DNA of 64,000 bases from Sphingomonas taxi (GTDB taxonomy: Bacteria; Pseudomonadota; Alphaproteobacteria; Sphingomonadales; Sphingomonadaceae). The notes under the pieces were generated by a model. It saw nothing but the letters and a program-made list of their open reading frames with translations, did no database searches and was not told where the DNA came from. This document shows positions 1 through 64,000 of the stretch, one piece after another (position 1 is the first letter of the stretch; each line of letters starts with the position of its first letter). The stretch spans positions 248,001 through 312,000 of the forward strand of contig NZ_CP009571.1 in the NCBI RefSeq assembly GCF_000764535.1. Reading direction: 5' to 3'. Made by a program: the position numbers and the translations under genes.

Positions 1-45
1 CGCATGTCGGAGGGTCTGTGGCCGACCACCTGACGGGCAGCACGT

Positions 46-825
46 TCAGTTCGGTTGGTTACCCTCTTCACGCTGCTTGGCGGCGCGCTCCGTCAGCGTT
101 TTCAACGTCTCGTCGAAGCGGCCCTCGCGTTCGGCCTGACGCAGGAACTGGACCTCGTCAACAAGGATTTCGGCTGGCGTAGGTTGCTGGGCGAATTGCA
201 TGGCGACAGCATCGGCGAACGCGTCGAGCGGCATGTAGCCTGGTCGGTTCGCCTGTCCTGGCGTGAGGTCGGTCTGCACGCCCGGCGGGGCCAGCTCGAT
301 CACCTCGATCTTGCCCGCCAACTGGGTCCGGAGCGAGACTGAGTAGGAGTGGATAGCTGCCTTGGTCGCCGAGTAGGTCGGCGCCGCCACCAGCGGCACA
401 TATGCAAGGCCCGAGGTGACCGTGACGATCGCGGCATCGGGCTGACCCATAAGATGGTCGATCAGCGCGTTCGTCAGCCGGATCGTGCCGAGTATATTGA
501 TCGCCAGCGTCGCTTCGGCGTCGGCCAGGTCGCGCCGACCCGTCAGATCCTCAAACTTCATGATGCCGGCATTGTTGAACAGCACGTTCAGCGCCGGAAA
601 GTCGGCTACGACCTGCTTGGCGAAATCGTCGACTTGCGCAGCGTCTTCGACATCCAGCGTTATTGTATGGATGCGATCACGCCCATCTGCCGCCCGCTGA
701 AGCGCCTCTTGGCGTCGCCCGGCGATTATGACCGTGTCACCGCGATCATGGAAGCGGTGCGCCAGCGCTTCGCCGATACCGCTGCCTCCACCCGTCATCA
801 GGATCGTGTTGCCGCTAATCTTCAT
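46..825 (-). CDS. SDR-family oxidoreductase (DltE-like)
   Basis: A 259-residue NAD(P)-dependent short-chain dehydrogenase. Seen: the Rossmann dinucleotide loop TGGGSGIG near residue 11, the NNAG motif, and the catalytic YxxxK (YSATK) after a Ser-bearing strand, all in the order of a classical SDR. The internal arrangement resembles the COG3967 (DltE-like) subgroup, whose substrates are mostly unknown. I start it at the ATG preceding MKISGNT because GGAG lies eight bases upstream and the SDR fold begins there; a longer upstream reading has no fold. It is transcribed toward the left edge and has no partner visible in the window. Function beyond 'oxidoreductase' is not supported. Confidence 0.9.
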   Translation of the reverse strand: MKISGNTILMTGGGSGIGEALAHRFHDRGDTVIIAGRRQEALQRAADGRDRIHTITLDVEDAAQVDDFAKQVVADFPALNVLFNNAGIMKFEDLTGRRDLADAEATLAINILGTIRLTNALIDHLMGQPDAAIVTVTSGLAYVPLVAAPTYSATKAAIHSYSVSLRTQLAGKIEVIELAPPGVQTDLTPGQANRPGYMPLDAFADAVAMQFAQQPTPAEILVDEVQFLRQAEREGRFDETLKTLTERAAKQREEGNQPN

Positions 826-1338
826 GGTTGATCGCTCCGCATCGGGAAAAGGTCGTCGGCTCAGAATGATCGCCGCACCGGATCGTTCATCGATGCCTGA
901 GCCGGCGCGTCGACATACCTGAACGAGCGACCGAATTCGGTAGAGCCTCAACCTGTCCTGAATGACTGCAACTGGGCGGAAGCGGAAGCGATACCCACCA
1001 ATCGCCCGTGATCGCATAATGAACGGGTGTCCGAAGATGGTGAGCGCACAAATTGGTTTGGCAGTCGGCTTCCGGGTCCGAACGGTTATGGCCTGCCGAA
1101 CATCGCTATCATCGATGCCTGCCGTCGATCTATGCGCCAGTGAGGTCGGTGGATGCCGTAAATGTGCAAGAATATCCCGGAATGCTATCGACGGCAGGCA
1201 GGGTACGTCGTGCTGAATGGCCGCTCGAAGCGCAAGCGAGACAGCAATCGCTATGCCGGCACTATGAAGAAATCTAAAATCAATCTCGAGATGCTACGTC
1301 GCGCGCGATAGCTGAACTGCCACAACAAGGATTGTGGC
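826..1338. other. Intergenic stretch without a recognisable gene
   Basis: About 500 bases between the SDR gene and the first accessory gene. Short open frames exist on both strands but none has a ribosome site, a hydrophobic pattern or family resemblance. The only structure noticed is the spaced inverted repeat at 1116-1200. It probably holds the SDR promoter. Confidence 0.5.
1116..1200. repeat. Perfect 14-bp inverted repeat with 57-bp spacer
   Basis: TGCCTGCCGTCGAT at 1116-1129 is repeated as its exact reverse complement at 1187-1200. The 57 bases between are not coding. The layout could be a miniature inverted-repeat remnant, a long-loop hairpin or a chance pair; no flanking target duplication was seen. 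Confidence 0.55.
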
Positions 1339-1887
1339 ATGCCTGCTCGACATCGTCTGCAACCCGTCGATTTTGGTCTCCGTGCTGTCGGTGCACTTCT
1401 CTGCTGCATCGCCTACGTTGCGATCGCGCATCTCACGGCCATGCACATCCGGCCTCGATCGGCAGGAGCGCTCGCCTACGGCCTGGCCACGGCCGGCTTC
1501 TTGGGTGCGAGTGCGGGCAGCACCATGACCGTTCTCGGTCATCATCTCTTCGACGCGATCGAGGTGAGCCAGCGGTGGCAGCACCGGCCGCAAGCCATAA
1601 CGCAATCGTATCTTCAACCGGAGTTTGCAACTGCGATGGACAGGTCGGATGTCGAGATGCTGGTCGTCGGTATGGATGCCGACGGCGGCTGGACGGTACT
1701 AGGCGGCGAAGGGTGGCTGCTCGGACGTTTTCCCACAAGACAAGCGGCCCAGCATTACGCGCGCGACCAGCGGCGGCAGCGTCCGGCCATTTCGATCGCG
1801 TCGTCATCGGGCCATCCTCCCCGGCTTGAGGGGCGTCTCAGCCTGGCAAGCGTGCAGCGGCCCAACGGATCTGTCGGGAATGTATGA
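1339..1887 (+). CDS. Hypothetical protein: membrane N-terminus plus small GRF/AA-motif domain
   Basis: 182 residues, no known function. Seen: two hydrophobic segments in the first 60 residues (around RAVGALLCCIAYVAI and GLATAGFLGASAGS), then a soluble part from about residue 100 with the pattern VVGMDADGGWTVL...LLGRF..R.AA. That second part matches the protein at 3333-3596, so this reading frame may be two formerly separate genes joined, with the internal ATG at 1636 a possible second start. It overlaps the next gene by eight bases, suggesting translational coupling. No strong ribosome site precedes the chosen ATG. Confidence 0.5.
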   Translation: MPARHRLQPVDFGLRAVGALLCCIAYVAIAHLTAMHIRPRSAGALAYGLATAGFLGASAGSTMTVLGHHLFDAIEVSQRWQHRPQAITQSYLQPEFATAMDRSDVEMLVVGMDADGGWTVLGGEGWLLGRFPTRQAAQHYARDQRRQRPAISIASSSGHPPRLEGRLSLASVQRPNGSVGNV

Positions 1888-2209
1888 CATGGGCCACCGC
1901 CTCTGCGGTCTCGCCACGTTCGTGTTGGGATGTCTCGGATGGCTGCTCGTCATCCACGGCAGGGCGCTATTCAGGCGTGGAGATCGGTCAACGGGTATAG
2001 CAGGACGCGCGCCATATCCCAGCTTCCGCTCGAGACTGATAGCGCCGATCACTGCAGCCGGGCGCGCCTACGATACGCGACATGGTGCCTTGGTGATGAA
2101 GACGCGGCACGCGGCGGCTTCAGGGCAGGCATCGGCCGGCCGGCACGCCAGCGAAGGGACGGGTTGCCCGGGACATCAAAGCGCTGTCACCATCCGGCCG
2201 CGGCGTTAA
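1880..2209 (+). CDS. Small membrane protein with VIHG motif
   Basis: 109 residues of unknown function. One strong transmembrane segment lies near residues 5-25 and ends in LLVIHGRALF, followed by an arginine-rich cytoplasmic tail. The segment resembles the protein at 4121-4384, which ends its hydrophobic part in LMIHGKRVG, so the two look like diverged paralogues. The start ATG overlaps the stop of the preceding gene in the string ATGTATGA. The C-terminal third is low-complexity and Arg/Ala-rich, and its reading may have decayed. Confidence 0.45.
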   Translation: MYDMGHRLCGLATFVLGCLGWLLVIHGRALFRRGDRSTGIAGRAPYPSFRSRLIAPITAAGRAYDTRHGALVMKTRHAAASGQASAGRHASEGTGCPGHQSAVTIRPRR

Positions 2210-2218
2210 ACGACATCA

Positions 2219-3187
2219 ATGCCTGTCATTGCTGCCTATCTATACCGGCATGGCCGCCGGGTACGCGAGATTGCCATCGACGAGCGCGTCGACTGCCCAA
2301 TCGATCGGTCTGAGTTCGTCTGGATCGGGCTGACCGATCCGTGCGCGCAGGAGGTGGATCATCTCCGGCAGCTCTACGGTCTCCATCCTCTTGCGGTGGA
2401 GGATTCGCTGAAGGACGGGCAGCTGCCCAAGGTCGACGTCTACGGCGACCAGCTCTTCGCCATCGGCCGCACGGCCTATCTTGACGGCGGACATATCGTC
2501 TATGGCCAGACCGCCGTCTTTTTGGGGCATAGCCACATCATCACCGTGCGGCAGGGCTCGGTCCGCTCGCACAAGCCGCTGCGAGCACATCTGGAAGCAT
2601 CGCCCGATCTGCTCGGCCAGGGCTGCGACTACGTTCTGCACGCGATCCTCGATTTCATCGTCGACGGCTATCTGCCGTTGGTGACGGCGCTCGAAGACGA
2701 GGTCGCCGCGATGGAGCAGCGGATGCTCGACACGTTCCTCGACCGCGCCGAGATCGCGCGCATTTTCGCGCTGCGGCGCGAGCTGATGCGCTTCGACCGT
2801 ATTCTGGTGCCGATGGAGGAGGTCGCCCGCAAGCTCGCCAAGAACGACCTGCCGTGCATCGATGGGGAAGCGCGCCATTATTTCCGCGATGTGCTCGACC
2901 ATGTCCGCCGGGTCGAAGCGATGGCCAGCGGCTTGCGCGAAGTCCTGACGTCGGTGTTCGAGTTCAGCAACCTGATCGAGCAACAGCGCACCGGCACGAT
3001 TACGCGCCAGCTCGCCGCGTGGGCGGCAATCCTCGCGGCGCCGACCGCCATCGCCGGCATCTATGGCATGAACTTCGAACATATGCCCGAACTGCATAGT
3101 CCCTACGGTTATCCGGTGACGTTGGGCGTCATCCTGACCGTCTGCGTGTCGCTATACTGGCAATTCAGGAAGGCGCGCTGGCTCTAG
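2219..3187 (+). CDS. corA: CorA-family magnesium/divalent cation channel
   Basis: A 322-residue CorA-type channel: a long cytoplasmic alpha/beta funnel followed by two C-terminal transmembrane helices. The diagnostic YGMN signature (IYGMNFEHMPEL, around residue 283) sits at the end of the first helix, and the protein ends with a short basic tail (FRKARWL), as in the family. Family knowledge: a homopentamer in the inner membrane carrying Mg2+, Co2+ or Ni2+; some members with altered periplasmic loops carry Zn2+ instead. The EHMPEL loop is the usual GMN-downstream acidic loop. It lies between two copies of a small hypothetical gene pair, unlike a typical housekeeping context, and starts nine bases after the preceding stop. 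Confidence 0.93.
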   Translation: MPVIAAYLYRHGRRVREIAIDERVDCPIDRSEFVWIGLTDPCAQEVDHLRQLYGLHPLAVEDSLKDGQLPKVDVYGDQLFAIGRTAYLDGGHIVYGQTAVFLGHSHIITVRQGSVRSHKPLRAHLEASPDLLGQGCDYVLHAILDFIVDGYLPLVTALEDEVAAMEQRMLDTFLDRAEIARIFALRRELMRFDRILVPMEEVARKLAKNDLPCIDGEARHYFRDVLDHVRRVEAMASGLREVLTSVFEFSNLIEQQRTGTITRQLAAWAAILAAPTAIAGIYGMNFEHMPELHSPYGYPVTLGVILTVCVSLYWQFRKARWL

Positions 3188-3332
3188 CCGACGGCTGGAA
3201 TGCGACGAACCGTTTGCAATGCTATGCGCGCGCTATGCCGTCTCCGCAAATCGACCTCGAATGGCTATGAGCGGCTGCGTAGCTATGCCGGGCGGGCGCA
3301 GGACACCCGATCATAGAGGCAATCGAGGCGAC

Positions 3333-3596
3333 ATGTCGTCTGAACCCATTACGGAGCCCGACGAACGCGGGCTCGTCATCTACGTCGGTCAAGATGTGGC
3401 GGGTCACTGGCTGGTGCAGGACAATTGCAGGAAGCTGGAGGGCCGTTTCGTCTCCCGGAGTGCGGCGCTGAGTTTCGCACATGCCGAACGCGACATCTAT
3501 CATGCACGCCTTGAGCTGAGCGCGCTGACCATGGTGCCGCTCATCCCCTTCGGTCCCGTCGCGGCCGAAGAGCATATGCTCCTTCGCGCCGCCTGA
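3333..3596 (+). CDS. Small hypothetical protein, paralogue of the C-terminal part of the gene at 1339
   Basis: 87 residues. Seen: the pattern VGQDVAGHWLVQ, then LEGRF..RSAALSFA, aligning with VGMDADGGWTVL and LLGRF..RQAAQHYA of the upstream protein. The fold is probably a small beta-beta-beta-alpha unit like DUF2188, but that is inference from the strand and helix pattern only. The start at ATG 3333 has GAGG about six bases upstream; the frame stays open further 5-prime but looks non-coding. It is followed 12 bases later by a methyltransferase-like gene in the same direction. Confidence 0.55.
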   Translation: MSSEPITEPDERGLVIYVGQDVAGHWLVQDNCRKLEGRFVSRSAALSFAHAERDIYHARLELSALTMVPLIPFGPVAAEEHMLLRAA

Positions 3597-3608
3597 CAGG
3601 ATCCGATC

Positions 3609-4124
3609 ATGACACACGAGATGACGGTCGGCACCATGCCGACGTGTTTCCGCGCGTATCGTCGCGCCTCCCAGGCACCCGGCTGCCGAACCGTTTGCGC
3701 CGACCGACGTTGGCCGCAGATCGCTGCAGCCCTCGGAGAACTGCGGGAGCGCGGCCGCCATGCGGTGCGTATCGTCGATGCCCAGTGCGCCTGCGGTACG
3801 CTTCTTATCGTGGCGGCGCGCCACGCTCACGCAATGGGCTTCACAGGCATCGAGGCGCGTGGGATCGACCGCTCGCCGGCACGCATCGGGCGGGCGCGGG
3901 CGGCGGCCAACCGTCTGTGTGATCCGGCGATAGGCTTTCGCTTCGAGGTCGCCGATACGGTGGAGGCGCTCGCCGAAGAGGCCGACTTCCCGGCGGACAT
4001 CGTTTTATGGCACGACCAATCATCAGGCGGTTTGCAAGCCGGCATCCGCGAGGCGGTGACTGCTGCAGGCGACCTCATCATCGGTGATCCGGCGCCTGGT
4101 ACGTTCGTGAAGGCGGCGGCATGA
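3609..4124 (+). CDS. Putative class I SAM-dependent methyltransferase
   Basis: 171 residues. A Rossmann-like motif I (VRIVDAQCACGTLL, near residue 55) is followed by an acidic strand end (ARGIDRSPARI) and a third strand (FRFEVADTVEAL), the order of a class I methyltransferase. The glycine-rich loop is degenerate (DAQCACGT instead of DxGxGxG), so activity is uncertain. Substrate unknown. It overlaps the next small membrane gene by four bases (ATGA), so the two are coupled. It may be a structural rather than catalytic homologue. Confidence 0.6.
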   Translation: MTHEMTVGTMPTCFRAYRRASQAPGCRTVCADRRWPQIAAALGELRERGRHAVRIVDAQCACGTLLIVAARHAHAMGFTGIEARGIDRSPARIGRARAAANRLCDPAIGFRFEVADTVEALAEEADFPADIVLWHDQSSGGLQAGIREAVTAAGDLIIGDPAPGTFVKAAA

Positions 4125-4384
4125 CCCGTCGCGACCTGCAATGGAAGGCGGTTGGCTTCGTCCTGACCGCAGGCTCCTGTGCGATGTCGCTCGCGCTCGA
4201 CGGTTCGCCGCTCATGATTGGCTTCTTCTTCCTGGCCTTCGTCGGCATGCCGCTGATGATCCACGGCAAGCGGGTGGGCCAGGCATTCCGCGCCGAGCGA
4301 CGTGGGCATTATCACACCGCCGACGTGCTGCACGCCGCCCGCCTTCGCCGACGCCTCAAGCGTGACGGCGATTCCGACTTATGA
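4121..4384 (+). CDS. Small two-helix membrane protein with MIHGK motif
   Basis: 87 residues of unknown function. Two hydrophobic segments (about residues 10-26 and 30-46) end in LMIHGKRVG, followed by a basic tail rich in Arg and Lys. It resembles the protein at 1880-2209. The ATGA overlap with the methyltransferase-like gene shows translational coupling. Its stop falls exactly where the oppositely oriented DUF2141 gene loses homology, so this gene end coincides with a recombination junction. Confidence 0.55.
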   Translation: MTRRDLQWKAVGFVLTAGSCAMSLALDGSPLMIGFFFLAFVGMPLMIHGKRVGQAFRAERRGHYHTADVLHAARLRRRLKRDGDSDL

Positions 4385-4650
4385 TTCTCGCGGAGCAGAT
4401 CGCCGTCGTCGCGCAGGAAATCAGCATCGTTCGCCGGATACAGTTCGAGCTTCAGCCGCCCTCTGGCGCCATGAAGGCCCTCGACCCGGACCGTGACGAA
4501 CGGCCCCGCGCCGGCGACGCAACGGCCATCGCCCGGCAGCGCTGCCGAGGCAGGTTGAACCGCGCAACCCGTGCCGATGAGCGCCGCAAGACGACAGAGC
4601 GTCATCGCAAGCCGGGCCGGTCGGGCGGCATAGCCGGCAGCTATGCTCAT
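4312..4650 (-). pseudogene. DUF2141-family protein, 3-prime truncated
   Basis: Reads with a signal peptide and then the N-terminal half of a DUF2141 domain: VTVRVEGLHGARGRLKLEL followed by YPANDADFLRDDGDLLREN. Full-length relatives are around 140-150 residues and continue with a beta-rich half containing a DxDxNG-like stretch; here homology stops at about position 4385 and is replaced by an Arg/Ser-rich tail of unrelated frame. Its start overlaps the stop of the preceding outer-membrane-like gene by four bases, so it was the third gene of the glycosyltransferase operon. Probably non-functional. Confidence 0.75.
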
Positions 4651-5351
4651 AGCTGGTGCACCATGCGAAGCCCGGCGCGGGGCCGCCACGCGCTGCCCTC
4701 GTCGCGTGCCGCCCCGAGGCCGAACTGCAGCTGAATCCGCCGGCTCAGGCCCTGTTGCAGCTGCGGCATCACCAGCGTCGAACGCGCGCGGCCGATCCTC
4801 AGGTTGACCTCGACCCCCGCGGTACTCGCGGCGGCGATATCGTAGAAACTGGTATGGTTGATCAGCAACGCGCGGGTCTCGGCGCCTGCCGCGCCGACAT
4901 CGCCGATGCCGACCATCGTCAGCGTGCTGGTCCTGCGTCCGAACCGATTGCCGACCACGTACAGCACCGAACTCTGGAAGCGACGATGCTCGCGGTTCCA
5001 CAGGCCGAGATATTGGACGCCGTGGATGCCGCGGCCCCGATTGAACTGGCCGAACGTCCCTTGCAGGCCGAGCTTATAGTCGGTGACGCGGCGATCCTCG
5101 AACGGCAGTTCGAACTCGATCGCCATATTATCGGCAAAGGCATATTCGATTTCGGGCGCCCATTCGACCGTCCGATGCGGACCGGACAGGCTGCGCTGCG
5201 CCAAGGCGTTGACCTCCAGTTCGCCGCGCCGGGCGCCGAGCGGGCGAACGAGGTCGAAGACCATCGGCTCGGCGATCACCGGCGCGTCCTGTGCTTCGGC
5301 ATCGGTGGCGAAAGCCGCGAGCAGCAGGAGACCGAACCACAGCCGGGTCAT
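4647..5351 (-). CDS. Secreted beta-rich protein of unknown function (outer-membrane-like)
   Basis: 234 residues with a cleavable signal peptide (MTRLWFGLLLLAAFATDAEA). The mature part is rich in alternating aromatic/hydrophobic strands (VEWAPEIEYAF, IEFELPFE, YKLGLQGTFGQF, FQSSVLYVVGNRFG), as in a small beta-barrel or transporter-like outer-membrane protein. No catalytic motif was recognised. The start overlaps the glycosyltransferase stop by four bases (ATGA), and its own stop overlaps the DUF2141 start in the same way, so the three form one coupled operon. A role in envelope lipid or glycan placement is inference from context only. Confidence 0.7.
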   Translation of the reverse strand: MTRLWFGLLLLAAFATDAEAQDAPVIAEPMVFDLVRPLGARRGELEVNALAQRSLSGPHRTVEWAPEIEYAFADNMAIEFELPFEDRRVTDYKLGLQGTFGQFNRGRGIHGVQYLGLWNREHRRFQSSVLYVVGNRFGRRTSTLTMVGIGDVGAAGAETRALLINHTSFYDIAAASTAGVEVNLRIGRARSTLVMPQLQQGLSRRIQLQFGLGAARDEGSAWRPRAGLRMVHQL

Positions 5352-6553
5352 CGCGTCGCCCCGCGTGCAAGCAATTCGGTATAGGCGTCCCATACCATGG
5401 CGGAGGCGCGATCCCAGCTATAGCCGGCGCTTGCCTCGCGCGCGCGCCGGCCGATCGCTCGGCGCCGCTCGGGGAACATGACGAGACGGGCGAGCGCTTC
5501 GGTCGCGGCATCGAGATCGCCCGCCGGATAGAGGAGGCCGCCACCGTGATCGAGCAAGGCCGCGGCGCTCGGCGCATCGACGCTGACAGTCGGTAGGCCG
5601 CTCGCCATGGCTTCCAGCGTGACGTTGCCGAACGCCTCGGTGACGCTTGGATTGAAGAAGATATCGGCGCTGGCGACAGCGCGGCCGAGCGCGGCGCCGT
5701 CAAGATGGCCGGTCAGTCGCGCGGCCGGCAGCCGCTGCCGCAGCCATTCGCGCTCCGGTCCATCGCCGATGACGAGCGGTTTGACCGCGACGCCGGCACC
5801 GGCCAGCCGGTCGATGACCTCGACATAGTCCGCCAACCCCTTTTCCCGGACGAGGCGGCCGAAGAACAGGACGGCACAGTCGTCGCCGGTGATATCGTTG
5901 ACGCGCCGCCACGATAGGTCACGGCGGGCGGGATCGAATTGATGACGGTCGACGCCGCGGCTCCACAGTCGCGCCACCTCGCCGAGACCTTCGGCGGCGA
6001 ATTCGTCAAGGATAGGGTAGGTCGGCACGAGAACGCAGTCGCACTTGCGATAGAAGCGCCGGAGATGGCGTTCGATCGCCGGACGGACGAGGCCTGCACC
6101 ATAAAATCGGGCGTAGGTTTCGAACCGGGTGTGCAGGCTGGCGACGAGTGGCACGTGCAGTGCGCGCGCGAGGCGCTGCGCGGCGAGCCCTGTCCAGTCG
6201 GGCGCCGAAACGTGGATCAGGTCCGGTTTGAAGCTGTGGATGTCGCTTCGCAGCCGAGAGGACAGGCCAAGGCCGAGGCGATAGTCGCCGCGTCGGGGAA
6301 GACGGATCGATGGCACGGAGACCAGTGTGCCGCTAGGCGCGAAGGCGGGATCGGGGGCGGTGGGTGAATAGACGCGAACGTGTGCGCCTCGCTGTTCGAG
6401 GTCTTCGACAAGCCGGTTGAGCGCGCGATTGGCGCCGTCGCGGATATAATTGTAATTGCCCGAGAACAGCGCGATGCGGATGGCGGGTCGGGTCTGCGCG
6501 CCGGGCATCGGATCAAGCGGAATCGGACGCGCGCGGGTGGCGGCGGTCGCCAT
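5348..6553 (-). CDS. GT4-family glycosyltransferase
   Basis: 401 residues with the GT-B fold of CAZy family GT4. N-terminal domain: the nucleotide-fold start RIALFSGNYNY, then DLIHVSAPDWTGL. C-terminal domain: FFGRLVREKGL, VIGDGPER, and the donor-binding stretch PSVTEAFGNVTLEAMASG, where the E(x7)E pattern positions the sugar nucleotide. Overall arrangement resembles alpha-mannosyltransferases acting on diacylglycerol or lipid-linked acceptors, but the acceptor cannot be read from sequence. I chose the ATG preceded by GGAG nine bases upstream over an in-frame ATG five codons earlier. It leads a three-gene coupled operon and is divergent from the two-component system. Confidence 0.88.
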   Translation of the reverse strand: MATAATRARPIPLDPMPGAQTRPAIRIALFSGNYNYIRDGANRALNRLVEDLEQRGAHVRVYSPTAPDPAFAPSGTLVSVPSIRLPRRGDYRLGLGLSSRLRSDIHSFKPDLIHVSAPDWTGLAAQRLARALHVPLVASLHTRFETYARFYGAGLVRPAIERHLRRFYRKCDCVLVPTYPILDEFAAEGLGEVARLWSRGVDRHQFDPARRDLSWRRVNDITGDDCAVLFFGRLVREKGLADYVEVIDRLAGAGVAVKPLVIGDGPEREWLRQRLPAARLTGHLDGAALGRAVASADIFFNPSVTEAFGNVTLEAMASGLPTVSVDAPSAAALLDHGGGLLYPAGDLDAATEALARLVMFPERRRAIGRRAREASAGYSWDRASAMVWDAYTELLARGATR

Positions 6554-6705
6554 TGTCGAAAACTCCATTTCGAGAGCGAGGGATCGGTCGTCGCCGCAGC
6601 GATGGCGGCGCGGGTGCTGGAGATCGGCTAGATCCACTGGATTACGTGAACCTTACGTCGCGCCGACGAAGACAGGGCGGGGCAACTGGGCTAGCCGGAG
6701 CAACG

Positions 6706-7380
6706 ATGCGCTTGTTGATCATCGAAGACAGTGCCGATCTGGTACGGATGCTGCGCCGCGTGTTCGAGGGCGCGGGGCTCGCACTCGATCATGCCGGCAC
6801 CGCGGAGGACGGCATGCTGATGCTCGATGTCGGTCATTATGCAGCGGTCATCCTCGACATCGGTCTGCCCGATCGCGACGGGCGCGAGGTGGCGCGGGCG
6901 ATGCGGATGCGCGACGATCCGACCCCGGTCCTCCTGCTGACCGCGCGCGGCAGCGTCGCCGATCGCGTGTCCGGCTTCGATGCCGGGGGCGACGACTATC
7001 TCGTCAAGCCGTTCGCGCCGGAGGAACTGGTCGCACGCGTCCAGGCGCTGCTGCGGCGGAGCGGGATGGTCGCGCATCGCGAGATCGTCTGCGGCAATAT
7101 CGTTTTCGACCCGGCATCACGCGACGTCCGCATCGCCGGCGTCGTGACGGTGCTGTCGGCGCGCGAGCTCAGCGTGCTGGAAGCGCTCATTCACCGCCAC
7201 GACCGCGTCGTCGCCAAGAGCCAGCTCGAAGCGCAATTGTTCGGCATGGGCGACGAACTCGGCTCGAACGCGCTTGAGGTGTATGTCCACCGCCTGCGCC
7301 GCCGATTGGCCGAGGCGGCGGCGAGCGCGCAGATCGTCACGGTCCGCGGAGTTGGCTATATGCTGGTCGCATCGGCGTGA
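6706..7380 (+). CDS. OmpR/PhoB-family response regulator
   Basis: 224 residues. Receiver domain residues 1-115 with the acidic pocket EDS (8-9), phospho-acceptor Asp51 in VILDIGLP, switch Thr79 (LLLTARG) and Lys101 (YLVKPF). A winged-helix DNA-binding domain follows (about 128-222: LSARELSVLEAL ... LEVYVHRLRRRL). Start ATG 6706 has GGAG six bases upstream. The stop overlaps the GTG start of the histidine kinase by four bases (GTGA), so the two are one operon. It is divergent from the glycosyltransferase operon, a possible target, although no operator could be identified. Confidence 0.95.
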   Translation: MRLLIIEDSADLVRMLRRVFEGAGLALDHAGTAEDGMLMLDVGHYAAVILDIGLPDRDGREVARAMRMRDDPTPVLLLTARGSVADRVSGFDAGGDDYLVKPFAPEELVARVQALLRRSGMVAHREIVCGNIVFDPASRDVRIAGVVTVLSARELSVLEALIHRHDRVVAKSQLEAQLFGMGDELGSNALEVYVHRLRRRLAEAAASAQIVTVRGVGYMLVASA

Positions 7381-8726
7381 GGATCGTCGGCCCCCGCTCG
7401 CTGCTGTCGCGCATCCTGTTATGGCACGGGGTGGCGGTGATCGTCACCGCACTCGCCGTATCGCTCGGCGTCTACCTGTTTCTCGAAGCCACCGCGGACC
7501 ATCTCGAACGGCAGACGTTGCGCTCGCAGGCGCTGGCGGTGCAGCGCGCGCTCGTTATCGACGGCACCGGCAGGCCGGGCATCGCGATACCGCGCGATGC
7601 GATCGCGCCCGGCACGGCGGCGGGGATGGGCTATGTCGTGGTCGATCGTAGCGGCCGCGCGCTGCTGGCCTCGTCCCCCGCGCCGCCGATCATGTTCCGC
7701 CACATACCGCGCAAGGCGGAGGCCGCCTATTTCTCCCGTCGCTCGCGTCACAGCGTCTATTCGGGGTTGAGCGTACCGGTCGTCGTGAGGGGGCGGTCGA
7801 TGTGGCTGGTAGCGACGCAAAATCTCGACCATCCCGCCAATATCGTCGATGATATCGTGCGACAGTTCCTGTTCTATGGCGTGCTGATCGTGCTGCCGCT
7901 GCTGCTGATCCTGCTCGCAATCGACGCGCTGATCGTGCGGCAGGCACTGCGCCCGGTACGCCGCGCCTCGGCACTGGTTCGCACCATCGCGCCGACGCGG
8001 CTCGACGTGCGGCTGACCGATCCGCGCCTCCCGCTCGAGGTCCGCCCGCTCGCCGAGGCGGTCAACGTTGCGCTCGACCGTCTGACCGACAGCCTGCGGA
8101 TGCAGCGCGATTTTACCGCCGACGCGGCGCATGAGCTGCGCACGCCGATCACCGTCGCGCGCGTCCGCGCCGGTGAAATCGCCGATGCGGCGCTGCGCGA
8201 TGCATTGATCGGCGATCTCGACTCGCTGACACGGACCGTCGGCTATCTGCTCGATATCGCCGAGATGGACTCGTTCGATACACTGCCGCTGGAAAGGGTG
8301 GACCTGTCGCAACTCGCACGGGAGAGCATCGCCGGAATTGCACCTTTGGTCTTTCGCGGCGGCAAGTCGATCGCGTTGCACGATGCCGACGAGCCGGTCG
8401 TCATCCTCGCGCAGCCGCAATTCATCGCCCGCGCCCTGGGGGCGCTGCTCGAAAATGCGGTCAAGCATACGCCTGCGGGTACGCGGATCGATGTCCGTCT
8501 TGGTCCCACCAGCCTCTCCGTCACCGACGACGGTCCCGGTATTCCGCAGGCCGAACAGGATGAAGTCTTTCGGCGATTTTGGCGACGTGATCGCAGCACG
8601 GCGGTGGGCGCTGGGCTCGGATTGGCAATCGTGCAGCGCGTCGCGGAAATCCACGGCGGGAGGGTCGTTCTGGACTCGCAGCCAGGGCAGACACGATTCA
8701 CGATCCAGTTCAAGAAACAGGCGTGA
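7377..8726 (+). CDS. Sensor histidine kinase (QseC/TctE-like)
   Basis: 449 residues starting at a GTG overlapping the response-regulator stop. Topology: transmembrane segment near residues 13-36, a periplasmic sensor domain of about 125 residues, a second segment near 165-187, HAMP-like linker, HisKA with His252 in DAAHELRTP, and HATPase_c with N-box LLENAVKH, G1 DDGPGIP and G2 GAGLGLAIV. Layout and length fit QseC/TctE-type kinases. The periplasmic domain has no ligand motif I recognise. It is followed by a convergent gene 40 bases away. Confidence 0.94.
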   Translation: MRIVGPRSLLSRILLWHGVAVIVTALAVSLGVYLFLEATADHLERQTLRSQALAVQRALVIDGTGRPGIAIPRDAIAPGTAAGMGYVVVDRSGRALLASSPAPPIMFRHIPRKAEAAYFSRRSRHSVYSGLSVPVVVRGRSMWLVATQNLDHPANIVDDIVRQFLFYGVLIVLPLLLILLAIDALIVRQALRPVRRASALVRTIAPTRLDVRLTDPRLPLEVRPLAEAVNVALDRLTDSLRMQRDFTADAAHELRTPITVARVRAGEIADAALRDALIGDLDSLTRTVGYLLDIAEMDSFDTLPLERVDLSQLARESIAGIAPLVFRGGKSIALHDADEPVVILAQPQFIARALGALLENAVKHTPAGTRIDVRLGPTSLSVTDDGPGIPQAEQDEVFRRFWRRDRSTAVGAGLGLAIVQRVAEIHGGRVVLDSQPGQTRFTIQFKKQA

Positions 8727-8765
8727 TACGTGCGCCCAGGCCGCTTCGCGACATTGTGACAACGC

Positions 8766-9269
8766 TTAGAAAAGGCGCGACACCATCAGCCGCAACGACG
8801 CCGTATCACTCCCAGCAACCTGCAACAGATACCGTCCTGGTTGCAGATCGAAGTCGACCATCTTGCGAACTGTCGAGCAGGCAGGGCCATGGCCATGGGC
8901 AACCGATGTGGCCGGCGTGGTCCCGCGCAGAACGTCGATCCAGGCAGCGGCCCCGAGGGCTATGCGGTAGCGACCGGCGGTCGGCACCACGAACGCAAAG
9001 ATCCCGCCGTTACTAGTCGAGCCACCGGGCTTCCCCGGACGAATGGCAAAAGTAATTTTCGACATCGGCAGCAGCGTCGCGGTTATACCAGTGCCGAGCG
9101 TCAGCGCCGGTGCTGCCTCGCCACGTGCGGCCGCTTTTGCTGGCTGCGCTTGCGCCCATCCTCCCATACCTGCCGGCAACGCTGTGGGACCCCCGGTACA
9201 GGGTGTGGTCTGCATCGGCATGGCCATCGACTGTGGTGTGGCGAGCAGGAGGGCGAGAGCGAGCGGCAT
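8766..9269 (-). CDS. Secreted protein of unknown function
   Basis: 167 residues with a signal peptide (MPLALALLLATPQSMA). The mature part is mostly beta-strands (ITFAIRPGKP, GIFAFVVPTAGRYRIALG, MVDFDLQPGRYLLQVAG) and contains a GPACSTVRKMV segment; it reads like a small periplasmic beta-sandwich. Glycine-rich 'PGRY' turns occur twice. No family assigned. GGAG lies eight bases before the chosen ATG. It is divergent from the XRE remnant and hydrolase. Confidence 0.65.
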   Translation of the reverse strand: MPLALALLLATPQSMAMPMQTTPCTGGPTALPAGMGGWAQAQPAKAAARGEAAPALTLGTGITATLLPMSKITFAIRPGKPGGSTSNGGIFAFVVPTAGRYRIALGAAAWIDVLRGTTPATSVAHGHGPACSTVRKMVDFDLQPGRYLLQVAGSDTASLRLMVSRLF

Positions 9270-9351
9270 GGCGTCTTCTCCGTTGGGCGATGGCGATGCA
9301 TACGAGCGAGCTTAATATCTGACCAGATACGGTCTCTTCGTTCGCAAGGTT

Positions 9352-9369
9352 CGTCAAGCACGCTTGACG
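9352..9369. promoter_or_regulatory. Perfect palindrome, possible operator upstream of the XRE remnant
   Basis: CGTCAAGC-AC-GCTTGACG is an exact 8-bp inverted repeat with a 2-bp spacer. It lies about 55 bases before the XRE-type remnant and 80 bases from the divergent secreted-protein gene. The motif half GCTTG recurs just downstream at 9378-9382 followed by CCATGTAAAG, echoing GCTTGACGTAAAG. Likely the operator and promoter of the small XRE regulator family; autoregulation is inference. Confidence 0.45.
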
Positions 9370-9424
9370 TAAAGCATGCTTGCCATGTAAAGCGTCCTTC
9401 ACATCGATTCGAAGGAGCTTCGTA

Positions 9425-9562
9425 ATGCCTGAGGTCAGTCGGCAGAGCGTCAACGCAATCGAGACCGGGCGCTACGACCCCTCGCTCCCGCTCGCCTTCC
9501 GCATCGCCGAACTCTTCGCGCTTCCCATCGAAACCATCTTCATCAGCCCGTCGAAGGAGTAG
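9425..9562 (+). pseudogene. XRE-family regulator with N-terminal half of the HTH deleted
   Basis: The 45-residue reading VSRQSVNAIETGRYDPSLPL...FALPIETIFIS is the recognition helix and C-terminal end of a compact (about 65-70 residue) XRE-type regulator. The first helices, normally 'RxxRxxxxxSQxxLAxxL', are missing: only MPE precedes VSRQ. A perfect ribosome site (GAAGGAG) sits seven bases before the ATG, so the original gene's leader remains and roughly 20 internal codons were lost in frame. Without helices 1 and 2 it should not fold or bind DNA. It stops four bases before the hydrolase start, matching an original two-gene operon. Confidence 0.75.
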
Positions 9563-9566
9563 ATCC

Positions 9567-10487
9567 ATGAACCGCATATTCGGCCTTCGCCTTGCCGCCG
9601 TCGCCTTCACGCTCGGCGTCGTCCTCCAGCCATCGCCAAGCCATGCCTCGCCCGCTACACCCGCTCGATCGTCCGAGGTCCGGATGGACCACATCTCCAT
9701 CGTCGCGACCGGCAGGGGCAGCCCGGTGATCCTGATCCCGGGCCTGTCCTCCCCACGCGCCGTCTGGGACGGCGTCGTGCCGGGGCTCGCGAAGAGCCAC
9801 CGCGTCTTCGTCGTCCAAGTCAACGGCTTCGGTGGCGACGCGCCGGGCGCGAACCTGACACCGGGGGTGCTCGACGGAATCGTCGCCGACCTCCACGCCT
9901 TCATCGCCAAGGAGAAGATCGCCGGCGCCGCAGTGGTCGGGCACTCGATGGGCGGGCTCGCCGCGCTGATGCTGGCCAAAGCGCATCCGACCGACGCGGG
10001 TAAGCTGATGATCGTCGATTCGCTGCCGTTCATCGGCACGCTCTACTCCCCCGCCGCGACCACCACGCTGATCGAGCCGCAGGCGCGCGCCATGCGCGAC
10101 GCGCAGGTCGCGAGCTACGGTAAGCCTGTGAACGAGGCGGCGGCGGCCGCGATCGCCGACCGGCTCGCCGCCAAGCCGGAATCGCGCGCCAAGGTTGCTG
10201 CCTGGGCCAAGGCCGCCGACCCACGTGTGTCTGGACAGGCGATGTACGAGGATCTGACCACCGACCTTCGTCCCGTCATGAAGGACATTACGGCGCCGAT
10301 CACGATGGTCTTTCCCTGGGGCGCCGGCGGGCAGACCAAGCCATTGGCCGAAGCTATGTACAAGGGCGCTTATGCCGATGCGCCACAGGTGACCTTCATC
10401 GACATTGGCGACGCTGCGCACTTCGTGATGCTCGACCAGCCCGCCGCGTTTCAGGCGGCGGTGACGGCGTTCGCGAACGCCAGATAG
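9567..10487 (+). CDS. Secreted alpha/beta hydrolase
   Basis: 306 residues. A signal peptide (about residues 1-27, ending HASPA) precedes an alpha/beta-hydrolase domain: oxyanion region ILIPGLSSPRAVW, nucleophile elbow GHSMGG (Ser near residue 129), and catalytic His near the end in GDAAHFVMLDQP. The acid is probably the Asp within the VFPWGAGG-preceding strand or IDIGDA. Substrate unknown; esterase or lactonase are both possible. It follows the XRE remnant by four bases, so it was probably its operon partner and may now be deregulated. Confidence 0.85.
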   Translation: MNRIFGLRLAAVAFTLGVVLQPSPSHASPATPARSSEVRMDHISIVATGRGSPVILIPGLSSPRAVWDGVVPGLAKSHRVFVVQVNGFGGDAPGANLTPGVLDGIVADLHAFIAKEKIAGAAVVGHSMGGLAALMLAKAHPTDAGKLMIVDSLPFIGTLYSPAATTTLIEPQARAMRDAQVASYGKPVNEAAAAAIADRLAAKPESRAKVAAWAKAADPRVSGQAMYEDLTTDLRPVMKDITAPITMVFPWGAGGQTKPLAEAMYKGAYADAPQVTFIDIGDAAHFVMLDQPAAFQAAVTAFANAR

Positions 10488-10504
10488 GCTGCCGACGTAT
10501 ACGG

Positions 10505-10606
10505 ATCGATCATGGTCTTTCCGATGACATGCCCTACGGCGATCGACAGGGCGAGGTTCGCGACCCCGCGGGCAACATCTGGTGGGTGTCGCAGCGGACG
10601 ACCGCG
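10505..10606 (+). pseudogene. C-terminal scrap of a PhnB-like VOC protein
   Basis: Only the tail of a glyoxalase/VOC (PhnB-like) protein remains: DDMPYGDRQGEVRDPAGNI then WWVSQR. That string is the family's C-terminal metal/substrate strand. No start, ribosome site or N-terminal domain is present, and the frame continues into unrelated sequence. It begins within 20 bases of the hydrolase stop, so a deletion has fused the two neighbourhoods. The remaining 230 bases to the next gene show nothing else. Confidence 0.7.
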
Positions 10607-10832
10607 GACCCGTATTCCGACTACCGCCCCCGCTTCTGGCGCGTTCGATCGATATTCGACGCTATTGCTGTCATCGCATGTGCTACGCGGGCGGTGACGG
10701 GCATCTCGCAGCCTATGATATCCGATCCTTGAGCGAACAAGCGAGGTCGAGGCCCATTTATGAGACGCGACCTCGCCCCGGATGCGTGAGCGGTCAGACC
10801 TATGAGAGCTGCCGCTGCGTAATTTCGTAGGC

Positions 10833-11939
10833 TTAAGGAAGAGGTGTGCCAGGTGGAGCGATAAATCCTCCGGCCATACGGCCATTCGCGTCGAGAACCG
10901 CGGACATCAACACGCCACCATTGGCAAATACAAGATCGTAAACGTCATCCCCCATCTTGCCCTTGCCCCGATAGGCAATCGACTTGAGCTCCCCCATGGA
11001 TTTGAACATGGGGTGTGACATCGGCATATCTCGGCGCACCAGATCACCGAATTTGGGGGCAAGCCTGTCGTAGTCCGGCGAGCCGCTTGCCAAGCCGGCG
11101 ACCAGGCGTCTTAGCGCAGCCTCGGTGCCCGGTGATGGCGTCGTCGAAGAAGGAATGCGGTTGCCCGGTTGCAATATGCCGCCGGCCATTCTGCCCTCCG
11201 CATCGAGTGCGGCCGACATCAAGACCTCGCCATTGGTGAAAACGAGATTGTAGACGTCATCGTTCTTCATGCCGCGCGAGCGAAACGTTACAGACTTCAG
11301 CTCGCCGAGAGCCTGGAACATGGGGCGTGTCATGGGAAGATCTCGGCGAACAACCGCGGCGAATTCCGGCGACAGTTTCTCGTAATTGGGTGAGCCACTC
11401 GCGAGACCGGCGACAAGCTGCCGGAGCGCATCTTCAGTGCCTGGTAGCGGCGCTGCGATTGTTGATACTGCAGACGGCGCACCGCCGGCACCGGGCTGAA
11501 GTACCTGTTGGCCGGCATGGCCAGACGCTTGAAGCCAGACGAGAAGGGCGGCTGCCGCGACTAAGATCATAAGGATCGCTCCCGGAGTGATGTAGATGGA
11601 GTTGCGCCGCTCCCCCCGCGTGCTCGACGGGGGAGAGAAGGCGGCGGGAACCTCCTCCCCGATCGCAGTGGCTCGGGACAGGCCGGACGTCTCGGGTACC
11701 AGGCGGTTGGACGCGTCGTCCGCGGCCACCAGCCTGGCCGCCTCGAGCGAGGACGACAGGCCCAGCTTGGCACGCGCCATCTTCAGACGCTTTTCGACAG
11801 CGTGAGGAGAGACACCGAGATCGATCGCCATTTCCTTAGCTGTCTGATGGGCCAGACAACGCCTCAAACACTCCCGCTCGCCGTCCGTCAGGCGCCGGAT
11901 CGCAGCCCGCATGTTGTCGTCTATCTCGTCTGTCTTCAT
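10833..11939 (-). CDS. Membrane-anchored LuxR-type regulator with duplicated periplasmic domain
   Basis: 368 residues. A LuxR/GerE-type helix-turn-helix occupies about residues 15-65 (TDGERECLRRCL, TAKEMAIDLGVSPHAVEKRLKMAR). A linker leads to one transmembrane helix (about 132-152, TPGAILMILVAAAALLVWL). The rest is two tandem copies of a ~90-residue unit, each running LR(Q/R)LVAGLASGSPxY...V(V/R)RRD(L/M)PM...PMF...GELKS...DDVY(N/D)LVF(T/A)NG..LMSA.LDA.GRMAGG. DNA-binding inside and a sensor outside suggests a ToxR-like one-component regulator, an inference. Start chosen at MKTDEIDD, where the HTH begins; upstream reading is not protein-like. Confidence 0.8.
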   Translation of the reverse strand: MKTDEIDDNMRAAIRRLTDGERECLRRCLAHQTAKEMAIDLGVSPHAVEKRLKMARAKLGLSSSLEAARLVAADDASNRLVPETSGLSRATAIGEEVPAAFSPPSSTRGERRNSIYITPGAILMILVAAAALLVWLQASGHAGQQVLQPGAGGAPSAVSTIAAPLPGTEDALRQLVAGLASGSPNYEKLSPEFAAVVRRDLPMTRPMFQALGELKSVTFRSRGMKNDDVYNLVFTNGEVLMSAALDAEGRMAGGILQPGNRIPSSTTPSPGTEAALRRLVAGLASGSPDYDRLAPKFGDLVRRDMPMSHPMFKSMGELKSIAYRGKGKMGDDVYDLVFANGGVLMSAVLDANGRMAGGFIAPPGTPLP

Positions 11940-12295
11940 GCAGCTTATGGTAGCGCCTATGGGCGAAGTACCAACTCTGGCATTCTGGTACCGCTCTAGT
12001 ACTCTGACAGGGTACCAGTCTGTTCCGGCGGCATGCGGAGATCGCCGAAGAGGCCATGGTCGGTCCCGCCTGCGGGCGCTGACGAACTTCGGGGATCGGT
12101 GGGCCATGAACCACCGGTGAGCGACCAAACGCAGGTTACGGTGGCATAGGGGGCGATAGACGATCGCCGATGCGACAGCTGCGTCGTGTCGTGATGGAGT
12201 TAGCCAATAGTAATTTCGGTCGAATTCCGGACCGTAATGGCAGCTTGTCCGTTCAGCGCTCCTCATCCGCTACCACTTGCTGGACATCACCGACC

Positions 12296-13405
12296 ATGCC
12301 TGACCATTCCGCATCGCCCATATTGCAGCCCGTCCAGATCGGCGACTTGTCGCTGCGCAACCGCATCGTCATGGCGCCGCTGACGCGCAGCCGTTCCGAC
12401 GACGACGGGATCCCGCCCGCATTCGCCGCCGACTATTACGCGCAGCGTGCTGACGCCGGGATCATCATAAGCGAGGCGACCAACGTCTCGCCGCAGGCGG
12501 TCGGCTATGCGCTGACACCGGGGATCTGGAACGATGAGCAAATCGAGGCATGGCGCCCGATCGTGCAGGCTGTCCATGATAGCGGTGGCGTGATCTTCCT
12601 TCAGCTGTGGCACACCGGGCGCATCTCCCATCCGGACTTGCAGGGTGGGGAACTGCCGGTTGCGCCGTCGGCGATCAAGCCGGTCGGCCAAGCGTTCACC
12701 AAGGACGGGATGAAGGACCACGTCACGCCGCGCGCGCTCGAGACCGACGAGATCCCAGGCATCATCGAGGACTACCGCCGCGCCGCCAGCAACGCGAAGG
12801 CGGCTGGCTTCGACGGGGTCGAGGTCCATTCGGCGAACAACTATCTGCTTGAACAGTTCGTCCGCGACAGCACCAACCAGCGCACAGACCGCTATGGCGG
12901 ATCGATCGAGAACCGTCTGCGCTTCCCGCTTGAAGTCGTTGACGCGGTGATCGGCGTGTGGGGCGCGGGGCGTGTCGGCATTCGGCTGTCGCCGGCGACG
13001 ACGATGCCCGGCGAGACGCCGCTCGATAGCACGGTGATGGAAACCTTCGGCACCTATGTCGATGCGCTGTCGCAGCGCGGGCTGCTCTATGTCCACGACA
13101 TCGAGGGCGTAACGCAGCAGACGCGTGATGCGGACGGCGTCGATTTCGCCGCGCTGCGCAAGCGCTTCGACGGGACGTACATCGCGAACAACCAGTACAC
13201 GCTTGCGCTGGCCGAGGAGGTTCTGGCGCGGGGCGATGCCGACCTGTTCAGCATGGGGCGACCGTTCATTGCCAATCCCGACCTCGTTGATCGCCTGCGC
13301 ACCGGTGCGCCGCTCGCGGAGGCACCGAAGGATTATTGGTATGGCGGCGGCTCGGTCGGCTATTCCGACTGGCCGACGATGCGCGGCGAACGGGATCGCG
13401 GCTGA
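12296..13405 (+). CDS. Old Yellow Enzyme family ene-reductase (NemA-like)
   Basis: 369 residues of a FMN-dependent TIM-barrel oxidoreductase. Seen: the FMN-binding start RNRIVMAPLTRSR, QLWHTGR, the substrate-binding pair in VEVHSANNYLLEQF (HxxN), the RYGGSIENR signature, and the C-terminal FSMGRPFIANPD phosphate-binding turn. Length and motif order fit the classical OYE group that reduces alpha,beta-unsaturated carbonyls, maleimides and nitro compounds with NAD(P)H. The ATG at 12296 is the natural fold start. It is divergent from the LuxR-type regulator, which could control it. Confidence 0.94.
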   Translation: MPDHSASPILQPVQIGDLSLRNRIVMAPLTRSRSDDDGIPPAFAADYYAQRADAGIIISEATNVSPQAVGYALTPGIWNDEQIEAWRPIVQAVHDSGGVIFLQLWHTGRISHPDLQGGELPVAPSAIKPVGQAFTKDGMKDHVTPRALETDEIPGIIEDYRRAASNAKAAGFDGVEVHSANNYLLEQFVRDSTNQRTDRYGGSIENRLRFPLEVVDAVIGVWGAGRVGIRLSPATTMPGETPLDSTVMETFGTYVDALSQRGLLYVHDIEGVTQQTRDADGVDFAALRKRFDGTYIANNQYTLALAEEVLARGDADLFSMGRPFIANPDLVDRLRTGAPLAEAPKDYWYGGGSVGYSDWPTMRGERDRG

Positions 13406-13433
13406 ACCGACCCAGCTTCTGAAGCCGCTGTAG

Positions 13434-13459
13434 GATCGAGCCCATTCGAAGGCTCGATC
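13434..13459 (+). terminator. Hairpin after the OYE gene
   Basis: GATCGAGCC at 13434-13442 pairs perfectly with GGCTCGATC at 13451-13459 across an 8-base loop. It begins 28 bases after the OYE stop, a terminator position, but no T-run follows, so it may be a processing hairpin or a Rho-independent terminator of weak type. Confidence 0.45.
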
Positions 13460-13599
13460 GTCGGCGGAGATTTTGGAGGTTGGAGGGCGAAATCGTGGCT
13501 GCGGCGGCAGTTTACGCTTGATCGGTCGCGAAAACGGCGTTCGCGCCGACCGGGCAGACGCTGACGCTGGCTTCTCGCAACCACCCTCGGCGGGAAGCT

Positions 13600-14196
13600 G
13601 TCGTGCCGAGGACCTGCCGATCGGCGTATCCCCGATACCCGCAAGGCGGCGCCGGCGAGTCCCGCACCGCGGCCGACGGCCATGGTCGTCGGGGCGATCC
13701 CGCAGGTAGCAACACGGCGTTCGATCTGCTGCCCGGAGAAGGGGCTACCACCTTGAAGGTCGAAGACCGTATCGGCGACGGCCTTCGCGGCTGTTCCAGC
13801 CGTTGTCGATCAGGCGCTCGCGATCATCGAGCGACCATTTCGCATCGACGCCACGCTTCGACAGGTCCACGCCTCGGCATAGCGATAGTCGAGGCTGGCA
13901 TGATCGATGGCGGGGCTGCTGCTGGCGACCTGATCATCAAGAATACGCCGCAACTGTCAGCGCAGCGCGTCGCTAAACACCTTCTTGAGCTGATCGGGGT
14001 TTACCCCCGACGACGACTGACCATAACCCATGCGCGATGCTTCCGCCGCAGAACCAAGACGCAAGGCAATGACCCGCGCGTCTCCGAAGCTCATTGCGCC
14101 CAACGGTGACGCCAGCGTTAACCGCACGCCCGCGACCGTCATTTTCTTCCGCCACCAATAGCGACTGCCGCGCAGCGCCACGCTCGAAAAGCCCAT
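13600..14196 (-). pseudogene. Decayed tyrosine-type integrase, N-terminal part
   Basis: Starts MGFSSVALRGSRYWWRKKM, the short beta-strand opening of phage/island integrases (DUF6538-like), and continues into the arm/core-binding region. An in-frame TGA at 13957-13959 interrupts it; the same frame resumes as QLRRILDDQVASSS and ID.A, then shifts near 13870 into GVDAKWSLDDRERLIDNGW, and shifts again into KAVADTVFDLQGG. No catalytic domain (RxxR...HxxR...Y) follows. So three lesions plus loss of the C-terminus. The family call rests on recall of the N-terminal pattern, not on catalytic motifs. The remnant marks an old mobile element beside the beheaded COG0523 gene. Confidence 0.6.
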
Positions 14197-14437
14197 TCCG
14201 CCACCCCAAGGGGTACAGCGAGGGGACAATTGGGGGTGCAACGGTGCCTGATCGCCGTCGTTAAGACGCGGAATCAAAGGCTTGTAAGCGGATGGTCGGG
14301 GAGACAGGATTCCTGACCTACTTTTGCCGCGCGCTGAGCAATTGATTCTACGTCGTCACACAACCCGTCTGTCAGCGCGTTGCACAGTTAGGGGTACAAT
14401 AGGGGGGTACAGGTAGACAAGCGCTTGAACGCCACGC

Positions 14438-15376
14438 ATTGGGTATGTGGTGATCGAGAGCACCGGCATCTCCGAGCCGCTGCCCGTCGCCACCACCTTC
14501 TCGTTCCGCGACGAGGACGGCGTGTCGCTGGGCGATGTCGCGCGGCTCGACACGATGGTGACGGTGGTCGATGCGGTGAACCTGCTCGCCGATTATTCCA
14601 GCCAGGACTTCCTCGCCGATCGCGGCGAAAGCATGGGCCAGGACGATACGCGCAGCCTGGTCGGCCTGCTGGTCGAGCTGATCGAATTCGCCGACGTGGT
14701 GATCGTCAACAAGGCCTCGTCAGTGTCGGCCGAGCAGCTGGCGGTGGTCAAGAAACTGGTCGCCAGCCTCAATGCCGATGCGGTGATCGTCGCGGCCGAC
14801 CATTCCCGCATCGATCTCGATCTCGTCCTCGCCACCGGCCTTTTCGACGAGGAGAAGGCCGCGCGCCGTCCGCTCTGGGCCAAGGAGCTGTACGGCTATG
14901 TCCAGCACCAGCCCGAGACCGAGGAATATGGCATCGAGAGCTTCGTCTATCGCAGCCGCGCGCCGTTCGATCCGACGAAGTTCCATGCCTTCCTGACCGA
15001 TGGTGGCCTAGATCACGTCGTGCGTGCCAAGGGGCATTTCTGGCTGGCGACGCGCCCCGACTGGGTCGGCGAGCTGGCGGTGGCGGGCAGCCAGACCGAA
15101 ACTGCGCGCATGGGTCGCTGGTGGGCGTCGATCCCCAAGCACCAATGGCCCGACGATGGCCGGTTCGAGGAGTTCGTCGCCAGGCATTGGGACATGATCT
15201 GGGGCGATCGGCGGCAGGAGCTGGTGTTCATCGGCATCGGCATGGACGAGGCAAGGATTCGCACGCGACTCGACGCCTGCCTCGTGCCCGCCGCCGCCTT
15301 CACCCCGGCGCTGTGGTCCGGCTTGCGCGATCCGTTCCCGGGCTGGGGCAAGCGCCAGCCGGAGGCGGCAGAATGA
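14438..15376 (+). pseudogene. COG0523 zinc-chaperone GTPase lacking its N-terminus
   Basis: The reading opens at YVVIESTGISEPLPVATTF, which in COG0523/CobW-type proteins (ZigA-like) lies about 90-100 residues into the chain. Present: the Asp of VVDAVNLL, the VNKAS base-recognition motif, and the C-terminal CobW_C domain (FWLATRPDWVGEL ... GDRRQELVFIGIGMD). Missing: the Walker A loop GxxGxGKT, the metal-binding CxCC motif and the start codon, so it cannot act as a GTPase. The break at about 14438 adjoins a region carrying an integrase remnant. The stop overlaps the DUF1826 start by four bases, so the pair was a coupled operon. Confidence 0.85.
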
Positions 15377-15962
15377 CGCTCGTCATGCCTGATGACATCG
15401 TGGTGCTCGGCCATGATCGCTCTTCGCTCGACGCGATTGCGCGGCCCGATGCCGCTTTGGCCATCTGGTGGCGGTCGCTGCCGGACGCGCTGCGCGCCGC
15501 GCTGGCATTTCTCGACTTCGACACAGTCGATGATGTGTCGCTCGACCTTGCCGCCGGAGAGGCGATCGATGGCGCACTTGCCGACGCGAGCTATGCCGAT
15601 CCGGTCGCGACGCTGCTTGCTGAAGATATCGGACTGTTGGTGCGGCGCCATGCCGCGCTGATCGGCGAGGATCGGTTGCGGTTGCGACTGGAAGTCGTCG
15701 AAACCGATGCCTGCCGCCGCTTCCACGCCGACTTCGTTACGCTGCGGCTGCTGTGCAGCTATGTCGGGCCCGGCACCCAGTGGTGCCGCGCCGATGCCGC
15801 CGATGCCGTCTGCGAGGTGCCGACCGGCGCGGTGGCTGTGTTCAGGGGCGGTTGCTGCTCGACCCGCCCACCATTCTCCACCGCTCGCCGCCAATCAGCG
15901 CGACTGGCGAACGTCGTCTCGTGCTGGCGATCGATCCGCTGCCCGGCCCGCCTATCGCTTAG
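15373..15962 (+). pseudogene. DUF1826 protein with C-terminal frameshift
   Basis: About 195 residues if the frame is repaired. DUF1826 genes are commonly partners of COG0523 zinc chaperones in Zur-controlled loci of Proteobacteria. Seen: RFHADFVTLRLLCSYVGPGTQW and the near-terminal GAVAVFRG. At about 15845 the frame is lost; the family tail LLLDPPTILHRSPP and RRLVLAIDPLPG continues in another frame to a stop at 15960. The simplest explanation is loss of one base in the G-run of the 'FRGRLL' codons. It could equally be a sequencing error. The upstream partner is already dead. Confidence 0.75.
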
Positions 15963-16017
15963 CGGGCGGACGTCGGCCTGATGTCGGTCGTCGCGCCTTG
16001 TCGATTCGGTGACGAAC

Positions 16018-16431
16018 CTATTCATCGTAGGACGAGATTTCGATCAGATTGCCGTCCGGGTCTCGCACATAGACCGAATGGATAGGGCCTCTGGCGCCTT
16101 GCTTGACGACCGGTCCCAGTTCGATCTTCACCGCGTTTTCGGAAAGATGCGCCGCCACTTGTTCCGGGGGCATATCGGTCAGAAAGCAGATATCCTGGCT
16201 GCCCACGCAAGGCTGCTTGCCAGTGAACCAACTGTCCTGCGTCGCGTCGATGGGGCGAAGATTGATTTTGTTATGGCCGAAAGCGACGCTGGTGCGGTCT
16301 TCACCGGCGTCCGACCGGGTCTCGAGCCTGGCCATCCCGAGGATGCGGACATACCAGTTCGCGGACACCTCAATGTCGCGAACGTTGAAGACGATGTGAT
16401 CGACGGCGGTAATCTTCAGCATCGCGAGCAT
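16018..16431 (-). CDS. VOC (glyoxalase/bleomycin-resistance) family protein
   Basis: 137 residues. Two beta-alpha-beta-beta-beta halves: VDHIVFNVRDIEVSANWY with metal-ligand His in the first strand, GHNKINLR, then a second half with DICFLTD and IHSVYVRDPDGNLIEIS, where the Glu of LIEIS is the usual second metal ligand. Resembles VOC proteins sometimes labelled 'virulence protein' or fosfomycin/dioxygenase-like, but no substrate can be read. Either of two close ATGs could start it. It stands alone; the sequence downstream carries the inverted repeat at 16687. Confidence 0.85.
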   Translation of the reverse strand: MLAMLKITAVDHIVFNVRDIEVSANWYVRILGMARLETRSDAGEDRTSVAFGHNKINLRPIDATQDSWFTGKQPCVGSQDICFLTDMPPEQVAAHLSENAVKIELGPVVKQGARGPIHSVYVRDPDGNLIEISSYDE

Positions 16432-16748
16432 CGTCCCGTCCTGGTCCCGGACGGTCTGTCATAATTGGCGCGGGATCGACGCGCTATCCCGGGCGGCCAT
16501 CGGTTTCGATATTTCCATGCCGACGGGTTCGTAATGGCAAGATCGATGCCCGCACGTGTTCATCTCGGCGGGCACGAACCGGGTGCAGATAGTAGGTCTG
16601 CACCGGATGGCCGGGTCATTCCCCGCGCAGACGATCTAATGCGAAGTCTGAAACACCGAACCTCGCAGAAAACGGTCGCTTTCGCGTTGGTGTCACGACT
16701 GGACGGTTGTGACACCAATAAGGACATATTCATACAGCTGAGGCGGGC
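16432..16748. other. Intergenic region with hairpin
   Basis: About 320 bases between the VOC gene (upstream side) and the end of the ABC operon. No protein-like frame was found. The notable element is the inverted repeat at 16687-16718. Confidence 0.5.
16687..16718. repeat. Perfect 10-bp inverted repeat
   Basis: TTGGTGTCAC at 16687-16696 and its exact reverse complement GTGACACCAA at 16709-16718, with a 12-base loop. It lies about 30 bases beyond the stop of the ABC permease operon, so it could be that operon's terminator hairpin, though no T-run follows. An operator is the alternative. Confidence 0.5.
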
Positions 16749-18038
16749 TCACATCACCGGTGACGGCTGCCTCCCGCCAGCGGGCGTGACATCCATAAAC
16801 CTTGGGGCGCGGGCGAAGTCTGCGGTGCCGAACGGTCGATCGCGGAAGAGATAGCCATAGTAGAAGGTGCGCAGACGACCATGAAACTCGCGGATGCGGT
16901 CTTGGTAAGCCAGCTGCGCATCGAGGTCCGTGCGCGCAAGGCGGGTCAGCAGCGCCTGCACCCCGACTGACGGCAGCACCCACCCGAACGCGCGTCCTGC
17001 CGCGTCGCGCGCCTCTAGGCCGGCTCGGTACGCGCGCACGCGTCCGGCCACGCTTTCGTCGCCGTTCTGGTGGAAAGCGAGGTACCATTTGTAGTGGAAC
17101 TCGGGTCCGAGCGGGGGTGAATCCGCCCATTCGGGATGATGCGCGTAAAAGCGCCGCATGGTGTCGTCACGCGGGATATCCCAGGCCCGGTTGACTGCCT
17201 CGCGTTGCGCCAACGCAATCTCCGCACCCTGATTGACCGGTATGGCCTGGTTGATCGCGACATTGGCAAGGGTCGGCACCACCAACACCAGCACCAGCCA
17301 CGACGCTGCGAGCGTCGCGGCATTTGCGACCGAACTCCAGCGCAGCCGTCCGACCAGCGCGGCGAGGCCGGTCCAAAAGAGCAAATAGGCGATGATCGAG
17401 AGCAACACGATCAGGATGATAGCGAAACCGACGCCCTCGATAGTAGCTGCGGCCACGAACGGTACCGCCAGGACGGCCCAGAGCAGCGTGAGACGTAGCC
17501 ATGTACGCCTACGCCACAACGCTCGCCCGCCGTTTGGCAGCGCCTCCAGCATCCGCGCGCGGCCTGCCTCGCGCTCGGCGGAGACCAGGTCGTGGAAGAG
17601 CGCGATCACGAACAGGGGCGCAAGAAACACCAGCACGAACGCGAAGTCGAACCGGCCGGGCAGTGCGAGTTCAGGGTTGAAGGTATCGCCATCGTAAACC
17701 TGCGCCTCCAGCCCCAGGGCACGCACCCGCAGGATGTACGGAGACACATCACGCATGCCCAGCGCAGCGAAGGCTAGCGGGGAAGGAGCGTCCCAGGTCG
17801 GATGAAAGCTGTAATAGGCGGCCGAGCCGGAGTCTTTCTCCTTATCCACCCAGGCGGCGATCGGGCCGATGTCCTGGGCCTGCGCGGCGGGAATGGCGGC
17901 GATCGCGGCGCGCTGACGCGCCACCTCCGCCATTCCCGCGACAAGTGCGGCGACGGTCAGTGCTGCGAGCAGTACGAGAGCGATGACGGTCAGCCGTTGC
18001 CGGAGGAGCAGACGGAGTTCATGGGCGAACAGGCTCAT
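16749..18038 (-). CDS. ABC exporter permease, DUF3526 family
   Basis: 429 residues. Topology: one N-terminal transmembrane segment (LLRQRLTVIALVLLAALTVAALVAG), a large extracytoplasmic domain rich in His/Trp/Tyr, then five to six helices with the cytoplasmic ER-rich loop SAEREAGRARMLEALP typical of ABC-2/NosY-type permeases, and a long C-terminal periplasmic tail ending in the RDRPFGTADFA region. DUF3526 permeases work in pairs with one ATPase. Its start overlaps the second permease's stop (ATGA). Substrate unknown; see the divergent TonB receptor. Confidence 0.85.
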   Translation of the reverse strand: MSLFAHELRLLLRQRLTVIALVLLAALTVAALVAGMAEVARQRAAIAAIPAAQAQDIGPIAAWVDKEKDSGSAAYYSFHPTWDAPSPLAFAALGMRDVSPYILRVRALGLEAQVYDGDTFNPELALPGRFDFAFVLVFLAPLFVIALFHDLVSAEREAGRARMLEALPNGGRALWRRRTWLRLTLLWAVLAVPFVAAATIEGVGFAIILIVLLSIIAYLLFWTGLAALVGRLRWSSVANAATLAASWLVLVLVVPTLANVAINQAIPVNQGAEIALAQREAVNRAWDIPRDDTMRRFYAHHPEWADSPPLGPEFHYKWYLAFHQNGDESVAGRVRAYRAGLEARDAAGRAFGWVLPSVGVQALLTRLARTDLDAQLAYQDRIREFHGRLRTFYYGYLFRDRPFGTADFARAPRFMDVTPAGGRQPSPVM

Positions 18039-19474
18039 CGACGGGCTCCTAGCTGGCGGGTAGCGAGCATGAGCAGCGCCGCGGCGACAGCCAGCCAACC
18101 GAGGACGATTAGGAGCGCCGGCACAGCGCCCCTCGCGAGCGTGGCGCCGTCAGGTGCCGCAAAGACGAACGCAGGCATGGCCTGCCAGTTGCCCGCGTCG
18201 ATCCGCTTGCGGCGGTCGGCGCCGGCGTCCTTTGCAGTGTCGTCGGCATAGCTGACCGCATTTGCCTGAAGTCGATTCAGTCGCTGGACGAGCGCATAGC
18301 GATACGCCTCCGCCTGCTCGAGAAAACGACGATGGCCGGCGAAGTCGGTGCCGGCAGCCGCCATCGATAGCGAGCGGATTGCGATGGCAGGGCTGAGCAT
18401 CCCGGCGGCCTCGACCAGCGCGTTCTGACTTTCTTGCGCGGCGTAGCTTTGCCCGGCGTAGCGTTCGAACAGATCGGAACTCAGCCGCTCGCCTTCCAGG
18501 CCCAGCAAGCCCTTGTAGTTCACCGGCAGGTCCTCGACCCGGCTTACGCCATAGCGCGCGAGCACTTGCGCCTTGAACGCGGCGAAATGCGGGTCGTCTG
18601 GGTTATGGCTGTCGCCCATCGCTCGCAGGTCCCGTGCAATTGCCACGTCAGTCTGGAGACGATTCTGGAGCGGCACGACCGCGCTCGCGACATCAGGGGC
18701 AACGCGCGGCAACAGCACTACGGCGACCGCCCACAGCGCCACCAGCGCAAGCAACGCATCGCGGCTGCGCCGGACCACCGCGGAGACGAGCAGGATCGCG
18801 ACGACCCATAACGTGAGCCATGCAAGATAGCCGAGTGCGATGACCAGCATCGGCAAGGCCAGCGCATCCGGCTGTCCCGCGATCAACACGAAACCGATCA
18901 TCGCCGGCAAGCCGGCCAGCAAGGCCACCGTGCCGAGTGCAAGCAGCTTGCCGCGCACGACCTGCCCGCGAGAGACGCCTTGCAACATAAGCAGGCGGAG
19001 CGTGCCGCGCTCCGTTTCCCGTGCGAGCCCACCATAGCCAAGAAAGATCAAGAGCAGTGGCGCGACCACTTGCAGCACGAAGGCGGGGGTGAGCTGGCCG
19101 AAGCGCACCAGAAGCGAGCTTTGCCGCACGTCGCCGAAGTTGGCGGTATTCTGGCGATGCCCCTCCAGGAACATGCTGTTGCCCGTGAAGGCGTCGACAC
19201 CGGGATCAAAGGCGGCGAGGGCACCCAGCGGACGGAAGATAAAATGGCCGTAATGCACCATGCGGTGCGGATGGCGGTCAGGCTGGGCGTCGAACGCCTG
19301 CTCGGCAACTGCCGCATGACGGGCGCGAAGCTCGGCAATGCCGCGCTGGTGCGACCAACTGCTCAGCACCGCCACCAAGGTCAGCAGCACCAGCAGTATA
19401 AGGGCGATGACCGCAACCCGGTTGCGCGCCATCAGGCGCAGCTCGTCGCGGGCGATCAGACGGGCGGCGCTCAT
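18035..19474 (-). CDS. ABC exporter permease, DUF3526 family (second subunit)
   Basis: 479 residues, same architecture as the downstream permease: N-terminal helix (RVAVIALILLVLLTLVAVLSS), a large periplasmic loop with HPHRMVHYGHFIFRPLGAL and AFDPGVDAFTG, the cytoplasmic loop LARETERGTLRLLMLQGVSRGQVV, and a last helix pair ending ARQLGARR. The two permeases are clearly homologous, so the pair arose by duplication. It overlaps both neighbours by four bases, so ATPase and permeases are made from one coupled transcript. Confidence 0.87.
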   Translation of the reverse strand: MSAARLIARDELRLMARNRVAVIALILLVLLTLVAVLSSWSHQRGIAELRARHAAVAEQAFDAQPDRHPHRMVHYGHFIFRPLGALAAFDPGVDAFTGNSMFLEGHRQNTANFGDVRQSSLLVRFGQLTPAFVLQVVAPLLLIFLGYGGLARETERGTLRLLMLQGVSRGQVVRGKLLALGTVALLAGLPAMIGFVLIAGQPDALALPMLVIALGYLAWLTLWVVAILLVSAVVRRSRDALLALVALWAVAVVLLPRVAPDVASAVVPLQNRLQTDVAIARDLRAMGDSHNPDDPHFAAFKAQVLARYGVSRVEDLPVNYKGLLGLEGERLSSDLFERYAGQSYAAQESQNALVEAAGMLSPAIAIRSLSMAAAGTDFAGHRRFLEQAEAYRYALVQRLNRLQANAVSYADDTAKDAGADRRKRIDAGNWQAMPAFVFAAPDGATLARGAVPALLIVLGWLAVAAALLMLATRQLGARR

Positions 19475-20208
19475 GCCGCAATCGCCGCGGTGCCGGTCTG
19501 GAAGCGCGCGTGAAGCGCACGCACGTCGAAGCGCTCGGGACCGCTTGCCGCAATGTCGTCCACCACCCGACCGCCCTCAAGGAACGCGATCCGATCCGCG
19601 ACGTCAGCCGCGGACAGCAGGTCGTGAGTCACCATCAGCACCGCCGTGCCGCGATCACGAACCGCCGTGACCAGCGCGTTGAAGTCGGCGGTGGCGCGAG
19701 GGTCGAGGCCGGACGTCGGCTCGTCGAGCAGCAGAACCGGCACCTGCCGAAGGAGTGCGACCGCGATCGCCACCTTCTGCCGCATACCCTTGGAGAAACC
19801 ACCTAGCCGCTGGTCCCAGGCGCGCTCCTGGAGGCCCGCTGCGGCAAGGGCGTCGGTGATAGCGGCACGTGCCTGCCGCTCGCCTGAAAGGGCTAGCAGA
19901 TAGTCGGCGTTTTCGACCGCACTCAGATGCTCGTAGAGTGCTACATTCTCGGGCAGATAGGCGATCTGCCGGCGCGCACCGTCCGGGTCCACAGCGGGAT
20001 CGATCCCGCACACCGAAACCTCGCCGCCGCCTGTTTTTGCGAAACCGAGCAACACGGAAAGGGTCGTGGACTTTCCTGCGCCGTTCCCACCCAGCAGCGC
20101 AGTGACGCTGCCGCTCCTGATGGAGAGTGACAGACCGTCGAGGACGCGGTGATCGCCGTAAAACAATGTCACGTCGTGGAGGCGGATGGGTTCGGCTCGA
20201 TCAGTCAT
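19471..20208 (-). CDS. ABC transporter ATP-binding protein
   Basis: 245 residues. Walker A LGGNGAGKSTT, Q-loop in IAYLPENVALYEHLS, signature LGGFSKGMRQK, Walker B PVLLLDEPTSGLDP, H-switch VTHD. Resembles NosF/CcmA-type ATPases that serve ABC-2 exporters. It heads the three-gene operon and is divergent from the TonB receptor across a 100-base gap, so both transcription units probably share a regulatory region. The direction of transport is inferred from the ABC-2 type, not shown. Confidence 0.94.
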   Translation of the reverse strand: MTDRAEPIRLHDVTLFYGDHRVLDGLSLSIRSGSVTALLGGNGAGKSTTLSVLLGFAKTGGGEVSVCGIDPAVDPDGARRQIAYLPENVALYEHLSAVENADYLLALSGERQARAAITDALAAAGLQERAWDQRLGGFSKGMRQKVAIAVALLRQVPVLLLDEPTSGLDPRATADFNALVTAVRDRGTAVLMVTHDLLSAADVADRIAFLEGGRVVDDIAASGPERFDVRALHARFQTGTAAIAA

Positions 20209-20307
20209 GCCCCTAACTTGCCAACCTTCATGATACAGTGCAACATATCATTGATAGAAACCATCGGTTGCGGACATGCAGCCTTAGGGTTCGGAAGGGG
20301 AATACAA

Positions 20308-22953
20308 GTGACACGCACGGTTCCGCGGCTCGCCGCGACCGCAATGATCGCGGCGCTTACGGCCGCACCGGCGATGGCGCAGACGACGCCGGCGGAGACG
20401 GCCGATACAGAGCCGACCGAGCCAACCGAGCCAACCGATACGACGGAGAACGAAATAATCGTGACCGGCAGCCGCTTCGGCGGGCGCACCGCGACCGGTT
20501 CCGCAACACCGGTGGACGCGATCAGCCGTGAGCAGCTTCAGCAGAGCGGGCGCGTCGACCTGATCCAGCAGCTCAAGGTCGAGGTGCCAAGCTTCAACAC
20601 GCCGCGTCCGCTCGGGTCAGGGGTCGGCGATTATCTGCAACCACCATCGCTGCGCGGCTTGGGTCCAGGTGAGGTGCTCGTGCTGGTGAACGGGAAGCGA
20701 CGGCACACCTCGTCCGATCTGAACGCCTCGAACGGGGTCGGTCGCGGCGACGTGTCGGTCGATTTCAACGCGATTCCCTCCTTTGCGCTCGACCGCGCGG
20801 AGGTGCTTCGCGACGGTGCGTCGGCGCAATACGGCTCCGATGCGATCTCGGGCGTTATCAATCTCATCCTCGACCGGTCGGTGGGCACGCGCGCGCAGGT
20901 CACGGGCGGCATCACCACGGCAGGCGACGGCGCCTATGGTGAGGCGAGCGTTTCGTCGGGTATTCGCGTCGGAGACGGCGGCGCCTTTCGGCTGACCGCG
21001 TCGATCCAGAAGGCCGAAGGCACAAACCGCTCCCGCCCCGACACCCGCCAGCAGTATTTCGGTACCAATGCGGCCGGTCGGCCGGTTGCGATCTCCGGCA
21101 ACTACGGCTCCGGCACTGGGCTGACGCCCGGCAACGGCACGCTCGATCCGCGCGAAGCGACGATCGACCGCAACGTGTTCCGGTTCGGCGACCAGCCGAG
21201 CACCAACAAACAGGTGTTCGTCAACTTCGTCACGACAGCCGCACCGAACGTCGAGGTGTACAGCTTCGGCGGCTACAGCCGCCTCGACGGGGATATCGAG
21301 TATTTCTTCCGCCGCGCCGGGCAGAACGAAACGCTGCGCGCGTTCGACCCTGATGGATATCGGCCGGTGCTGGACTCTCAGTTAGAGAATTTTTCGGTGG
21401 CGGCCGGCATTCGCGGCACCGAGCTTGCCGGGTTCGGGTGGGACCTGTCGAGCAGTTACGGCGTCAATACGCAGGACCTTTTCTACGACAACAGCGTCAA
21501 CGTGACGCTGGGCACGGCTTCGCCGCGCCGCTTTTACCGGCTCGGTTCAGATTTCTATCAGTGGACCAGTAACCTGGATCTGACCCGCGCCATTCCGCTG
21601 GGCGACGACGCTCCGCTCAACGTCGCCGTGGGAACAGAATATCGCGAGGAGACCTATCGCCTCTTCTCGGGCGACATCGACGGTTTCCGTGACGGCGGAG
21701 TGCGCATCATCGATGGGCCTGCGGCAGGCGCGATAGGACCGATCGGCGCCCAACCCGGACCAAGCGCCGGCCCTGACGATCGTGCCAGCATCGGGCGACG
21801 AAGCTGGGCAGTTTATGGCGAACTCGAGAAAACCCTGTTCAACCGGCTGCTCCTCGAAGGCGCGGTGCGATATGAAAGCTATTCGGATTTCGGCGACACC
21901 ACCAACTACAAGGTCGCTGGTCGGCTGGCGCTGTTCGGCGGCCTTGCGATGCGCGGCTCCTATAACACGGCGTTCCGCGCGCCCGCGCTGGCGCAGCAAG
22001 GCTATAATGCCTCGAACACCCTGATCCTGAACGGTGCACAGGCGATTGTGCGGGTCGCGGCCGTGAACAGCCCTGCCGCCCGTCTGGTTGGTGCGACCGA
22101 TCTCCGGCCCGAGCGGTCGGACAACCTTTCAGCAGGGCTGGTGTTCGAGAGCCGCGGGATAACCGCGACTTTGGACGCCTATCAGATCAAGCTCCGCGAT
22201 CGCATCGCGATTTCCTCGACCTTCCAGGATACGCGCCTGACCAACTTCCTTGTCAGTCGCGGCGCCGGCAACTTCAGCGCGATTTCGTACATCACCAACG
22301 CGGTCGACACCGACACCAAGGGCATCGATCTCGTGGTCAACGCGCGCCACCGCTTTGACGATGGCAGCCTGTTCACCGGCACGTTGGCGGGAAATTATAC
22401 CAAGACAGAGTTCGACCGGATCGCCGGTACGCCTGCGCCGCTCGCCGCGCTCGGGATCACGACGCCGTTGTTCGACCTGACGCAACAGCTGCGATTCTCA
22501 GACAGTCTGCCGCGCACCAAGGTGACGCTGGATCTTAACTACACGCGAGGGCTGGTGACGCTATCGCTCACCAACACCCGCTACGGCGAAGTGGCGACGG
22601 TGGCGCTGACAAACGTGACGATTACGCGTGCTGACATTCTGACGCCGGGCTATCAGACGAGGCGGGTCGCGGCAGCGGCCAATCCGGCCAACATCGACAT
22701 CATTCAGGAATTCGGGGCCAAGGTGCTGACCGATGTGGAACTGTCGTGGCAGGCGACGCGTGCGTTGCGCCTAAGTGCCGGCGCGCAGAACCTGTTTGAT
22801 GTCTACCCGGACGAGAACATCGCCTCGACGGTCGCGAGCGTCACAGCCGGTACGAACGGCGCCGACAATGCGGGTACGCAACCGTATAACGCGATTTCGC
22901 CGTTCGGCTTCAATGGCCGAACCGTCTTCGTGCGAGCAGGCGTAAGCTTCTAG
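20308..22953 (+). CDS. TonB-dependent receptor
   Basis: 881 residues from a GTG start preceded by GAAGGGG; signal peptide VTRTVPRLAATAMIAALTAA..AMA. After a Thr/Glu/Pro-repeat linker (EPTEPTEPTD) comes a TonB-box-like EIIVTGS, then the plug (LRGLGPGEVLVLVNGKRR, AEVLRDGASAQYGSDAISGVINLI) and a 22-strand-type barrel ending in aromatic-F (RAGVSF). Plug wording GKRRHTSSDLN and barrel length place it with iron/complex-type sphingomonad receptors rather than siderophore ones. Ligand unknown. It faces the ABC exporter operon. Confidence 0.93.
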   Translation: MTRTVPRLAATAMIAALTAAPAMAQTTPAETADTEPTEPTEPTDTTENEIIVTGSRFGGRTATGSATPVDAISREQLQQSGRVDLIQQLKVEVPSFNTPRPLGSGVGDYLQPPSLRGLGPGEVLVLVNGKRRHTSSDLNASNGVGRGDVSVDFNAIPSFALDRAEVLRDGASAQYGSDAISGVINLILDRSVGTRAQVTGGITTAGDGAYGEASVSSGIRVGDGGAFRLTASIQKAEGTNRSRPDTRQQYFGTNAAGRPVAISGNYGSGTGLTPGNGTLDPREATIDRNVFRFGDQPSTNKQVFVNFVTTAAPNVEVYSFGGYSRLDGDIEYFFRRAGQNETLRAFDPDGYRPVLDSQLENFSVAAGIRGTELAGFGWDLSSSYGVNTQDLFYDNSVNVTLGTASPRRFYRLGSDFYQWTSNLDLTRAIPLGDDAPLNVAVGTEYREETYRLFSGDIDGFRDGGVRIIDGPAAGAIGPIGAQPGPSAGPDDRASIGRRSWAVYGELEKTLFNRLLLEGAVRYESYSDFGDTTNYKVAGRLALFGGLAMRGSYNTAFRAPALAQQGYNASNTLILNGAQAIVRVAAVNSPAARLVGATDLRPERSDNLSAGLVFESRGITATLDAYQIKLRDRIAISSTFQDTRLTNFLVSRGAGNFSAISYITNAVDTDTKGIDLVVNARHRFDDGSLFTGTLAGNYTKTEFDRIAGTPAPLAALGITTPLFDLTQQLRFSDSLPRTKVTLDLNYTRGLVTLSLTNTRYGEVATVALTNVTITRADILTPGYQTRRVAAAANPANIDIIQEFGAKVLTDVELSWQATRALRLSAGAQNLFDVYPDENIASTVASVTAGTNGADNAGTQPYNAISPFGFNGRTVFVRAGVSF

Positions 22954-23043
22954 GATTCATCGGCCCATACGGTGGTGGAAGCAGGGCGGAATGTCCAAGT
23001 GACACGACCTGCCGGCAACGGTAGGTCGCTCTCCGTGCAGACC

Positions 23044-23445
23044 ATGCGGCATCTCCTCGCGCAACGCCAGCTTGCCGTGCTGCTTTGCGCGGCGACGCTG
23101 CTGCTGAAGCTGCTGGTCCCCACCGGTTATATGATCGACAGCGATCATGGCCGTATGACCATCACCATCTGTTCGGGCACCGCGCCGCGCACGATGACGA
23201 TGGCCATGCCGGGGATGCACGGTGCCATGACCGGCCACGGCAAGTCGAAGGATCATAGCAAGGCGGAGATGCCTTGCGCCTTCTCGGGCCTGTCGGCCGC
23301 GATGCTGGGGTCGATCGATCCCGTCCAGCTCGCGGCACTGATCGTCTTCATCCTTGCCCTCGGCCTGATCGCGACCGTCCCGCGGGTATTCTCACGTCCG
23401 ACCTATCTACGGCCTCCGCTGCGAGGACCACCGGCCTACCTTTGA
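23044..23445 (+). CDS. DUF2946-like membrane protein
   Basis: 133 residues. N-terminal helix (LAVLLCAATLLLKLLVPTGYM), a short Met/His-rich periplasmic stretch (MTMAMPGMHGAMTGHGK), an invariant-looking CAFSGL, then a second helix (LAALIVFILALGLIATV). Met and His richness plus CAF fits DUF2946, a family often found next to TonB receptors and PepSY proteins and suspected of copper or iron handling. Start at ATG 23044. It lies 80 bases upstream of the siderophore-type receptor, matching the usual DUF2946–TonB–PepSY cassette. Confidence 0.75.
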   Translation: MRHLLAQRQLAVLLCAATLLLKLLVPTGYMIDSDHGRMTITICSGTAPRTMTMAMPGMHGAMTGHGKSKDHSKAEMPCAFSGLSAAMLGSIDPVQLAALIVFILALGLIATVPRVFSRPTYLRPPLRGPPAYL

Positions 23446-23528
23446 CCTGTCATCCCGCACCGCTTCATCCGGCGCGACCATGAACTGCGGCCCGCGCCCC
23501 CGGCGTCAGGCCGGTCAAAGGTATTACC

Positions 23529-25742
23529 ATGATCCGAACACATCTTCTGGCGGGCGCGGCTGCGCCCTGCCTGCTGCTGGCCGTCCCGGCCGCGGCACAA
23601 ATCCGCGACACCGCCGATGACCGCACCGATGTGACGATCGTCGTCACCGGCCAGCGCGATCCGCTGAAACTGGACGATCAGGCGCAGGCGGGCAGCCGGC
23701 TCGGACTGTCGATCCGCGAGACGCCGGCGAGCGTCGAGGTGCTGACGCAGGACGATCTCCAGGTTCGCGGCCTGCGCACCGCGCGCGAGACGTTCAACGA
23801 CGTGGTGGGGGCGATCGCCGGTAACGTGCCGGGCAACCCCGCCGTCGTCTCCTTACGCGGTTTCGCCGGCAACACCGTATCGATCCTTCAGGACGGCGTG
23901 CGGGTGTCGGCATCGACCGTTGTCCAACGCGACAGCAACAACTGGCACTATGATCGGGTCGAGGTGCTGAAAGGACCGGCCTCGGTTCTCTATGGCGAGG
24001 GCGCGCTGGCCGGGGTCATCAACAAGCTGACGCGCAAGCCGGTGCTGGGCGAACGCCACCTCGATACGCTGCTGTCGGTCGGGAGTTTCGACACGGTGTT
24101 CGCAGCCGGCGGGGTCAACCTGGCGATATCGTCCGAACTCGCGGTGCGGGCGGATGCCAGTTACGAGCGATCGGACAGTCTCTACGACGTCGATAACAAC
24201 GATACCTTCTCGGCCGGGCTGACAGCCAGCGCGCTATGGAAAGCGAGTGATCGCCTCTCGCTGCTCGTCGCGGTCGATCACTTCGAGGATCGCTACGACG
24301 CCACCTATCAGGGTCTGCCCCTGATCCCCGGTCAATATGCGTTGCGCCCGACCGACGCTGTGACAAGCGCGATCGGCCTGGTCGCCGATCGCGCGCTGCG
24401 TCGCCGCAACTACAATCCCCAAGGCGCCTATTCCGGTGCCGACGAGACGACGGTGCGCGCGCGGCTCGACTGGGCGATCGGCAGCGGGTGGACTTTCGCG
24501 CTCGACCTGACCGGTTACACCGCGAAGCGTGCGTTTCTGCTCGCCGACAGCCAGACCTTCGTTGCGCCCACCGGGGCATTCCCGAATGGCAGCTTCCGCC
24601 AGACCTATCAGGATTTCCGGCACGATCACCAATTCTGGAACGCGCGCGGGGTGATCGGCGATGACAGCCGGATCGCGGGCCTGCGCAACCGCTCCAGCCT
24701 CGGCATCGAACATAATGACACCGATTTCGTCAGCCTGCGCCAGACGGCCGCCACCTCGGCCCTCCCGGCAGTGAATGTCCGCAACCCGGCCATGGTGCCG
24801 CTGCCCACTGGAACGGCGATCTTCACTGCCGGCAATGTCACCTTCGACTCCAAGCTGAAGCAGACCTCCGTCTTTGCAGAGGATGCGCTGAACCTGACGC
24901 CCAAATGGCTGCTGGTCGGCGGGGTGCGCTGGGACCATTTGGAGCTGGACCGGGCGACGATCCAAAATGTGGGCGGCGCGATCGACCGCAACAGCCCGAC
25001 CTTCAACCCTGTGTCTTGGCGGGCAGGCTCGACCTGGGACGTGACACCGGGCCTGACGCTCTACGCGCAATATACGACCGCGGTATCGCCGGTGTCCTCG
25101 ACCCTGCTGGCCTCGATCGCGAACAGCCGGTTCCGGCTGACCAAGGGCCGCGCCTACGAGGCCGGGTTCAAGGCGAGTGCATGGGGCGGCCGGGCGAGCG
25201 TCACCGGCGCGGCTTACCGGATCGAACAGAAGGACATCCTGACGCGCGATCCGACCAACCCGGCGCTGGCCGTCCAAGGCGGGCGGCAATCCTCGCAAGG
25301 TGTCGAACTGTCCGGCGTCGTTACCCCTGTGAAGGCGCTGCGCCTGTCGGGCGGCGTGTCCTACACCGACGCGCAATATGACGAGCTGTCCGAACTGGTG
25401 AGTGGCGTCCGGATCGATCGTAGCGGCAACCGCCCGATCAATGTTCCCTCGACCACGGTCAACGCCTCGGCGCTTTACACGGTCGCCGACAAGGTGACGG
25501 TGGGTGGCTTCCTGCGGCACGCCAGCGCCTTCTACACCGACACCGCCAACACCATCCGGGTCGCCGGGCATACCGTCCTGGATGCCAGCCTGTCGTTCCC
25601 GGTCAGCCGCCAGGCGACCCTGATGCTGCGCGGCCGGAACCTGACAGACGCCTTCTATGGCGAATATTCCGGCTATCCGACCACCAACGTCTATATCGGC
25701 GCGCCACGATCGTTCGAGGTAGCGCTGGCGACGCGGTTCTGA
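23529..25742 (+). CDS. TonB-dependent siderophore-type receptor
   Basis: 737 residues. Signal peptide MIRTHLLAGAAAPCLLLAVPAAA, a TonB-box-like TIVVTGQ, plug (SIRETPASVEVLTQDDL, VSLRGFAGNTVSILQDGVR, DRVEVLKGPASVLYGEGALAGVINKL) and a barrel ending RSFEVALATRF. The plug segment with PASV and GPASVLYG is typical of ferri-siderophore receptors (FhuA/FhuE-like class). With DUF2946 upstream and the start of a PepSY gene immediately downstream, this is the sphingomonad cassette for metal-complex uptake; the ferric-reductase-like PepSY partner is broken here. Confidence 0.93.
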   Translation: MIRTHLLAGAAAPCLLLAVPAAAQIRDTADDRTDVTIVVTGQRDPLKLDDQAQAGSRLGLSIRETPASVEVLTQDDLQVRGLRTARETFNDVVGAIAGNVPGNPAVVSLRGFAGNTVSILQDGVRVSASTVVQRDSNNWHYDRVEVLKGPASVLYGEGALAGVINKLTRKPVLGERHLDTLLSVGSFDTVFAAGGVNLAISSELAVRADASYERSDSLYDVDNNDTFSAGLTASALWKASDRLSLLVAVDHFEDRYDATYQGLPLIPGQYALRPTDAVTSAIGLVADRALRRRNYNPQGAYSGADETTVRARLDWAIGSGWTFALDLTGYTAKRAFLLADSQTFVAPTGAFPNGSFRQTYQDFRHDHQFWNARGVIGDDSRIAGLRNRSSLGIEHNDTDFVSLRQTAATSALPAVNVRNPAMVPLPTGTAIFTAGNVTFDSKLKQTSVFAEDALNLTPKWLLVGGVRWDHLELDRATIQNVGGAIDRNSPTFNPVSWRAGSTWDVTPGLTLYAQYTTAVSPVSSTLLASIANSRFRLTKGRAYEAGFKASAWGGRASVTGAAYRIEQKDILTRDPTNPALAVQGGRQSSQGVELSGVVTPVKALRLSGGVSYTDAQYDELSELVSGVRIDRSGNRPINVPSTTVNASALYTVADKVTVGGFLRHASAFYTDTANTIRVAGHTVLDASLSFPVSRQATLMLRGRNLTDAFYGEYSGYPTTNVYIGAPRSFEVALATRF

Positions 25743-25786
25743 CGACCGCGCGCCGCCGATCGGCAGCATCACATGCGCGCATCCTC

Positions 25787-26060
25787 GTGCGCCGCGTCCA
25801 CCTCTGGCTGGGGCTGAGCCTGGGGCTGCTGTTCGAAGTGCTGGGCCTCACCGGGTCGGCGCTGGTGTTCTACACCGGCATCGATGCCGCACTTCATCCT
25901 GCCGTCCAGACCGGGCAGGCCGGTCCTGCACCGGACCTGGCCTCGCCCATTTGGTATCGAGCGCTGGCGACCGGGCGCGCCCGCTGGCACGATCCGGCCG
26001 GCAAATGGACGGTCGAAGTGACGGGCGAGGGCGGCACCATTCCGGCGCGCTTCGCTGGTC
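25787..26060 (+). pseudogene. PepSY-associated membrane protein, 3-prime truncated
   Basis: Opens VRRVHLWLGLSLGLLF and LGLTGSALVFYTGID, the N-terminal helix of PepSY-associated transmembrane proteins (about 350-500 residues, four helices), and runs through ARWHDPAGKWTVEVTGEGG, the first PepSY unit. Homology ends at about RFAGHRN, position 26055, where a phosphoesterase fragment takes over in another frame. Only a quarter of the gene remains. A GTG at 25787 is the likely start. Immediately downstream of the receptor, so it was probably its operon partner. Confidence 0.75.
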
Positions 26061-26387
26061 ACCGCAATGCAATGCTACGAGCCCGAATCCTGGCTCGATA
26101 CGCCACACAATTGGACCTTCGTCGTCAACGGCCGCGAGGTGCTGCGCATCCTGCGCGATTATGACGTCCTCGCCGTGCTCCAGGCGCACAGCCAAGTCTC
26201 TGAACGGATCGAGCTGAATGGCATATCGTTCATCACCACGGGTGCCGTCGCCGGCGCAGACTGGCGCGGCGCGTTCCTCGGCACGCCCGAAGGCTATACC
26301 GAAATCGCCGTCTTGGGCCGTGCCGTGACGAGCCACTACCGGTCGTACGGTTTTGCCAGCGTGGATCCGCAACCCGTAGCGATCTGA
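26061..26387 (+). pseudogene. Metallophosphoesterase, C-terminal fragment
   Basis: The reading begins ECYEPESWLD-like and then HNWTFVVNGREVLRIL, YDVLAVLQAHSQVSERI, ISFITTGAVAGADWRG, LGTPEGYTEIAVLGR. This is the last third of a calcineurin-like phosphoesterase, including the QAH/GHxH-type metal-ligand region (GH replaced by AH here). No start or N-terminal GDxHD motif exists. It joins the PepSY fragment at about 26055, fusing two unrelated genes. Confidence 0.7.
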
Positions 26388-27336
26388 TGCTTCCGATTGC
26401 CACTTCGAGGCGTAGTGCGAGAGCATGTGCACGCCGTGGCGCTCGACGATGGTCGCGACATCCTCGACCATCGTCTCGACTCTCTCCTTCTGCTCCGTAT
26501 CGCTAGGGTTTGAGTTAAGCGATCGCCAAGCTTGTGCTTGTACCCATCGAGCGATGAGTAAGATGTCATTTTTCACTAGGATTTTCGGACTGCCGCTGCT
26601 TGCGGTTCTGGCGCTCCTAGGCTTCCTGACACCCCGCTATGTACCTAGCAATTGCGCATGGTGTGGCGCGCTACCTCCGCCAGCAGGTCGGCGCTTGTTT
26701 CCGGCTACATAGATCAAACTCTTCGCCGCACGATCGTGCTCGCAAGAGCCGGTTAGGCCTAGCTTTTTTCCAGCATCCGCTTGCCGGTCGTCGATGTCGC
26801 GACTTGGTGGAAAGCCGCCTGTCCGCTTTCGGGAGGCGGTCGCAGGTAAGCAGCCACTCGTTCAGGCGGCGGGGCAGGGGGTTTAAACGCCTCCCGTTGG
26901 TGGAGAACGGTCCGACCGCTTTCGGGAGTTCCGTTGGCATAGGCAGCCCTTCGTTCAGGCTCACTTGGTCGACAGCTTGACGCCCCTCCTCGGTCATCCA
27001 GTTGGATTCGGGGGCATCCCGAAACCCGCCATTGGAAGCGCGTCCGTTGAGAAGCGCGATCGATCAATATGCGCGCAGTTCGCGCCAGCAATTCGAGGTG
27101 GGCAGCCGCCGACAGCCTTCACCGGCCTTCAGCCTGGTGCTGGAAGCGCTGCGGTATCGGACCTGACGCCGTAAAGATTTCGGATGCGTCAAATGCGGTT
27201 CGCTCTCAAATCCATCCAGGTGCAATCGTCAGATCCGTCTATCTGTGCAAAAGCTGTCTCCAGTGGCGCCGTGCTGGGCGAAGTGATCGCAACCTGACGT
27301 TACCTCGCCAAGAAGAAACAGTCTCGGAGACCGGCT
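26388..27336. other. Non-coding or eroded stretch with 45-bp repeats
   Basis: About 950 bases without a convincing gene. A small reading at 26554-26712 (MSKMSFFTRIFGL, then LLAVLALLGFLTPRY) has a hydrophobic start but no family. On the minus strand near 26400-26580 VETMVEDVATIVERHG reads like the tail of an unidentified protein. Two direct repeats lie at 26823-26960. GC content appears lower than in the flanks. Confidence 0.45.
26823..26960 (+). repeat. Two 45-bp direct repeats
   Basis: Copies at 26823-26867 and 26916-26960, 93 bases apart. Each is 45 bases: an identical 13-base head CCGCTTTCGGGAG, 14 variable bases, and an 18-base tail GCAGCC(A/C)(C/T)TCGTTCAGGC-like matching at 16 of 18 positions. 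This head-and-tail layout resembles the short intergenic repeats common in sphingomonads and other proteobacteria; whether they are mobile or merely structural is unknown. Confidence 0.6.
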
Positions 27337-28953
27337 TTGACTTTTCCTCGACGTAGCCTGTTGAAGGCAGCGCTAGCTGGTCCGCTGGTGCCTGCTATGT
27401 CTGCGATCCCCAGTGATCCTGCATACGCGGCAGCAGCCGAGAGCGGCAAGCGTTGGGGCGTCGGGTCTGACGGACAACGCAAGGCCGACCTCGGCAATGG
27501 CATGTTCCGCAATCCGATCGTGGCAGGCGACCATCCCGATCCCACCATCCTGAAGGATGGCGATGATTACTACATGACGTTTTCGTCTTTCTATTCCTAT
27601 CCTGCCTTGGTCATCTGGCACTCGACCGACCTGGTGAATTGGGCGCCGATCGGCCCGGCGTTGCACGACAATCTCGGCGTGATCTGGGCGGTGGATCTGG
27701 TGAAGCACGATGGCCGCTACTTCATTTACATTCCCGCCGATCCCATGGGGAAGGGCTGGTCGATCTTCGTGATCTGGGCCGACGACATCCGCGGGCCGTG
27801 GAGCAAGCCCATTGACCTTGGTATAATGGGGCAGATCGATCCGGGGCACATTGTCGGCGAAGACGGCCGGCGCTACCTTTTTACCAATGGCGTGAAGCGG
27901 ATCAGGCTGCGCGCCGATGGCCTGGCGACGGATGGCGTCCTCGAAGCCGCTTATGCGCCATGGCACTATCCGGATGACTGGGTGACGGAAAACTTCGCAC
28001 CCGAAGGGCCCAAGCTGCTGCGACGGAATGGCTGGTTCTATCTCGTTACCGCTGTTGGTGGCACCGCCGGTCCGGCGACGGGGCATATGGTCATCGCGGC
28101 CCGATCCCGCTCCGTGAACGGACCGTGGGAACACTGCCCCCATAACCCGCTGGTGCGTACCACCTCGACGGACGAACCATGGTGGTCGCGCGGCCACGCC
28201 ACGCTGGTAGAAGGGCCGGGTGGTGACTGGTGGATGGTCTATCACGGTTACGAGAACGGGTTCAGGACGCTCGGTCGTCAGACCTTGCTCGCGCCGATCG
28301 AGTGGACCGCAGACGGCTGGTTCAGGGCAAAAGGCGGCGACTTGTCGCACCCCATGCCCAAGCCGTTGAAGGGGCAGGGTGGCCCTTCCGCGCCGGCACT
28401 GACCGACGATTTTTCGCGTGATCGCATGGGCGTACAATGGAGCTTCCACGAGCCGGCCGCAGGCGAGGCTGGTCGCGTCCGATACGAGCCCAACGGTCTC
28501 CTCATCCGCGCGACGGGGGCGTCGCCTGGCGATTCATCGCCGCTGACCTGCATCGTGGGCGACCGCTCCTATGAAGCGGAGGTTTCCCTCGATCTCATCG
28601 GAGACGCGGAAGCGGGGCTATTGTTGTTCTACAACCACAAAGCGTACGTCGGGATGGGGTTCACCGCCGACACGCTCAAGCTCTTCGAATATTCGGATGA
28701 GCTTCGCTGGGCACGCAAACCGCATAAGACGCGGACGCTGCGCCTTCGTCTACGCAATGACGAGCATGTCGTTACGCAATCCTACTCTACCGATGAAGGG
28801 CGAAACTGGACGCGGCACGACACGCGCATGGAGGTCTCGGGGTTCCACCACAATGTGTTCGGCAGCTTCCTCAGTTTGCGGATCGGTATATATGCGGCCG
28901 GTAAAGGCGAGGTGCGCCTTCGCGACTTCCGCTATTCGGCTGCGTTGGCGTAA
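27337..28953 (+). CDS. GH43-family glycosidase (xylosidase/arabinofuranosidase type), exported
   Basis: 538 residues. Tat-like signal MTFPRRSLLKAALAGPL starting at a TTG with GGAG seven bases upstream. The five-bladed GH43 catalytic domain begins with the diagnostic NPIVAGDHPDPTILKDGDDYY (catalytic base Asp in HPDP), then VWAVDLVKHDGRYF (the Asp of the transition-state stabiliser region) and the acid Glu probably in NFAPEGPKLL. From about residue 350 a second beta-sandwich (DDFSRDRMGVQW ... GLLLFYNHKAYVGMGF) follows, the usual GH43_C2/xylan-type accessory module. No LacI-type site was found near it, so its link to the downstream locus is positional. Confidence 0.9.
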   Translation: MTFPRRSLLKAALAGPLVPAMSAIPSDPAYAAAAESGKRWGVGSDGQRKADLGNGMFRNPIVAGDHPDPTILKDGDDYYMTFSSFYSYPALVIWHSTDLVNWAPIGPALHDNLGVIWAVDLVKHDGRYFIYIPADPMGKGWSIFVIWADDIRGPWSKPIDLGIMGQIDPGHIVGEDGRRYLFTNGVKRIRLRADGLATDGVLEAAYAPWHYPDDWVTENFAPEGPKLLRRNGWFYLVTAVGGTAGPATGHMVIAARSRSVNGPWEHCPHNPLVRTTSTDEPWWSRGHATLVEGPGGDWWMVYHGYENGFRTLGRQTLLAPIEWTADGWFRAKGGDLSHPMPKPLKGQGGPSAPALTDDFSRDRMGVQWSFHEPAAGEAGRVRYEPNGLLIRATGASPGDSSPLTCIVGDRSYEAEVSLDLIGDAEAGLLLFYNHKAYVGMGFTADTLKLFEYSDELRWARKPHKTRTLRLRLRNDEHVVTQSYSTDEGRNWTRHDTRMEVSGFHHNVFGSFLSLRIGIYAAGKGEVRLRDFRYSAALA

Positions 28954-29144
28954 GGATCGACCTTCGTCCCTGATACTCCGGTACCCGATGCGTCCATGGC
29001 GATCTTCGAATGGTAGGTTGGGCGATGTCGGACCCTGCCATCTTTTCGAACGCCCGGCGGGTGTTGCTGCGGTGACGGCCTGAAGCAGCGCACGGGAGTG
29101 CTGTTCGCCGCTCGACCCCTCCAGTCTGCAATTCGCCCCCCTTC

Positions 29145-29156
29145 GCATTCGATTGC
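29145..29156. promoter_or_regulatory. Candidate LacI-type operator before the halogenase-like gene
   Basis: GCATTCGATTGC matches 10 of 12 bases of the site upstream of the sugar-carrier operon (ACAATCGATTGC). It lies about 80 bases before the chosen start. Fewer matches than the other sites, so the weakest of the set. Confidence 0.4.
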
Positions 29157-29235
29157 AGAGAAATTTTTGACGTCTATGGATGAGGCTCGATGGGCATCGG
29201 AATGCGCACGAGGGGATACCGAAGGGGTAAGCGGC

Positions 29236-30753
29236 GTGGATGATACGAATGCTGCAATTCGTTCCGTTCTGATCGTCGGGGGTGGTACGGCCGGATGGAT
29301 GACCGCCGCGGCATTGTCGCATGCCCTTGGCGAGCGGTGCCAAATCACTCTTGTCGAGTCCGATGAGATCGGGACCGTCGGCGTAGGCGAGGCGACGATC
29401 CCGCCGATCAGGCTGTTCAATGACACGCTTGGCATCGCGGAGGCGGACTTCCTTCGCGAGACCAAAGGTAGTTTCAAGCTCGGCATCGAGTTCGTTGATT
29501 GGGCCAAGCTGGGACATCGTTATTTCCACCCCTTCGGTACGTTCGGCAAACCGTTCGATCTGGTCGCGGTGCATCAGCACTGGCTGGCGGCACGCGCGGC
29601 GGGATCCACGATCCCGCTCGATGATCTGTCGATGGCTTGGGCCGCCGCCAGCCGGGGGCGGTTCGCCGCGCCGATGACGGACCCGCGCAGCGTCGCCTCG
29701 ACGTTCGATTACGCTTATCATTTCGATGCCGGCCTCTACGCCGCTTTCCTGCGCCGCTATGCCGAAGCACGTGGCGTCAGTCGCGTGGAGGGCCGGGTCG
29801 GCGACGTCGCGCTGCACGGGGAAACCGGCCATGTCGCGCACGTCGGTTTACGGGACGGGCGGCGGATCGATGCGGATTTCTTCGTCGATTGCTCGGGCTT
29901 TCGAGGTCTGCTGATCGAAGGGGCGCTGGCCACAGGTTACGAGGACTGGGCACATTGGCTGCCGTGCGACCGTGCGGTGGCCGTGCCATGTGCCACCGGG
30001 GGTGACGGTATGACGCCCTATACACGATCCACCGCACGCGCGGCCGGATGGCAATGGCGTATCCCGCTCCAACATCGAACCGGCAATGGCTATGTCTATT
30101 GCAGCCGCCATATCTCCGACGACGAAGCCACGGCGACGCTCATGGCGAACCTCGACGGAGAGGCGCTGTCCGAGCCCCGCCTGCTGCGTTTCACCACCGG
30201 CCGCCGTCGCACGTTCTGGAACAGGAACGTGATAGCGATCGGACTGGCAAGCGGCTTCATGGAGCCGCTTGAGTCTACGAGCATACACCTCATTCAAACC
30301 GGTATCGCCAAACTGCTCGCCTATTTTCCAACACGAGATTTCAGTCCGCTACTGATCGACGAGTACAATCGCGTGGCTATCACCGAATATGAGCGGATCC
30401 GTGATTTCCTGATCCTGCATTACAAGCTGACGTCGCGTGACGATGCGCCGCTGTGGAGGGACTGCGCCGCGATGACGATACCCGATACGCTGGCATTGAA
30501 GATTGCTCATTTCCGCCAGGGCGGCCGTCTCATCGCTCGAGATATGGATCTATTCGGCCCCGCGAGTTGGCTGGCCGTCCACATCGGCCAATTGAACCAT
30601 CCCCTTGGTTCCGACCCTCTGCTGGACAGTTCCAAAGCCGCGGCGGCAAGCACCACGTTTATCGGTCGCCTGTCGGAAGCAATGGCGACGATGGCACGGT
30701 CGATGCCGACCCATGAGAGCTACCTCCAGCGTCTTACCCGGTCGATGGCATAA
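29236..30753 (+). CDS. Tryptophan-halogenase-family flavoprotein of a carbohydrate locus
   Basis: 505 residues from a GTG preceded by GAAGGGG eight bases away; an ATG 20 codons upstream is an alternative. FAD-binding start [15 protein letters not shown], then [10 protein letters not shown], the [15 protein letters not shown] stretch carrying the WxWxIP signature of flavin-dependent halogenases, and the terminal YFP / FMEPLEST loop. The catalytic Lys of true halogenases is generally in the GxGxxGEAT-following helix; ETKGSFKLG matches that position. Homologues sit in TonB-carbohydrate loci of Caulobacter, Xanthomonas and sphingomonads, where their substrate is unknown. A LacI-type site lies upstream. 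Confidence 0.85.
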
Positions 30754-30772
30754 AATGTGATGCAAGCATGCT

Positions 30773-30806
30773 GCAATCCATTGCACAATGTGTTGCAAAC
30801 GATTGT
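30773..30806. promoter_or_regulatory. Tandem LacI-type operator candidates before the TonB receptor
   Basis: Two 12-base near-palindromes: GCAATCCATTGC at 30773-30784 and GCAAACGATTGT at 30795-30806. Their starts are 22 bases apart, two helical turns. The second matches the LacI/GalR core nGnAAnCGnTTnC. They lie 60-90 bases before the receptor ATG, in promoter position. Similar sites precede the divergent sugar operon and the halogenase gene. Confidence 0.6.
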
Positions 30807-30864
30807 GAAGCTGGTATGTGCGATCCCATAGCCCCCGGAGCGGGGCGTACGAGGAGGGATTGCC

Positions 30865-33423
30865 ATGAAGATGAAGGTTCTGCTGGCCTGCACGTCGCCG
30901 ATTGCGATGCTGGCGGCGTCTCCTGCTTTTGCAGGGCAGACCGCCGATCCTCAGGCGACCAACTCCACCGCCAATCCCGTCGCCACCGGTGCGGACACCG
31001 TGACCCAGGCGGGCGATATCCCTGACGCGGGCCTGCAGAGCGACGACATCGTCGTCACCGCGACCAGCGGCGAACGCTCGCGGTTTCGCAGCTCGATCTC
31101 GGTATCGCAGATCAGCCAGGAAGCGATCCAGAACTTTACGCCGCGCTCCGAAGCCGAAGTGCTCCGCAACATCCCGGGCTTGCAGCCTTCGGATACCGCC
31201 GGTCCGGGCGGCAATGCCAATATCGGCGTACGCGGCATCCCGGTGTCGACCGGTGGTTCCGAATATGTCGCCTTGCAGGAGGACGGCCTGCCCGTCGTGC
31301 TGTTCGGTGACATGAACTTCGGTAACAACGATTACTGGCTGCGCTTCGACCAGAACGTCCAGCGCGTCGAGGCCGTCCGTGGCGGCTCCGCCTCGACCTT
31401 CTCCAGTCAGGCGCCGGGCGCCGTCGTCAACTACCTCAGCAAGACCGGCGACAAGGCCGGCGGCCAGGTCGCGTACAGCAACGGCCTCGGTTATCGCGAA
31501 CATCGCGTCGACTTCGATTACGGCGCTCCCATCGACGATACGACGCGCTTCCATGTCGGTGGCTATGCCCGCAACGGCGGCGGCCTGACCAACGAGAATT
31601 TCAACATTCTTCGGGGTTACCAGATCAAGGCGAACCTCACCAAGGACTTTGCCGACAATCGCGGCTTCATCCGGCTGAACTTCAAGCGGCTCGACGAACA
31701 GGCACCGACCAACACCACGACGCCGTCGCTCGCAACCTATAGCGGCACGAAGATCACCGGATTCTCACCGCTGCCGACCTTCGACGGTCGCGATGGTTCG
31801 TCCTATTCCATCTACAACCGCAGCTTCCAGTATCTCGATTACGATGGCGGCGGCGTGAAGAATGCCGAGGTACAGGGCATCCACCCGCGCGTCACCGGCA
31901 TCGGCGCGCAAATCCACTACGACCTGACCGACAATATCACGATCGACGACAGCATCCGCTATCAGTGGATCAACGGCAATTTCACCACCCAGTTCATCAA
32001 CGTCGCGACCCGCACAGGCGCGGGCGGCGTGATCGGTTCGACCGTGAACGGCAGCACGGTGGGCTCGCTTCGCTATGCCGCGGGTCCGAACGTCGGACAG
32101 GTCTATACCGGCACCTACGTCAACACCAATCCGAACATCAATACGTTGATGAAGAACATGAACAACTTCGTCAACAACCTGACGTTGAACGGGAAGTTCG
32201 ATGCTGGGCCGGGCAAGGCGACGGTGACGACCGGCGTGTTCCTGATGAAGCAAAACATCGTGCAGGACTGGCACGTCAACCGCCAGTACAGCGAGTTGAA
32301 CGGCGAGAACGCCGCGCCGCTCGACCTGTTCTCGACCACCGGTACGCAGCTGACTGCCGCGGGCCAGGCGGGGTTCAACGACAATTGGGGCAGCTGCTGC
32401 GCGCGGCGCGTCGACCTGACCTATACCGACACCGCGCCGTTCCTGCAGGTCGGTTACGAGCTCGGCGGACTGAACCTCGATGCCAGCGTCCGCTATGACA
32501 GTGTACATGGCGAGGGCACAGCGCAGGGTGGCGTCGCCGGGCCGACGACGCGTGTCGCCGATGCGCTGGGATCGGCGCTGATCCCGTCGCTGGTGCTGAG
32601 CAACACGGTCGAGAACATCGACTACACGGACCATTATGTCAGCTGGTCGCTGGGCGCGCTCTACGCCTTCGATACCAGCACCAGCGTGTTCGCGCGCGCC
32701 AGCCGCGGCGGCCGCTTCAACGCCGATCGCCGGGTACTGTCCGGCAATTTCAACGCCGACGGATCACTGAACGCGCAAGGCCAATCGACGTCCGTCAATT
32801 TCCTCAATCAGCAGGAAATCGGGCTGAAGCAGCGTGGCGGAGTGTTCGGTGGATCCTATTCGGTTGAGATCACCGGCTTCCACTCCACGCTGACCGAAAA
32901 CAATTACGACTTCACCCGCATCAGCCTGCCGGCCCCGAACAACGATCCGAACATCTCGAACGGCTATCGGTCTTACGGTATCGAATTTACCAGCCGGGTC
33001 ACCGCGGGCAACTTCCACCTTGCCGCGGATGCGACCTATTCGAATTCCAAGATCACCAGCAGCGGCACGGCCGCGCTGGTCGGCAATCGTCCGGGCGGGC
33101 TTCCCGAATTCCTCTTCGTCGTTTCGCCATCGTACGACGCCGGGATCGTGGCCTTCGGCGTTAGCGTGAATGGTCAGACCAGCACCAAGTCGGACGATTT
33201 CAACCTCTACACGATCAAGGGGTCGACCTTCGTCAACGGCTTCGTGACGGTACGCCCGGTCGAGCGCGTCGAATTGGGCCTCAACGTCAACAACCTGTTC
33301 GACAAGCTCGGCTTCCGTGGTGGCGGCAGCCTCAGCCCGATCCTGTCCTCCTCCAGCGCCGTATTCAGCAATACCGCTCTTTATGGCCGTACGGTCACGG
33401 GCTCGGTCCGTTACCGCTTCTGA
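30865..33423 (+). CDS. TonB-dependent receptor, carbohydrate type
   Basis: 852 residues; GAGGAGG eight bases before the ATG. Signal peptide MKMKVLLACTSPIAMLAASPAFA, TonB-box-like DDIVVTA, plug (GNANIGVRGIPVSTGGSEYVALQEDG, VQRVEAVRGGSASTFSSQAPGAVVNYLS) and a barrel closing with SVRYRF. The plug wording is that of sugar-associated receptors found beside LacI regulators and MFS carriers. Regulation is suggested by the two operator-like sites upstream. A strong terminator follows. By context it would take up an alpha-galactosyl oligosaccharide such as raffinose, but the ligand is not shown by sequence. Confidence 0.93.
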   Translation: MKMKVLLACTSPIAMLAASPAFAGQTADPQATNSTANPVATGADTVTQAGDIPDAGLQSDDIVVTATSGERSRFRSSISVSQISQEAIQNFTPRSEAEVLRNIPGLQPSDTAGPGGNANIGVRGIPVSTGGSEYVALQEDGLPVVLFGDMNFGNNDYWLRFDQNVQRVEAVRGGSASTFSSQAPGAVVNYLSKTGDKAGGQVAYSNGLGYREHRVDFDYGAPIDDTTRFHVGGYARNGGGLTNENFNILRGYQIKANLTKDFADNRGFIRLNFKRLDEQAPTNTTTPSLATYSGTKITGFSPLPTFDGRDGSSYSIYNRSFQYLDYDGGGVKNAEVQGIHPRVTGIGAQIHYDLTDNITIDDSIRYQWINGNFTTQFINVATRTGAGGVIGSTVNGSTVGSLRYAAGPNVGQVYTGTYVNTNPNINTLMKNMNNFVNNLTLNGKFDAGPGKATVTTGVFLMKQNIVQDWHVNRQYSELNGENAAPLDLFSTTGTQLTAAGQAGFNDNWGSCCARRVDLTYTDTAPFLQVGYELGGLNLDASVRYDSVHGEGTAQGGVAGPTTRVADALGSALIPSLVLSNTVENIDYTDHYVSWSLGALYAFDTSTSVFARASRGGRFNADRRVLSGNFNADGSLNAQGQSTSVNFLNQQEIGLKQRGGVFGGSYSVEITGFHSTLTENNYDFTRISLPAPNNDPNISNGYRSYGIEFTSRVTAGNFHLAADATYSNSKITSSGTAALVGNRPGGLPEFLFVVSPSYDAGIVAFGVSVNGQTSTKSDDFNLYTIKGSTFVNGFVTVRPVERVELGLNVNNLFDKLGFRGGGSLSPILSSSSAVFSNTALYGRTVTGSVRYRF

Positions 33424-33434
33424 TCCTCCCCGGT

Positions 33435-33469
33435 GGACGGAGTGCGGCAACGCCGTGCTCCGTCCTTTT
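33435..33469 (+). terminator. Rho-independent terminator of the TonB receptor gene
   Basis: A 14-base-pair stem (33435-33448 with 33452-33465, twelve Watson-Crick pairs and two G-U) with a 3-base loop (AAC), immediately followed by TTTTGTTT. It begins 11 bases after the receptor stop and ends 32 bases before the lacI-type start, so read-through into the regulator would be limited. Confidence 0.85.
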
Positions 33470-33501
33470 GTTTGGATTGTCGCCGGGTTAGTGCTGGCCA
33501 C

Positions 33502-34521
33502 ATGACGAAAGCAAAGCCCGGCGTCACCATTCGAACCCTTGCGGATCTCGCGCGTCTCGCCGGTGTTCACGCGGGTACGGTATCGCGCGCGCTCGCCGGC
33601 AGCACGGTAGTGAACGACGAAACGCGATTGCGGATCGAGGCGCTCGCGGCGCAGCACAACTTCCAACCCAATCAGATGGCTCGCCGGCTGCGAACGCAAC
33701 GTACGGGTGTGATCGGCATCGCCGTGCCGCTCGGTCACGAACGCCGTCAGCATGTCTCCGACCCGTTTTTCCTCACGCTGTTCGGGCATCTTGCCGATGC
33801 GCTGACCGAGCGCGGCTATGACATCATGCTGTCGCGCATCATCCCCGATGCCGAAGACTGGCTAAGCCGAGTGGTCCGATCCGGGATGGTCGATGGCGTC
33901 CTGCTCATCGGGCAATCCGACCAGTTCGACGTCATCGAAGCCGTCGCACAGGATTACCAGCCGTTGGTCGTATGGGGCAGTCATGTGCCGGGCCAGCGGC
34001 ACTGCGCGATCGGCGTCGACAACTTCGGTGGCGGCCGATTGGTCGGCGAGCATCTGATCGCCCGGGGCTCGACCCGCATCGCCTTCATGGGCGAAATCCG
34101 CACACTCGAGATTACGGAACGCCACCGCGGTTTATGTGCCGCGGCCCAAGCGGCGGGCATTGCGCCACCGATCCAGCTGGACACGCACATGGCATCCGAC
34201 GTGATGGGCGAAGAGATCGCCGCGAACCTCGACCGGGTTTCGGGAAAGATCGACGCGATCGCCTGTGCCTCCGATGTCATAGCGCGTCAGACGATCCGCA
34301 CGTTGACCGAACGCGGCCTTTCCGTACCGGGCGACATCAGGGTCACCGGCTTCGACGATCTGCCCTTTACCGAACAGATGATCCCGTCGATCACGACGGT
34401 CCGCCAGGATCTCGCGATCGGCAGCACCGCCATGATCGACGCGCTTTTCGCGCGGATAAAGGGTGAAGACACACCGTCTCTGGAAATGACGCCTCGCCTG
34501 ATCGTTCGCGACAGTGCCTAG
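33502..34521 (+). CDS. LacI/GalR-family transcriptional repressor
   Basis: 339 residues. N-terminal helix-turn-helix with hinge (TLADLARLAGVHAGTVSRALAG, residues 11-32, and NQMARRLRTQ at the hinge), then the periplasmic-binding-like sensor domain (IGIAVPLGHERR, GVLLIGQS, VGVDNFGGGRL, FMGEI, ACASDVIARQ, VTGFDDLPF). The start is the ATG where the HTH begins. It overlaps the convergent alpha-galactosidase by four bases. It likely binds GCAAnCGATTGT sites upstream of the receptor, sugar operon and halogenase gene, released by a sugar such as raffinose, melibiose or a breakdown product. Both operator assignment and inducer are inference. Confidence 0.93.
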   Translation: MTKAKPGVTIRTLADLARLAGVHAGTVSRALAGSTVVNDETRLRIEALAAQHNFQPNQMARRLRTQRTGVIGIAVPLGHERRQHVSDPFFLTLFGHLADALTERGYDIMLSRIIPDAEDWLSRVVRSGMVDGVLLIGQSDQFDVIEAVAQDYQPLVVWGSHVPGQRHCAIGVDNFGGGRLVGEHLIARGSTRIAFMGEIRTLEITERHRGLCAAAQAAGIAPPIQLDTHMASDVMGEEIAANLDRVSGKIDAIACASDVIARQTIRTLTERGLSVPGDIRVTGFDDLPFTEQMIPSITTVRQDLAIGSTAMIDALFARIKGEDTPSLEMTPRLIVRDSA

Positions 34522-36713
34522 GGTGCCGCCTCGAAAACGAAGGCCGCTCCCACGAAATCACCCTTGAGCGGCGCACGAATGCCCTGCGTCATCCAATAGC
34601 GTCCGCTAGCGATCGTGGGTATGCCTGCCGGCAGTGCACCGCCACCAAGCATCCGCACCCTGTAGCGCTGTTCAGGCGCCAGCCCCAACGGCAGGATCGC
34701 ACCCGGGTTGTCGCGCCACATCGATGAATGCAGCATCTGGAACAGCACCGCCTGTCGCTGATCCCGGCCCACGTACATCGTCGCGGACGTCGAGACCGAC
34801 GCATCGGGGCTTACCAAGCGATAGAGTTTTCCGCGCTGCACGGTCGGGCGAATGGTCTTGTAGGCAGCGATCCATTTCGTCGCGGTCGCAAAGTCCTCCG
34901 CCTGCCATTTGATCAGGTTCGCGCCGATCCCAAGCCCGCCCTGCATCGCGGACAGGAACCGATAGTCGAGCGAGGTGACACGCGTGTTCGCCCAATTGGG
35001 ACTGTCGGTCACCCACGCCATCATCGTTGCCGGCGCATAGGCGCGGGTAAAGCCGTCCTGGATTGCGAGCCGGTCCGATGGATCGGTATTGTCCGATGGC
35101 CAAACCTCGTCGACCCGCGCCATCATCCCCAGATCGACGCGGCCGCCGCCCCCCGCGCACCCCTCGATTTCCAGACCCGGATGGCGCTGCCGCAGCGTAT
35201 CGAGGATCGCGTACAGGTTGCGGATATAGTCCACGTAAAGCCTTTGCTGATCCTCCGGTGCCTGTCCGGGCCAGCCCGGTTCGGTCCAGCGGCGGTTGAC
35301 GTCCCATTTGAGGAAGGCGATGTCGTTCTCGCTCACCAGCCGGTCGAGCCAGCCGAGGACATGCGCGCGGACATCGGCACGCGCGAGGTTCAGGACGAGC
35401 TGGTTGCGCGCTTCGGTGCGGGGACGCCCGGGGAAGGCAATCACCCAATCGGGATGCCTGCGATACAGGTCACTGTCGGGATTGACCGATTCCGGTTCGA
35501 CCCACAGGCCGAAATCCATACCGAGCGACTTCACCTTATCGATCAGCGGCTTCAGCCCATTGGGGAATTTGCGCGGGTTGACGGTCCAGTCGCCCAATCC
35601 GGCGCGGTCGCTGTCGCGTGCGCCGAACCAGCCATCGTCCACCACAAACCGCTCGGCACCGATCGCCGCCGCCTTCTCCGCCAGCGCCATCTGCCCTGAT
35701 TCCGTTACGTCGAACGCGGTTGCTTCCCAGCTGTTGTACAGCACCGGGCGCAGCTTCGCGCGGGCATGGTCCGGCAAAATGTGTGCGAGTTGAAAATCGT
35801 GGAAGGTACGCGATGCGCCGCCCATTCCATGATCCGAATATCCGGCATAGAAGACCGGCGTCTCCAGCGTTTCGCCCGGCTTCAATCGCCACGCGAAATC
35901 GTAAGGATTGTACCCCGCTGCAATCCTCACCCGACCTAGCACGTCCTGGGCGACGCTGATCCGGAACGAGCCCGACCAGGCGAGGGCGCCGAACCACACG
36001 GGGCCGCTTTCCTCGGCGGTCTTGCCCTCTTTGCCGATCGCGAACCATGGGTTGTTGCCATGGCCGGTCAGGCCGCGCCGGCTTTCGATCGCCGTCAGGG
36101 CCGGCGTGACCGGCACCGTCTTCAACGTCCATTCCGCGGCATGCCGCCCGGTCAGATAGTTCAGACGATAATCGTCGCCGCTCGGCAGCGTGAACACCGC
36201 CGCGGCGAGCTGTTCGACCCGCACCGGGCGACGGCTGCCGTTGTGGATGGTCGCCGAGCGCGCGAGGATGCCCGTGTCGGGATCGATCGTGTAGCGCAGG
36301 GTCGCGGTGAAGGGCTGCGCGATATCGGCCAGTTCGACCGTCAGCGTTTCGCCATCGACGCGGTGGCTGCGGTATTTGAGGACGAGGTCGCGATTGCCGT
36401 CCGCAAACGCAACTTTGACGCCCGGTTCGGTGACCAGCCCTTCGCCTTGCCCCGGAAACTCCTGCGCCGTCACGGTGGGTGTCGGATCGAAGCTCGACGG
36501 TTCGGTGACGATCGGCACGACGATGGGATCGCTCTCGGCTACGGCACCACCCCAGTGGATCGATCGCAGATAGCCCTTGTCGTCGATACCGAGCGCATAG
36601 GTCACGCCGTTGCCATCGAGCCGGAACACCCGCGCGCCCGGCGCTGCCGTAACCCGCGCCTGCGCCGGTATCGCCAGAACCACGAACGGCAGGCCGAGCC
36701 ACAGGCGTCGCAT
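34518..36713 (-). CDS. Exported GH36 alpha-galactosidase
   Basis: 731 residues with signal peptide MRRLWLGLPFVVLAIPAQA. GH36 catalytic barrel: N-terminal beta-sandwich, FVVDDGWFG, nucleophile Asp471 in LKWDVNRRW, acid/base Asp541 in WPSDNTD, and FLKWD context typical of alpha-galactosidases/GH36 of melibiase clan GH-D. Length is usual. The periplasmic location would let it remove galactose from raffinose-family sugars after outer-membrane passage. Last gene of the four-gene operon; its ATG overlaps the preceding stop by one base (TGATG) with a GTG three bases earlier as an alternative. Confidence 0.9.
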   Translation of the reverse strand: MRRLWLGLPFVVLAIPAQARVTAAPGARVFRLDGNGVTYALGIDDKGYLRSIHWGGAVAESDPIVVPIVTEPSSFDPTPTVTAQEFPGQGEGLVTEPGVKVAFADGNRDLVLKYRSHRVDGETLTVELADIAQPFTATLRYTIDPDTGILARSATIHNGSRRPVRVEQLAAAVFTLPSGDDYRLNYLTGRHAAEWTLKTVPVTPALTAIESRRGLTGHGNNPWFAIGKEGKTAEESGPVWFGALAWSGSFRISVAQDVLGRVRIAAGYNPYDFAWRLKPGETLETPVFYAGYSDHGMGGASRTFHDFQLAHILPDHARAKLRPVLYNSWEATAFDVTESGQMALAEKAAAIGAERFVVDDGWFGARDSDRAGLGDWTVNPRKFPNGLKPLIDKVKSLGMDFGLWVEPESVNPDSDLYRRHPDWVIAFPGRPRTEARNQLVLNLARADVRAHVLGWLDRLVSENDIAFLKWDVNRRWTEPGWPGQAPEDQQRLYVDYIRNLYAILDTLRQRHPGLEIEGCAGGGGRVDLGMMARVDEVWPSDNTDPSDRLAIQDGFTRAYAPATMMAWVTDSPNWANTRVTSLDYRFLSAMQGGLGIGANLIKWQAEDFATATKWIAAYKTIRPTVQRGKLYRLVSPDASVSTSATMYVGRDQRQAVLFQMLHSSMWRDNPGAILPLGLAPEQRYRVRMLGGGALPAGIPTIASGRYWMTQGIRAPLKGDFVGAAFVFEAAP

Positions 36714-37870
36714 CACCGCGGCACCACGACGGTCGCCGTATCGCCCTGCAACGCCAGCCGGAACCAGGGCGCCGCCGTTCCGCCGAAATGCGCGCGGCGG
36801 ACCGTCGCGTCATCCAGCGGCTTGCAGGCCAATCCCCAGAAATCGACGAAGCTGATGACGTCGCCTTCGCCCGTCACCCACCAGCAATAGCCCTGATACG
36901 GCTCCGCCGGCGGATTCGCGGCGACGAGGCCCGAACCGTTGAGCGGACGCCAGGGGCCCGACATGTCGGATGCGACCATGCCGTACAATCCGGTTGGCGC
37001 GCCAAGGCCATCGGCGAAGCGCTTCGCCTGGGTCGACCAGAACAGATAATACAGGCCGTCGCGGTGCACGATGTGCGGGCGTTCCAGCTCGCTATTGACG
37101 CCGATCGCTTCGACCAGCGGCGGTGCCAGCGTCCACGCATCGTCGCTGCTCGCCCGGCGCGCGACACCGACAACGCCATCATGCACGTCGTCGACCCGGC
37201 CCGCCGATCCGCTGAACAGCAGATATTCGGCGTTATCCGCAGGGTCGCGGAAATATCCGGGATCGCGGAAGCCCTTGATGCGGCCGTCCACTGCGTCCTC
37301 CTGGTCGGCGCGGAGGTACAATTCGCCATCCGCCGCGATGGACTCGACCGGCATACTCCAGTCGCCAACCCGCCCGTCGGCGAAGCGCCCGCGCGTTTCG
37401 AACAGCCGCTGTTCGAAGGTGCGCGGTCCGCCTTTGCGCCCCGATGCGGTGAAATACATCGTCAGCGTGACGCCATCGTCGTCCAGCACTGCCGACCCCG
37501 ACCATTCGCGGCTGCCCGGCGTGAACCCGTCCGGAAAGGCATTTCCATGATCGCGCCAGCCGTCCGCGCCATGGCTGGTCAGCCGGATGCGCGCCGCGTC
37601 GTGCCGGTCGTCGGGATCGGCGAACCGCGGCGTCGCGAGGAAGAACCACCAGCTGCAGCCCTCGACGATCACCGTCCGGCCGTCGGCATCGGCGATCTGC
37701 CACATATCCCACAGGTCGTGACCGGCGATGATCGGAACGACATCGGCCGCCGTGATGACCGGAAGCGCCGCGGCGGGCTGGTCCGCCGCCCTTCGTGCCT
37801 GCGCCGCGGTCCAGGGCGTCGGGATTTCAGGATCATCGCGAAAAGCCGGGGAGGGAGCGGTCGGGATCAT
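36713..37870 (-). CDS. GH68-family enzyme (levansucrase / beta-fructofuranosidase type)
   Basis: 385 residues, no signal peptide. GH68 five-bladed motifs in order: nucleophile Asp55 in DLWDMWQ, EWSGSAVL, transition-state stabiliser Arg-Asp in GFRDPGYFRDP (202-203), and acid/base Glu263 in ELERPHIV. This order and the spacing are those of levansucrases, inulosucrases and the sucrose/raffinose-hydrolysing members. The lack of a signal argues for a cytoplasmic hydrolase of sucrose or raffinose, rather than the secreted fructan-makers that dominate the family. Overlaps both operon neighbours. Confidence 0.85.
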   Translation of the reverse strand: MIPTAPSPAFRDDPEIPTPWTAAQARRAADQPAAALPVITAADVVPIIAGHDLWDMWQIADADGRTVIVEGCSWWFFLATPRFADPDDRHDAARIRLTSHGADGWRDHGNAFPDGFTPGSREWSGSAVLDDDGVTLTMYFTASGRKGGPRTFEQRLFETRGRFADGRVGDWSMPVESIAADGELYLRADQEDAVDGRIKGFRDPGYFRDPADNAEYLLFSGSAGRVDDVHDGVVGVARRASSDDAWTLAPPLVEAIGVNSELERPHIVHRDGLYYLFWSTQAKRFADGLGAPTGLYGMVASDMSGPWRPLNGSGLVAANPPAEPYQGYCWWVTGEGDVISFVDFWGLACKPLDDATVRRAHFGGTAAPWFRLALQGDTATVVVPR

Positions 37871-39972
37871 GGTGTCTCCAGTGCGAACAGCGCGACGCTC
37901 TCCGCCTTCATCATCGGGATCGGGAGACCGGCCTGTGCCAGCCAGTCGCCGTCGAACAGCACGCCCTCCGCCCGCATCCGGGCGAACAGAGGGGCATCGG
38001 GCGGCGGGTGTCCGTCTTCGCTCGCAAGGTCGATCAGGCGGACACGCACCGGCCCGGCACCGGCCAGCGGCGGCAGCGTCACCGCGGGCGGACGGCGGAC
38101 GATCGTGGGATCGATCCGCGTCACGCTCAGCAACAGGTCGCCGATGTCACCATGCATCTGCCAGACCAGCCCGTCGGGTCCGTCGCCCAGCCAGACGCGG
38201 CCCGTGTGAAGCCGATCCCGTAGCGTCTTGTACCGCGAGATCGCCTCGCCGAGCACCGCCGCATCCCGATCGGTCAGCGTCGCGGGATCCAGCTCGACCC
38301 CGAAATGCCCGGGAAGCGCGACCGCAGCGCGGAACGCCATGCCCTGTCGCCGCCCGGTGGAATGTGCCGGGCTGGCGCCGACATGGCTGCCCATCATCTC
38401 CGGCGGCATGAAGTGCAGATACCCCCGCTGCATCCGCACCCTGCTGACCGCGTCGATACAATCGCTGGTCCAGAACCGGTGTGTCCGCGCCGCGATACCG
38501 GCGTCGATGCGCCCGCCACCGCCTGCACAGGCCTCGATCTCCACCGCCGGATGCGCCACCCGCAGGCGATCGAGCACTGCGTAGGCGCCGACGACCTGTG
38601 CATGATAGCCGGGCCGTCCGTCCGCGCCCCCCGCGGGTGCCAGGTCGCGGTTGTGATCCCATTTCAGATAGGCGATCGGCAGGTCCCGCAGCAGGGCATC
38701 GATCGCCTCGAACAGATAGTTTCGCACCTCCGCCCGACCGAGATCCAGCACCAGCTGATGCCGCGACGTCAGCAACGGAACACCATCCGCCTGCAATGCC
38801 CAATCGGGATGTGCCCGCGCCAGATCGCTGTCCGGGTTGACCATCTCCGGCTCGATCCACAGCCCGAACGTCATGCCGAGGGCCACGACATGATTCGCCA
38901 GCGGCGCCAGTCCGTTCGGATATTTGGTGCGATCCGTCACCCAATCGCCCAACGCCGCGGTGTCGTCGTCGCGCCCTTTGAACCAGCCGTCGTCGAGCAC
39001 GAACCGCTCGACGCCCAAGGCGGCGGAGCGATCCGCGAGCGCCATCAGCGCCGCCTCGTCATGGTCGAAGTAGAACCCTTCCCAGCTGTTCACATGCACG
39101 GCGCGGGGCGGCATCCCCGTTGCCGGCCAGGGCGCGCGGCCGCGGATCGCCGTGTGAAAGCCCTGCATCGCGCCATTCAGCCCGGCGACCGAACATACCG
39201 CCAGCATGTCCGGCGTGTCGTAGCGCTCGCCCGGTGCGAGCCGGCATTCCCCCGGTGCCGGCGCCTCGCCCATCTGGAGCAGCCATACGCCATCGTCGTC
39301 GCGCTCGATCGACAGCCGGTGGTTGCCCGACCAGGCCAGTTGGGCCGCATGCACGCGGCCGCCGTGCCATCCCGCATCCGGTCCCATGACGAACAGGCCC
39401 GGTGGCCCGGCGTGCCCGGTCAGCCCGCGCCGGTTCTCGCGCAACCAGCCGTGCGACGGCATCGGTTCGACCTGCGGGACGAACTCGGCGTTGTGACGGC
39501 CCTGGAAGCTGCGGATACCGGTGCAGTCGGCCGGCAGCGGCAGGGTTCCCGCGGCGAGCCATTCGACGTCGAGCACACCGTCGCCATCGTTGATCACGCT
39601 CGCCGAAAGCGTGATGCCGTCACCGCGGACGGAAATCCGCTGAACCACGGTGACACGCGCGGTCTCATCGACCAGCGTGACGACGATCCCGTCGTCCGTC
39701 GCCACGATCGACCGGGTCTCGAACCAGTGCGCGAAGGCCCGTCCCGCCCGATGCGCGCGCAGCGCCGGCGATCCGAACCAGCCGGAGCCGAACGCCGGCG
39801 TCACGGTCAGCGGCTGATCCACGTCGAGCGAGAAGGACGTCAGCGGACGGACGTCGGCAAGCGGCGGCAAGGCCGCGGCATCGACCTTTGGTCCCCACCA
39901 CCGCCATACCGGAGGCCGATCGCCACGCGCTTCCAGCACCAGACTGGTGGTGGGTCCGTTGTGTACGATCAT
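37867..39972 (-). CDS. Cytoplasmic GH36 alpha-galactosidase
   Basis: 701 residues without signal peptide, homologous to the exported GH36 of the same operon. Catalytic residues: nucleophile Asp439 in AYLKWDHNRD, acid/base Asp504 in WTSDCID; GLWIEPEMVNPDSDL precedes the nucleophile, as usual. Cytoplasmic GH36 members act on raffinose, stachyose and melibiose taken up by permeases. The start is the ATG overlapping the carrier's stop by four bases; reading further upstream is not protein-like. Together with the exported copy it allows cleavage on both sides of the inner membrane. Confidence 0.92.
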   Translation of the reverse strand: MIVHNGPTTSLVLEARGDRPPVWRWWGPKVDAAALPPLADVRPLTSFSLDVDQPLTVTPAFGSGWFGSPALRAHRAGRAFAHWFETRSIVATDDGIVVTLVDETARVTVVQRISVRGDGITLSASVINDGDGVLDVEWLAAGTLPLPADCTGIRSFQGRHNAEFVPQVEPMPSHGWLRENRRGLTGHAGPPGLFVMGPDAGWHGGRVHAAQLAWSGNHRLSIERDDDGVWLLQMGEAPAPGECRLAPGERYDTPDMLAVCSVAGLNGAMQGFHTAIRGRAPWPATGMPPRAVHVNSWEGFYFDHDEAALMALADRSAALGVERFVLDDGWFKGRDDDTAALGDWVTDRTKYPNGLAPLANHVVALGMTFGLWIEPEMVNPDSDLARAHPDWALQADGVPLLTSRHQLVLDLGRAEVRNYLFEAIDALLRDLPIAYLKWDHNRDLAPAGGADGRPGYHAQVVGAYAVLDRLRVAHPAVEIEACAGGGGRIDAGIAARTHRFWTSDCIDAVSRVRMQRGYLHFMPPEMMGSHVGASPAHSTGRRQGMAFRAAVALPGHFGVELDPATLTDRDAAVLGEAISRYKTLRDRLHTGRVWLGDGPDGLVWQMHGDIGDLLLSVTRIDPTIVRRPPAVTLPPLAGAGPVRVRLIDLASEDGHPPPDAPLFARMRAEGVLFDGDWLAQAGLPIPMMKAESVALFALETP

Positions 39973-41309
39973 CGGGCGCTGGCTCCGACGGGGAGTCCCT
40001 GAGCATTGCGCTCGCGCACGCTCCAGACCGCTGCGGCTGCCGCGAACATGAGCACACCGCACAAGGTCAGGACGTTCCGCGGGTCACTGCCGAGCAATCG
40101 GTCGTAGAACAGCCACATCGTACCCGAGAAGATCAGCATCGGGATCACGATCATCATGTTGAAGATGCCCATATAGACGCCGGTTCGTTCCGTCGGGATC
40201 GCCCCGGCCAGGATGACGTACGGATTGCCCATGATGCTTGCCCAGCCGATGCCGATGCCGATCGCGGGCAGAAACAGCATGGCTTTGTCCGTGACGTGCG
40301 GCAGCCACAACATGCCGGCCCCCGCCAGGATCAGGCAGGCGGCATGCAGGCTCGCCGCGCCCACTCGCTTCGCCAGCGGCACCATCGCGAATGCCGCGAC
40401 GAAGGCGACGCCGTTATACCACGCCGCCATCTCACCGTTGGTCAGCACCGCGGAATGGAAGCCGGAGGATGTCGGTACGTCGGTGCGGTACACCGATCGC
40501 CCGACCGAATAGATGACATAGGCCCAGTATGCGGCCATCGCGTACCATTGGAACAAGCTCATCAGCGCCAGCTTGCGCATGGCAACGGGCATGTCGTGGA
40601 TCGCCGATGCGATCTCTCCCAGCATAGCGCCGAACCCCTTGGGCTCGGCGGCGATCCGAAGCTTCTCCTCCGCCGACAACGGCAGTTCGGGAACCCGTCG
40701 GATCGACCAAAGGATCGTCGTGAAGCTCAACGCCGCGCCGACCATGAAGGCGATCCGCGCCGTATAGGGGATGTTGTGCGCATCGACCCAGTCCTGGTTC
40801 ATCCCCGCCCAGACCAGCACCGACGGGGTAAGGAACGCCAGCATCTGCGCGAGGCCGGTGAAGGCGCTCTGCGTCAGGAACCCGATCTGGTGCTGGTCCT
40901 CGTTCAGCCGGTCGGAAACATAGGCACGATACGGCTCCATCGTGATGTTGTTGCCGGCATCGAGGATCCACAGCATCGACACCGCCATCAGCAGCGACGA
41001 ACTCAGCGGCATGAAGAACAACCCTGCTGCGCAGAGCAGCGCTCCCATCAGGAAATACGGCGTTCGTCGCCCCCAGCGGCTGTCGGTCCGGTCGCTCATC
41101 GCACCGATCAGGGGCTGAACAAGCAGACCGGTCATCGGTCCCGCCAGTTGCAATAGCGGCAGCGACGCCTCCGAAGCTCCTAGATAGCTGTAGATCGGCG
41201 CCATATTCCCCTGCTGCAGCCCGAACGAGAACTGGAGACCGAGGAAGCCGAGGTTCATCTCGAGGATTCGCGGTAGCGATAGGTGTGGCTTCGAACCGGG
41301 CAGGGGCAT
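39969..41309 (-). CDS. MFS sugar carrier (sucrose/raffinose type)
   Basis: 446 residues, twelve predicted membrane helices. Seen: the inner loop DRTDSRWGRRTPYFLMG, the family-conserved motif between helices 2 and 3, and FQWYAMAAYWAYVIY. Alignment by eye favours the SUT/GPH-like disaccharide carriers seen next to alpha-galactosidases. First gene of the four-gene operon; the ATG chosen has GAGG six bases before it, with an ATG two codons earlier as alternative. A LacI-type site lies about 74 bases upstream. Confidence 0.85.
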   Translation of the reverse strand: MPLPGSKPHLSLPRILEMNLGFLGLQFSFGLQQGNMAPIYSYLGASEASLPLLQLAGPMTGLLVQPLIGAMSDRTDSRWGRRTPYFLMGALLCAAGLFFMPLSSSLLMAVSMLWILDAGNNITMEPYRAYVSDRLNEDQHQIGFLTQSAFTGLAQMLAFLTPSVLVWAGMNQDWVDAHNIPYTARIAFMVGAALSFTTILWSIRRVPELPLSAEEKLRIAAEPKGFGAMLGEIASAIHDMPVAMRKLALMSLFQWYAMAAYWAYVIYSVGRSVYRTDVPTSSGFHSAVLTNGEMAAWYNGVAFVAAFAMVPLAKRVGAASLHAACLILAGAGMLWLPHVTDKAMLFLPAIGIGIGWASIMGNPYVILAGAIPTERTGVYMGIFNMMIVIPMLIFSGTMWLFYDRLLGSDPRNVLTLCGVLMFAAAAAVWSVRERNAQGLPVGASAR

Positions 41310-41937
41310 CGACATCCTCAATGGCTGATGCCCATCTTCGCAGGCGTCAGCGGGGCATATCAGCAATAAGCCAGGGGGCACAACAATCGATTGCGAAAAG
41401 TTTTAGCCGGCATGCCCGGATCGTTTGGCGCACATGAAAAGAGGGTCTGGCGGGACTGCCAAGGCAGGATCGGTCTTCCCGATGCCGCCGGGGGCGGCCG
41501 TTTTCCGTAACCTGTTCCCGACTTCGTCGTCCTGAAGCGCGTGTTGGAGAGGGATCGGGAGGCAATGTGCAGGAAAGGTCCGCCTACGTCAGCAATCCTC
41601 ACGAAGACGCGCGATAGCTGCCTGATTGCACTGCCCCCAAACCAAGCCGTTCCGCGTGGCCAATTGCGCTCCCGGGGGCTCCGCTCGCATAAATGGGCGG
41701 CAGGACTCGAGCAGCAAAAAATGTGCTCGAATGGCCGGGATTGGGTGATGTTGACCGGAGACTGCGACGTACCTCATCTGTCGCGGCAGAGGCGCATCCA
41801 GGTTATCCCAGCGGTAGCGGCGCACACCGATGCGAAGATCCAGCGAGCATGCCATCGCCGTTCTCCGTCCGTGGCTCGTCAGGTGTCTGACCGACGGCGC
41901 TACTAACGCTGCATCCGTGTCGATGGTACTCTCGGCC
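41310..41937. other. Divergent promoter region between sugar operon and antiporter
   Basis: About 630 bases with no gene-like frame. It holds the LacI-type site at 41383 and, presumably, promoters for the sugar operon and the antiporter gene. Nothing else stood out. Confidence 0.5.
41383..41394. promoter_or_regulatory. Candidate LacI-type operator before the sugar operon
   Basis: ACAATCGATTGC, whose reverse complement GCAATCGATTGT matches 11 of 12 bases of the site before the TonB receptor (GCAAACGATTGT). It contains the CG-centred TCGATTG core, and lies about 74 bases before the carrier start. Confidence 0.6.
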
Positions 41938-43473
41938 ATGACCTTCTTCGAGAGCCTGCTGGCACTGTTATTGGTTGCCATACTCCTGCTGCAGATTGCT
42001 CGCCGCATCGGGCTACCGTACCCGGCGATGCTTGCCATTGCGGGCATGGCAGTGGCGTTTGTACCAGGGGTCGCGGCGATCCGACTCGATCCGGGCACCG
42101 CGCTGGCACTGTTTATCGCTCCGGTGCTGCTTGACGCGGCGTTCGACTTCCCGCTCGTGACGGCCGGGCGGCTGTGGCGCCCGCTGGTGATCCTGATCGT
42201 CGGCGCGGTACTCGCGACGACCGCGATAGTCGCATGGATCGGATGGGCGGTGGCCGGGCTTCCCATTGCAGCGGCTATCGTGCTCGGTGCGATCGTGGCG
42301 CCGCCCGATGCCGCGGCCGCGACCGCGGTGATCGGCGCGTTGGCGCTGCCGCGAACGACGGTGTCCGTCCTGAAAGGCGAAAGCCTGCTCAACGACGCCA
42401 CCGCACTATTATTGTTCTCGGGCGCGCTCGCATTTCAAATGGCGGAGGGATCGCCGGGGGCAATCGGACTGCACGTGGCGATTGCGGTACCCGGTGGGAT
42501 CTTGCTCGGCGTGGTGCTCTCGTGGCCGGTACGGTGGATCCAGCGCTTCGCGGGCAAGACGCTCGGCGCAAACCTCCTCCAGTTTGTCACCGCCTGGGTG
42601 ATCTGGCTGATCGCGGACCATCTCGATCTGTCGGCTGTGCTGGCAGTCGTCGCGTTCGCAGTGACGGCGGCCCATTCGCCAAACGCCGGCTCGTCGCCGC
42701 GGATGCGCGTTCACTCCTTCGCGGTCTGGGCAGCAGTGGTCTTCCTGCTCAACGTCACCGCGTTCCTGGTGATGGGGATGCAGGCGCGCTCGATCCTGGA
42801 GCGGCTGCCGGGCGACGGGATCTGGCCTGCACTACGGTTCTCAGGACTGGTCGTGCTGGCGGTGATCGCGACGCGCTTCGTCGTGGTGATGGCGTGGGGG
42901 CAGGTCGCTCGTCGATCGCGAAGCGCACGCGGCGCGCTGTCGCCCCCGACGATCGGGCAAAGCGTCCTTGTCGGCTGGTGCGGGATGCGCGGGCTTGTCA
43001 CGCTGGCGACGGCCTTCGCCCTTCCCGCGACGTTTCCGCAGCGCGACCTCGTGGTGCTGACGGCGTTCTCGGTCGTGCTGGCGACCTTGGTAGGGCAGGG
43101 GCTGACGCTCGCACCGCTGATCCGCTGGCTGGGCTTGGACCGGATGGAGAATCCCGCGGACGAGATGTGGGCCGCCCGTACCCGGCTGGTCAATGTCGCG
43201 CTCGACGAGTTGCGGAGCCATCCCCAGGCGGAAGATCTCGCTCGGTTGTTCGAAGCCAAGCGAGATAAGCACGACCGTCCAGAGTTGCTGGACTGGATCA
43301 AGGGGCAGCACAGCGCCGGGCTTGCCGTGGTGTCGGCACAACGGGCCGAGCTGGCCCGGCTACTGAATGGCGAAGAAGTCGGGATAGACAGTTTCTACGT
43401 TCTGCAAGAAGAACTCGACTGGAGGGAGCTAACCTTATTGCCCGAGGAGGAGCGGCGGATCGCCGAGACATGA
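41938..43473 (+). CDS. CPA1-family Na+/H+ antiporter
   Basis: 511 residues. About twelve membrane helices with the CPA1 transport-core motifs: GAIVAPPDAAAATAVIG, GESLLNDATALLLFSGAL (the ND pair of helix 6), and WCGMRGLVTLATAFALP before helix 11. The C-terminus is a soluble helical tail (LVNVALDELRSHPQAEDLARLFEAK) of about 110 residues. Likely inner-membrane sodium/proton exchange. Choice between starts at 41923 and 41938 is uncertain as neither has a clear ribosome site. Confidence 0.88.
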   Translation: MTFFESLLALLLVAILLLQIARRIGLPYPAMLAIAGMAVAFVPGVAAIRLDPGTALALFIAPVLLDAAFDFPLVTAGRLWRPLVILIVGAVLATTAIVAWIGWAVAGLPIAAAIVLGAIVAPPDAAAATAVIGALALPRTTVSVLKGESLLNDATALLLFSGALAFQMAEGSPGAIGLHVAIAVPGGILLGVVLSWPVRWIQRFAGKTLGANLLQFVTAWVIWLIADHLDLSAVLAVVAFAVTAAHSPNAGSSPRMRVHSFAVWAAVVFLLNVTAFLVMGMQARSILERLPGDGIWPALRFSGLVVLAVIATRFVVVMAWGQVARRSRSARGALSPPTIGQSVLVGWCGMRGLVTLATAFALPATFPQRDLVVLTAFSVVLATLVGQGLTLAPLIRWLGLDRMENPADEMWAARTRLVNVALDELRSHPQAEDLARLFEAKRDKHDRPELLDWIKGQHSAGLAVVSAQRAELARLLNGEEVGIDSFYVLQEELDWRELTLLPEEERRIAET

Positions 43474-43607
43474 ACGTCTCCCGTCATCGGGATGTATTGC
43501 ATGCGGCCCACACGGGTCCACGCTTGAACGAATGGCCAGTTTCAAGGCTCATTGCGACGTCGTGAATGTCGTTTCTTGGGTCGACAGCGTCGAGCTGCTG
43601 AATGCGT

Positions 43608-44366
43608 CTACCGTATGGCAGCCAAGACGTCGTCGAGTTGCTCGATTTGTGGAAAGTGGCCGGCCGCTGCGATGGACTGCATCCGCGCGTGCGGGATCAA
43701 AGTTGCAAACTGCTGTCCATAAGCCGGGGTCACGATCCGGTCACTTTCCCCCCAGAGCACCAGTGTCGGAATGTTGACGCTGGAAAGGCGGCCTCGCAGC
43801 GATGGATCGTGCATGAACGGCTCGCCGGCATAGACGCGCAACGCACGTTGATTGTTCGCCATGGTCGTTGCCGCCGCGGCATCCCTCGGCACCAATGCGC
43901 GTGATGGGTCATGGAATGAGTGTGCAAGCAGCAAGGCGGGCGGCAGTGTGGCGGGATCGACGATTCCACCGCCTTCGGGCGTCGGGTCGAGCCCCACAGC
44001 ATCGATGATGACCTGCTCGGCGATGCGCGGACTGCGGCGAAGCCCTGTCTCGATCGCCAGCCATCCGCCAACCGAGTTACCGATCAAGCTGACATCGCCG
44101 ATCTCGAGCCACTCGATCAGCGCGAGTGCCATGATCGCCAGATCGTCAATGCGGTGAAACCAACTAGGCCGAGGTTCACCGTCGAAACCTGGATAGACCG
44201 GGATGATAGCGCGCCTGCCCCGTGCGGCCAGGCCCGTGGCAAGGCCCATCATCGATCCTGGGCCGGCACCACCATGCAGGAGCAGCGTAGGACGCCCGCT
44301 TCCCATCTCGTACCAGGCGATCGGGAGCGCATCCGCAAACAGCGTAGTACGGGAGATCTCAATCAT
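43608..44366 (-). CDS. Alpha/beta hydrolase
   Basis: 252 residues. Oxyanion HGGAGPGS, nucleophile elbow GNSVGGW (Ser near residue 97), acid Asp in LWGESDRIV, and catalytic His in AAGHFPQIE. This pattern fits carbon-carbon hydrolases and related esterases of meta-cleavage type, but the elbow sequence alone does not assign a substrate. It stands apart, with the next gene beginning 240 bases downstream on the same strand. Confidence 0.87.
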   Translation of the reverse strand: MIEISRTTLFADALPIAWYEMGSGRPTLLLHGGAGPGSMMGLATGLAARGRRAIIPVYPGFDGEPRPSWFHRIDDLAIMALALIEWLEIGDVSLIGNSVGGWLAIETGLRRSPRIAEQVIIDAVGLDPTPEGGGIVDPATLPPALLLAHSFHDPSRALVPRDAAAATTMANNQRALRVYAGEPFMHDPSLRGRLSSVNIPTLVLWGESDRIVTPAYGQQFATLIPHARMQSIAAAGHFPQIEQLDDVLAAIR

Positions 44367-44604
44367 CGTTCGTCACCCTCGCACTTTGACGTGATAGCTG
44401 TCGCGCGACACTGCTCTTGTCCAAAGCCGGCAGGGCAGGGGCCGCTTGGATGCCGGCGTCGTACACTGCTCATCCGCAATTGTTCGTTGCGCAGCCATCA
44501 ACCAATTTTGCCGCTCACGATTGTCCTACCCTATTGGCGAACACCGTAACGTCGCAGCAGGAGTTGAGCGCTCCGCACTTTCGCCGCTGCGCTCAATCGC
44601 TCCG

Positions 44605-44952
44605 TCAGCGGTAACGCGACAACCAGGTTATGCGCCGCCTGGTTTGCCTCGCCAGGCATCCGGGATGGTTCAATCTCTCGATCGTGCCCGCTCCGGGGGA
44701 GTTGTCGAGCGGGCAGGCCCGATCACGCTGTGCGATCCACGCGCGCTGCGACGCGCGCAATGCCGCCTGACGGGATGCGGGTAGTCGTTTCATGGTCTTC
44801 GCATAGGTAACGTTGAGCGTCGCATCGGCACGCTCGAAATCCGCGACGAAGCATGCCGCCATGTCCGTCGTCACGCCGCGTGCCGCTTCGCCGGTGTTGA
44901 GGCAACGGTCGAGTTCACCGGATGCGACAAGCGCGAAGGCGAGTAAGAGCAT
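44605..44952 (-). CDS. Small LprI-type (lysozyme inhibitor-like) secreted protein
   Basis: 115 residues. A short hydrophobic start (MLLLAFALVASGELDRC) then paired cysteines and the LprI/DUF1311 pattern ADATLNVTYAKTMKRL, (A)LRASQRAWIAQRDRAC. Family members are small periplasmic or lipoprotein-like, 100-130 residues, with four cysteines; this one fits, although the tail after residue 90 looks atypical. AAGGA lies seven bases before the ATG. Inhibition of lysozyme is a family annotation, not demonstrated here. Confidence 0.75.
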   Translation of the reverse strand: MLLLAFALVASGELDRCLNTGEAARGVTTDMAACFVADFERADATLNVTYAKTMKRLPASRQAALRASQRAWIAQRDRACPLDNSPGAGTIERLNHPGCLARQTRRRITWLSRYR

Positions 44953-44964
44953 CGCAAATTCCTT

Positions 44965-45855
44965 CTATTGGTTGGCGGCGCCGAACATCGTGCGCCACTG
45001 CGGAACATACTGGCGGAGCTGCACGGTCGAGACGTGATAAGGATTGCCGTCATCCGGTGACTTGCCGGGTGGAAGTCCACCGTCGAACAGCAGGATGTGG
45101 TCTCTTGGTATACGCAGAGCGTCATAGGCGTTCGCGATCAGTCGCGTCGTATTCTCGCGAATGTGTCGCTCTGCCCACCAGCGTGCGGGCGGCGTTGCCG
45201 AGGCAGCGAAGAGCCACGGCGCGGGACGCTGATCCGGTCGGGTGACGTCCCAGGGACTCGAGAACAGCACGACCCGGCTGACGGGATATCGCTGCGCCAT
45301 GAAGGCGGCCATGCCGGCGCCCTGCGACAGCCCTGACAGGATAATCCGCGGCCAGGCCGGACGGCCCTCCGCGTCTAAATATTCACTCCATCCCGCGTCG
45401 GGATGGGTCCTTTGCAAATAGCGGAGCAGATCGCCCAGACGATTCGCGATGGCCTCCGGTGCGGGTGTCGCGACCGGCGGTCCGTCGCCCCCAAATGCAC
45501 GACTTCCCCGGAAACGGGCCGAGCAGGCCGGGGGTCGTGAAGGGCACACCTGGGCAACGGCGGGCATGTCGTTGTAGGTCAGGAACACGACGCGATAACC
45601 TTGGCTCGCGATCGTATCGAGGAGCAGGCGCGGCGCTGTTTCCGAACGGCCGCTGGTGCCGGGCATGAACACGACGAGCGGCGCGTTGCGCGATGGCGCG
45701 CCCGCGTAGACGAGGTTGGGATCGTCATATTGTCGCACCTGCGGGTTGGCCGCCGACGGACGGACCAGTTCCTGCGCCGAGACGCCGGACAGTGATAAGG
45801 CGGCGGCGGCTAACGCGGCGCCGAACTGCTTACAAGCCGTCTTCAGCATTCGCAT
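44965..45855 (-). CDS. Exported alpha/beta hydrolase (BPSS1187-like)
   Basis: 296 residues with signal peptide (AALAAAALSLSGVSAQ). Hydrolase pattern: VVFMPGTSGRSETAPR (oxyanion region), nucleophile elbow GLSQGAGMA (Ser near 180), acid in LLFDGGLPPG, and His in NPYHVSTVQLRQY. Resembles the poorly characterised BPSS1187-type family. The upstream GGAG serves either of two close ATGs (45855, 45849). It is 12 bases from the LprI-type gene and divergent from nothing; probably co-transcribed. Confidence 0.8.
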   Translation of the reverse strand: MRMLKTACKQFGAALAAAALSLSGVSAQELVRPSAANPQVRQYDDPNLVYAGAPSRNAPLVVFMPGTSGRSETAPRLLLDTIASQGYRVVFLTYNDMPAVAQVCPSRPPACSARFRGSRAFGGDGPPVATPAPEAIANRLGDLLRYLQRTHPDAGWSEYLDAEGRPAWPRIILSGLSQGAGMAAFMAQRYPVSRVVLFSSPWDVTRPDQRPAPWLFAASATPPARWWAERHIRENTTRLIANAYDALRIPRDHILLFDGGLPPGKSPDDGNPYHVSTVQLRQYVPQWRTMFGAANQ

Positions 45856-45886
45856 CTACTCCATCATCCACGGCTCGACCGGTCGA

Positions 45887-47041
45887 TCACAGCGCGATCT
45901 CGTTCGCCGCGATCTTGCGGTCCCGCTCGGCAAGTTCGTGGGCACTGGCGGGAAAGATGACTGCCATGCCCTCGGTCGCTGCCCGGGTTTGGACCTCTTC
46001 AACGAACGGACGCAGTCCGTCTTCGTACGCACGGAAGGCTGCGGCATGGTCGTCTGCGTGTTGCGCCAGCGCATCTGCGAGCCTGGCGGCACCGATGATC
46101 GCCATTGATCCGCCCATGCCCGCTATAGGGGACACGCAATAGCCCGCGTCGCCGACCAGCGCGGCGCGACCCTTCGACCAGTTCGGCATCCTGATCTGCG
46201 TCGCGCGGTCGAAATAGAAGTCTTCCTCGTCATCGACATGCGAGAGCATCTGCGGCACCTTCCATCCGAGCCCGTCGAAATGCTCGTGCACCAGACGTCG
46301 CAGCCGTGCCCGGTCGCGATAGTCGTACGCGATCTCGCTGTCGGCTCGGAACGCCAAGCAGATGTCGGTCCGATCGTCGTAGCCGTTCAGCATGGCAGTG
46401 CGACCAGGCACACTGAACACCTCCGACGTGTCGGGGGGTAGCAGCCCGGTTTCCCGCACCACCTTGAGGTAGAAATAGCCGCCCATGAAGTAGGATGCGG
46501 CATCACCGTCATCGAATACGAGATTCCGGGTGTTCGAGCGGTTGCCATCGCAACCGAAGACCAGCGTTGCATCGTGCCGACTACCGTCGTTCAGGGTCGC
46601 GGACATTTGATCTGCATGTTCCTGCAGTCGAACGATCGAACGATCGTAGATTATGTCGACGGAACCATCCACTGCGTCCAGCAACAGATCGAGGAGGTCG
46701 TCGCGATGGATCTCGAAGTCGTGCGTCCTGTCTTTCGGCGCCGTGTGATCGATGGCACCCAGCGTCTCGTTATCGGCGCCCCGGAAGGTGAAGGCGCGGG
46801 GCGGCAGCCTCTTGGCCCAAGCCCGATCAAGCAGGCCCATCCGCTCAAGGATTCCGACCGTTTCGCCTTTTATGTCGACCGGAGTGCCGCCGCGACGAAC
46901 TCCTGCCGCCGTCTCAACGATCGTAACGCGATAGCCCAGTCCCTTCAGCCAGAATGCGGTGGCAAGACCGGCAAAGTTAGCGCCGCTGACAAGCGCTGTC
47001 CGAAGTTCCGTCTGCGTCATCGTAGTTGACTGAACGTCCAT
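45887..47041 (-). CDS. FAD-dependent monooxygenase (PHBH-like aromatic hydroxylase)
   Basis: 384 residues. FAD motif ALVSGANFAGLATAFWL (GxGxxG variant), the middle DG motif FGCDGNRSNTR, and the second FAD signature GRAALVGDAGYCVSPIAGMGGSMAI. Overall layout is that of group A flavin monooxygenases (PgaE/TetX/aromatic hydroxylase type), which use NAD(P)H and O2. GAGGG precedes the ATG by five bases. Divergent from a TetR regulator, the usual pairing for drug- or phenol-responsive monooxygenases; likely TetR-controlled. Confidence 0.9.
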   Translation of the reverse strand: MDVQSTTMTQTELRTALVSGANFAGLATAFWLKGLGYRVTIVETAAGVRRGGTPVDIKGETVGILERMGLLDRAWAKRLPPRAFTFRGADNETLGAIDHTAPKDRTHDFEIHRDDLLDLLLDAVDGSVDIIYDRSIVRLQEHADQMSATLNDGSRHDATLVFGCDGNRSNTRNLVFDDGDAASYFMGGYFYLKVVRETGLLPPDTSEVFSVPGRTAMLNGYDDRTDICLAFRADSEIAYDYRDRARLRRLVHEHFDGLGWKVPQMLSHVDDEEDFYFDRATQIRMPNWSKGRAALVGDAGYCVSPIAGMGGSMAIIGAARLADALAQHADDHAAAFRAYEDGLRPFVEEVQTRAATEGMAVIFPASAHELAERDRKIAANEIAL

Positions 47042-47129
47042 TGGTCCCTCTACCATCACCAACTATCCAATCGATATGCAGTCCATTTGTGTACCGAGTA
47101 TAGAATGCGGGATTGAGACGATCGTTCCA

Positions 47130-47759
47130 ATGGTGGACAGACGGACACGCAAGCGACTGGCAACACGGCGGGCAATCTCCGACGCCGCGACGCGATTGAT
47201 ATTCGACAAGGGCTTCGACAACGTCACGATCGACGAGATCGCCCATGCCGCCGACGTGGGTCGCATGACGGTGTTCAACCACTTTTCGCGCAAGGAGGAC
47301 CTGTTCCTCGATCGCGAGCAGGAAATCCACGACCTCGCCTTCGATGCTGTACGCACCCGGAGCGGCGGCACGTCTCCGATCGAGGCGCTGCGGCTCCTGG
47401 CGCATCGTCTTATCGAACAGCCGGACCCGCCGTTTCCGTTATTCGATGGGACCGAGCGATTTGTCGAAACGGTGCTTAACAGCGAGGCTTTGAAGGCACG
47501 AGCCCGGCAGATGCGCGATGATTTCGTCCGTGCCTTGGCGGTGATCCTGGCGGAAGTCGCTGGCCGCCCCGAACAGGAGTCCGATGCGGCGTTCGCCGCG
47601 GCGCTTCTGGCAGCTGCCTGGGCCAGCGCATTCCTCCAAGCGCATGCGCTGCTACTCAGGAGCCACGACGTCGCGGCCGCCAAGCGCCTGTTCCTCGATC
47701 TTGTCGATCGCGGTACGATCGGAACGAAGGCAGCGCTCTCCGGCACGGCCTATTGCTGA
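47130..47759 (+). CDS. TetR-family repressor
   Basis: 209 residues. N-terminal HTH (AISDAATRLIFDKGFDNVTIDEIAHAADVGRMTVFNHF, residues 16-53) with the YF-like VFNHFxxKEDL end, followed by an all-helical ligand domain. Start at the ATG where the HTH frame begins. Divergent from the monooxygenase gene across about 90 bases, so it probably represses that gene and itself. The C-terminal pocket has no signature to name the inducer. Confidence 0.9.
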   Translation: MVDRRTRKRLATRRAISDAATRLIFDKGFDNVTIDEIAHAADVGRMTVFNHFSRKEDLFLDREQEIHDLAFDAVRTRSGGTSPIEALRLLAHRLIEQPDPPFPLFDGTERFVETVLNSEALKARARQMRDDFVRALAVILAEVAGRPEQESDAAFAAALLAAAWASAFLQAHALLLRSHDVAAAKRLFLDLVDRGTIGTKAALSGTAYC

Positions 47760-47794
47760 AGATAGCCAGCTACGAGGAAAACAGGGGGCGAGCG

Positions 47795-48712
47795 TCAAGC
47801 CGGTGCCGCTCCCTCCTGACTTGGGCAGCGTCGGGTCAGACGAAGTGCTGGTCGCCGGTCCGCGATCGGTGGGGTGCCGAACATCTCCTTATACTCCCGG
47901 CTGAACTGGGAACTGCTCGCGTAGCCTGAGGCAAAAGCCGTGCCGGTCACATCGGCCTCTCCGGAGACGATCATGCGTCTGGCCTCGAGCAGGCGGATGT
48001 AGCGTTGGTAGGCGAGCGGACTGCTCCCGGTCGCCGCCTTGAAGTGACGGTGGAACGAGGTGCCGCTCATTCCGGCCGCGTCCGCGAGATCGGCGACCCG
48101 CATCGGCTCGCGGGCATTCTGTCGGATCCAGGCGATCGCTTGTCTGATCCGGGCTGCACGAGTGCCCTTCTGGACGGTCTGACGAAGCGTGTCGCCCATC
48201 GGCCCCTGAAGCAGACGATAGCAGAGCTCGCGTTCGGCTTGGCCAGCCAGCGTCGGGATGTCATCGGGACGTTGTAGCAGGCGGACGAGGCGATCGACGG
48301 CGTCCATCACATCTTCGTTCAGCGGCGCGGTCACGAACGTCGGCGCGGTGGGCGTCTCTTCGACCGATGCATCGCCCATCAGCGTGGCGACCACATCCGC
48401 ATCGAGGCTGAGCTCCAGCCCTATGTACGGCGCCTCGTGCGTCGCCTCGATCACCTGGGTCGAGAAAGGCAGTCCGACCGCGGATATCGCGCAATCGCCG
48501 GCTCCGAACTCGAGATCCCTGCCACCGATCAGCAACCGTTTTCGGCCTTGTAGAAGAAGGTAGAACTTCGGTTCGAACAGCGCCAGTCTCGCGTCCGTCG
48601 GCATCCGGCTCGACCAGATCATCACGTGCGGGATCGCCGTTCTGATCGGCACGCCTGGCAGCGAACGATCCGCAAGGCGCATCAGCGCGGCCACGGTCTC
48701 CTGGCGTATCAT
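47795..48712 (-). CDS. AraC-family regulator
   Basis: 305 residues. N-terminal AraC_N cupin-type domain (KFYLLLQGRKRLLIGGRDLEFGAGD, residues ~50-75) and two C-terminal HTH motifs (MRVADLADAAGMSGTSFHRHFK and VTGTAFASGYASSSQFSREYKEMFG). Homologues with this N-terminal domain often control hydrolase and dehalogenase operons. It is divergent from the NTF2–dehalogenase–CPBP unit and may activate it. The 120-base gap between them holds no clear direct repeats that I could see. Confidence 0.9.
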   Translation of the reverse strand: MIRQETVAALMRLADRSLPGVPIRTAIPHVMIWSSRMPTDARLALFEPKFYLLLQGRKRLLIGGRDLEFGAGDCAISAVGLPFSTQVIEATHEAPYIGLELSLDADVVATLMGDASVEETPTAPTFVTAPLNEDVMDAVDRLVRLLQRPDDIPTLAGQAERELCYRLLQGPMGDTLRQTVQKGTRAARIRQAIAWIRQNAREPMRVADLADAAGMSGTSFHRHFKAATGSSPLAYQRYIRLLEARRMIVSGEADVTGTAFASGYASSSQFSREYKEMFGTPPIADRRPALRLTRRCPSQEGAAPA

Positions 48713-48835
48713 GGCCTGCCGGTCGGCGGCGGAGCGGACGTGAAGCTGGCAGGATCGGGCACGTCATTGGCAGGATTGCACATGGCTCGGCTCCGGTTTC
48801 GACTATCTTTCTCGCGTGTAATTGGGAGAATGTCG

Positions 48836-49303
48836 ATGCCGAACTCAGACCGCCTGATCGCCCGCCTCGTGGACGAGGCCGCCATCCGCGACGCTACTGC
48901 CCGCTTTGCGGATGCTGGAACGTTTGGCGACTATGATGCCTTTCGCGACCTGTGGGCAGAGGATGGGGTCTGGGCCATCGGCAAGCCCTTCGAGGCACGC
49001 GCCGAAGGACCGGACGACATCGTCGCGATGTTCAAGAAGCTGAAGGAGCCGAAAGAGTTCTTCGTCCAGTTCGCGTTCCAGGGACCGATCGTGATCGACG
49101 GTGACATTGCGCGGGCTCGAACCCTGGTCCACGAGGAAGGACGAGGCCCCGGAGACACCGGCTTCCGCTGTCACAGCGTAACGAACGATCTGCTGCGCCG
49201 GACTGGCGATCGTTGGCTGTTCGTGCGCCGTGACTTCCAATATATCTGGCTCGACACCGCGAATTTCGCCGGCGACGTCTTCGAGGTCTCGCCAGCAGTA
49301 TAG
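48836..49303 (+). CDS. SnoaL/NTF2-like domain protein
   Basis: 155 residues. Seen: the alpha-helical start (LIARLVDEAAIRDATARFADAGTFGDYDAF), FRDLWAEDGVWAIG, and later beta-strands HSVTNDLLRRTGDRWLFVRRDF, the layout of SnoaL-like/SgcJ nuclear-transport-factor-2 proteins. Such proteins include hydratases, isomerases and dehalogenase helpers; the catalytic residues are not diagnostic. The ATG has GGAG seven bases upstream. First gene of a unit with the dehalogenase-like and CPBP genes. Confidence 0.85.
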   Translation: MPNSDRLIARLVDEAAIRDATARFADAGTFGDYDAFRDLWAEDGVWAIGKPFEARAEGPDDIVAMFKKLKEPKEFFVQFAFQGPIVIDGDIARARTLVHEEGRGPGDTGFRCHSVTNDLLRRTGDRWLFVRRDFQYIWLDTANFAGDVFEVSPAV

Positions 49304-49339
49304 ATGTGAGCGAACACTCGCTTCGAAGGAGCTTTCGGC

Positions 49340-50226
49340 GTGAGGGAAGATGATCCGGTCTGGCTCGATCGACGGCTGTTTCCCTATGACAGTCGTTTCG
49401 TCGACGTTGGCGGCCATCGTCTTCACTACATCGACGAAGGGTCGGGCCCGGTGTGCTGTTCCTGCACGGCAATCCGACTTGGTCGTTCCTATACCGGCAC
49501 ATCGTTCGGCGACTGTCGCCGCATTTTCGGTGTATCGCGGTCGATTATCCCGGCTTCGGCCTCAGTGTCGCGAGGCGTGGCTACGGCTTCACGCCTCGCG
49601 AACATTCGATGGCGATCGAGGGGTTCGTCGACGCGCTCGATCTTTCCCTGATGTCGATCATGGTTCAGGACTGGGGCGGCCCGATCGGATTGGGTTTTGC
49701 GGCGCGCCAGCCCGACCGCGTGCAATCGCTGATCATCGGCAATTCGTTCGCCTGGCCCGCGACGCCGGGGATGAAGGGGTTCTCCTACATCTTCGGCAAC
49801 CCGTTCGCGCGTTACCTGATCCGGCGGACCAACGTCCTCGCACGCTGGCTGATCCCCGCAGGGATCAGCAGGACGTTGTCGGCGGCGGAACTCGCGGCGT
49901 GTCTCGGACCTTTCCCAACCCCTGCGTCGCGTCTGCCGACATGGATCTTCGCCCGCCACATTCGGGCGAGCGCGCCCTATCTGGCCGAGGTCGAAAGGGG
50001 CCTGAATAGGCTAAGCGACAAACCGGCGCTGATCCTTTGGGGCAGCGCCGACGGCGCGTTCCAGGCGGCGGATCGCGACCGCTTCGCGAGCCTGTTTGCC
50101 GACCGTCGCATCGTCGATCTCTTCGACGCCAAGCACTTCATCCAGGAGGACGCCGCGCCGGAAATCGCCGCGGCGATCCTCGATTGGCGTTCGCGCCTCA
50201 TCGTGTCCGAGGAGGCGGTCCGGTGA
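49340..50226 (+). pseudogene. Haloalkane-dehalogenase-like alpha/beta hydrolase, frameshifted
   Basis: Near-complete gene, 295 residues if repaired. First frame from a GTG with AAGGAG: DPVWLDRRLFPYDSRFVDVGG, HYIDEGSGP. Then the frame breaks at about 49452 and continues as LFLHGNPTWSFLYRH, nucleophile Asp in VQDWGGPIG, and His in DAKHFIQEDAAPEIA. HGNPTW and QDWGGP are the haloalkane-dehalogenase signatures. The break looks like one lost C in CCGGTGCTGCTG. Either a real mutation or a sequencing error; a reading-frame repair would make a plausible active enzyme. Its end overlaps the CPBP gene by four bases. Confidence 0.82.
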
Positions 50227-50945
50227 ACATTCCGCTCACCCTGGCGCTTCACCTCGGCATCGTGCTCATCGGCGTGATCGTCCTGCGGCTCGCGGGGGTA
50301 CGGACGCGCCGCGAGCCATTACTCGCCGGGTTCGGCGTCGTGATCCTGTACTGGATCGTTTCTCCCCTCGGGCTCCGGCTTCAGGAGGCCGTCCCGATCT
50401 CTGCCGGGTTGCACTGGAACTGGCTCGGCAAGGTCTTTGCTTTGGCCGTCGCCCTATTCGTCTGGCGGCGATCGGGGCTGTCGCGCGACGACATCGGGCT
50501 GACGATGCGGCAGCAGGCGGGATCGCTGCTGCCGGCAGGTATCGTCGTCGTGCTGATCTGCGCCTTCGCGTGGACCTACGGGGCAATCAGGTCCGACGGG
50601 AGCAGTCTCTCGCCGGAACGACTGCTGTTCCAAGCCATCATGCCGGGGCTCGACGAGGAATTGGTCTTTCGCGGCCTGCTGTTCGCGTTCTTGATTCGCG
50701 CGTTCGGAAACGGCGGAGAGATGACACGGGCGTCGCTTTGGTGGGCAGGAACGGCGGTCACCTTCCTCTTCGCAGCCGGGCACGGACTGTTCGTTGTGGA
50801 AGGGGCGATCCAGGTGGACTGGCACGCACTCGTCGAAAGCGGCACGATCGGCGCGGGGCTGCTGTGGCTGCGTGTGAGGACCGGCTCACTGGTGATGCCG
50901 GTCCTCGCCCACAACCTCTCCAATTTCGGAGACTCGTTTTTCTAG
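50223..50945 (+). CDS. CPBP-family intramembrane metalloprotease
   Basis: 240 residues, about seven membrane helices. CPBP signature: DEELVFRGLLFAFLIRA (EExxxR), FLFAAGHGLF, and MPVLAHNLSNFGDS (HxxxN/D). Family members include type II CAAX prenyl proteases and bacteriocin-immunity proteins. The GTG start overlaps the dehalogenase stop in GTGA, so it is translationally coupled. Its role beside a dehalogenase is unclear. Confidence 0.87.
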   Translation: MNIPLTLALHLGIVLIGVIVLRLAGVRTRREPLLAGFGVVILYWIVSPLGLRLQEAVPISAGLHWNWLGKVFALAVALFVWRRSGLSRDDIGLTMRQQAGSLLPAGIVVVLICAFAWTYGAIRSDGSSLSPERLLFQAIMPGLDEELVFRGLLFAFLIRAFGNGGEMTRASLWWAGTAVTFLFAAGHGLFVVEGAIQVDWHALVESGTIGAGLLWLRVRTGSLVMPVLAHNLSNFGDSFF

Positions 50946-50994
50946 CGGCTGTCTGCTGGACACGCGATCTGTCCGCGTGTCGGTCCAATGCCGG

Positions 50995-51363
50995 TTAGGC
51001 GACGCAAATGCCGGGCACTTCTATCTTGCGGAACAGGTGCGGGCTGACCGCGGCTTCGTCCGGGTAATCTGCCAGGCGCGCCTGAAATGCGGGACTGGCG
51101 AACGCCGCGCGAAAGTGGCCGACCGACTGCCAGACGGCGTAGTTCAGGAAAACGCCGCTTCCAGCAATGCCGCGGTGAAGCTGGGTCGAGATGAAACCCG
51201 GCTGTGCCTTCATGTGTCCGGCATCGCTCGACCACGCCGCCAGCAAAGCGTCGGCGAGACTCGGCGGAACCACGAAGGTGTTGATGAGGACCACGGCCTC
51301 GTCCTCGGACTTCAGTTGATCGGTCAGCGTGACGGCCTGATCCATCTCTACTAGTTTGGGCAT
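50995..51363 (-). CDS. Antibiotic biosynthesis monooxygenase (ABM) domain protein
   Basis: 122 residues. The ABM ferredoxin-like fold: AVVLINTFVVPPSLADALLAAW, MKAQPGFISTQLHRGI, FLNYAVWQSVGHFRAAF. Such small dimers often act on quinones or haem-like substrates. No cofactor motif. It follows the formamidase-like gene by only four bases, so they may be one transcript. Confidence 0.82.
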   Translation of the reverse strand: MPKLVEMDQAVTLTDQLKSEDEAVVLINTFVVPPSLADALLAAWSSDAGHMKAQPGFISTQLHRGIAGSGVFLNYAVWQSVGHFRAAFASPAFQARLADYPDEAAVSPHLFRKIEVPGICVA

Positions 51364-51367
51364 TAGT

Positions 51368-52468
51368 TTACTCCACGAAGGTATTGCACGGTGGTTTCAG
51401 GGACCGATAGCGGTCCAGGACATTGAGAATGCTGCGCCACATCATGTCGCCCTGCTCCCAAGGCGTGGCATGTGAGCCGGAACACCGCCAGCCTTCAACA
51501 ACATCGAACACAGTCGCATCGATGATATGACGCGCGAGCTTCTCACGTTGATTCATCGGCACCAGCTGATCGTCCGGACTCTGCTCGAGCAGGATTGTGG
51601 CAAGGCCGCCTAAACGACGCAGGCGGCTAGCTGTCGTACCCAACTCGAACCGAGCGGGACTGCCGGCCGCCCACACTTGTTCATCGGCCCCGAACGCAAT
51701 GGTCAACAGGTCTCGGTACTCGGCCTCGAGATGCGCATGCGACGGGTCGAGGTGATGCACCAGGCCGGGCAGGTCGTATAGGCCGTTGACGCCGACTACG
51801 GCGGCCGGCGTCGGCGGTGCACATACGTCCAACAGCCCGAACTCGGCAGGCTCCGTCAGCACCGCTTGGAAAGCCAGGCAGGCGCCGCAACTATGGCCCG
51901 ACAGGACGTATGATCCGTCGGACAGACCGAGAGATCGCAGCATCTCGAAGGCGCGAAGCACGTCGTCGAGATGCTGGGGGTGGACCGCTTCGCGGGCTGG
52001 ATCCGAGTGACCGTCCACGCGCGGATCGTAGGAATCGCTCGGCGCGCTTGGGAACGGGGAGATGGTATAGTCGATCGAGGCGACCACCTTGAGCGGTGTA
52101 TCGTCAGGCGTGGCGAACGCGCAGGCAACCGTCGGTTCGATCGACGCGGCCGTCACGTCGGGACTGCGCCAGGCGCCGCCGTGGATGTGCACGAGAGCGA
52201 CCGGACAGCCCGAGTTCGTACCGAGGCAAGGTAGTTCACACACCGGCATACTAACCAGCGCCTCGGTTTCGTCCGTCTGGGGCAGGTATAGGCTGAGTGT
52301 CTGCAGTCGATTGCCATCGGCCCGGTAGGAAAGGTCGGTGGCGCAAATGACCGGGACGGGGTCGGGAAGCGCAGGGCTGATGACACACTTGCGTCGCCAC
52401 TTCCCCGGCTGCTGATGACCATGATCCATGATATGCAGTTGGTTATCGCTGGCATTGATCACATCCAT
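51368..52468 (-). CDS. Kynurenine-formamidase-like alpha/beta hydrolase
   Basis: 366 residues. Oxyanion motif HIHGGAW, nucleophile elbow GHSCGACLAFQA (Ser near residue 198), and acid/His region ending in LLEQSPDDQLVP and GSHATPWEQ. The GHSCGA elbow (instead of GHSAGG) and VGVNGLYDLPGLVHH with AFGADEQVWAAGSPARF recall fungal kynurenine formamidases (BNA7-type) more than bacterial KynB, which is unrelated. No tryptophan pathway genes are near. Cytoplasmic, no signal. The start has only a weak ribosome site. Confidence 0.7.
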   Translation of the reverse strand: MDVINASDNQLHIMDHGHQQPGKWRRKCVISPALPDPVPVICATDLSYRADGNRLQTLSLYLPQTDETEALVSMPVCELPCLGTNSGCPVALVHIHGGAWRSPDVTAASIEPTVACAFATPDDTPLKVVASIDYTISPFPSAPSDSYDPRVDGHSDPAREAVHPQHLDDVLRAFEMLRSLGLSDGSYVLSGHSCGACLAFQAVLTEPAEFGLLDVCAPPTPAAVVGVNGLYDLPGLVHHLDPSHAHLEAEYRDLLTIAFGADEQVWAAGSPARFELGTTASRLRRLGGLATILLEQSPDDQLVPMNQREKLARHIIDATVFDVVEGWRCSGSHATPWEQGDMMWRSILNVLDRYRSLKPPCNTFVE

Positions 52469-52660
52469 GATCCTGCCAATGACTTGCCTGATCCTGCCGT
52501 TGATGCCGCGATCGCTACGCTCGTTCGCCAGTGCTTCGACAACGGATCACCGCCTTGCTGGTGACGCCGGCAAGGTCGCGCGTCCGCGGGTGCAGCGTTA
52601 CCGTTAGTCGCCACGGTCCGGCCCCGACCGTCCGCCGTCATGCCCGCAGGTCGAGGAAGC

Positions 52661-53145
52661 TCACGCTTGTTCTCCGGTTGCAGGAATGACTCGAACTGTC
52701 GAAATCGTACCGCCATCGACGGCGACGATCTCGACGGCGAAGTTGTCGAAGGCGACGTGTTCTCCTGCCCGGGGCAGTCGCCGCGTCCGTTCGATGACCA
52801 GCCCCGCGATCGTCTTGAATCCGCGATCGGGCGCGATGGCGAGGCCGAACTCCTCGATGAGGTCGTCGACCGGCTGGGCGCCGGGCATGACGATGCTGCC
52901 GTCGGATTCGTGACGGAAGCCCTGTATCTCGCAGTTGGCGGCTGCGGGATCGGCCGACGGGATGTCCCCGGCGATCGCTTCCAGCACGTCGGCGAAGGTG
53001 ACGATCCCCAGCATCGAGCCGAACTCGTCGGCGACCACCGCAACGCCGGCAGCATCCGCCTTCAGCGACGCGAGGGCGCCGAGGACGCTGGCGCGTTCGG
53101 CGACATAGTGGACCGGGGAGGCGAGCGCGAGCAGGTCGACGATTT
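52661..53145 (-). pseudogene. CorC/HlyC-type CBS transporter, C-terminal fragment
   Basis: Reads IVDLLALASPVHYVAE, ADEFGSMLGIVTFADVLEAIAGDI (end of the CBS pair), then the CorC_HlyC domain PVDDLIEEFGLAIA and FKTIAGLVIERTRRLPRAGE. The N-terminal DUF21/transmembrane half and start codon are missing; the frame is cut by TAA near 53143. Normal size is about 430 residues. The break coincides with the beginning of an unrelated gene on the other strand. Confidence 0.8.
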
Positions 53146-53149
53146 AGTA

Positions 53150-54064
53150 CCACAGAAGGCGCAGCAGCTTTACGGAGGCGTGCGCACCGACCTTGACCGC
53201 TTCGACGCCGATCTCAGCGTGCTACTCGCCGGCTGGGGCGAGCAGGCTGCGCGTAAGGCTCTCTCCGACCATTCGGGTATATTTGCAAACTATCCCGAGG
53301 GCAGCAGTGCCGTCGCGCCTGATGCTACGCAATCCGCGGTACTCGGAGCCGCTGGCAAGCGTGACCTCCGCACGGTTATGTCGGCGCAAGGGGACGCCGG
53401 CTGGGCGTGGGCGTTACGCGGGACTGTGTTGTCGCTGCTGTTCCTCTGCGTCGTCGTGCCGATCGGTTTGGCTGTCGCAACGGTCACGACGCTGGTGCAG
53501 AACGCAAGCGCTGCAGAGCGAAAGGCGGCAGCCGTCGAGGCGGACGTAAAGCGCGACGGTCTCATCGAAAGCTATAACAATGTCTACGGTGAGATTGCCA
53601 ACGCCGTCGTGGATAACGACCTTTCCCGCATCAGGCGCATCCTTGCCCGAGAGCGTGCCGGCCTGTTCGCCAAGAAAGTCGCGGTGCAGGAGCGCGTCGC
53701 AGTTCTCGATGAGGCATCCGACACCCCGTCTACCACTGCCGTCACTAGCCCGGTTGCCGCGGAAAGGGTCACCTTTCCGCAACGGGTCTTCATCCAGTTC
53801 GCGGGCACCTATACACGCGCGCAGATGACAGCTCTTAACGCCAGTCTGCGCGCTGCTGGCTGGGACATGCAGAGCACGAGCGGCGAACGAACTACAAAGG
53901 CCATAGGCGTGAACCAGGTCCGTTACGGCGACGGAGGCGCGGCGGCCGCTGATGCTTTGGTCAAGGCGCTCGCTGCAAGCACCGACACGCCGATCCGCGG
54001 TGTGGAGCCCAAATCCATGCGGTTCGTCGGCAACCGCAACTTGGAAATATGGATCAGCAACTAA
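53150..54064 (+). pseudogene. C-terminal fragment of a membrane protein, family unclear
   Basis: About 300 residues without a visible start. The first part (LYGGVRTDLDRFDADLSVLLAGW) recalls the tail of patatin-like phospholipases (IRTDLDxF), then a transmembrane segment (AWALRGTVLSLLFLCVVVPI), then a helical stretch with VQNASAAERKAAAVEADVKR, and a compact C-terminal module (RVFIQFAGTYTRAQMTAL ... NLEIWISN). The join to the CorC fragment at about 53148 is abrupt. Function not recognised; the patatin link is weak. Confidence 0.5.
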
Positions 54065-54176
54065 GGCGCGAGCAAGCCACTGCCAGACGCACGTGGCTCG
54101 CGGCTGAGGTTCCTTGACGTTAACGAGTGACCGGAGTCGGGGAGTCGCTACACCCACCGGAGCGTCCAATTCTTGG

Positions 54177-55120
54177 TCAATTTGAAGCAGCAGCGTCTGC
54201 CGCGACGCACCGGATGGTTCTTTCGCTGGGATCGGTCGGGTCGAGCAGGAAGATGCCTAGATCACGATTAGCGGTAAGCCAGGCGACGTGCTCGATCCCG
54301 ATCCGCTGCCCAGGGACGAGGCGAGGCACTCCCGGAGGGGCGGGTGCGATGATCTCCGCGGCAATCCGGCCAGCCGCATCCTCCAGCGCGATACGCTCGG
54401 CCGGTCCGAAGAACGCATCCGCGGGTGCCGCCGCCATTTCCGTCGTGAGCGTCGCGATGCCAGGCACAGCGGTCGCGGCCGTCAGCGCGAGATCGCCCGC
54501 ACGTAGCCGCGTGACGCAGTCCGCAATCCCCTTCGCCAACGCCCGCACGTCGCCGGCGGTCGTGCCTACCGAAACGACCGCGAGCAGATGGCGAGCATCA
54601 GAAAGACCGACACACAGCCGGTGATGCTCGTTCAGCCAGTCGTCGATCGCATATCCGGAGACGCCAAGGCCCGACACGTCGATCAACACCTTCGTGGGGT
54701 CGAGTTGCGATCCCGGCGGGATGTCCGGCTCATCCAGGACGCGGATACCATCAATGACGGTCAGCCGCGCACGTAGATCTGCGGCCCTCGCGACCATCTT
54801 GTCCCACGTCGCCTCGCCATCCACGGCATGATCGCGGCGCGCGGCGTCGAGGCTCGCAAGAATCGGCACCGAGGGGCTGGTCGTCTCGTAGAGCTCATAG
54901 GCCATCCACAGCCGCTGCCGGTCGACCAGATCGCCGCGCGCGAGCAGCGCCGACCCTTGCGTCAGCGCGCCCATTGTCTTGTGCATGCTGTAAACGGCGA
55001 CGTCCGCACCTTTCGTGAGGGCGTCGTGCGGCAATGCCTCGCAGAATGCGAAGGCACCGCCCCACGCGGCATCGCAGATCAGGAGCAGGCCGCGCTCATG
55101 GCGTCTGCGCTGTCCGGGCC
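54177..55120 (-). pseudogene. Orn/Lys/Arg decarboxylase, N-terminal part missing
   Basis: Reads ERGLLLICDAAWGGAFAFCEALPHDALTKGADVAVYS, then the PLP-Lys motif SMHKTMGALTQGSALL and the C-terminal domain (IPPGSQLDPTKVLIDVSG, DWLNEHHRLCVG). That is the second half of the fold-type-I decarboxylase barrel plus the C-terminal domain; about the first 150-200 residues, the start codon and ribosome site are absent, and an in-frame stop lies just upstream. Not functional as read. Confidence 0.78.
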
Positions 55121-55445
55121 GTCACGAGCAGCTTATTGATGCTCTCACCAGCACCTAGGCAGACAGGCGAGGTTTAGCCGCCGGTTCGATATGAACGGAT
55201 GACCGGGCTCGGAGGGCAAATTAAGTTCATCAAATAGCATTATTGGGTCGCCGTGCCCGCTAGCTTGAGCGGTGGCCTGCACCTTCGTTGCCGCCGCCCA
55301 ACGACACTACAAGCTCGAAGATTGCTGCTTTAACGCGCTTCCTTATCTCCATCCCTGAACGTGGATATGCGGACCGAGTCACGAACGAGGCCGCTTAAAA
55401 CCGGTTGTCGGTTACCTTCCGCGCGCTCTCCGGTTAAGCGACCCT
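55121..55445. other. Intergenic region before the antiporter
   Basis: About 325 bases without gene-like frames or strong hairpins. Presumably carries the antiporter promoter and the boundary of the decarboxylase deletion. Confidence 0.5.
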
Positions 55446-57281
55446 ATGGAACAACAGGCTCTCGTTATTGCGCTGATCGGCGCCTTGGGGATCGGGGCGC
55501 AGTGGGTGGCTTGGCGGACGGGGTGGCCAGCCATCGCGCTGATGCTGGCCGCGGGTGTGGTCGCTGGTCCCGTCGCCGGGCTGATCATACCTAAAACTAC
55601 CTTCGGCGCCTTGCTCGAACCGATGATCTCCGTCGCCGTGGCGTTGATCCTCTTCGAAGGCGGGCTGAGCCTCAATTTCCGTGAGTTGCGCAAGACCGAA
55701 GGAGCTGTGATCCGCTTGATGGCGATCGGCATACCGGTCGGCTGGTGCCTTGGCGCACTGGCCTGTTACTACGTCGCCGGGCTCGTCTGGCCGGTCGCGA
55801 TCCTGTTCGCCGGCATCCTCGTGGTAACGGGCCCGACGGTGGTTATTCCCTTGCTACGTCAGAGCAATATCGCACCGCGGCCGCGCGCCATCCTGAAGTG
55901 GGAGGCGATCGTCAACGATCCGTTCGGCGCGCTCTGTGCCGTCATCACCTACGAGTATCTAAGACGGGTCGATGAAGGTGGCACCTTGCTGTCGGTGGTC
56001 GCTTCTCTGCTTGCCGCGGCGGTGGTTTCGGGCTTGATCGGTTACGGCATGGCGCGCGCCATCGCGTGGGCATTTCCGCGCGGCCATGTGCCCGAGTATC
56101 TCAAGGCGCCGGTCCTGCTCGTTGCCGTGATCGGCACCTTCACCTTGTCAAACGTCATTCAACAGGAGACCGGACTGCTCGCGGTGACCGTGATGGGCGT
56201 GGCAGTCGCCAACATGCGTCTCGACTCGTTGCGCGATATCCACCCCTTCAAGGAGAACGTGACCGTTCTGCTGATCTCCGGTGTCTTCGTCCTGCTCTCG
56301 GCATCGCTCGATTTCAGCGCCCTGCGCTCGTTCGAGTGGCGCTTTGCGGCATTCCTCCTTGTACTGCTGCTCTTCGTCCGCCCCGCCACCGTCTTGCTTG
56401 CCCTGGCCTTCAGCAAGATCCCATGGAACGAGCGGCTGCTGATCGCCTGGATCGCTCCACGGGGCGTCGTCGCAGTCGCCGTCTCGGGGCTTTTCGCGCT
56501 GCGCCTCGACGAGCTCGGCTATGGCAACGGCAACATTCTGGTCACGCTCTCCTTCGCCGTCGTGGTTGCGACGATCATCGCGCATGGCTTCAGTATCCGG
56601 CATGTCGCGCGCTGGCTGAAGGTCACCGGTGCAACCCAAAAGGGGCTCCTGATCGTCGGCAGCACACCGTGGAGCGTCTCGCTGGCTCGGCAAATCCAGT
56701 CCTTGGGCTTGCCGGTAATGATCGCCGATACGAGCTGGCAACGCTTGGGCGGTGCACGTCAGGCGGCGATCGACACCTATCATGGGGAGATCCTGGCGGA
56801 AGCGACCGACGAGCGGCTCGACCTCACGCAATTTCAGGTCTTGGCCGCCACGACGGATAATGAAGCGTACAATGCGCTCGTGTGCAGTGAGTTCGCGCAC
56901 GAAATTGGGCGGGATTCCGTTTACCAATTGGGGGCGAGCGGTGACGACGAGGATCGTCGTAGTCTACCGGAAGCCCTGCGGGGACGGGCGATGTTCACCG
57001 CTGGCCATGGGGTGGACGACATCCTGCAACGCGAGACGGCCGGATGGACCTTCCGCAAGACTCGGATCAGCGAGCAATTCAAGTTTGACGACGCCCGCTC
57101 GATCTTGCCGGATGAGGCGGACATGCTGTTCGTCCTTCGCAAGGACGGTCGCATCCGCTTCTTCACCCATGCCGCCCGCCCCACGCCACAAAGCGGTGAC
57201 GTCGTGGTGTCCTATGGACCCTCGCGACATGGCGACCCAAACGCTAGTCCGTCCATCCAAGCTGGAGTGAGTGTCGCATGA
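55446..57281 (+). CDS. CPA1-type cation:proton antiporter with C-terminal nucleotide-fold domain
   Basis: 611 residues. Thirteen membrane segments with antiporter motifs GVVAGPVAGLIIPKTTFG, LFEGGLSLNFREL, GILVVTGPTVVIPLLR, EAIVNDPFGALCAVI (the ND pair), and APRGVVAVAVSGLFAL. A C-terminal TrkA-N/RCK-like domain (GLLIVGSTPWSVSLARQIQSLGLPVMIADTSWQRLGG, about 390-440) and a further TrkA_C-like tail suggest regulation by nucleotides. Likely Na+ or K+ efflux coupled to proton entry. It is four-base coupled to the OmpA gene. Confidence 0.88.
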   Translation: MEQQALVIALIGALGIGAQWVAWRTGWPAIALMLAAGVVAGPVAGLIIPKTTFGALLEPMISVAVALILFEGGLSLNFRELRKTEGAVIRLMAIGIPVGWCLGALACYYVAGLVWPVAILFAGILVVTGPTVVIPLLRQSNIAPRPRAILKWEAIVNDPFGALCAVITYEYLRRVDEGGTLLSVVASLLAAAVVSGLIGYGMARAIAWAFPRGHVPEYLKAPVLLVAVIGTFTLSNVIQQETGLLAVTVMGVAVANMRLDSLRDIHPFKENVTVLLISGVFVLLSASLDFSALRSFEWRFAAFLLVLLLFVRPATVLLALAFSKIPWNERLLIAWIAPRGVVAVAVSGLFALRLDELGYGNGNILVTLSFAVVVATIIAHGFSIRHVARWLKVTGATQKGLLIVGSTPWSVSLARQIQSLGLPVMIADTSWQRLGGARQAAIDTYHGEILAEATDERLDLTQFQVLAATTDNEAYNALVCSEFAHEIGRDSVYQLGASGDDEDRRSLPEALRGRAMFTAGHGVDDILQRETAGWTFRKTRISEQFKFDDARSILPDEADMLFVLRKDGRIRFFTHAARPTPQSGDVVVSYGPSRHGDPNASPSIQAGVSVA

Positions 57282-57931
57282 GGGTACCTCAGTGGAACAA
57301 CCGGGCGCGGCGTGTCGGTGCGACGACCTTGCTCTGCCTTGGCATCGCCGCCTGTCAGCCCGGAGGCATGCCGACGAACGACACTGCGCAAGTGCCGGCA
57401 AATGCCCAAGTCCTCGGGGAAGAGGTGGCCCCGGATAGGGATCAGGTCGACCGGAATACGGGGGAAACGACCAAGTCGATCATTCGTCCGGATATCGTAC
57501 CGACACCGACGCCAACCCCGCCTGCGAAGCCCGTCGAGCTGACTATTCCGTTTCCCGCCAAGGGGTTCGAAGCAGATCCGGCTAACATGGCCCTTCTCGA
57601 CGACTTGATGGCCAATCCCGTTCTGCGCCTGGGTGGCCCGATAACCCTCTGGGGTCACAGCGACTCCAGCGGTTCGGATGCGGCCAATTTGATCGCGTCG
57701 CGGCGACGTGCTGAGGCCATACGTGCTTATTTGCTGAAGAGAGGCATTGCCGCCGAGCGGATATCGGTCGTCGCGCTGGGCGAAGCCCGTCCGGTCGCGC
57801 CGAACCGCAATCTTGATGGATCCGACGATCCAGAGGGGCGTGCCAAGAACAGGCGTGTCGAGATCGAGGTCGGTCTACCGAACGCCGGCGCATCAACGGA
57901 TCAACCACGTGACGCAACGCCATCACGGTAG
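57278..57931 (+). CDS. OmpA-family lipoprotein
   Basis: 217 residues. Lipobox-like LGIAACQ at the end of a signal peptide, then a Pro/Thr-rich linker (TPTPTPPAKP), and an OmpA_C domain from about residue 85: FPAKGFEADPAN, ITLWGHSDSSGS (peptidoglycan-binding Asp), ASRRRAEAIRAYLLKRGI, and NRRVEIEV. Anchors to the outer membrane and binds peptidoglycan. ATGA overlap with the antiporter gene. Confidence 0.92.
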   Translation: MRVPQWNNRARRVGATTLLCLGIAACQPGGMPTNDTAQVPANAQVLGEEVAPDRDQVDRNTGETTKSIIRPDIVPTPTPTPPAKPVELTIPFPAKGFEADPANMALLDDLMANPVLRLGGPITLWGHSDSSGSDAANLIASRRRAEAIRAYLLKRGIAAERISVVALGEARPVAPNRNLDGSDDPEGRAKNRRVEIEVGLPNAGASTDQPRDATPSR

Positions 57932-58064
57932 CCGATGCTCGTGTTGCATGACTGGGGCATCATACCCAGCCTGATCTTTTCGTCGGTAGATCCGGGACAA
58001 GGGAGGCAACCTTGACGTGGTCGATGCGCTCCTTGGCCATCCGTTGGAGGGAGCCACCCGGCGG

Positions 58065-58913
58065 TCAGCCTGAGCATCGAAGCCGGCTGCTCGTCGGATC
58101 GACACGCCCCTGTAGATGCCCGAACAATGGCGTTACGATCAGATGCGGTACAGCGAGAGCCGCAATCCCTGCGAATAGGGGGCGGACCCCGGAAGGGTCA
58201 AAGCGCAACAAGACCGTGCCTGTTACGGCGGCGAGCAGTATCGCGGCGACGAGTATCGGAGCAGTGGCTCGAAGATAGCTGCCCGTCGTTGCACAACCGA
58301 TCCGCGTACGCCGTTCGACCGTCTGGGGTTCGGCATGCAGAACGAGAAATCCAACGGAAAATCCCACTAGTGGCGGCAAAACGATAAGGGCCGCCGTCCC
58401 GATCAGAAGGCGCAGGTCGTGGCGCTGAGATGCTATTACAATCAGATATGCTGCCGCTATCGCGCCGAACAGCGCCATTGCCGACACCATTGCGGGCAGT
58501 ACGTTTGTCGAGATGCCGCCAAGACTAAGGAGATCCGCAAGATTCGTCGCATGGAAAGTGGCGGGGGTGGCGACAAGGCTCGTCCCTCGCGCAATTCTTT
58601 CCAGCGGCCGATCTGCTGGTGCATCTTCAACGCCGAAATGAATTGCCGACGCGATGAGAAAAGCGGGAAGTGCGACCGCCGGATCGACGATCCACCACCA
58701 GAGGCAAGCCGCGCCCACAAGGACGTATAGGGCGACGAACATAGTGCGTTGCCGCGGCTCGACGATTGCCAGGTCGCTGGCGCCATGTGCCATGCCGATG
58801 ACGCCAATCGCCACGACCGCAAACGTCAATTGTACGGCCAACGAACCGAAGGAGGCGGCAGCCGCCGCCCCCAGAAGCAGGCCCCAGCCCCAGGCTGGAG
58901 CGCGGGCGATCAT
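58065..58913 (-). CDS. blh: Blh/Brp beta-carotene 15,15'-dioxygenase (retinal synthase)
   Basis: 282 residues, about seven to eight membrane segments. The Blh family cleaves beta-carotene to two retinals with a non-haem iron held by histidines; candidate ligands here are His43 (GMAHGASD), His92 (AIHFGVED), His193 (VLHAEP) and His257 (AVPHLIV), in the family's positions. Located in the inner membrane. The ATG overlaps the rhodopsin stop by four bases, so enzyme and rhodopsin are made together. No carotenoid genes (crtEBIY) appear in the window, so beta-carotene must come from elsewhere. Confidence 0.92.
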   Translation of the reverse strand: MIARAPAWGWGLLLGAAAAASFGSLAVQLTFAVVAIGVIGMAHGASDLAIVEPRQRTMFVALYVLVGAACLWWWIVDPAVALPAFLIASAIHFGVEDAPADRPLERIARGTSLVATPATFHATNLADLLSLGGISTNVLPAMVSAMALFGAIAAAYLIVIASQRHDLRLLIGTAALIVLPPLVGFSVGFLVLHAEPQTVERRTRIGCATTGSYLRATAPILVAAILLAAVTGTVLLRFDPSGVRPLFAGIAALAVPHLIVTPLFGHLQGRVDPTSSRLRCSG

Positions 58914-59623
58914 GACTGGTGACCGCGTTCGGTGTTGTGCTGCTCCAGCGCCTTGTCCAGGTTGCTTGCCGCATAGAAGGCGTAAACGATCTTGGCGACG
59001 ACATCCATGATCAGGATCGCCCACACCGATGCCGGATCCGTGATGATCTTCATCCCTTCGGGACCGATTAGGAAGACGACCGGATAGAGGAACCAGATAA
59101 CCGTCAGGAAGGCGACGTTCTTGTTGTATGCCGTGCCCAAAGCCATGCCCCGGCTTTGCGCCAGCGTCCGTAGCGGCCCCCACAAGAGGTACAGAACGCC
59201 GAGAAAGGCGACGCATGACCAGGCATACCAGACCCACTTTGCGAAAGAGGGACCGGCCAGCGACGACACCAGGCCTGTCACTATCATCAGCACGTCGAGG
59301 ACGATGATGGCGGTGAGGTGGCCACCGACCTCGCCAGTCTTGCCATGCTCATGGAAAGCCAGAAGAACGAGGCTCGATAGCAGGATCGGCGTTGTCACCG
59401 ACCAATCAAGGTATCTCGCGAGATAGGTGACCGAGCCGTCGAGCTTGAACAGCGTGCCGATGCCGAAGGCCATTGCCAGATAGGCCGTAGCTGCAATGAA
59501 CGGCACGCTGGCATGCAGCAGCGTATGGTGGCCGGACGGGTGACTTTTCTTCCCCGTCGCATAGATCGCTAGCGAACCCAGCGACATGATTGTGAACCCA
59601 AGCAGGAAGGCAGTCTGATCCAT
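58910..59623 (-). CDS. Bacterial rhodopsin, outward proton pump with DTS motif
   Basis: 237 residues, seven helices. Helix C RYLDWSVTT gives Arg70, Asp73 (proton acceptor), Thr77, and Ser84 where bacteriorhodopsin has donor Asp96: a DTS motif. Schiff-base lysine is Lys211 in MDVVAKIV, with counter-ion Asp207. Leu81 corresponds to proteorhodopsin position 105, hinting at green absorption. His37 in helix B sits where the DTG/DTS rhodopsin group (Pseudomonas and Sphingomonas members) has its functional histidine. So this pumps protons out of the cell with an unusual or absent carboxylic donor. Start ATG 59623 has a GGGGAT site upstream. Followed by blh. Confidence 0.95.
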   Translation of the reverse strand: MDQTAFLLGFTIMSLGSLAIYATGKKSHPSGHHTLLHASVPFIAATAYLAMAFGIGTLFKLDGSVTYLARYLDWSVTTPILLSSLVLLAFHEHGKTGEVGGHLTAIIVLDVLMIVTGLVSSLAGPSFAKWVWYAWSCVAFLGVLYLLWGPLRTLAQSRGMALGTAYNKNVAFLTVIWFLYPVVFLIGPEGMKIITDPASVWAILIMDVVAKIVYAFYAASNLDKALEQHNTERGHQS

Positions 59624-59923
59624 GCGGGATCCCCAGCACAAGGGGGCGACCCGATGCCGACCCAAAATGCATAACATGGATTGTATCGTTTTGTGTCCAT
59701 GCCGGAGCGAAGTCCATCGGCTTGTCACAAAGCGCGATTGATAGGAGAGGAGCGGACACCAGCTTGGTAAACGGGGAACAGCCGTCGTTCTCCACGGCTC
59801 CGGCGAACTGAGCTGCACAGCTTTTGCAGCATGATACTGGAGCCTAGCTGATTGTGGAACGCGCCGTCGCCTGAATCGCTGAGACGGACCGCCTGTCGCC
59901 CACCAACAAACTGAAAGTTCCGC
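59624..59923. promoter_or_regulatory. Divergent promoter region of rhodopsin and CaCA exchanger
   Basis: 300 bases without a gene. On the minus strand TACAAT (59680-59685) is a good -10 hexamer 57 bases before the rhodopsin ATG, with no matching -35 at standard spacing. Light- or redox-responsive sites could not be recognised. Confidence 0.35.
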
Positions 59924-61003
59924 ATGTTCAACGGACTCGGCCTGCCGGTTTTGCTCGCGATCTTTGCCGCCTGCGCGGGTGTAATCTGGGTCGCTGGCGT
60001 GAAGCTAGCTGATACGACGGACATTCTGTCCTCGCGACTTCATCTGGGCAAGGCGCTCGGCGGTATCATCGTACTCGCCATAGCCACCAACCTGCCCGAG
60101 GTCGCGATCACCGTCAGTGCGGCGCTGGCAGGCAATCTAGGGGTGGCGGTCGGCAATATCCTGGGCGGCATCGCCATCCAGACGGTCGTTCTCGTAGCGA
60201 TGGACATCGCCATGAAGGAGAAGGTGCCTCTGACCTACCGCGCCGCCAGCCTCACGCTGGTCGTGGAGGCGGTGCTGGTCATAGTGGTCTTGATCGTGTC
60301 GATCATGGCGACGCAGTTGCCCGGCACGCTCATCGCGGCCCGCCTGACTCCTGGGGCGGTGTTGATCGGCGTTTTGTGGGTGATCGGCGTGTGGCTTTCC
60401 AGCAAAGCCAGCAAGGGGCTGCCTTGGCAAGATGCGAGCGGCACCGCTCCCGACGGTCAGGAAGAACCCAAGGGGCACTCAAAGGTAAAGAAGGATGACG
60501 ACTCCGGAAAGCGGGGAGAGAGCACGGTTAACGTCGCATTGGTCTTCGGCGCTGCGGCGCTCGCGACCTTGGCAGCCGGCGTACTCCTGGAGCGAAGCGG
60601 CGACGCCATTGCCGATCATATCGGCCTCAGCGGGGTCCTCTTCGGGGCAACGGTACTTGCGGCCGCCACGTCGCTGCCCGAGCTCTCGACCGGCATCACC
60701 TCGGTGCGCATGAAGGACTATCAGCTGGCCGTCAGCGACATCTTCGGCGGAAACGCCTTTTTGCCCGTGCTCTTCCTCCTAGCCGTCGTCATCTCAGGCA
60801 AGGCGGTGCTGCCTGATGCTCAGGCGAGCGACATCTACCTTGCGGGCCTTGGAGTGTTGCTGACCTGCATCTACGCCGCAGGCCTGATTTTCCGACCCAA
60901 GCGTCGAGTTTGGCGCATGGGCATCGATTCCGTCGCCGTACTTATCCTTTATGCCGTCGGCGTGGGTGGCCTGTTCGCAATATCTAGCGGTCACGGCGGC
61001 TGA
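59924..61003 (+). CDS. CaCA-family calcium/sodium (cation) exchanger
   Basis: 359 residues, ten to eleven helices in two inverted halves. Alpha-repeats: ATNLPEVAITVSAALAGN followed by GVAVGNILGG, and ATSLPELSTGITSVRMKDYQLAVSDIFGGNA, carrying the acidic transport residues. Between the halves lies a charged cytoplasmic loop (EEPKGHSKVKKDDDSGKRG). Exchanges Ca2+ or Na+ for protons or sodium. Divergent from the rhodopsin gene, hence likely dependent on the same proton motive force. Confidence 0.88.
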   Translation: MFNGLGLPVLLAIFAACAGVIWVAGVKLADTTDILSSRLHLGKALGGIIVLAIATNLPEVAITVSAALAGNLGVAVGNILGGIAIQTVVLVAMDIAMKEKVPLTYRAASLTLVVEAVLVIVVLIVSIMATQLPGTLIAARLTPGAVLIGVLWVIGVWLSSKASKGLPWQDASGTAPDGQEEPKGHSKVKKDDDSGKRGESTVNVALVFGAAALATLAAGVLLERSGDAIADHIGLSGVLFGATVLAAATSLPELSTGITSVRMKDYQLAVSDIFGGNAFLPVLFLLAVVISGKAVLPDAQASDIYLAGLGVLLTCIYAAGLIFRPKRRVWRMGIDSVAVLILYAVGVGGLFAISSGHGG

Positions 61004-61156
61004 GCCGCTTACTTCAAAACGCGACCTTTCAGGTGGAAGCGGGATGGAAAACTAGCCGCGTTGAACATAAACAGGCGACCGAAGTTGAGAAAAAATAAGG
61101 TGCGTGCAAATGGCAGATTATAGGTCGTCGTTGCCGTTAAACGATTGCAGCGGAAT

Positions 61157-62170
61157 TTAGGACGACAGTAATTTAGCGATCCACCGACTGCGATCGAATT
61201 GGCCGCAAATGATCACGATTGCGGCGGTAAGTGGCACCGCGATAAGTGCGCCAGCGATGCCCCATACCCAGCTCCAAAACGTCATCGCGACGATGATCGC
61301 CAGCGGCGAAAGCGACAGTTGCTTCCCTTGCAGCAGAGGATAGACGACGTTGCTGATCGTCATTTGCAGGACGACGAAGCCGACGAACACTAACGCGGGC
61401 ATCTGCCACCCACCGAATTGGATCAGGGCAAACAATACGGGTGGCACGATCCCGACGATGTTGCCAATCACGGGTACGAAGTTGAGCAGGAAGTTTAGGA
61501 TACCCCAGACGAGCGCCAGTTCCAGCCCGGTCATCCATGACCAGAGGGCGGAGGCGACGCCGGTCAGGATGCTGGTCGCGAGCGTCGTACCAAGATAGCG
61601 TCGGACCTGACTCGATATCTCCTCGCCAACATCCAGCATGTCACGACGCGCGCCGCCGTCGAACATCTCGTACAAGCGACGCCTGAGGCGCGGTACCTCG
61701 GGCAGGCCGAGCATCACGACGATCCCGATGAACCCCACGTACGTGACAAAGGCGTAAGCGCCGCTCGCGAGCATCTGCAACAACGCCATGATTCGTTGCC
61801 GGTTGATCGTTCCGGCGATCGGCACGCCGCGATTGGCAGCCCAACTGGCAAGCCGCGTATATGCCTTCTCAAGCCCCGCCCATTGCGAGGACATTGCGCC
61901 GATCACCTGCCCGATCGACAGATACACCGCAGCGGCAAAGGCGGCGAGGATCCCAACAAGCGACAGCAAGGTCAGCGTGTAGGCAAGCCACGAGGGCATA
62001 TACCGGCCGAGCAAACGCTTGAGCGGCCACAGGGCGGCGACGATGATCGCTGCGAAGGCGATCGGCATAATCACCGCGAACGCGCTGCGCAGTGCGGCAA
62101 TCAACATGATCGCGGCAATGATCGTCAGCATGCGGTTGTGGTAGCGGCCCTGAACCTGACTCTGGGTCAT
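61157..62170 (-). CDS. AI-2E-family transporter-like permease
   Basis: 337 residues, eight helices with the AI-2E/PerM pattern: an N-terminal pair (MLTIIAAIMLIAAL, FAVIMPIAFAAIIVAALWPL), a helical periplasmic stretch, FLLNFVPVIGNIVGIVPPVL, and a terminal MTFWSWVWGIAGALIAVPLTAAI. Members include sodium/proton antiporters, so an ion role is possible; the name 'autoinducer-2 exporter' is not warranted. Four-base overlap with the upstream YihY gene. Confidence 0.88.
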   Translation of the reverse strand: MTQSQVQGRYHNRMLTIIAAIMLIAALRSAFAVIMPIAFAAIIVAALWPLKRLLGRYMPSWLAYTLTLLSLVGILAAFAAAVYLSIGQVIGAMSSQWAGLEKAYTRLASWAANRGVPIAGTINRQRIMALLQMLASGAYAFVTYVGFIGIVVMLGLPEVPRLRRRLYEMFDGGARRDMLDVGEEISSQVRRYLGTTLATSILTGVASALWSWMTGLELALVWGILNFLLNFVPVIGNIVGIVPPVLFALIQFGGWQMPALVFVGFVVLQMTISNVVYPLLQGKQLSLSPLAIIVAMTFWSWVWGIAGALIAVPLTAAIVIICGQFDRSRWIAKLLSS

Positions 62171-63060
62171 TCTTGTCGCTCCTCAATCTTAATGCCCGCA
62201 TCAGCCATGACCTCAGCATTGAGGCGCGCGCCGAGCAGTAGCGCCCAGGCGGACACCATCAGCCACAGCATCAGCACAACCACTGCTGCAAGCGAGCCAT
62301 AGGTGTCGTCGAACCGCGCGACGTGCGCGACGTAAGTACGAAATAGGATCGTCGCGATGAGCCACATCGTCACGCCTCCGACTGTTCCCGGCAAGGCGTC
62401 GCGCCACCCGATCGCCCGTTCTGAGGCGGGGGCGTAGCGGTAGATCAGGATCAGGCCGGCGCCGGCGCCGAGCGTCAGCGACCCGAACAAGGTGAGGGTG
62501 GAGGCAAGTCGCGCGCCAGGCAAGCCGTCAGGAACATAGCTCTGGAGAAACGCCAGGATCGATAGCGACGCCAAGGCCGTCAATACGAGCGCGGCACAGC
62601 CGAGCACCAGCGCGGTCGAGACGAATTGCCGGCGCAGCCCACGACGCTCCCGCTCGATCCGGTAGGCGAGATTGATGCCGTGAAGCAGCGATCGACCGGC
62701 ACGCCGCGCGCTGAACAGCGCGATCGCAACCGATACGAGGAGCGTTGCAACGGAGGCCCGATCGGTTGCCAGCGTATTGTGCAATCCTCTGGAGACAATC
62801 GGCCTCGCGTCGACCGGCATGATCGCAGTCAATGTTTCGAGGTTTCGCGTAACTGTATGGGCTGGCACGAAGAAGCCGTACGCACCGGCGATCAGGCCAA
62901 TGAGCGGGATGATCGCGAGAAAGGCGGCAAAAGCAATCGAGCTTGCCGCGATGCCGAAATCGTCGCGCATACCGCTGCGGATCGTTCGCCACGACAGCAC
63001 AAACAAGCGCCGGGTCATCGTCAACCACGTCGGACTTCGCGTAATTGTAGTCTCGCCCAT
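62167..63060 (-). CDS. YihY/BrkB-family membrane protein
   Basis: 297 residues, six helices. Family motifs: GIAASSIAFAAFLAIIPLIGLIAG, the RRAGRSLLHGINLAYRIERERRG loop, and WLMVSAWALLLGARLNAE at the end. Usually uncharacterised; formerly mis-annotated as ribonuclease BN. Coupled to the AI-2E gene by a four-base overlap. Function unknown. Confidence 0.9.
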   Translation of the reverse strand: MGETTITRSPTWLTMTRRLFVLSWRTIRSGMRDDFGIAASSIAFAAFLAIIPLIGLIAGAYGFFVPAHTVTRNLETLTAIMPVDARPIVSRGLHNTLATDRASVATLLVSVAIALFSARRAGRSLLHGINLAYRIERERRGLRRQFVSTALVLGCAALVLTALASLSILAFLQSYVPDGLPGARLASTLTLFGSLTLGAGAGLILIYRYAPASERAIGWRDALPGTVGGVTMWLIATILFRTYVAHVARFDDTYGSLAAVVVLMLWLMVSAWALLLGARLNAEVMADAGIKIEERQE

Positions 63061-63178
63061 CGCCCGCAGAATCGCCCCTTACCCCAATCGGCCATATTGC
63101 CCATGCATGGGGTGATGAGGTCGTAACGTTCATCTTCGACTTAGGTGACAGCGGCTGCGAAAAGGATGAAAAGCCCAA

Positions 63179-64000
63179 ATGATCTCCAAGGATCGCATCG
63201 GCTGGCTCGTCCGGCGTATCACTCGAAAAATCTGGTTTCGCGCAGCGCTTATCAGCACCGCCAGCGTGGTGCTTGCCGCCTTTGCCGGCATCGTCGCTCG
63301 GGCCGTACCGTATCATTTCACCGGCGACATCGGGCAGGACGCCGTCGGCACGGTGTTGGAGATCATCGCCTCGTCAATGCTGGCCGTCACTACCTTCTCT
63401 TTGACGGCAATGGTCAGCGCCTATTCGTCAGCCACGCAACTGGCGACGCCTCGTGCAACGCAATTGCTGATATCAGACCGGATGTCGCAGAACGCACTTT
63501 CGACGTTCTTGGGCGCGTTCATCTTTGCAATCGTCGGCATCATCGGTTTGCAGACCCGGCTGTACGGCGGGCAAGGACGCGTGCTGCTCTTGATCGCCAC
63601 AATCCTCCTCGTAGCGCTGGTTGTTATCACGCTGCTGCGCTGGATCGCGCATCTCGCAGCCTTCGGGCGTATGTCGGACGTGATCGACCGGGTGGAGGAT
63701 GCCGCGAGATCCGCCATGCAGGACTTTGCTAAAGACCCTTATGGCGGGGGGAGGGCGCCAATAGCACTACCCGCCGACGCACGACCGATCGTGTCCGACA
63801 CGATCGGCTATGTCACCCACATCGACTTCGATCGCCTATTGGCTCAAGCGCGACGCCACGGCATCGCTGTGCATGTGGCGGCCATTCCGGGAACGCTGGT
63901 GCACAAAGGCCGTCCGTTGCTCCACGTGATCGGGAGCGACGAGCCAAATGATGGCGTACTGGCTCAGGCGTTCACAATCGAGCGGCACCGAGACTTCGAT
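63179..64000 (+). CDS. DUF2254 membrane protein (runs off the right edge)
   Basis: 274 residues before the window ends. Four N-terminal helices (KIWFRAALISTASVVLAAFAG, VLEIIASSMLAVTTFSLTAMVSA, ALSTFLGAFIFAIVGIIG, VLLLIATILLVALVVITLLRW), then a soluble part. Matches DUF2254, predicted membrane proteins of unknown role. AAGGA precedes the ATG by about 13 bases. Divergent from the YihY/AI-2E unit. Confidence 0.85.
   Translation, partial: MISKDRIGWLVRRITRKIWFRAALISTASVVLAAFAGIVARAVPYHFTGDIGQDAVGTVLEIIASSMLAVTTFSLTAMVSAYSSATQLATPRATQLLISDRMSQNALSTFLGAFIFAIVGIIGLQTRLYGGQGRVLLLIATILLVALVVITLLRWIAHLAAFGRMSDVIDRVEDAARSAMQDFAKDPYGGGRAPIALPADARPIVSDTIGYVTHIDFDRLLAQARRHGIAVHVAAIPGTLVHKGRPLLHVIGSDEPNDGVLAQAFTIERHRDFD

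Follow-up and report, generated by a model that had tools for sequence, protein, structure and literature searches.

SpaR of Sphingomonas paucimobilis is the type member of the published mirror proteorhodopsins, 103 of which, with DTG, DTS or DTT motifs, were reported in 2023 (Okhrimenko 2023, PMC10154332; this and the other articles given by PMC number are cited from part of their text). The clade is delimited by outward proton pumping at acidic pH only and by inhibition by mM zinc, and SpaR itself pumps outward at acidic pH, has a proton donor with a pK near 5.8 and is inhibited by zinc (PMC10154332). H32 and H33 on the cytoplasmic side and S121 and S199 on the outside are regarded as traits of the clade, the two histidines being used to tell it from MpR, for which pumping of Na+/Li+ has been described (PMC10154332, citing others). 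Mutants of S84, H37 and H32/H33 of SpaR have been studied: replacement of H37 by K, R or N did not dramatically change pumping, but F or L blocked it (PMC10154332). Made in E. coli, SpaR is a functional pigment that pumps (PMC10154332). The SpaR pigment lies at about 540 nm. DTG pumps of Pseudomonas and Pantoea, PspR and PaR, have also been described (Harris 2015, as cited in PMC10154332). As for the enzymes of the Brp/Blh family, changing His21, His78, His188 or His192 of the Blh of the uncultured marine bacterium 66A03 to Ala leaves in each case under 5% activity (PMC9227343, citing Kim 2009).

The rhodopsin and its place among described pumps

The window, that is, the whole stretch of 64,000 nt of Sphingomonas taxi DNA that we analyzed, carries a rhodopsin gene followed by blh. 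The features discussed here are listed below, with coordinates as positions within the window.

58910..59623, minus strand: DTS rhodopsin of SpaR type (mirror proteorhodopsin), 237 aa, with D73, T77, S84, H37, H32/H33, E92 and K211
59513..59515, minus strand: codon of His37 (59515-59513), proposed part of the cytoplasmic proton-donor group; His in 118 of 118 readable alignment rows
59407-59405, minus strand: codon of D73
59374-59372, minus strand: codon of S84
58993-58991, minus strand: codon of K211
58065..58913, minus strand: blh, homologue of Brp/Blh-family beta-carotene 15,15'-dioxygenase, 282 aa, its start overlapping the rhodopsin stop (ATGA)
58323..58337, minus strand: codons of H193-A-E-P-Q197 of Blh, in which the second His of the conventional H-x3-H is Gln
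59673..59698, minus strand: GGACA-N17-TGTT, a possible ECF-type promoter element of putative function, starting 75 bp upstream of the rhodopsin ATG
55446-57281: CPA-type (Na+/H+) exchanger
59924-61003: CaCA (Ca2+/cation) exchanger

The rhodopsin frame runs from an ATG at 59623 to a TGA at 58912-58910; its product matches the Pfam family Bac_rhodopsin with an E-value of 1.7e-44 and is the one protein of this family that a profile search detected in the genome. Helix C reads R70-Y71-L72-D73-W74-S75-V76-T77, with S84 further on, and His37 lies in helix B. The first-pass annotation of this DNA had pointed to the same residues, namely D73-T77-S84 with a serine for the usual carboxylic donor and His37 in helix B, and both the translation and the alignment agree with it. 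S84 occupies the donor position (D96) at which DTE/DTD proteorhodopsins have a carboxylate.

The best match in the PDB is SpaR (8ANQ; E-value 9.6e-117), with 78.4% identity over 232 residues. None of the 50 differing positions among these 232 falls on the 25 residues that we compared, 24 of which are named for SpaR in the available text of PMC10154332, the other being H91; all 25 are identical, including the DTS motif, H32, H33, H37, E92, S121, S199, R70, D207 and K211. All four clade traits (H32, H33, S121, S199), the clade motif of DTG, DTS or DTT together with the helix-B histidine, and the residues of the proposed zinc site (H32, H33, E92) are thus found in the window rhodopsin. H32 is present in 117 and H33 in 118 of 118 readable rows of the rhodopsin alignment.

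Rhodopsins of the PspR/PaR type have His37, D73 and T77 in common with the window rhodopsin, and G instead at position 84. The protein of PDB 7W74 is presumably of this type, and the 7W74 type differs from the window rhodopsin in having G32 and G92. Two MpR-like homologues from Methylobacterium are 35-37% identical to the window rhodopsin; the MpR-like protein of the Methylobacterium locus L098 has a DTG motif and His at position 37, as here, but not the H32/H33 pair. In a quick tree of 34 rows, the window rhodopsin, SpaR, 7W74 and the Pantoea and 7W74-type proteins form one group, although with a support of 87, below the program's mark of 95. Five DTG rhodopsins from other genera of the family adjoin this group, and the Methylobacterium and DTE proteins lie outside; the order of the deep branches is uncertain because the outgroup branches are long. 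The PDB match, the alignment and the quick tree thereby confirm the earlier assignment to the DTG/DTS group rather than to the DTE proteorhodopsins, and the proposed alignment to PspR- and SpaR-type sequences reveals that His37 and the DTG/DTS motif are shared with the SpaR clade.

The window rhodopsin is therefore an ordinary close relative within an already described clade, and it is most likely an outward proton pump that works mainly at acidic pH with His37 in its donor group. His37 may not be an obligatory donor, since SpaR still pumps with K, R or N in its place (PMC10154332). Considering that MpR belongs to another DTG/DTS clade with the same kind of three-letter motif and is reported to transport Na+/Li+ (PMC10154332), a sodium or lithium pump was also considered for the window protein. 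We regard this as highly improbable: the carboxylates of MpR at SpaR positions 30, 31 and 33 are missing (S30, G31 and H33 here), H32/H33, S121 and S199 are all present, and the Methylobacterium homologues are only 35-37% identical, the one included in the tree falling outside the SpaR group. The functional test that the first-pass annotation recommended has largely been done already on the 78% identical SpaR, including its S84 and H37 mutants.

The earlier impression that members of this group are few does not hold, considering the 103 proteins reported in 2023 (PMC10154332, available text) and the 288 relatives of the window rhodopsin returned by our protein search, of which the 120 listed are 71-98% identical. 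Among these 120 of 288 and the query (n=121), position 84 is G in 67, S in 53 and T in 1; S and G mix among close relatives, and DTS was rejected as a subgroup marker. Near full-length matches with an identity of at least 73% occur in 31 of the 295 genomes of the genus, counting this one; one of the 31 has an in-frame TGA, and four further genomes (G260, G213, G214 and G261) encode rhodopsins that are 58-62% identical; the raw genus tally of 72/295 also takes in distant rhodopsins and fragments. Matches in the wider samples, 12/397 for the family (E-value 1e-20) and 5/398 for the phylum (E-value 1e-10), include this genome and more distant rhodopsins. Two DTG/DTS homologues, each beside a dioxygenase gene, have been described in S. 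aerolata (PMC9584328), and we observed two complete rhodopsin-blh pairs on different contigs in Sphingomonas sp. BK345 (L059, L061).

Genomic setting of the rhodopsin-blh pair

The product of blh scores 108.4 bits against NCBIfam blh_monoox (TIGR03753; cut-off 95.25) and 97.4 bits against Pfam BCD (PF15461; cut-off 28; E-value 1.4e-27). Judged by these profiles, it is a member of the Brp/Blh sequence family and a putative enzyme. Its ATG at 58913-58911 overlaps the rhodopsin stop in the ATGA at 58913-58910, and such an overlap is typical of the clade: across 24 named loci, the stop codon of the rhodopsin gene adjoins or overlaps a possible start of blh as ATGA (5), GTGA (16) or TGATG (3). A blh match directly follows the rhodopsin in all 22 loci of a genome-contig search, a recurrence that argues against chance pairing. 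The coupling to blh through an ATGA overlap that the first-pass annotation described is thus real, but the strict stoichiometry that it derived from this does not follow, as the overlap suggests translational coupling and not a fixed ratio. In Sphingomonas sp. PAMC 26621 (L011/L051) the blh frame is shifted mid-gene next to an intact rhodopsin, which may be a sequencing error or a real break.

The two cation exchangers next to the pair had also been singled out as a point of interest. They are not conserved neighbors: neither recurs in any of the 24 named loci within flanks of ~5-6 kb on each side, and a functional link to them was rejected. In G276 and G085 a CaCA gene lies ~8.5 kb from the rhodopsin in another arrangement, a weak hint of such a link. 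Genes of AI-2E type and BrkB type (61157-63060, minus strand) recur near the pair in 4 of the 24 named loci, and AI-2E-like pieces are found near both decayed cassettes in G170 and G127. The pair occurs in changing contexts; examples are a Pantoea plasmid and, in S. parapaucimobilis, a place behind rpsD on a replicon of 395 kb. The profile search detected no reaction-centre protein (PF00124) in this genome. Reaction-centre phototrophy was accordingly rejected, and the word phototrophic, as used in the first-pass annotation, can only apply in the rhodopsin-based sense. Elsewhere in the window (~27300-41400), a putative sugar-use locus was recognized by ORF reading, comprising alpha-galactosidase-like and other glycosidase-like proteins, TonB-type receptors, a LacI-type regulator, an MFS transporter and a tryptophan-halogenase-like protein.

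Upstream of the rhodopsin, many Sphingomonas relatives have an element of the form GGANN-N15-18-[CT]GTT that begins 72-80 bp ahead of the start codon. Of 38 upstream regions, 25 show this pattern where it is expected, compared with 1.1 on average and 5 at most in 300 first-order Markov resamplings, but the contrast is overstated and partly circular because many of the same sequences had served to define the pattern: the loose form was first seen by eye in 25 regions, most of which are among the 38 counted, and relatedness was left in. The element is missing at the expected place in 13 of the 38, including the Pantoea-type and 7W74-type loci L092, L096 and L093. The window element loosely resembles the EcfG motif of Sphingomonas melonis, GGAAC-N17-20-GTT (PMC6599016). 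The strict EcfG-like pattern (GGAAC/T, spacer 15-18, GTT) occurs in 0 of 25 upstream regions, and the word rhodopsin does not occur in the text of PMC6599016. Control of the rhodopsin by the general stress response is offered as a suggestion only.

A glutamine at the fourth histidine position of Blh

The window Blh and that of 66A03 belong to the same family (PF15461/TIGR03753). When residue numbers were matched by spacing and order to the 66A03 enzyme (PMC9227343, available text), its His21, His78 and His188 correspond to H43, H92 and H193, and its His192 to Gln197; of the four histidines required in 66A03, the window Blh has three. The match of the last two places is clear because no alignment gap lies between them, and in the conventional Blh of locus L071 the corresponding histidines are residues 22, 77, 189 and 193, close to the 66A03 spacing. 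The first-pass annotation contains no remark on this unusual residue of the partner enzyme.

The Q-type Blh is a variant within a known family that is common to the clade and not peculiar to the window. Of 121 rows (the query and the 120 listed among 155 hits), 120 have Q at position 197, the sole exception being the relative P0149 with His. HAxPQT was present in 59 of 59 clade loci scanned, this genome included, a set that is partly redundant (22 named records largely repeat other genomes) and overlaps with the 121 rows. These loci include Pantoea anthophila (L096), the similar L092 and genome G1368 (L093), whose rhodopsin is 80% identical to PDB 7W74, so that the partner Blh of PspR/PaR-type rhodopsins in P. 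anthophila and in the 7W74-type genome carries HAxPQ as in the window. By contrast, His stands at this place in all conventional Blhs that are readable there (116/116, from the best 120 of 523 hits to one query; 4 gapped), in all 21 other Blhs from a class-wide sample, in the Blh next to a DTE rhodopsin of the same genus (L089), in L094/L095 and in a Methylobacterium Blh (L098); the Blh accompanying the MpR-like rhodopsin of L098 thus keeps the H-x3-H that the window Blh has lost.

The other three histidines are kept in 121, 120 and 121 of the 121 rows. A further family-wide histidine, H257, is present in 121/121 clade rows and 113/113 readable conventional Blhs, and D47 is conserved in the Blh alignment. 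The dN/dS ratio of Blh was 0.09-0.25 in the 10 of 11 Blh pairs that gave a value (2 of 22 pairwise values were not computable), rough figures because dS is saturated. The near invariance of the three histidines and the low dN/dS imply that Blh is under constraint. The Blh sequence has no match in the PDB up to an E-value of 10 and its predicted model (mean pLDDT 90.6) none among PDB folds at an E-value of 0.001, which leaves no template for the iron site. An open-access literature search returned no report of a His to Gln change in Blh; the change was not found in the available parts of PMC9227343, PMC13344046, PMC4110020 and PMC9584328, and blh has 0 occurrences in the main text of the mirror proteorhodopsin paper (PMC10154332).

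Retinal supply and inheritance of the cassette

This genome has only one PF15461 gene, as do 14 of 16 clade genomes (this one included), the exceptions being G182 with two complete copies and G109 with a second, decayed one. This genome lacks the RPE65-type oxygenase family PF03055, as do 18 of 20 genomes tested (exceptions G552 and G624). Retinal must therefore come either from the three-histidine Blh or from something else. A full-length lycopene-cyclase family protein (PF05834) is encoded in the genome with a strong match of 288.6 bits, the model also matching in 10 of 14 control genomes.

Our main reading, to which we give a probability of about 0.72, is that the pair forms a SpaR-type rhodopsin/retinal-supply cassette for proton export at acidic pH, in which the Q-type Blh still makes retinal. 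The rhodopsin would bind retinal at K211 and, on illumination, pass the Schiff-base proton to D73; reprotonation from the cytoplasm would proceed through the cavity of H32/H33/E92 and H37, with S84 in place of the usual carboxylate. Proton export would occur chiefly at pH values under about 6.5, and the cycle would be slow at higher pH. Blh, the partner, would belong to a lineage that has been inherited together with these rhodopsins and has Gln instead of the fourth iron-ligand histidine, and it would cleave beta-carotene, supplied by the CrtY-like cyclase of the genome, to retinal at a three-histidine iron site that Gln197 or H257 perhaps completes. An active three-histidine Blh is favored by the three near-invariant histidines, H257 and the low dN/dS; the activity of under 5% left by His192 to Ala in 66A03 (PMC9227343, available text) argues against it unless Gln or another residue serves as a replacement.

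Two other accounts of the Q-type Blh were weighed against retinal formation at a three-histidine site. It may have shifted to another substrate or product, such as hydroxylated carotenoids cleaved to 3-hydroxyretinal, and the rhodopsin would use this product or obtain retinal from elsewhere. Sphingomonads make hydroxylated carotenoids, a residue essential in the studied enzyme has been lost and its loss is nearly fixed in the clade, and the I, V or M found at the same place in the sister group (5/5) implies that the site is relaxed. However, the three histidines and D47 are conserved and the gene stays tied to a retinal protein. In the SpaR study, retinal was reportedly added to the E. coli culture. 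The functional SpaR obtained from E. coli (PMC10154332, available text) indicates that ordinary retinal suffices for the pump, and we consider a substrate shift unlikely. Smaller still is the chance that the Q-type Blh is catalytically dead, or a binding or delivery partner, with retinal coming from another enzyme or from the surroundings. The loss of activity in the 66A03 His192 to Ala mutant (PMC9227343) and the report of a bacterium without known retinal genes that still builds functional rhodopsins (PMC7734400, available text) are in line with this idea, to whose side the absence of PF03055 from this genome was also counted, but purifying selection, the near invariance of the remaining histidines and the position of a sole Blh directly after the rhodopsin in 14 of 16 clade genomes speak for a working enzyme.

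Six family genomes with sister DTG rhodopsins (L035-L040) have no blh in the flank examined (~4-5 kb for five, 1.5 kb for G380). In five of them, a Blh gene unlinked to the rhodopsin encodes I, V or M at the fourth-histidine place (L113-L117); in G345, the sixth, one Blh is of the His type and another has E. In a quick Blh tree of 46 rows (midpoint-rooted for drawing, with the trait column left in as one of 294), one branch (support 95) sets apart the Q rows and another (support 100) the hydrophobic rows, and the Q, hydrophobic and E rows together are split from all 26 His rows (support 95). The Blh tree splits as the rhodopsin tree does, both being quick trees with long outgroup branches. G170 (L125) and G127 (L126) have decayed remnants of rhodopsin and blh next to each other, and G109 contains a second, decayed rhodopsin-blh pair on another contig (C13), suggesting that pump and enzyme have also been lost together. 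It is about an even bet that, in Sphingomonas, Pantoea and 7W74-type bacteria, a separate Blh lineage with a three-histidine (plus Gln) iron site supplies the mirror proteorhodopsins, and that its distinct retinal-forming chemistry or substrate had a single origin and has since been passed on, by inheritance and by transfer, as one unit with the pump.

Blh, the sole retinal-forming gene of a known kind that was found in this genome, thus lacks a residue reported to be essential. Either not every Blh requires four histidines, or the chromophore of these rhodopsins has a different source. By their shared His to Gln change, rhodopsin and Blh are marked as a single cassette that evolves as a whole and is found in alpha- and gammaproteobacteria (Sphingomonas and Pantoea).
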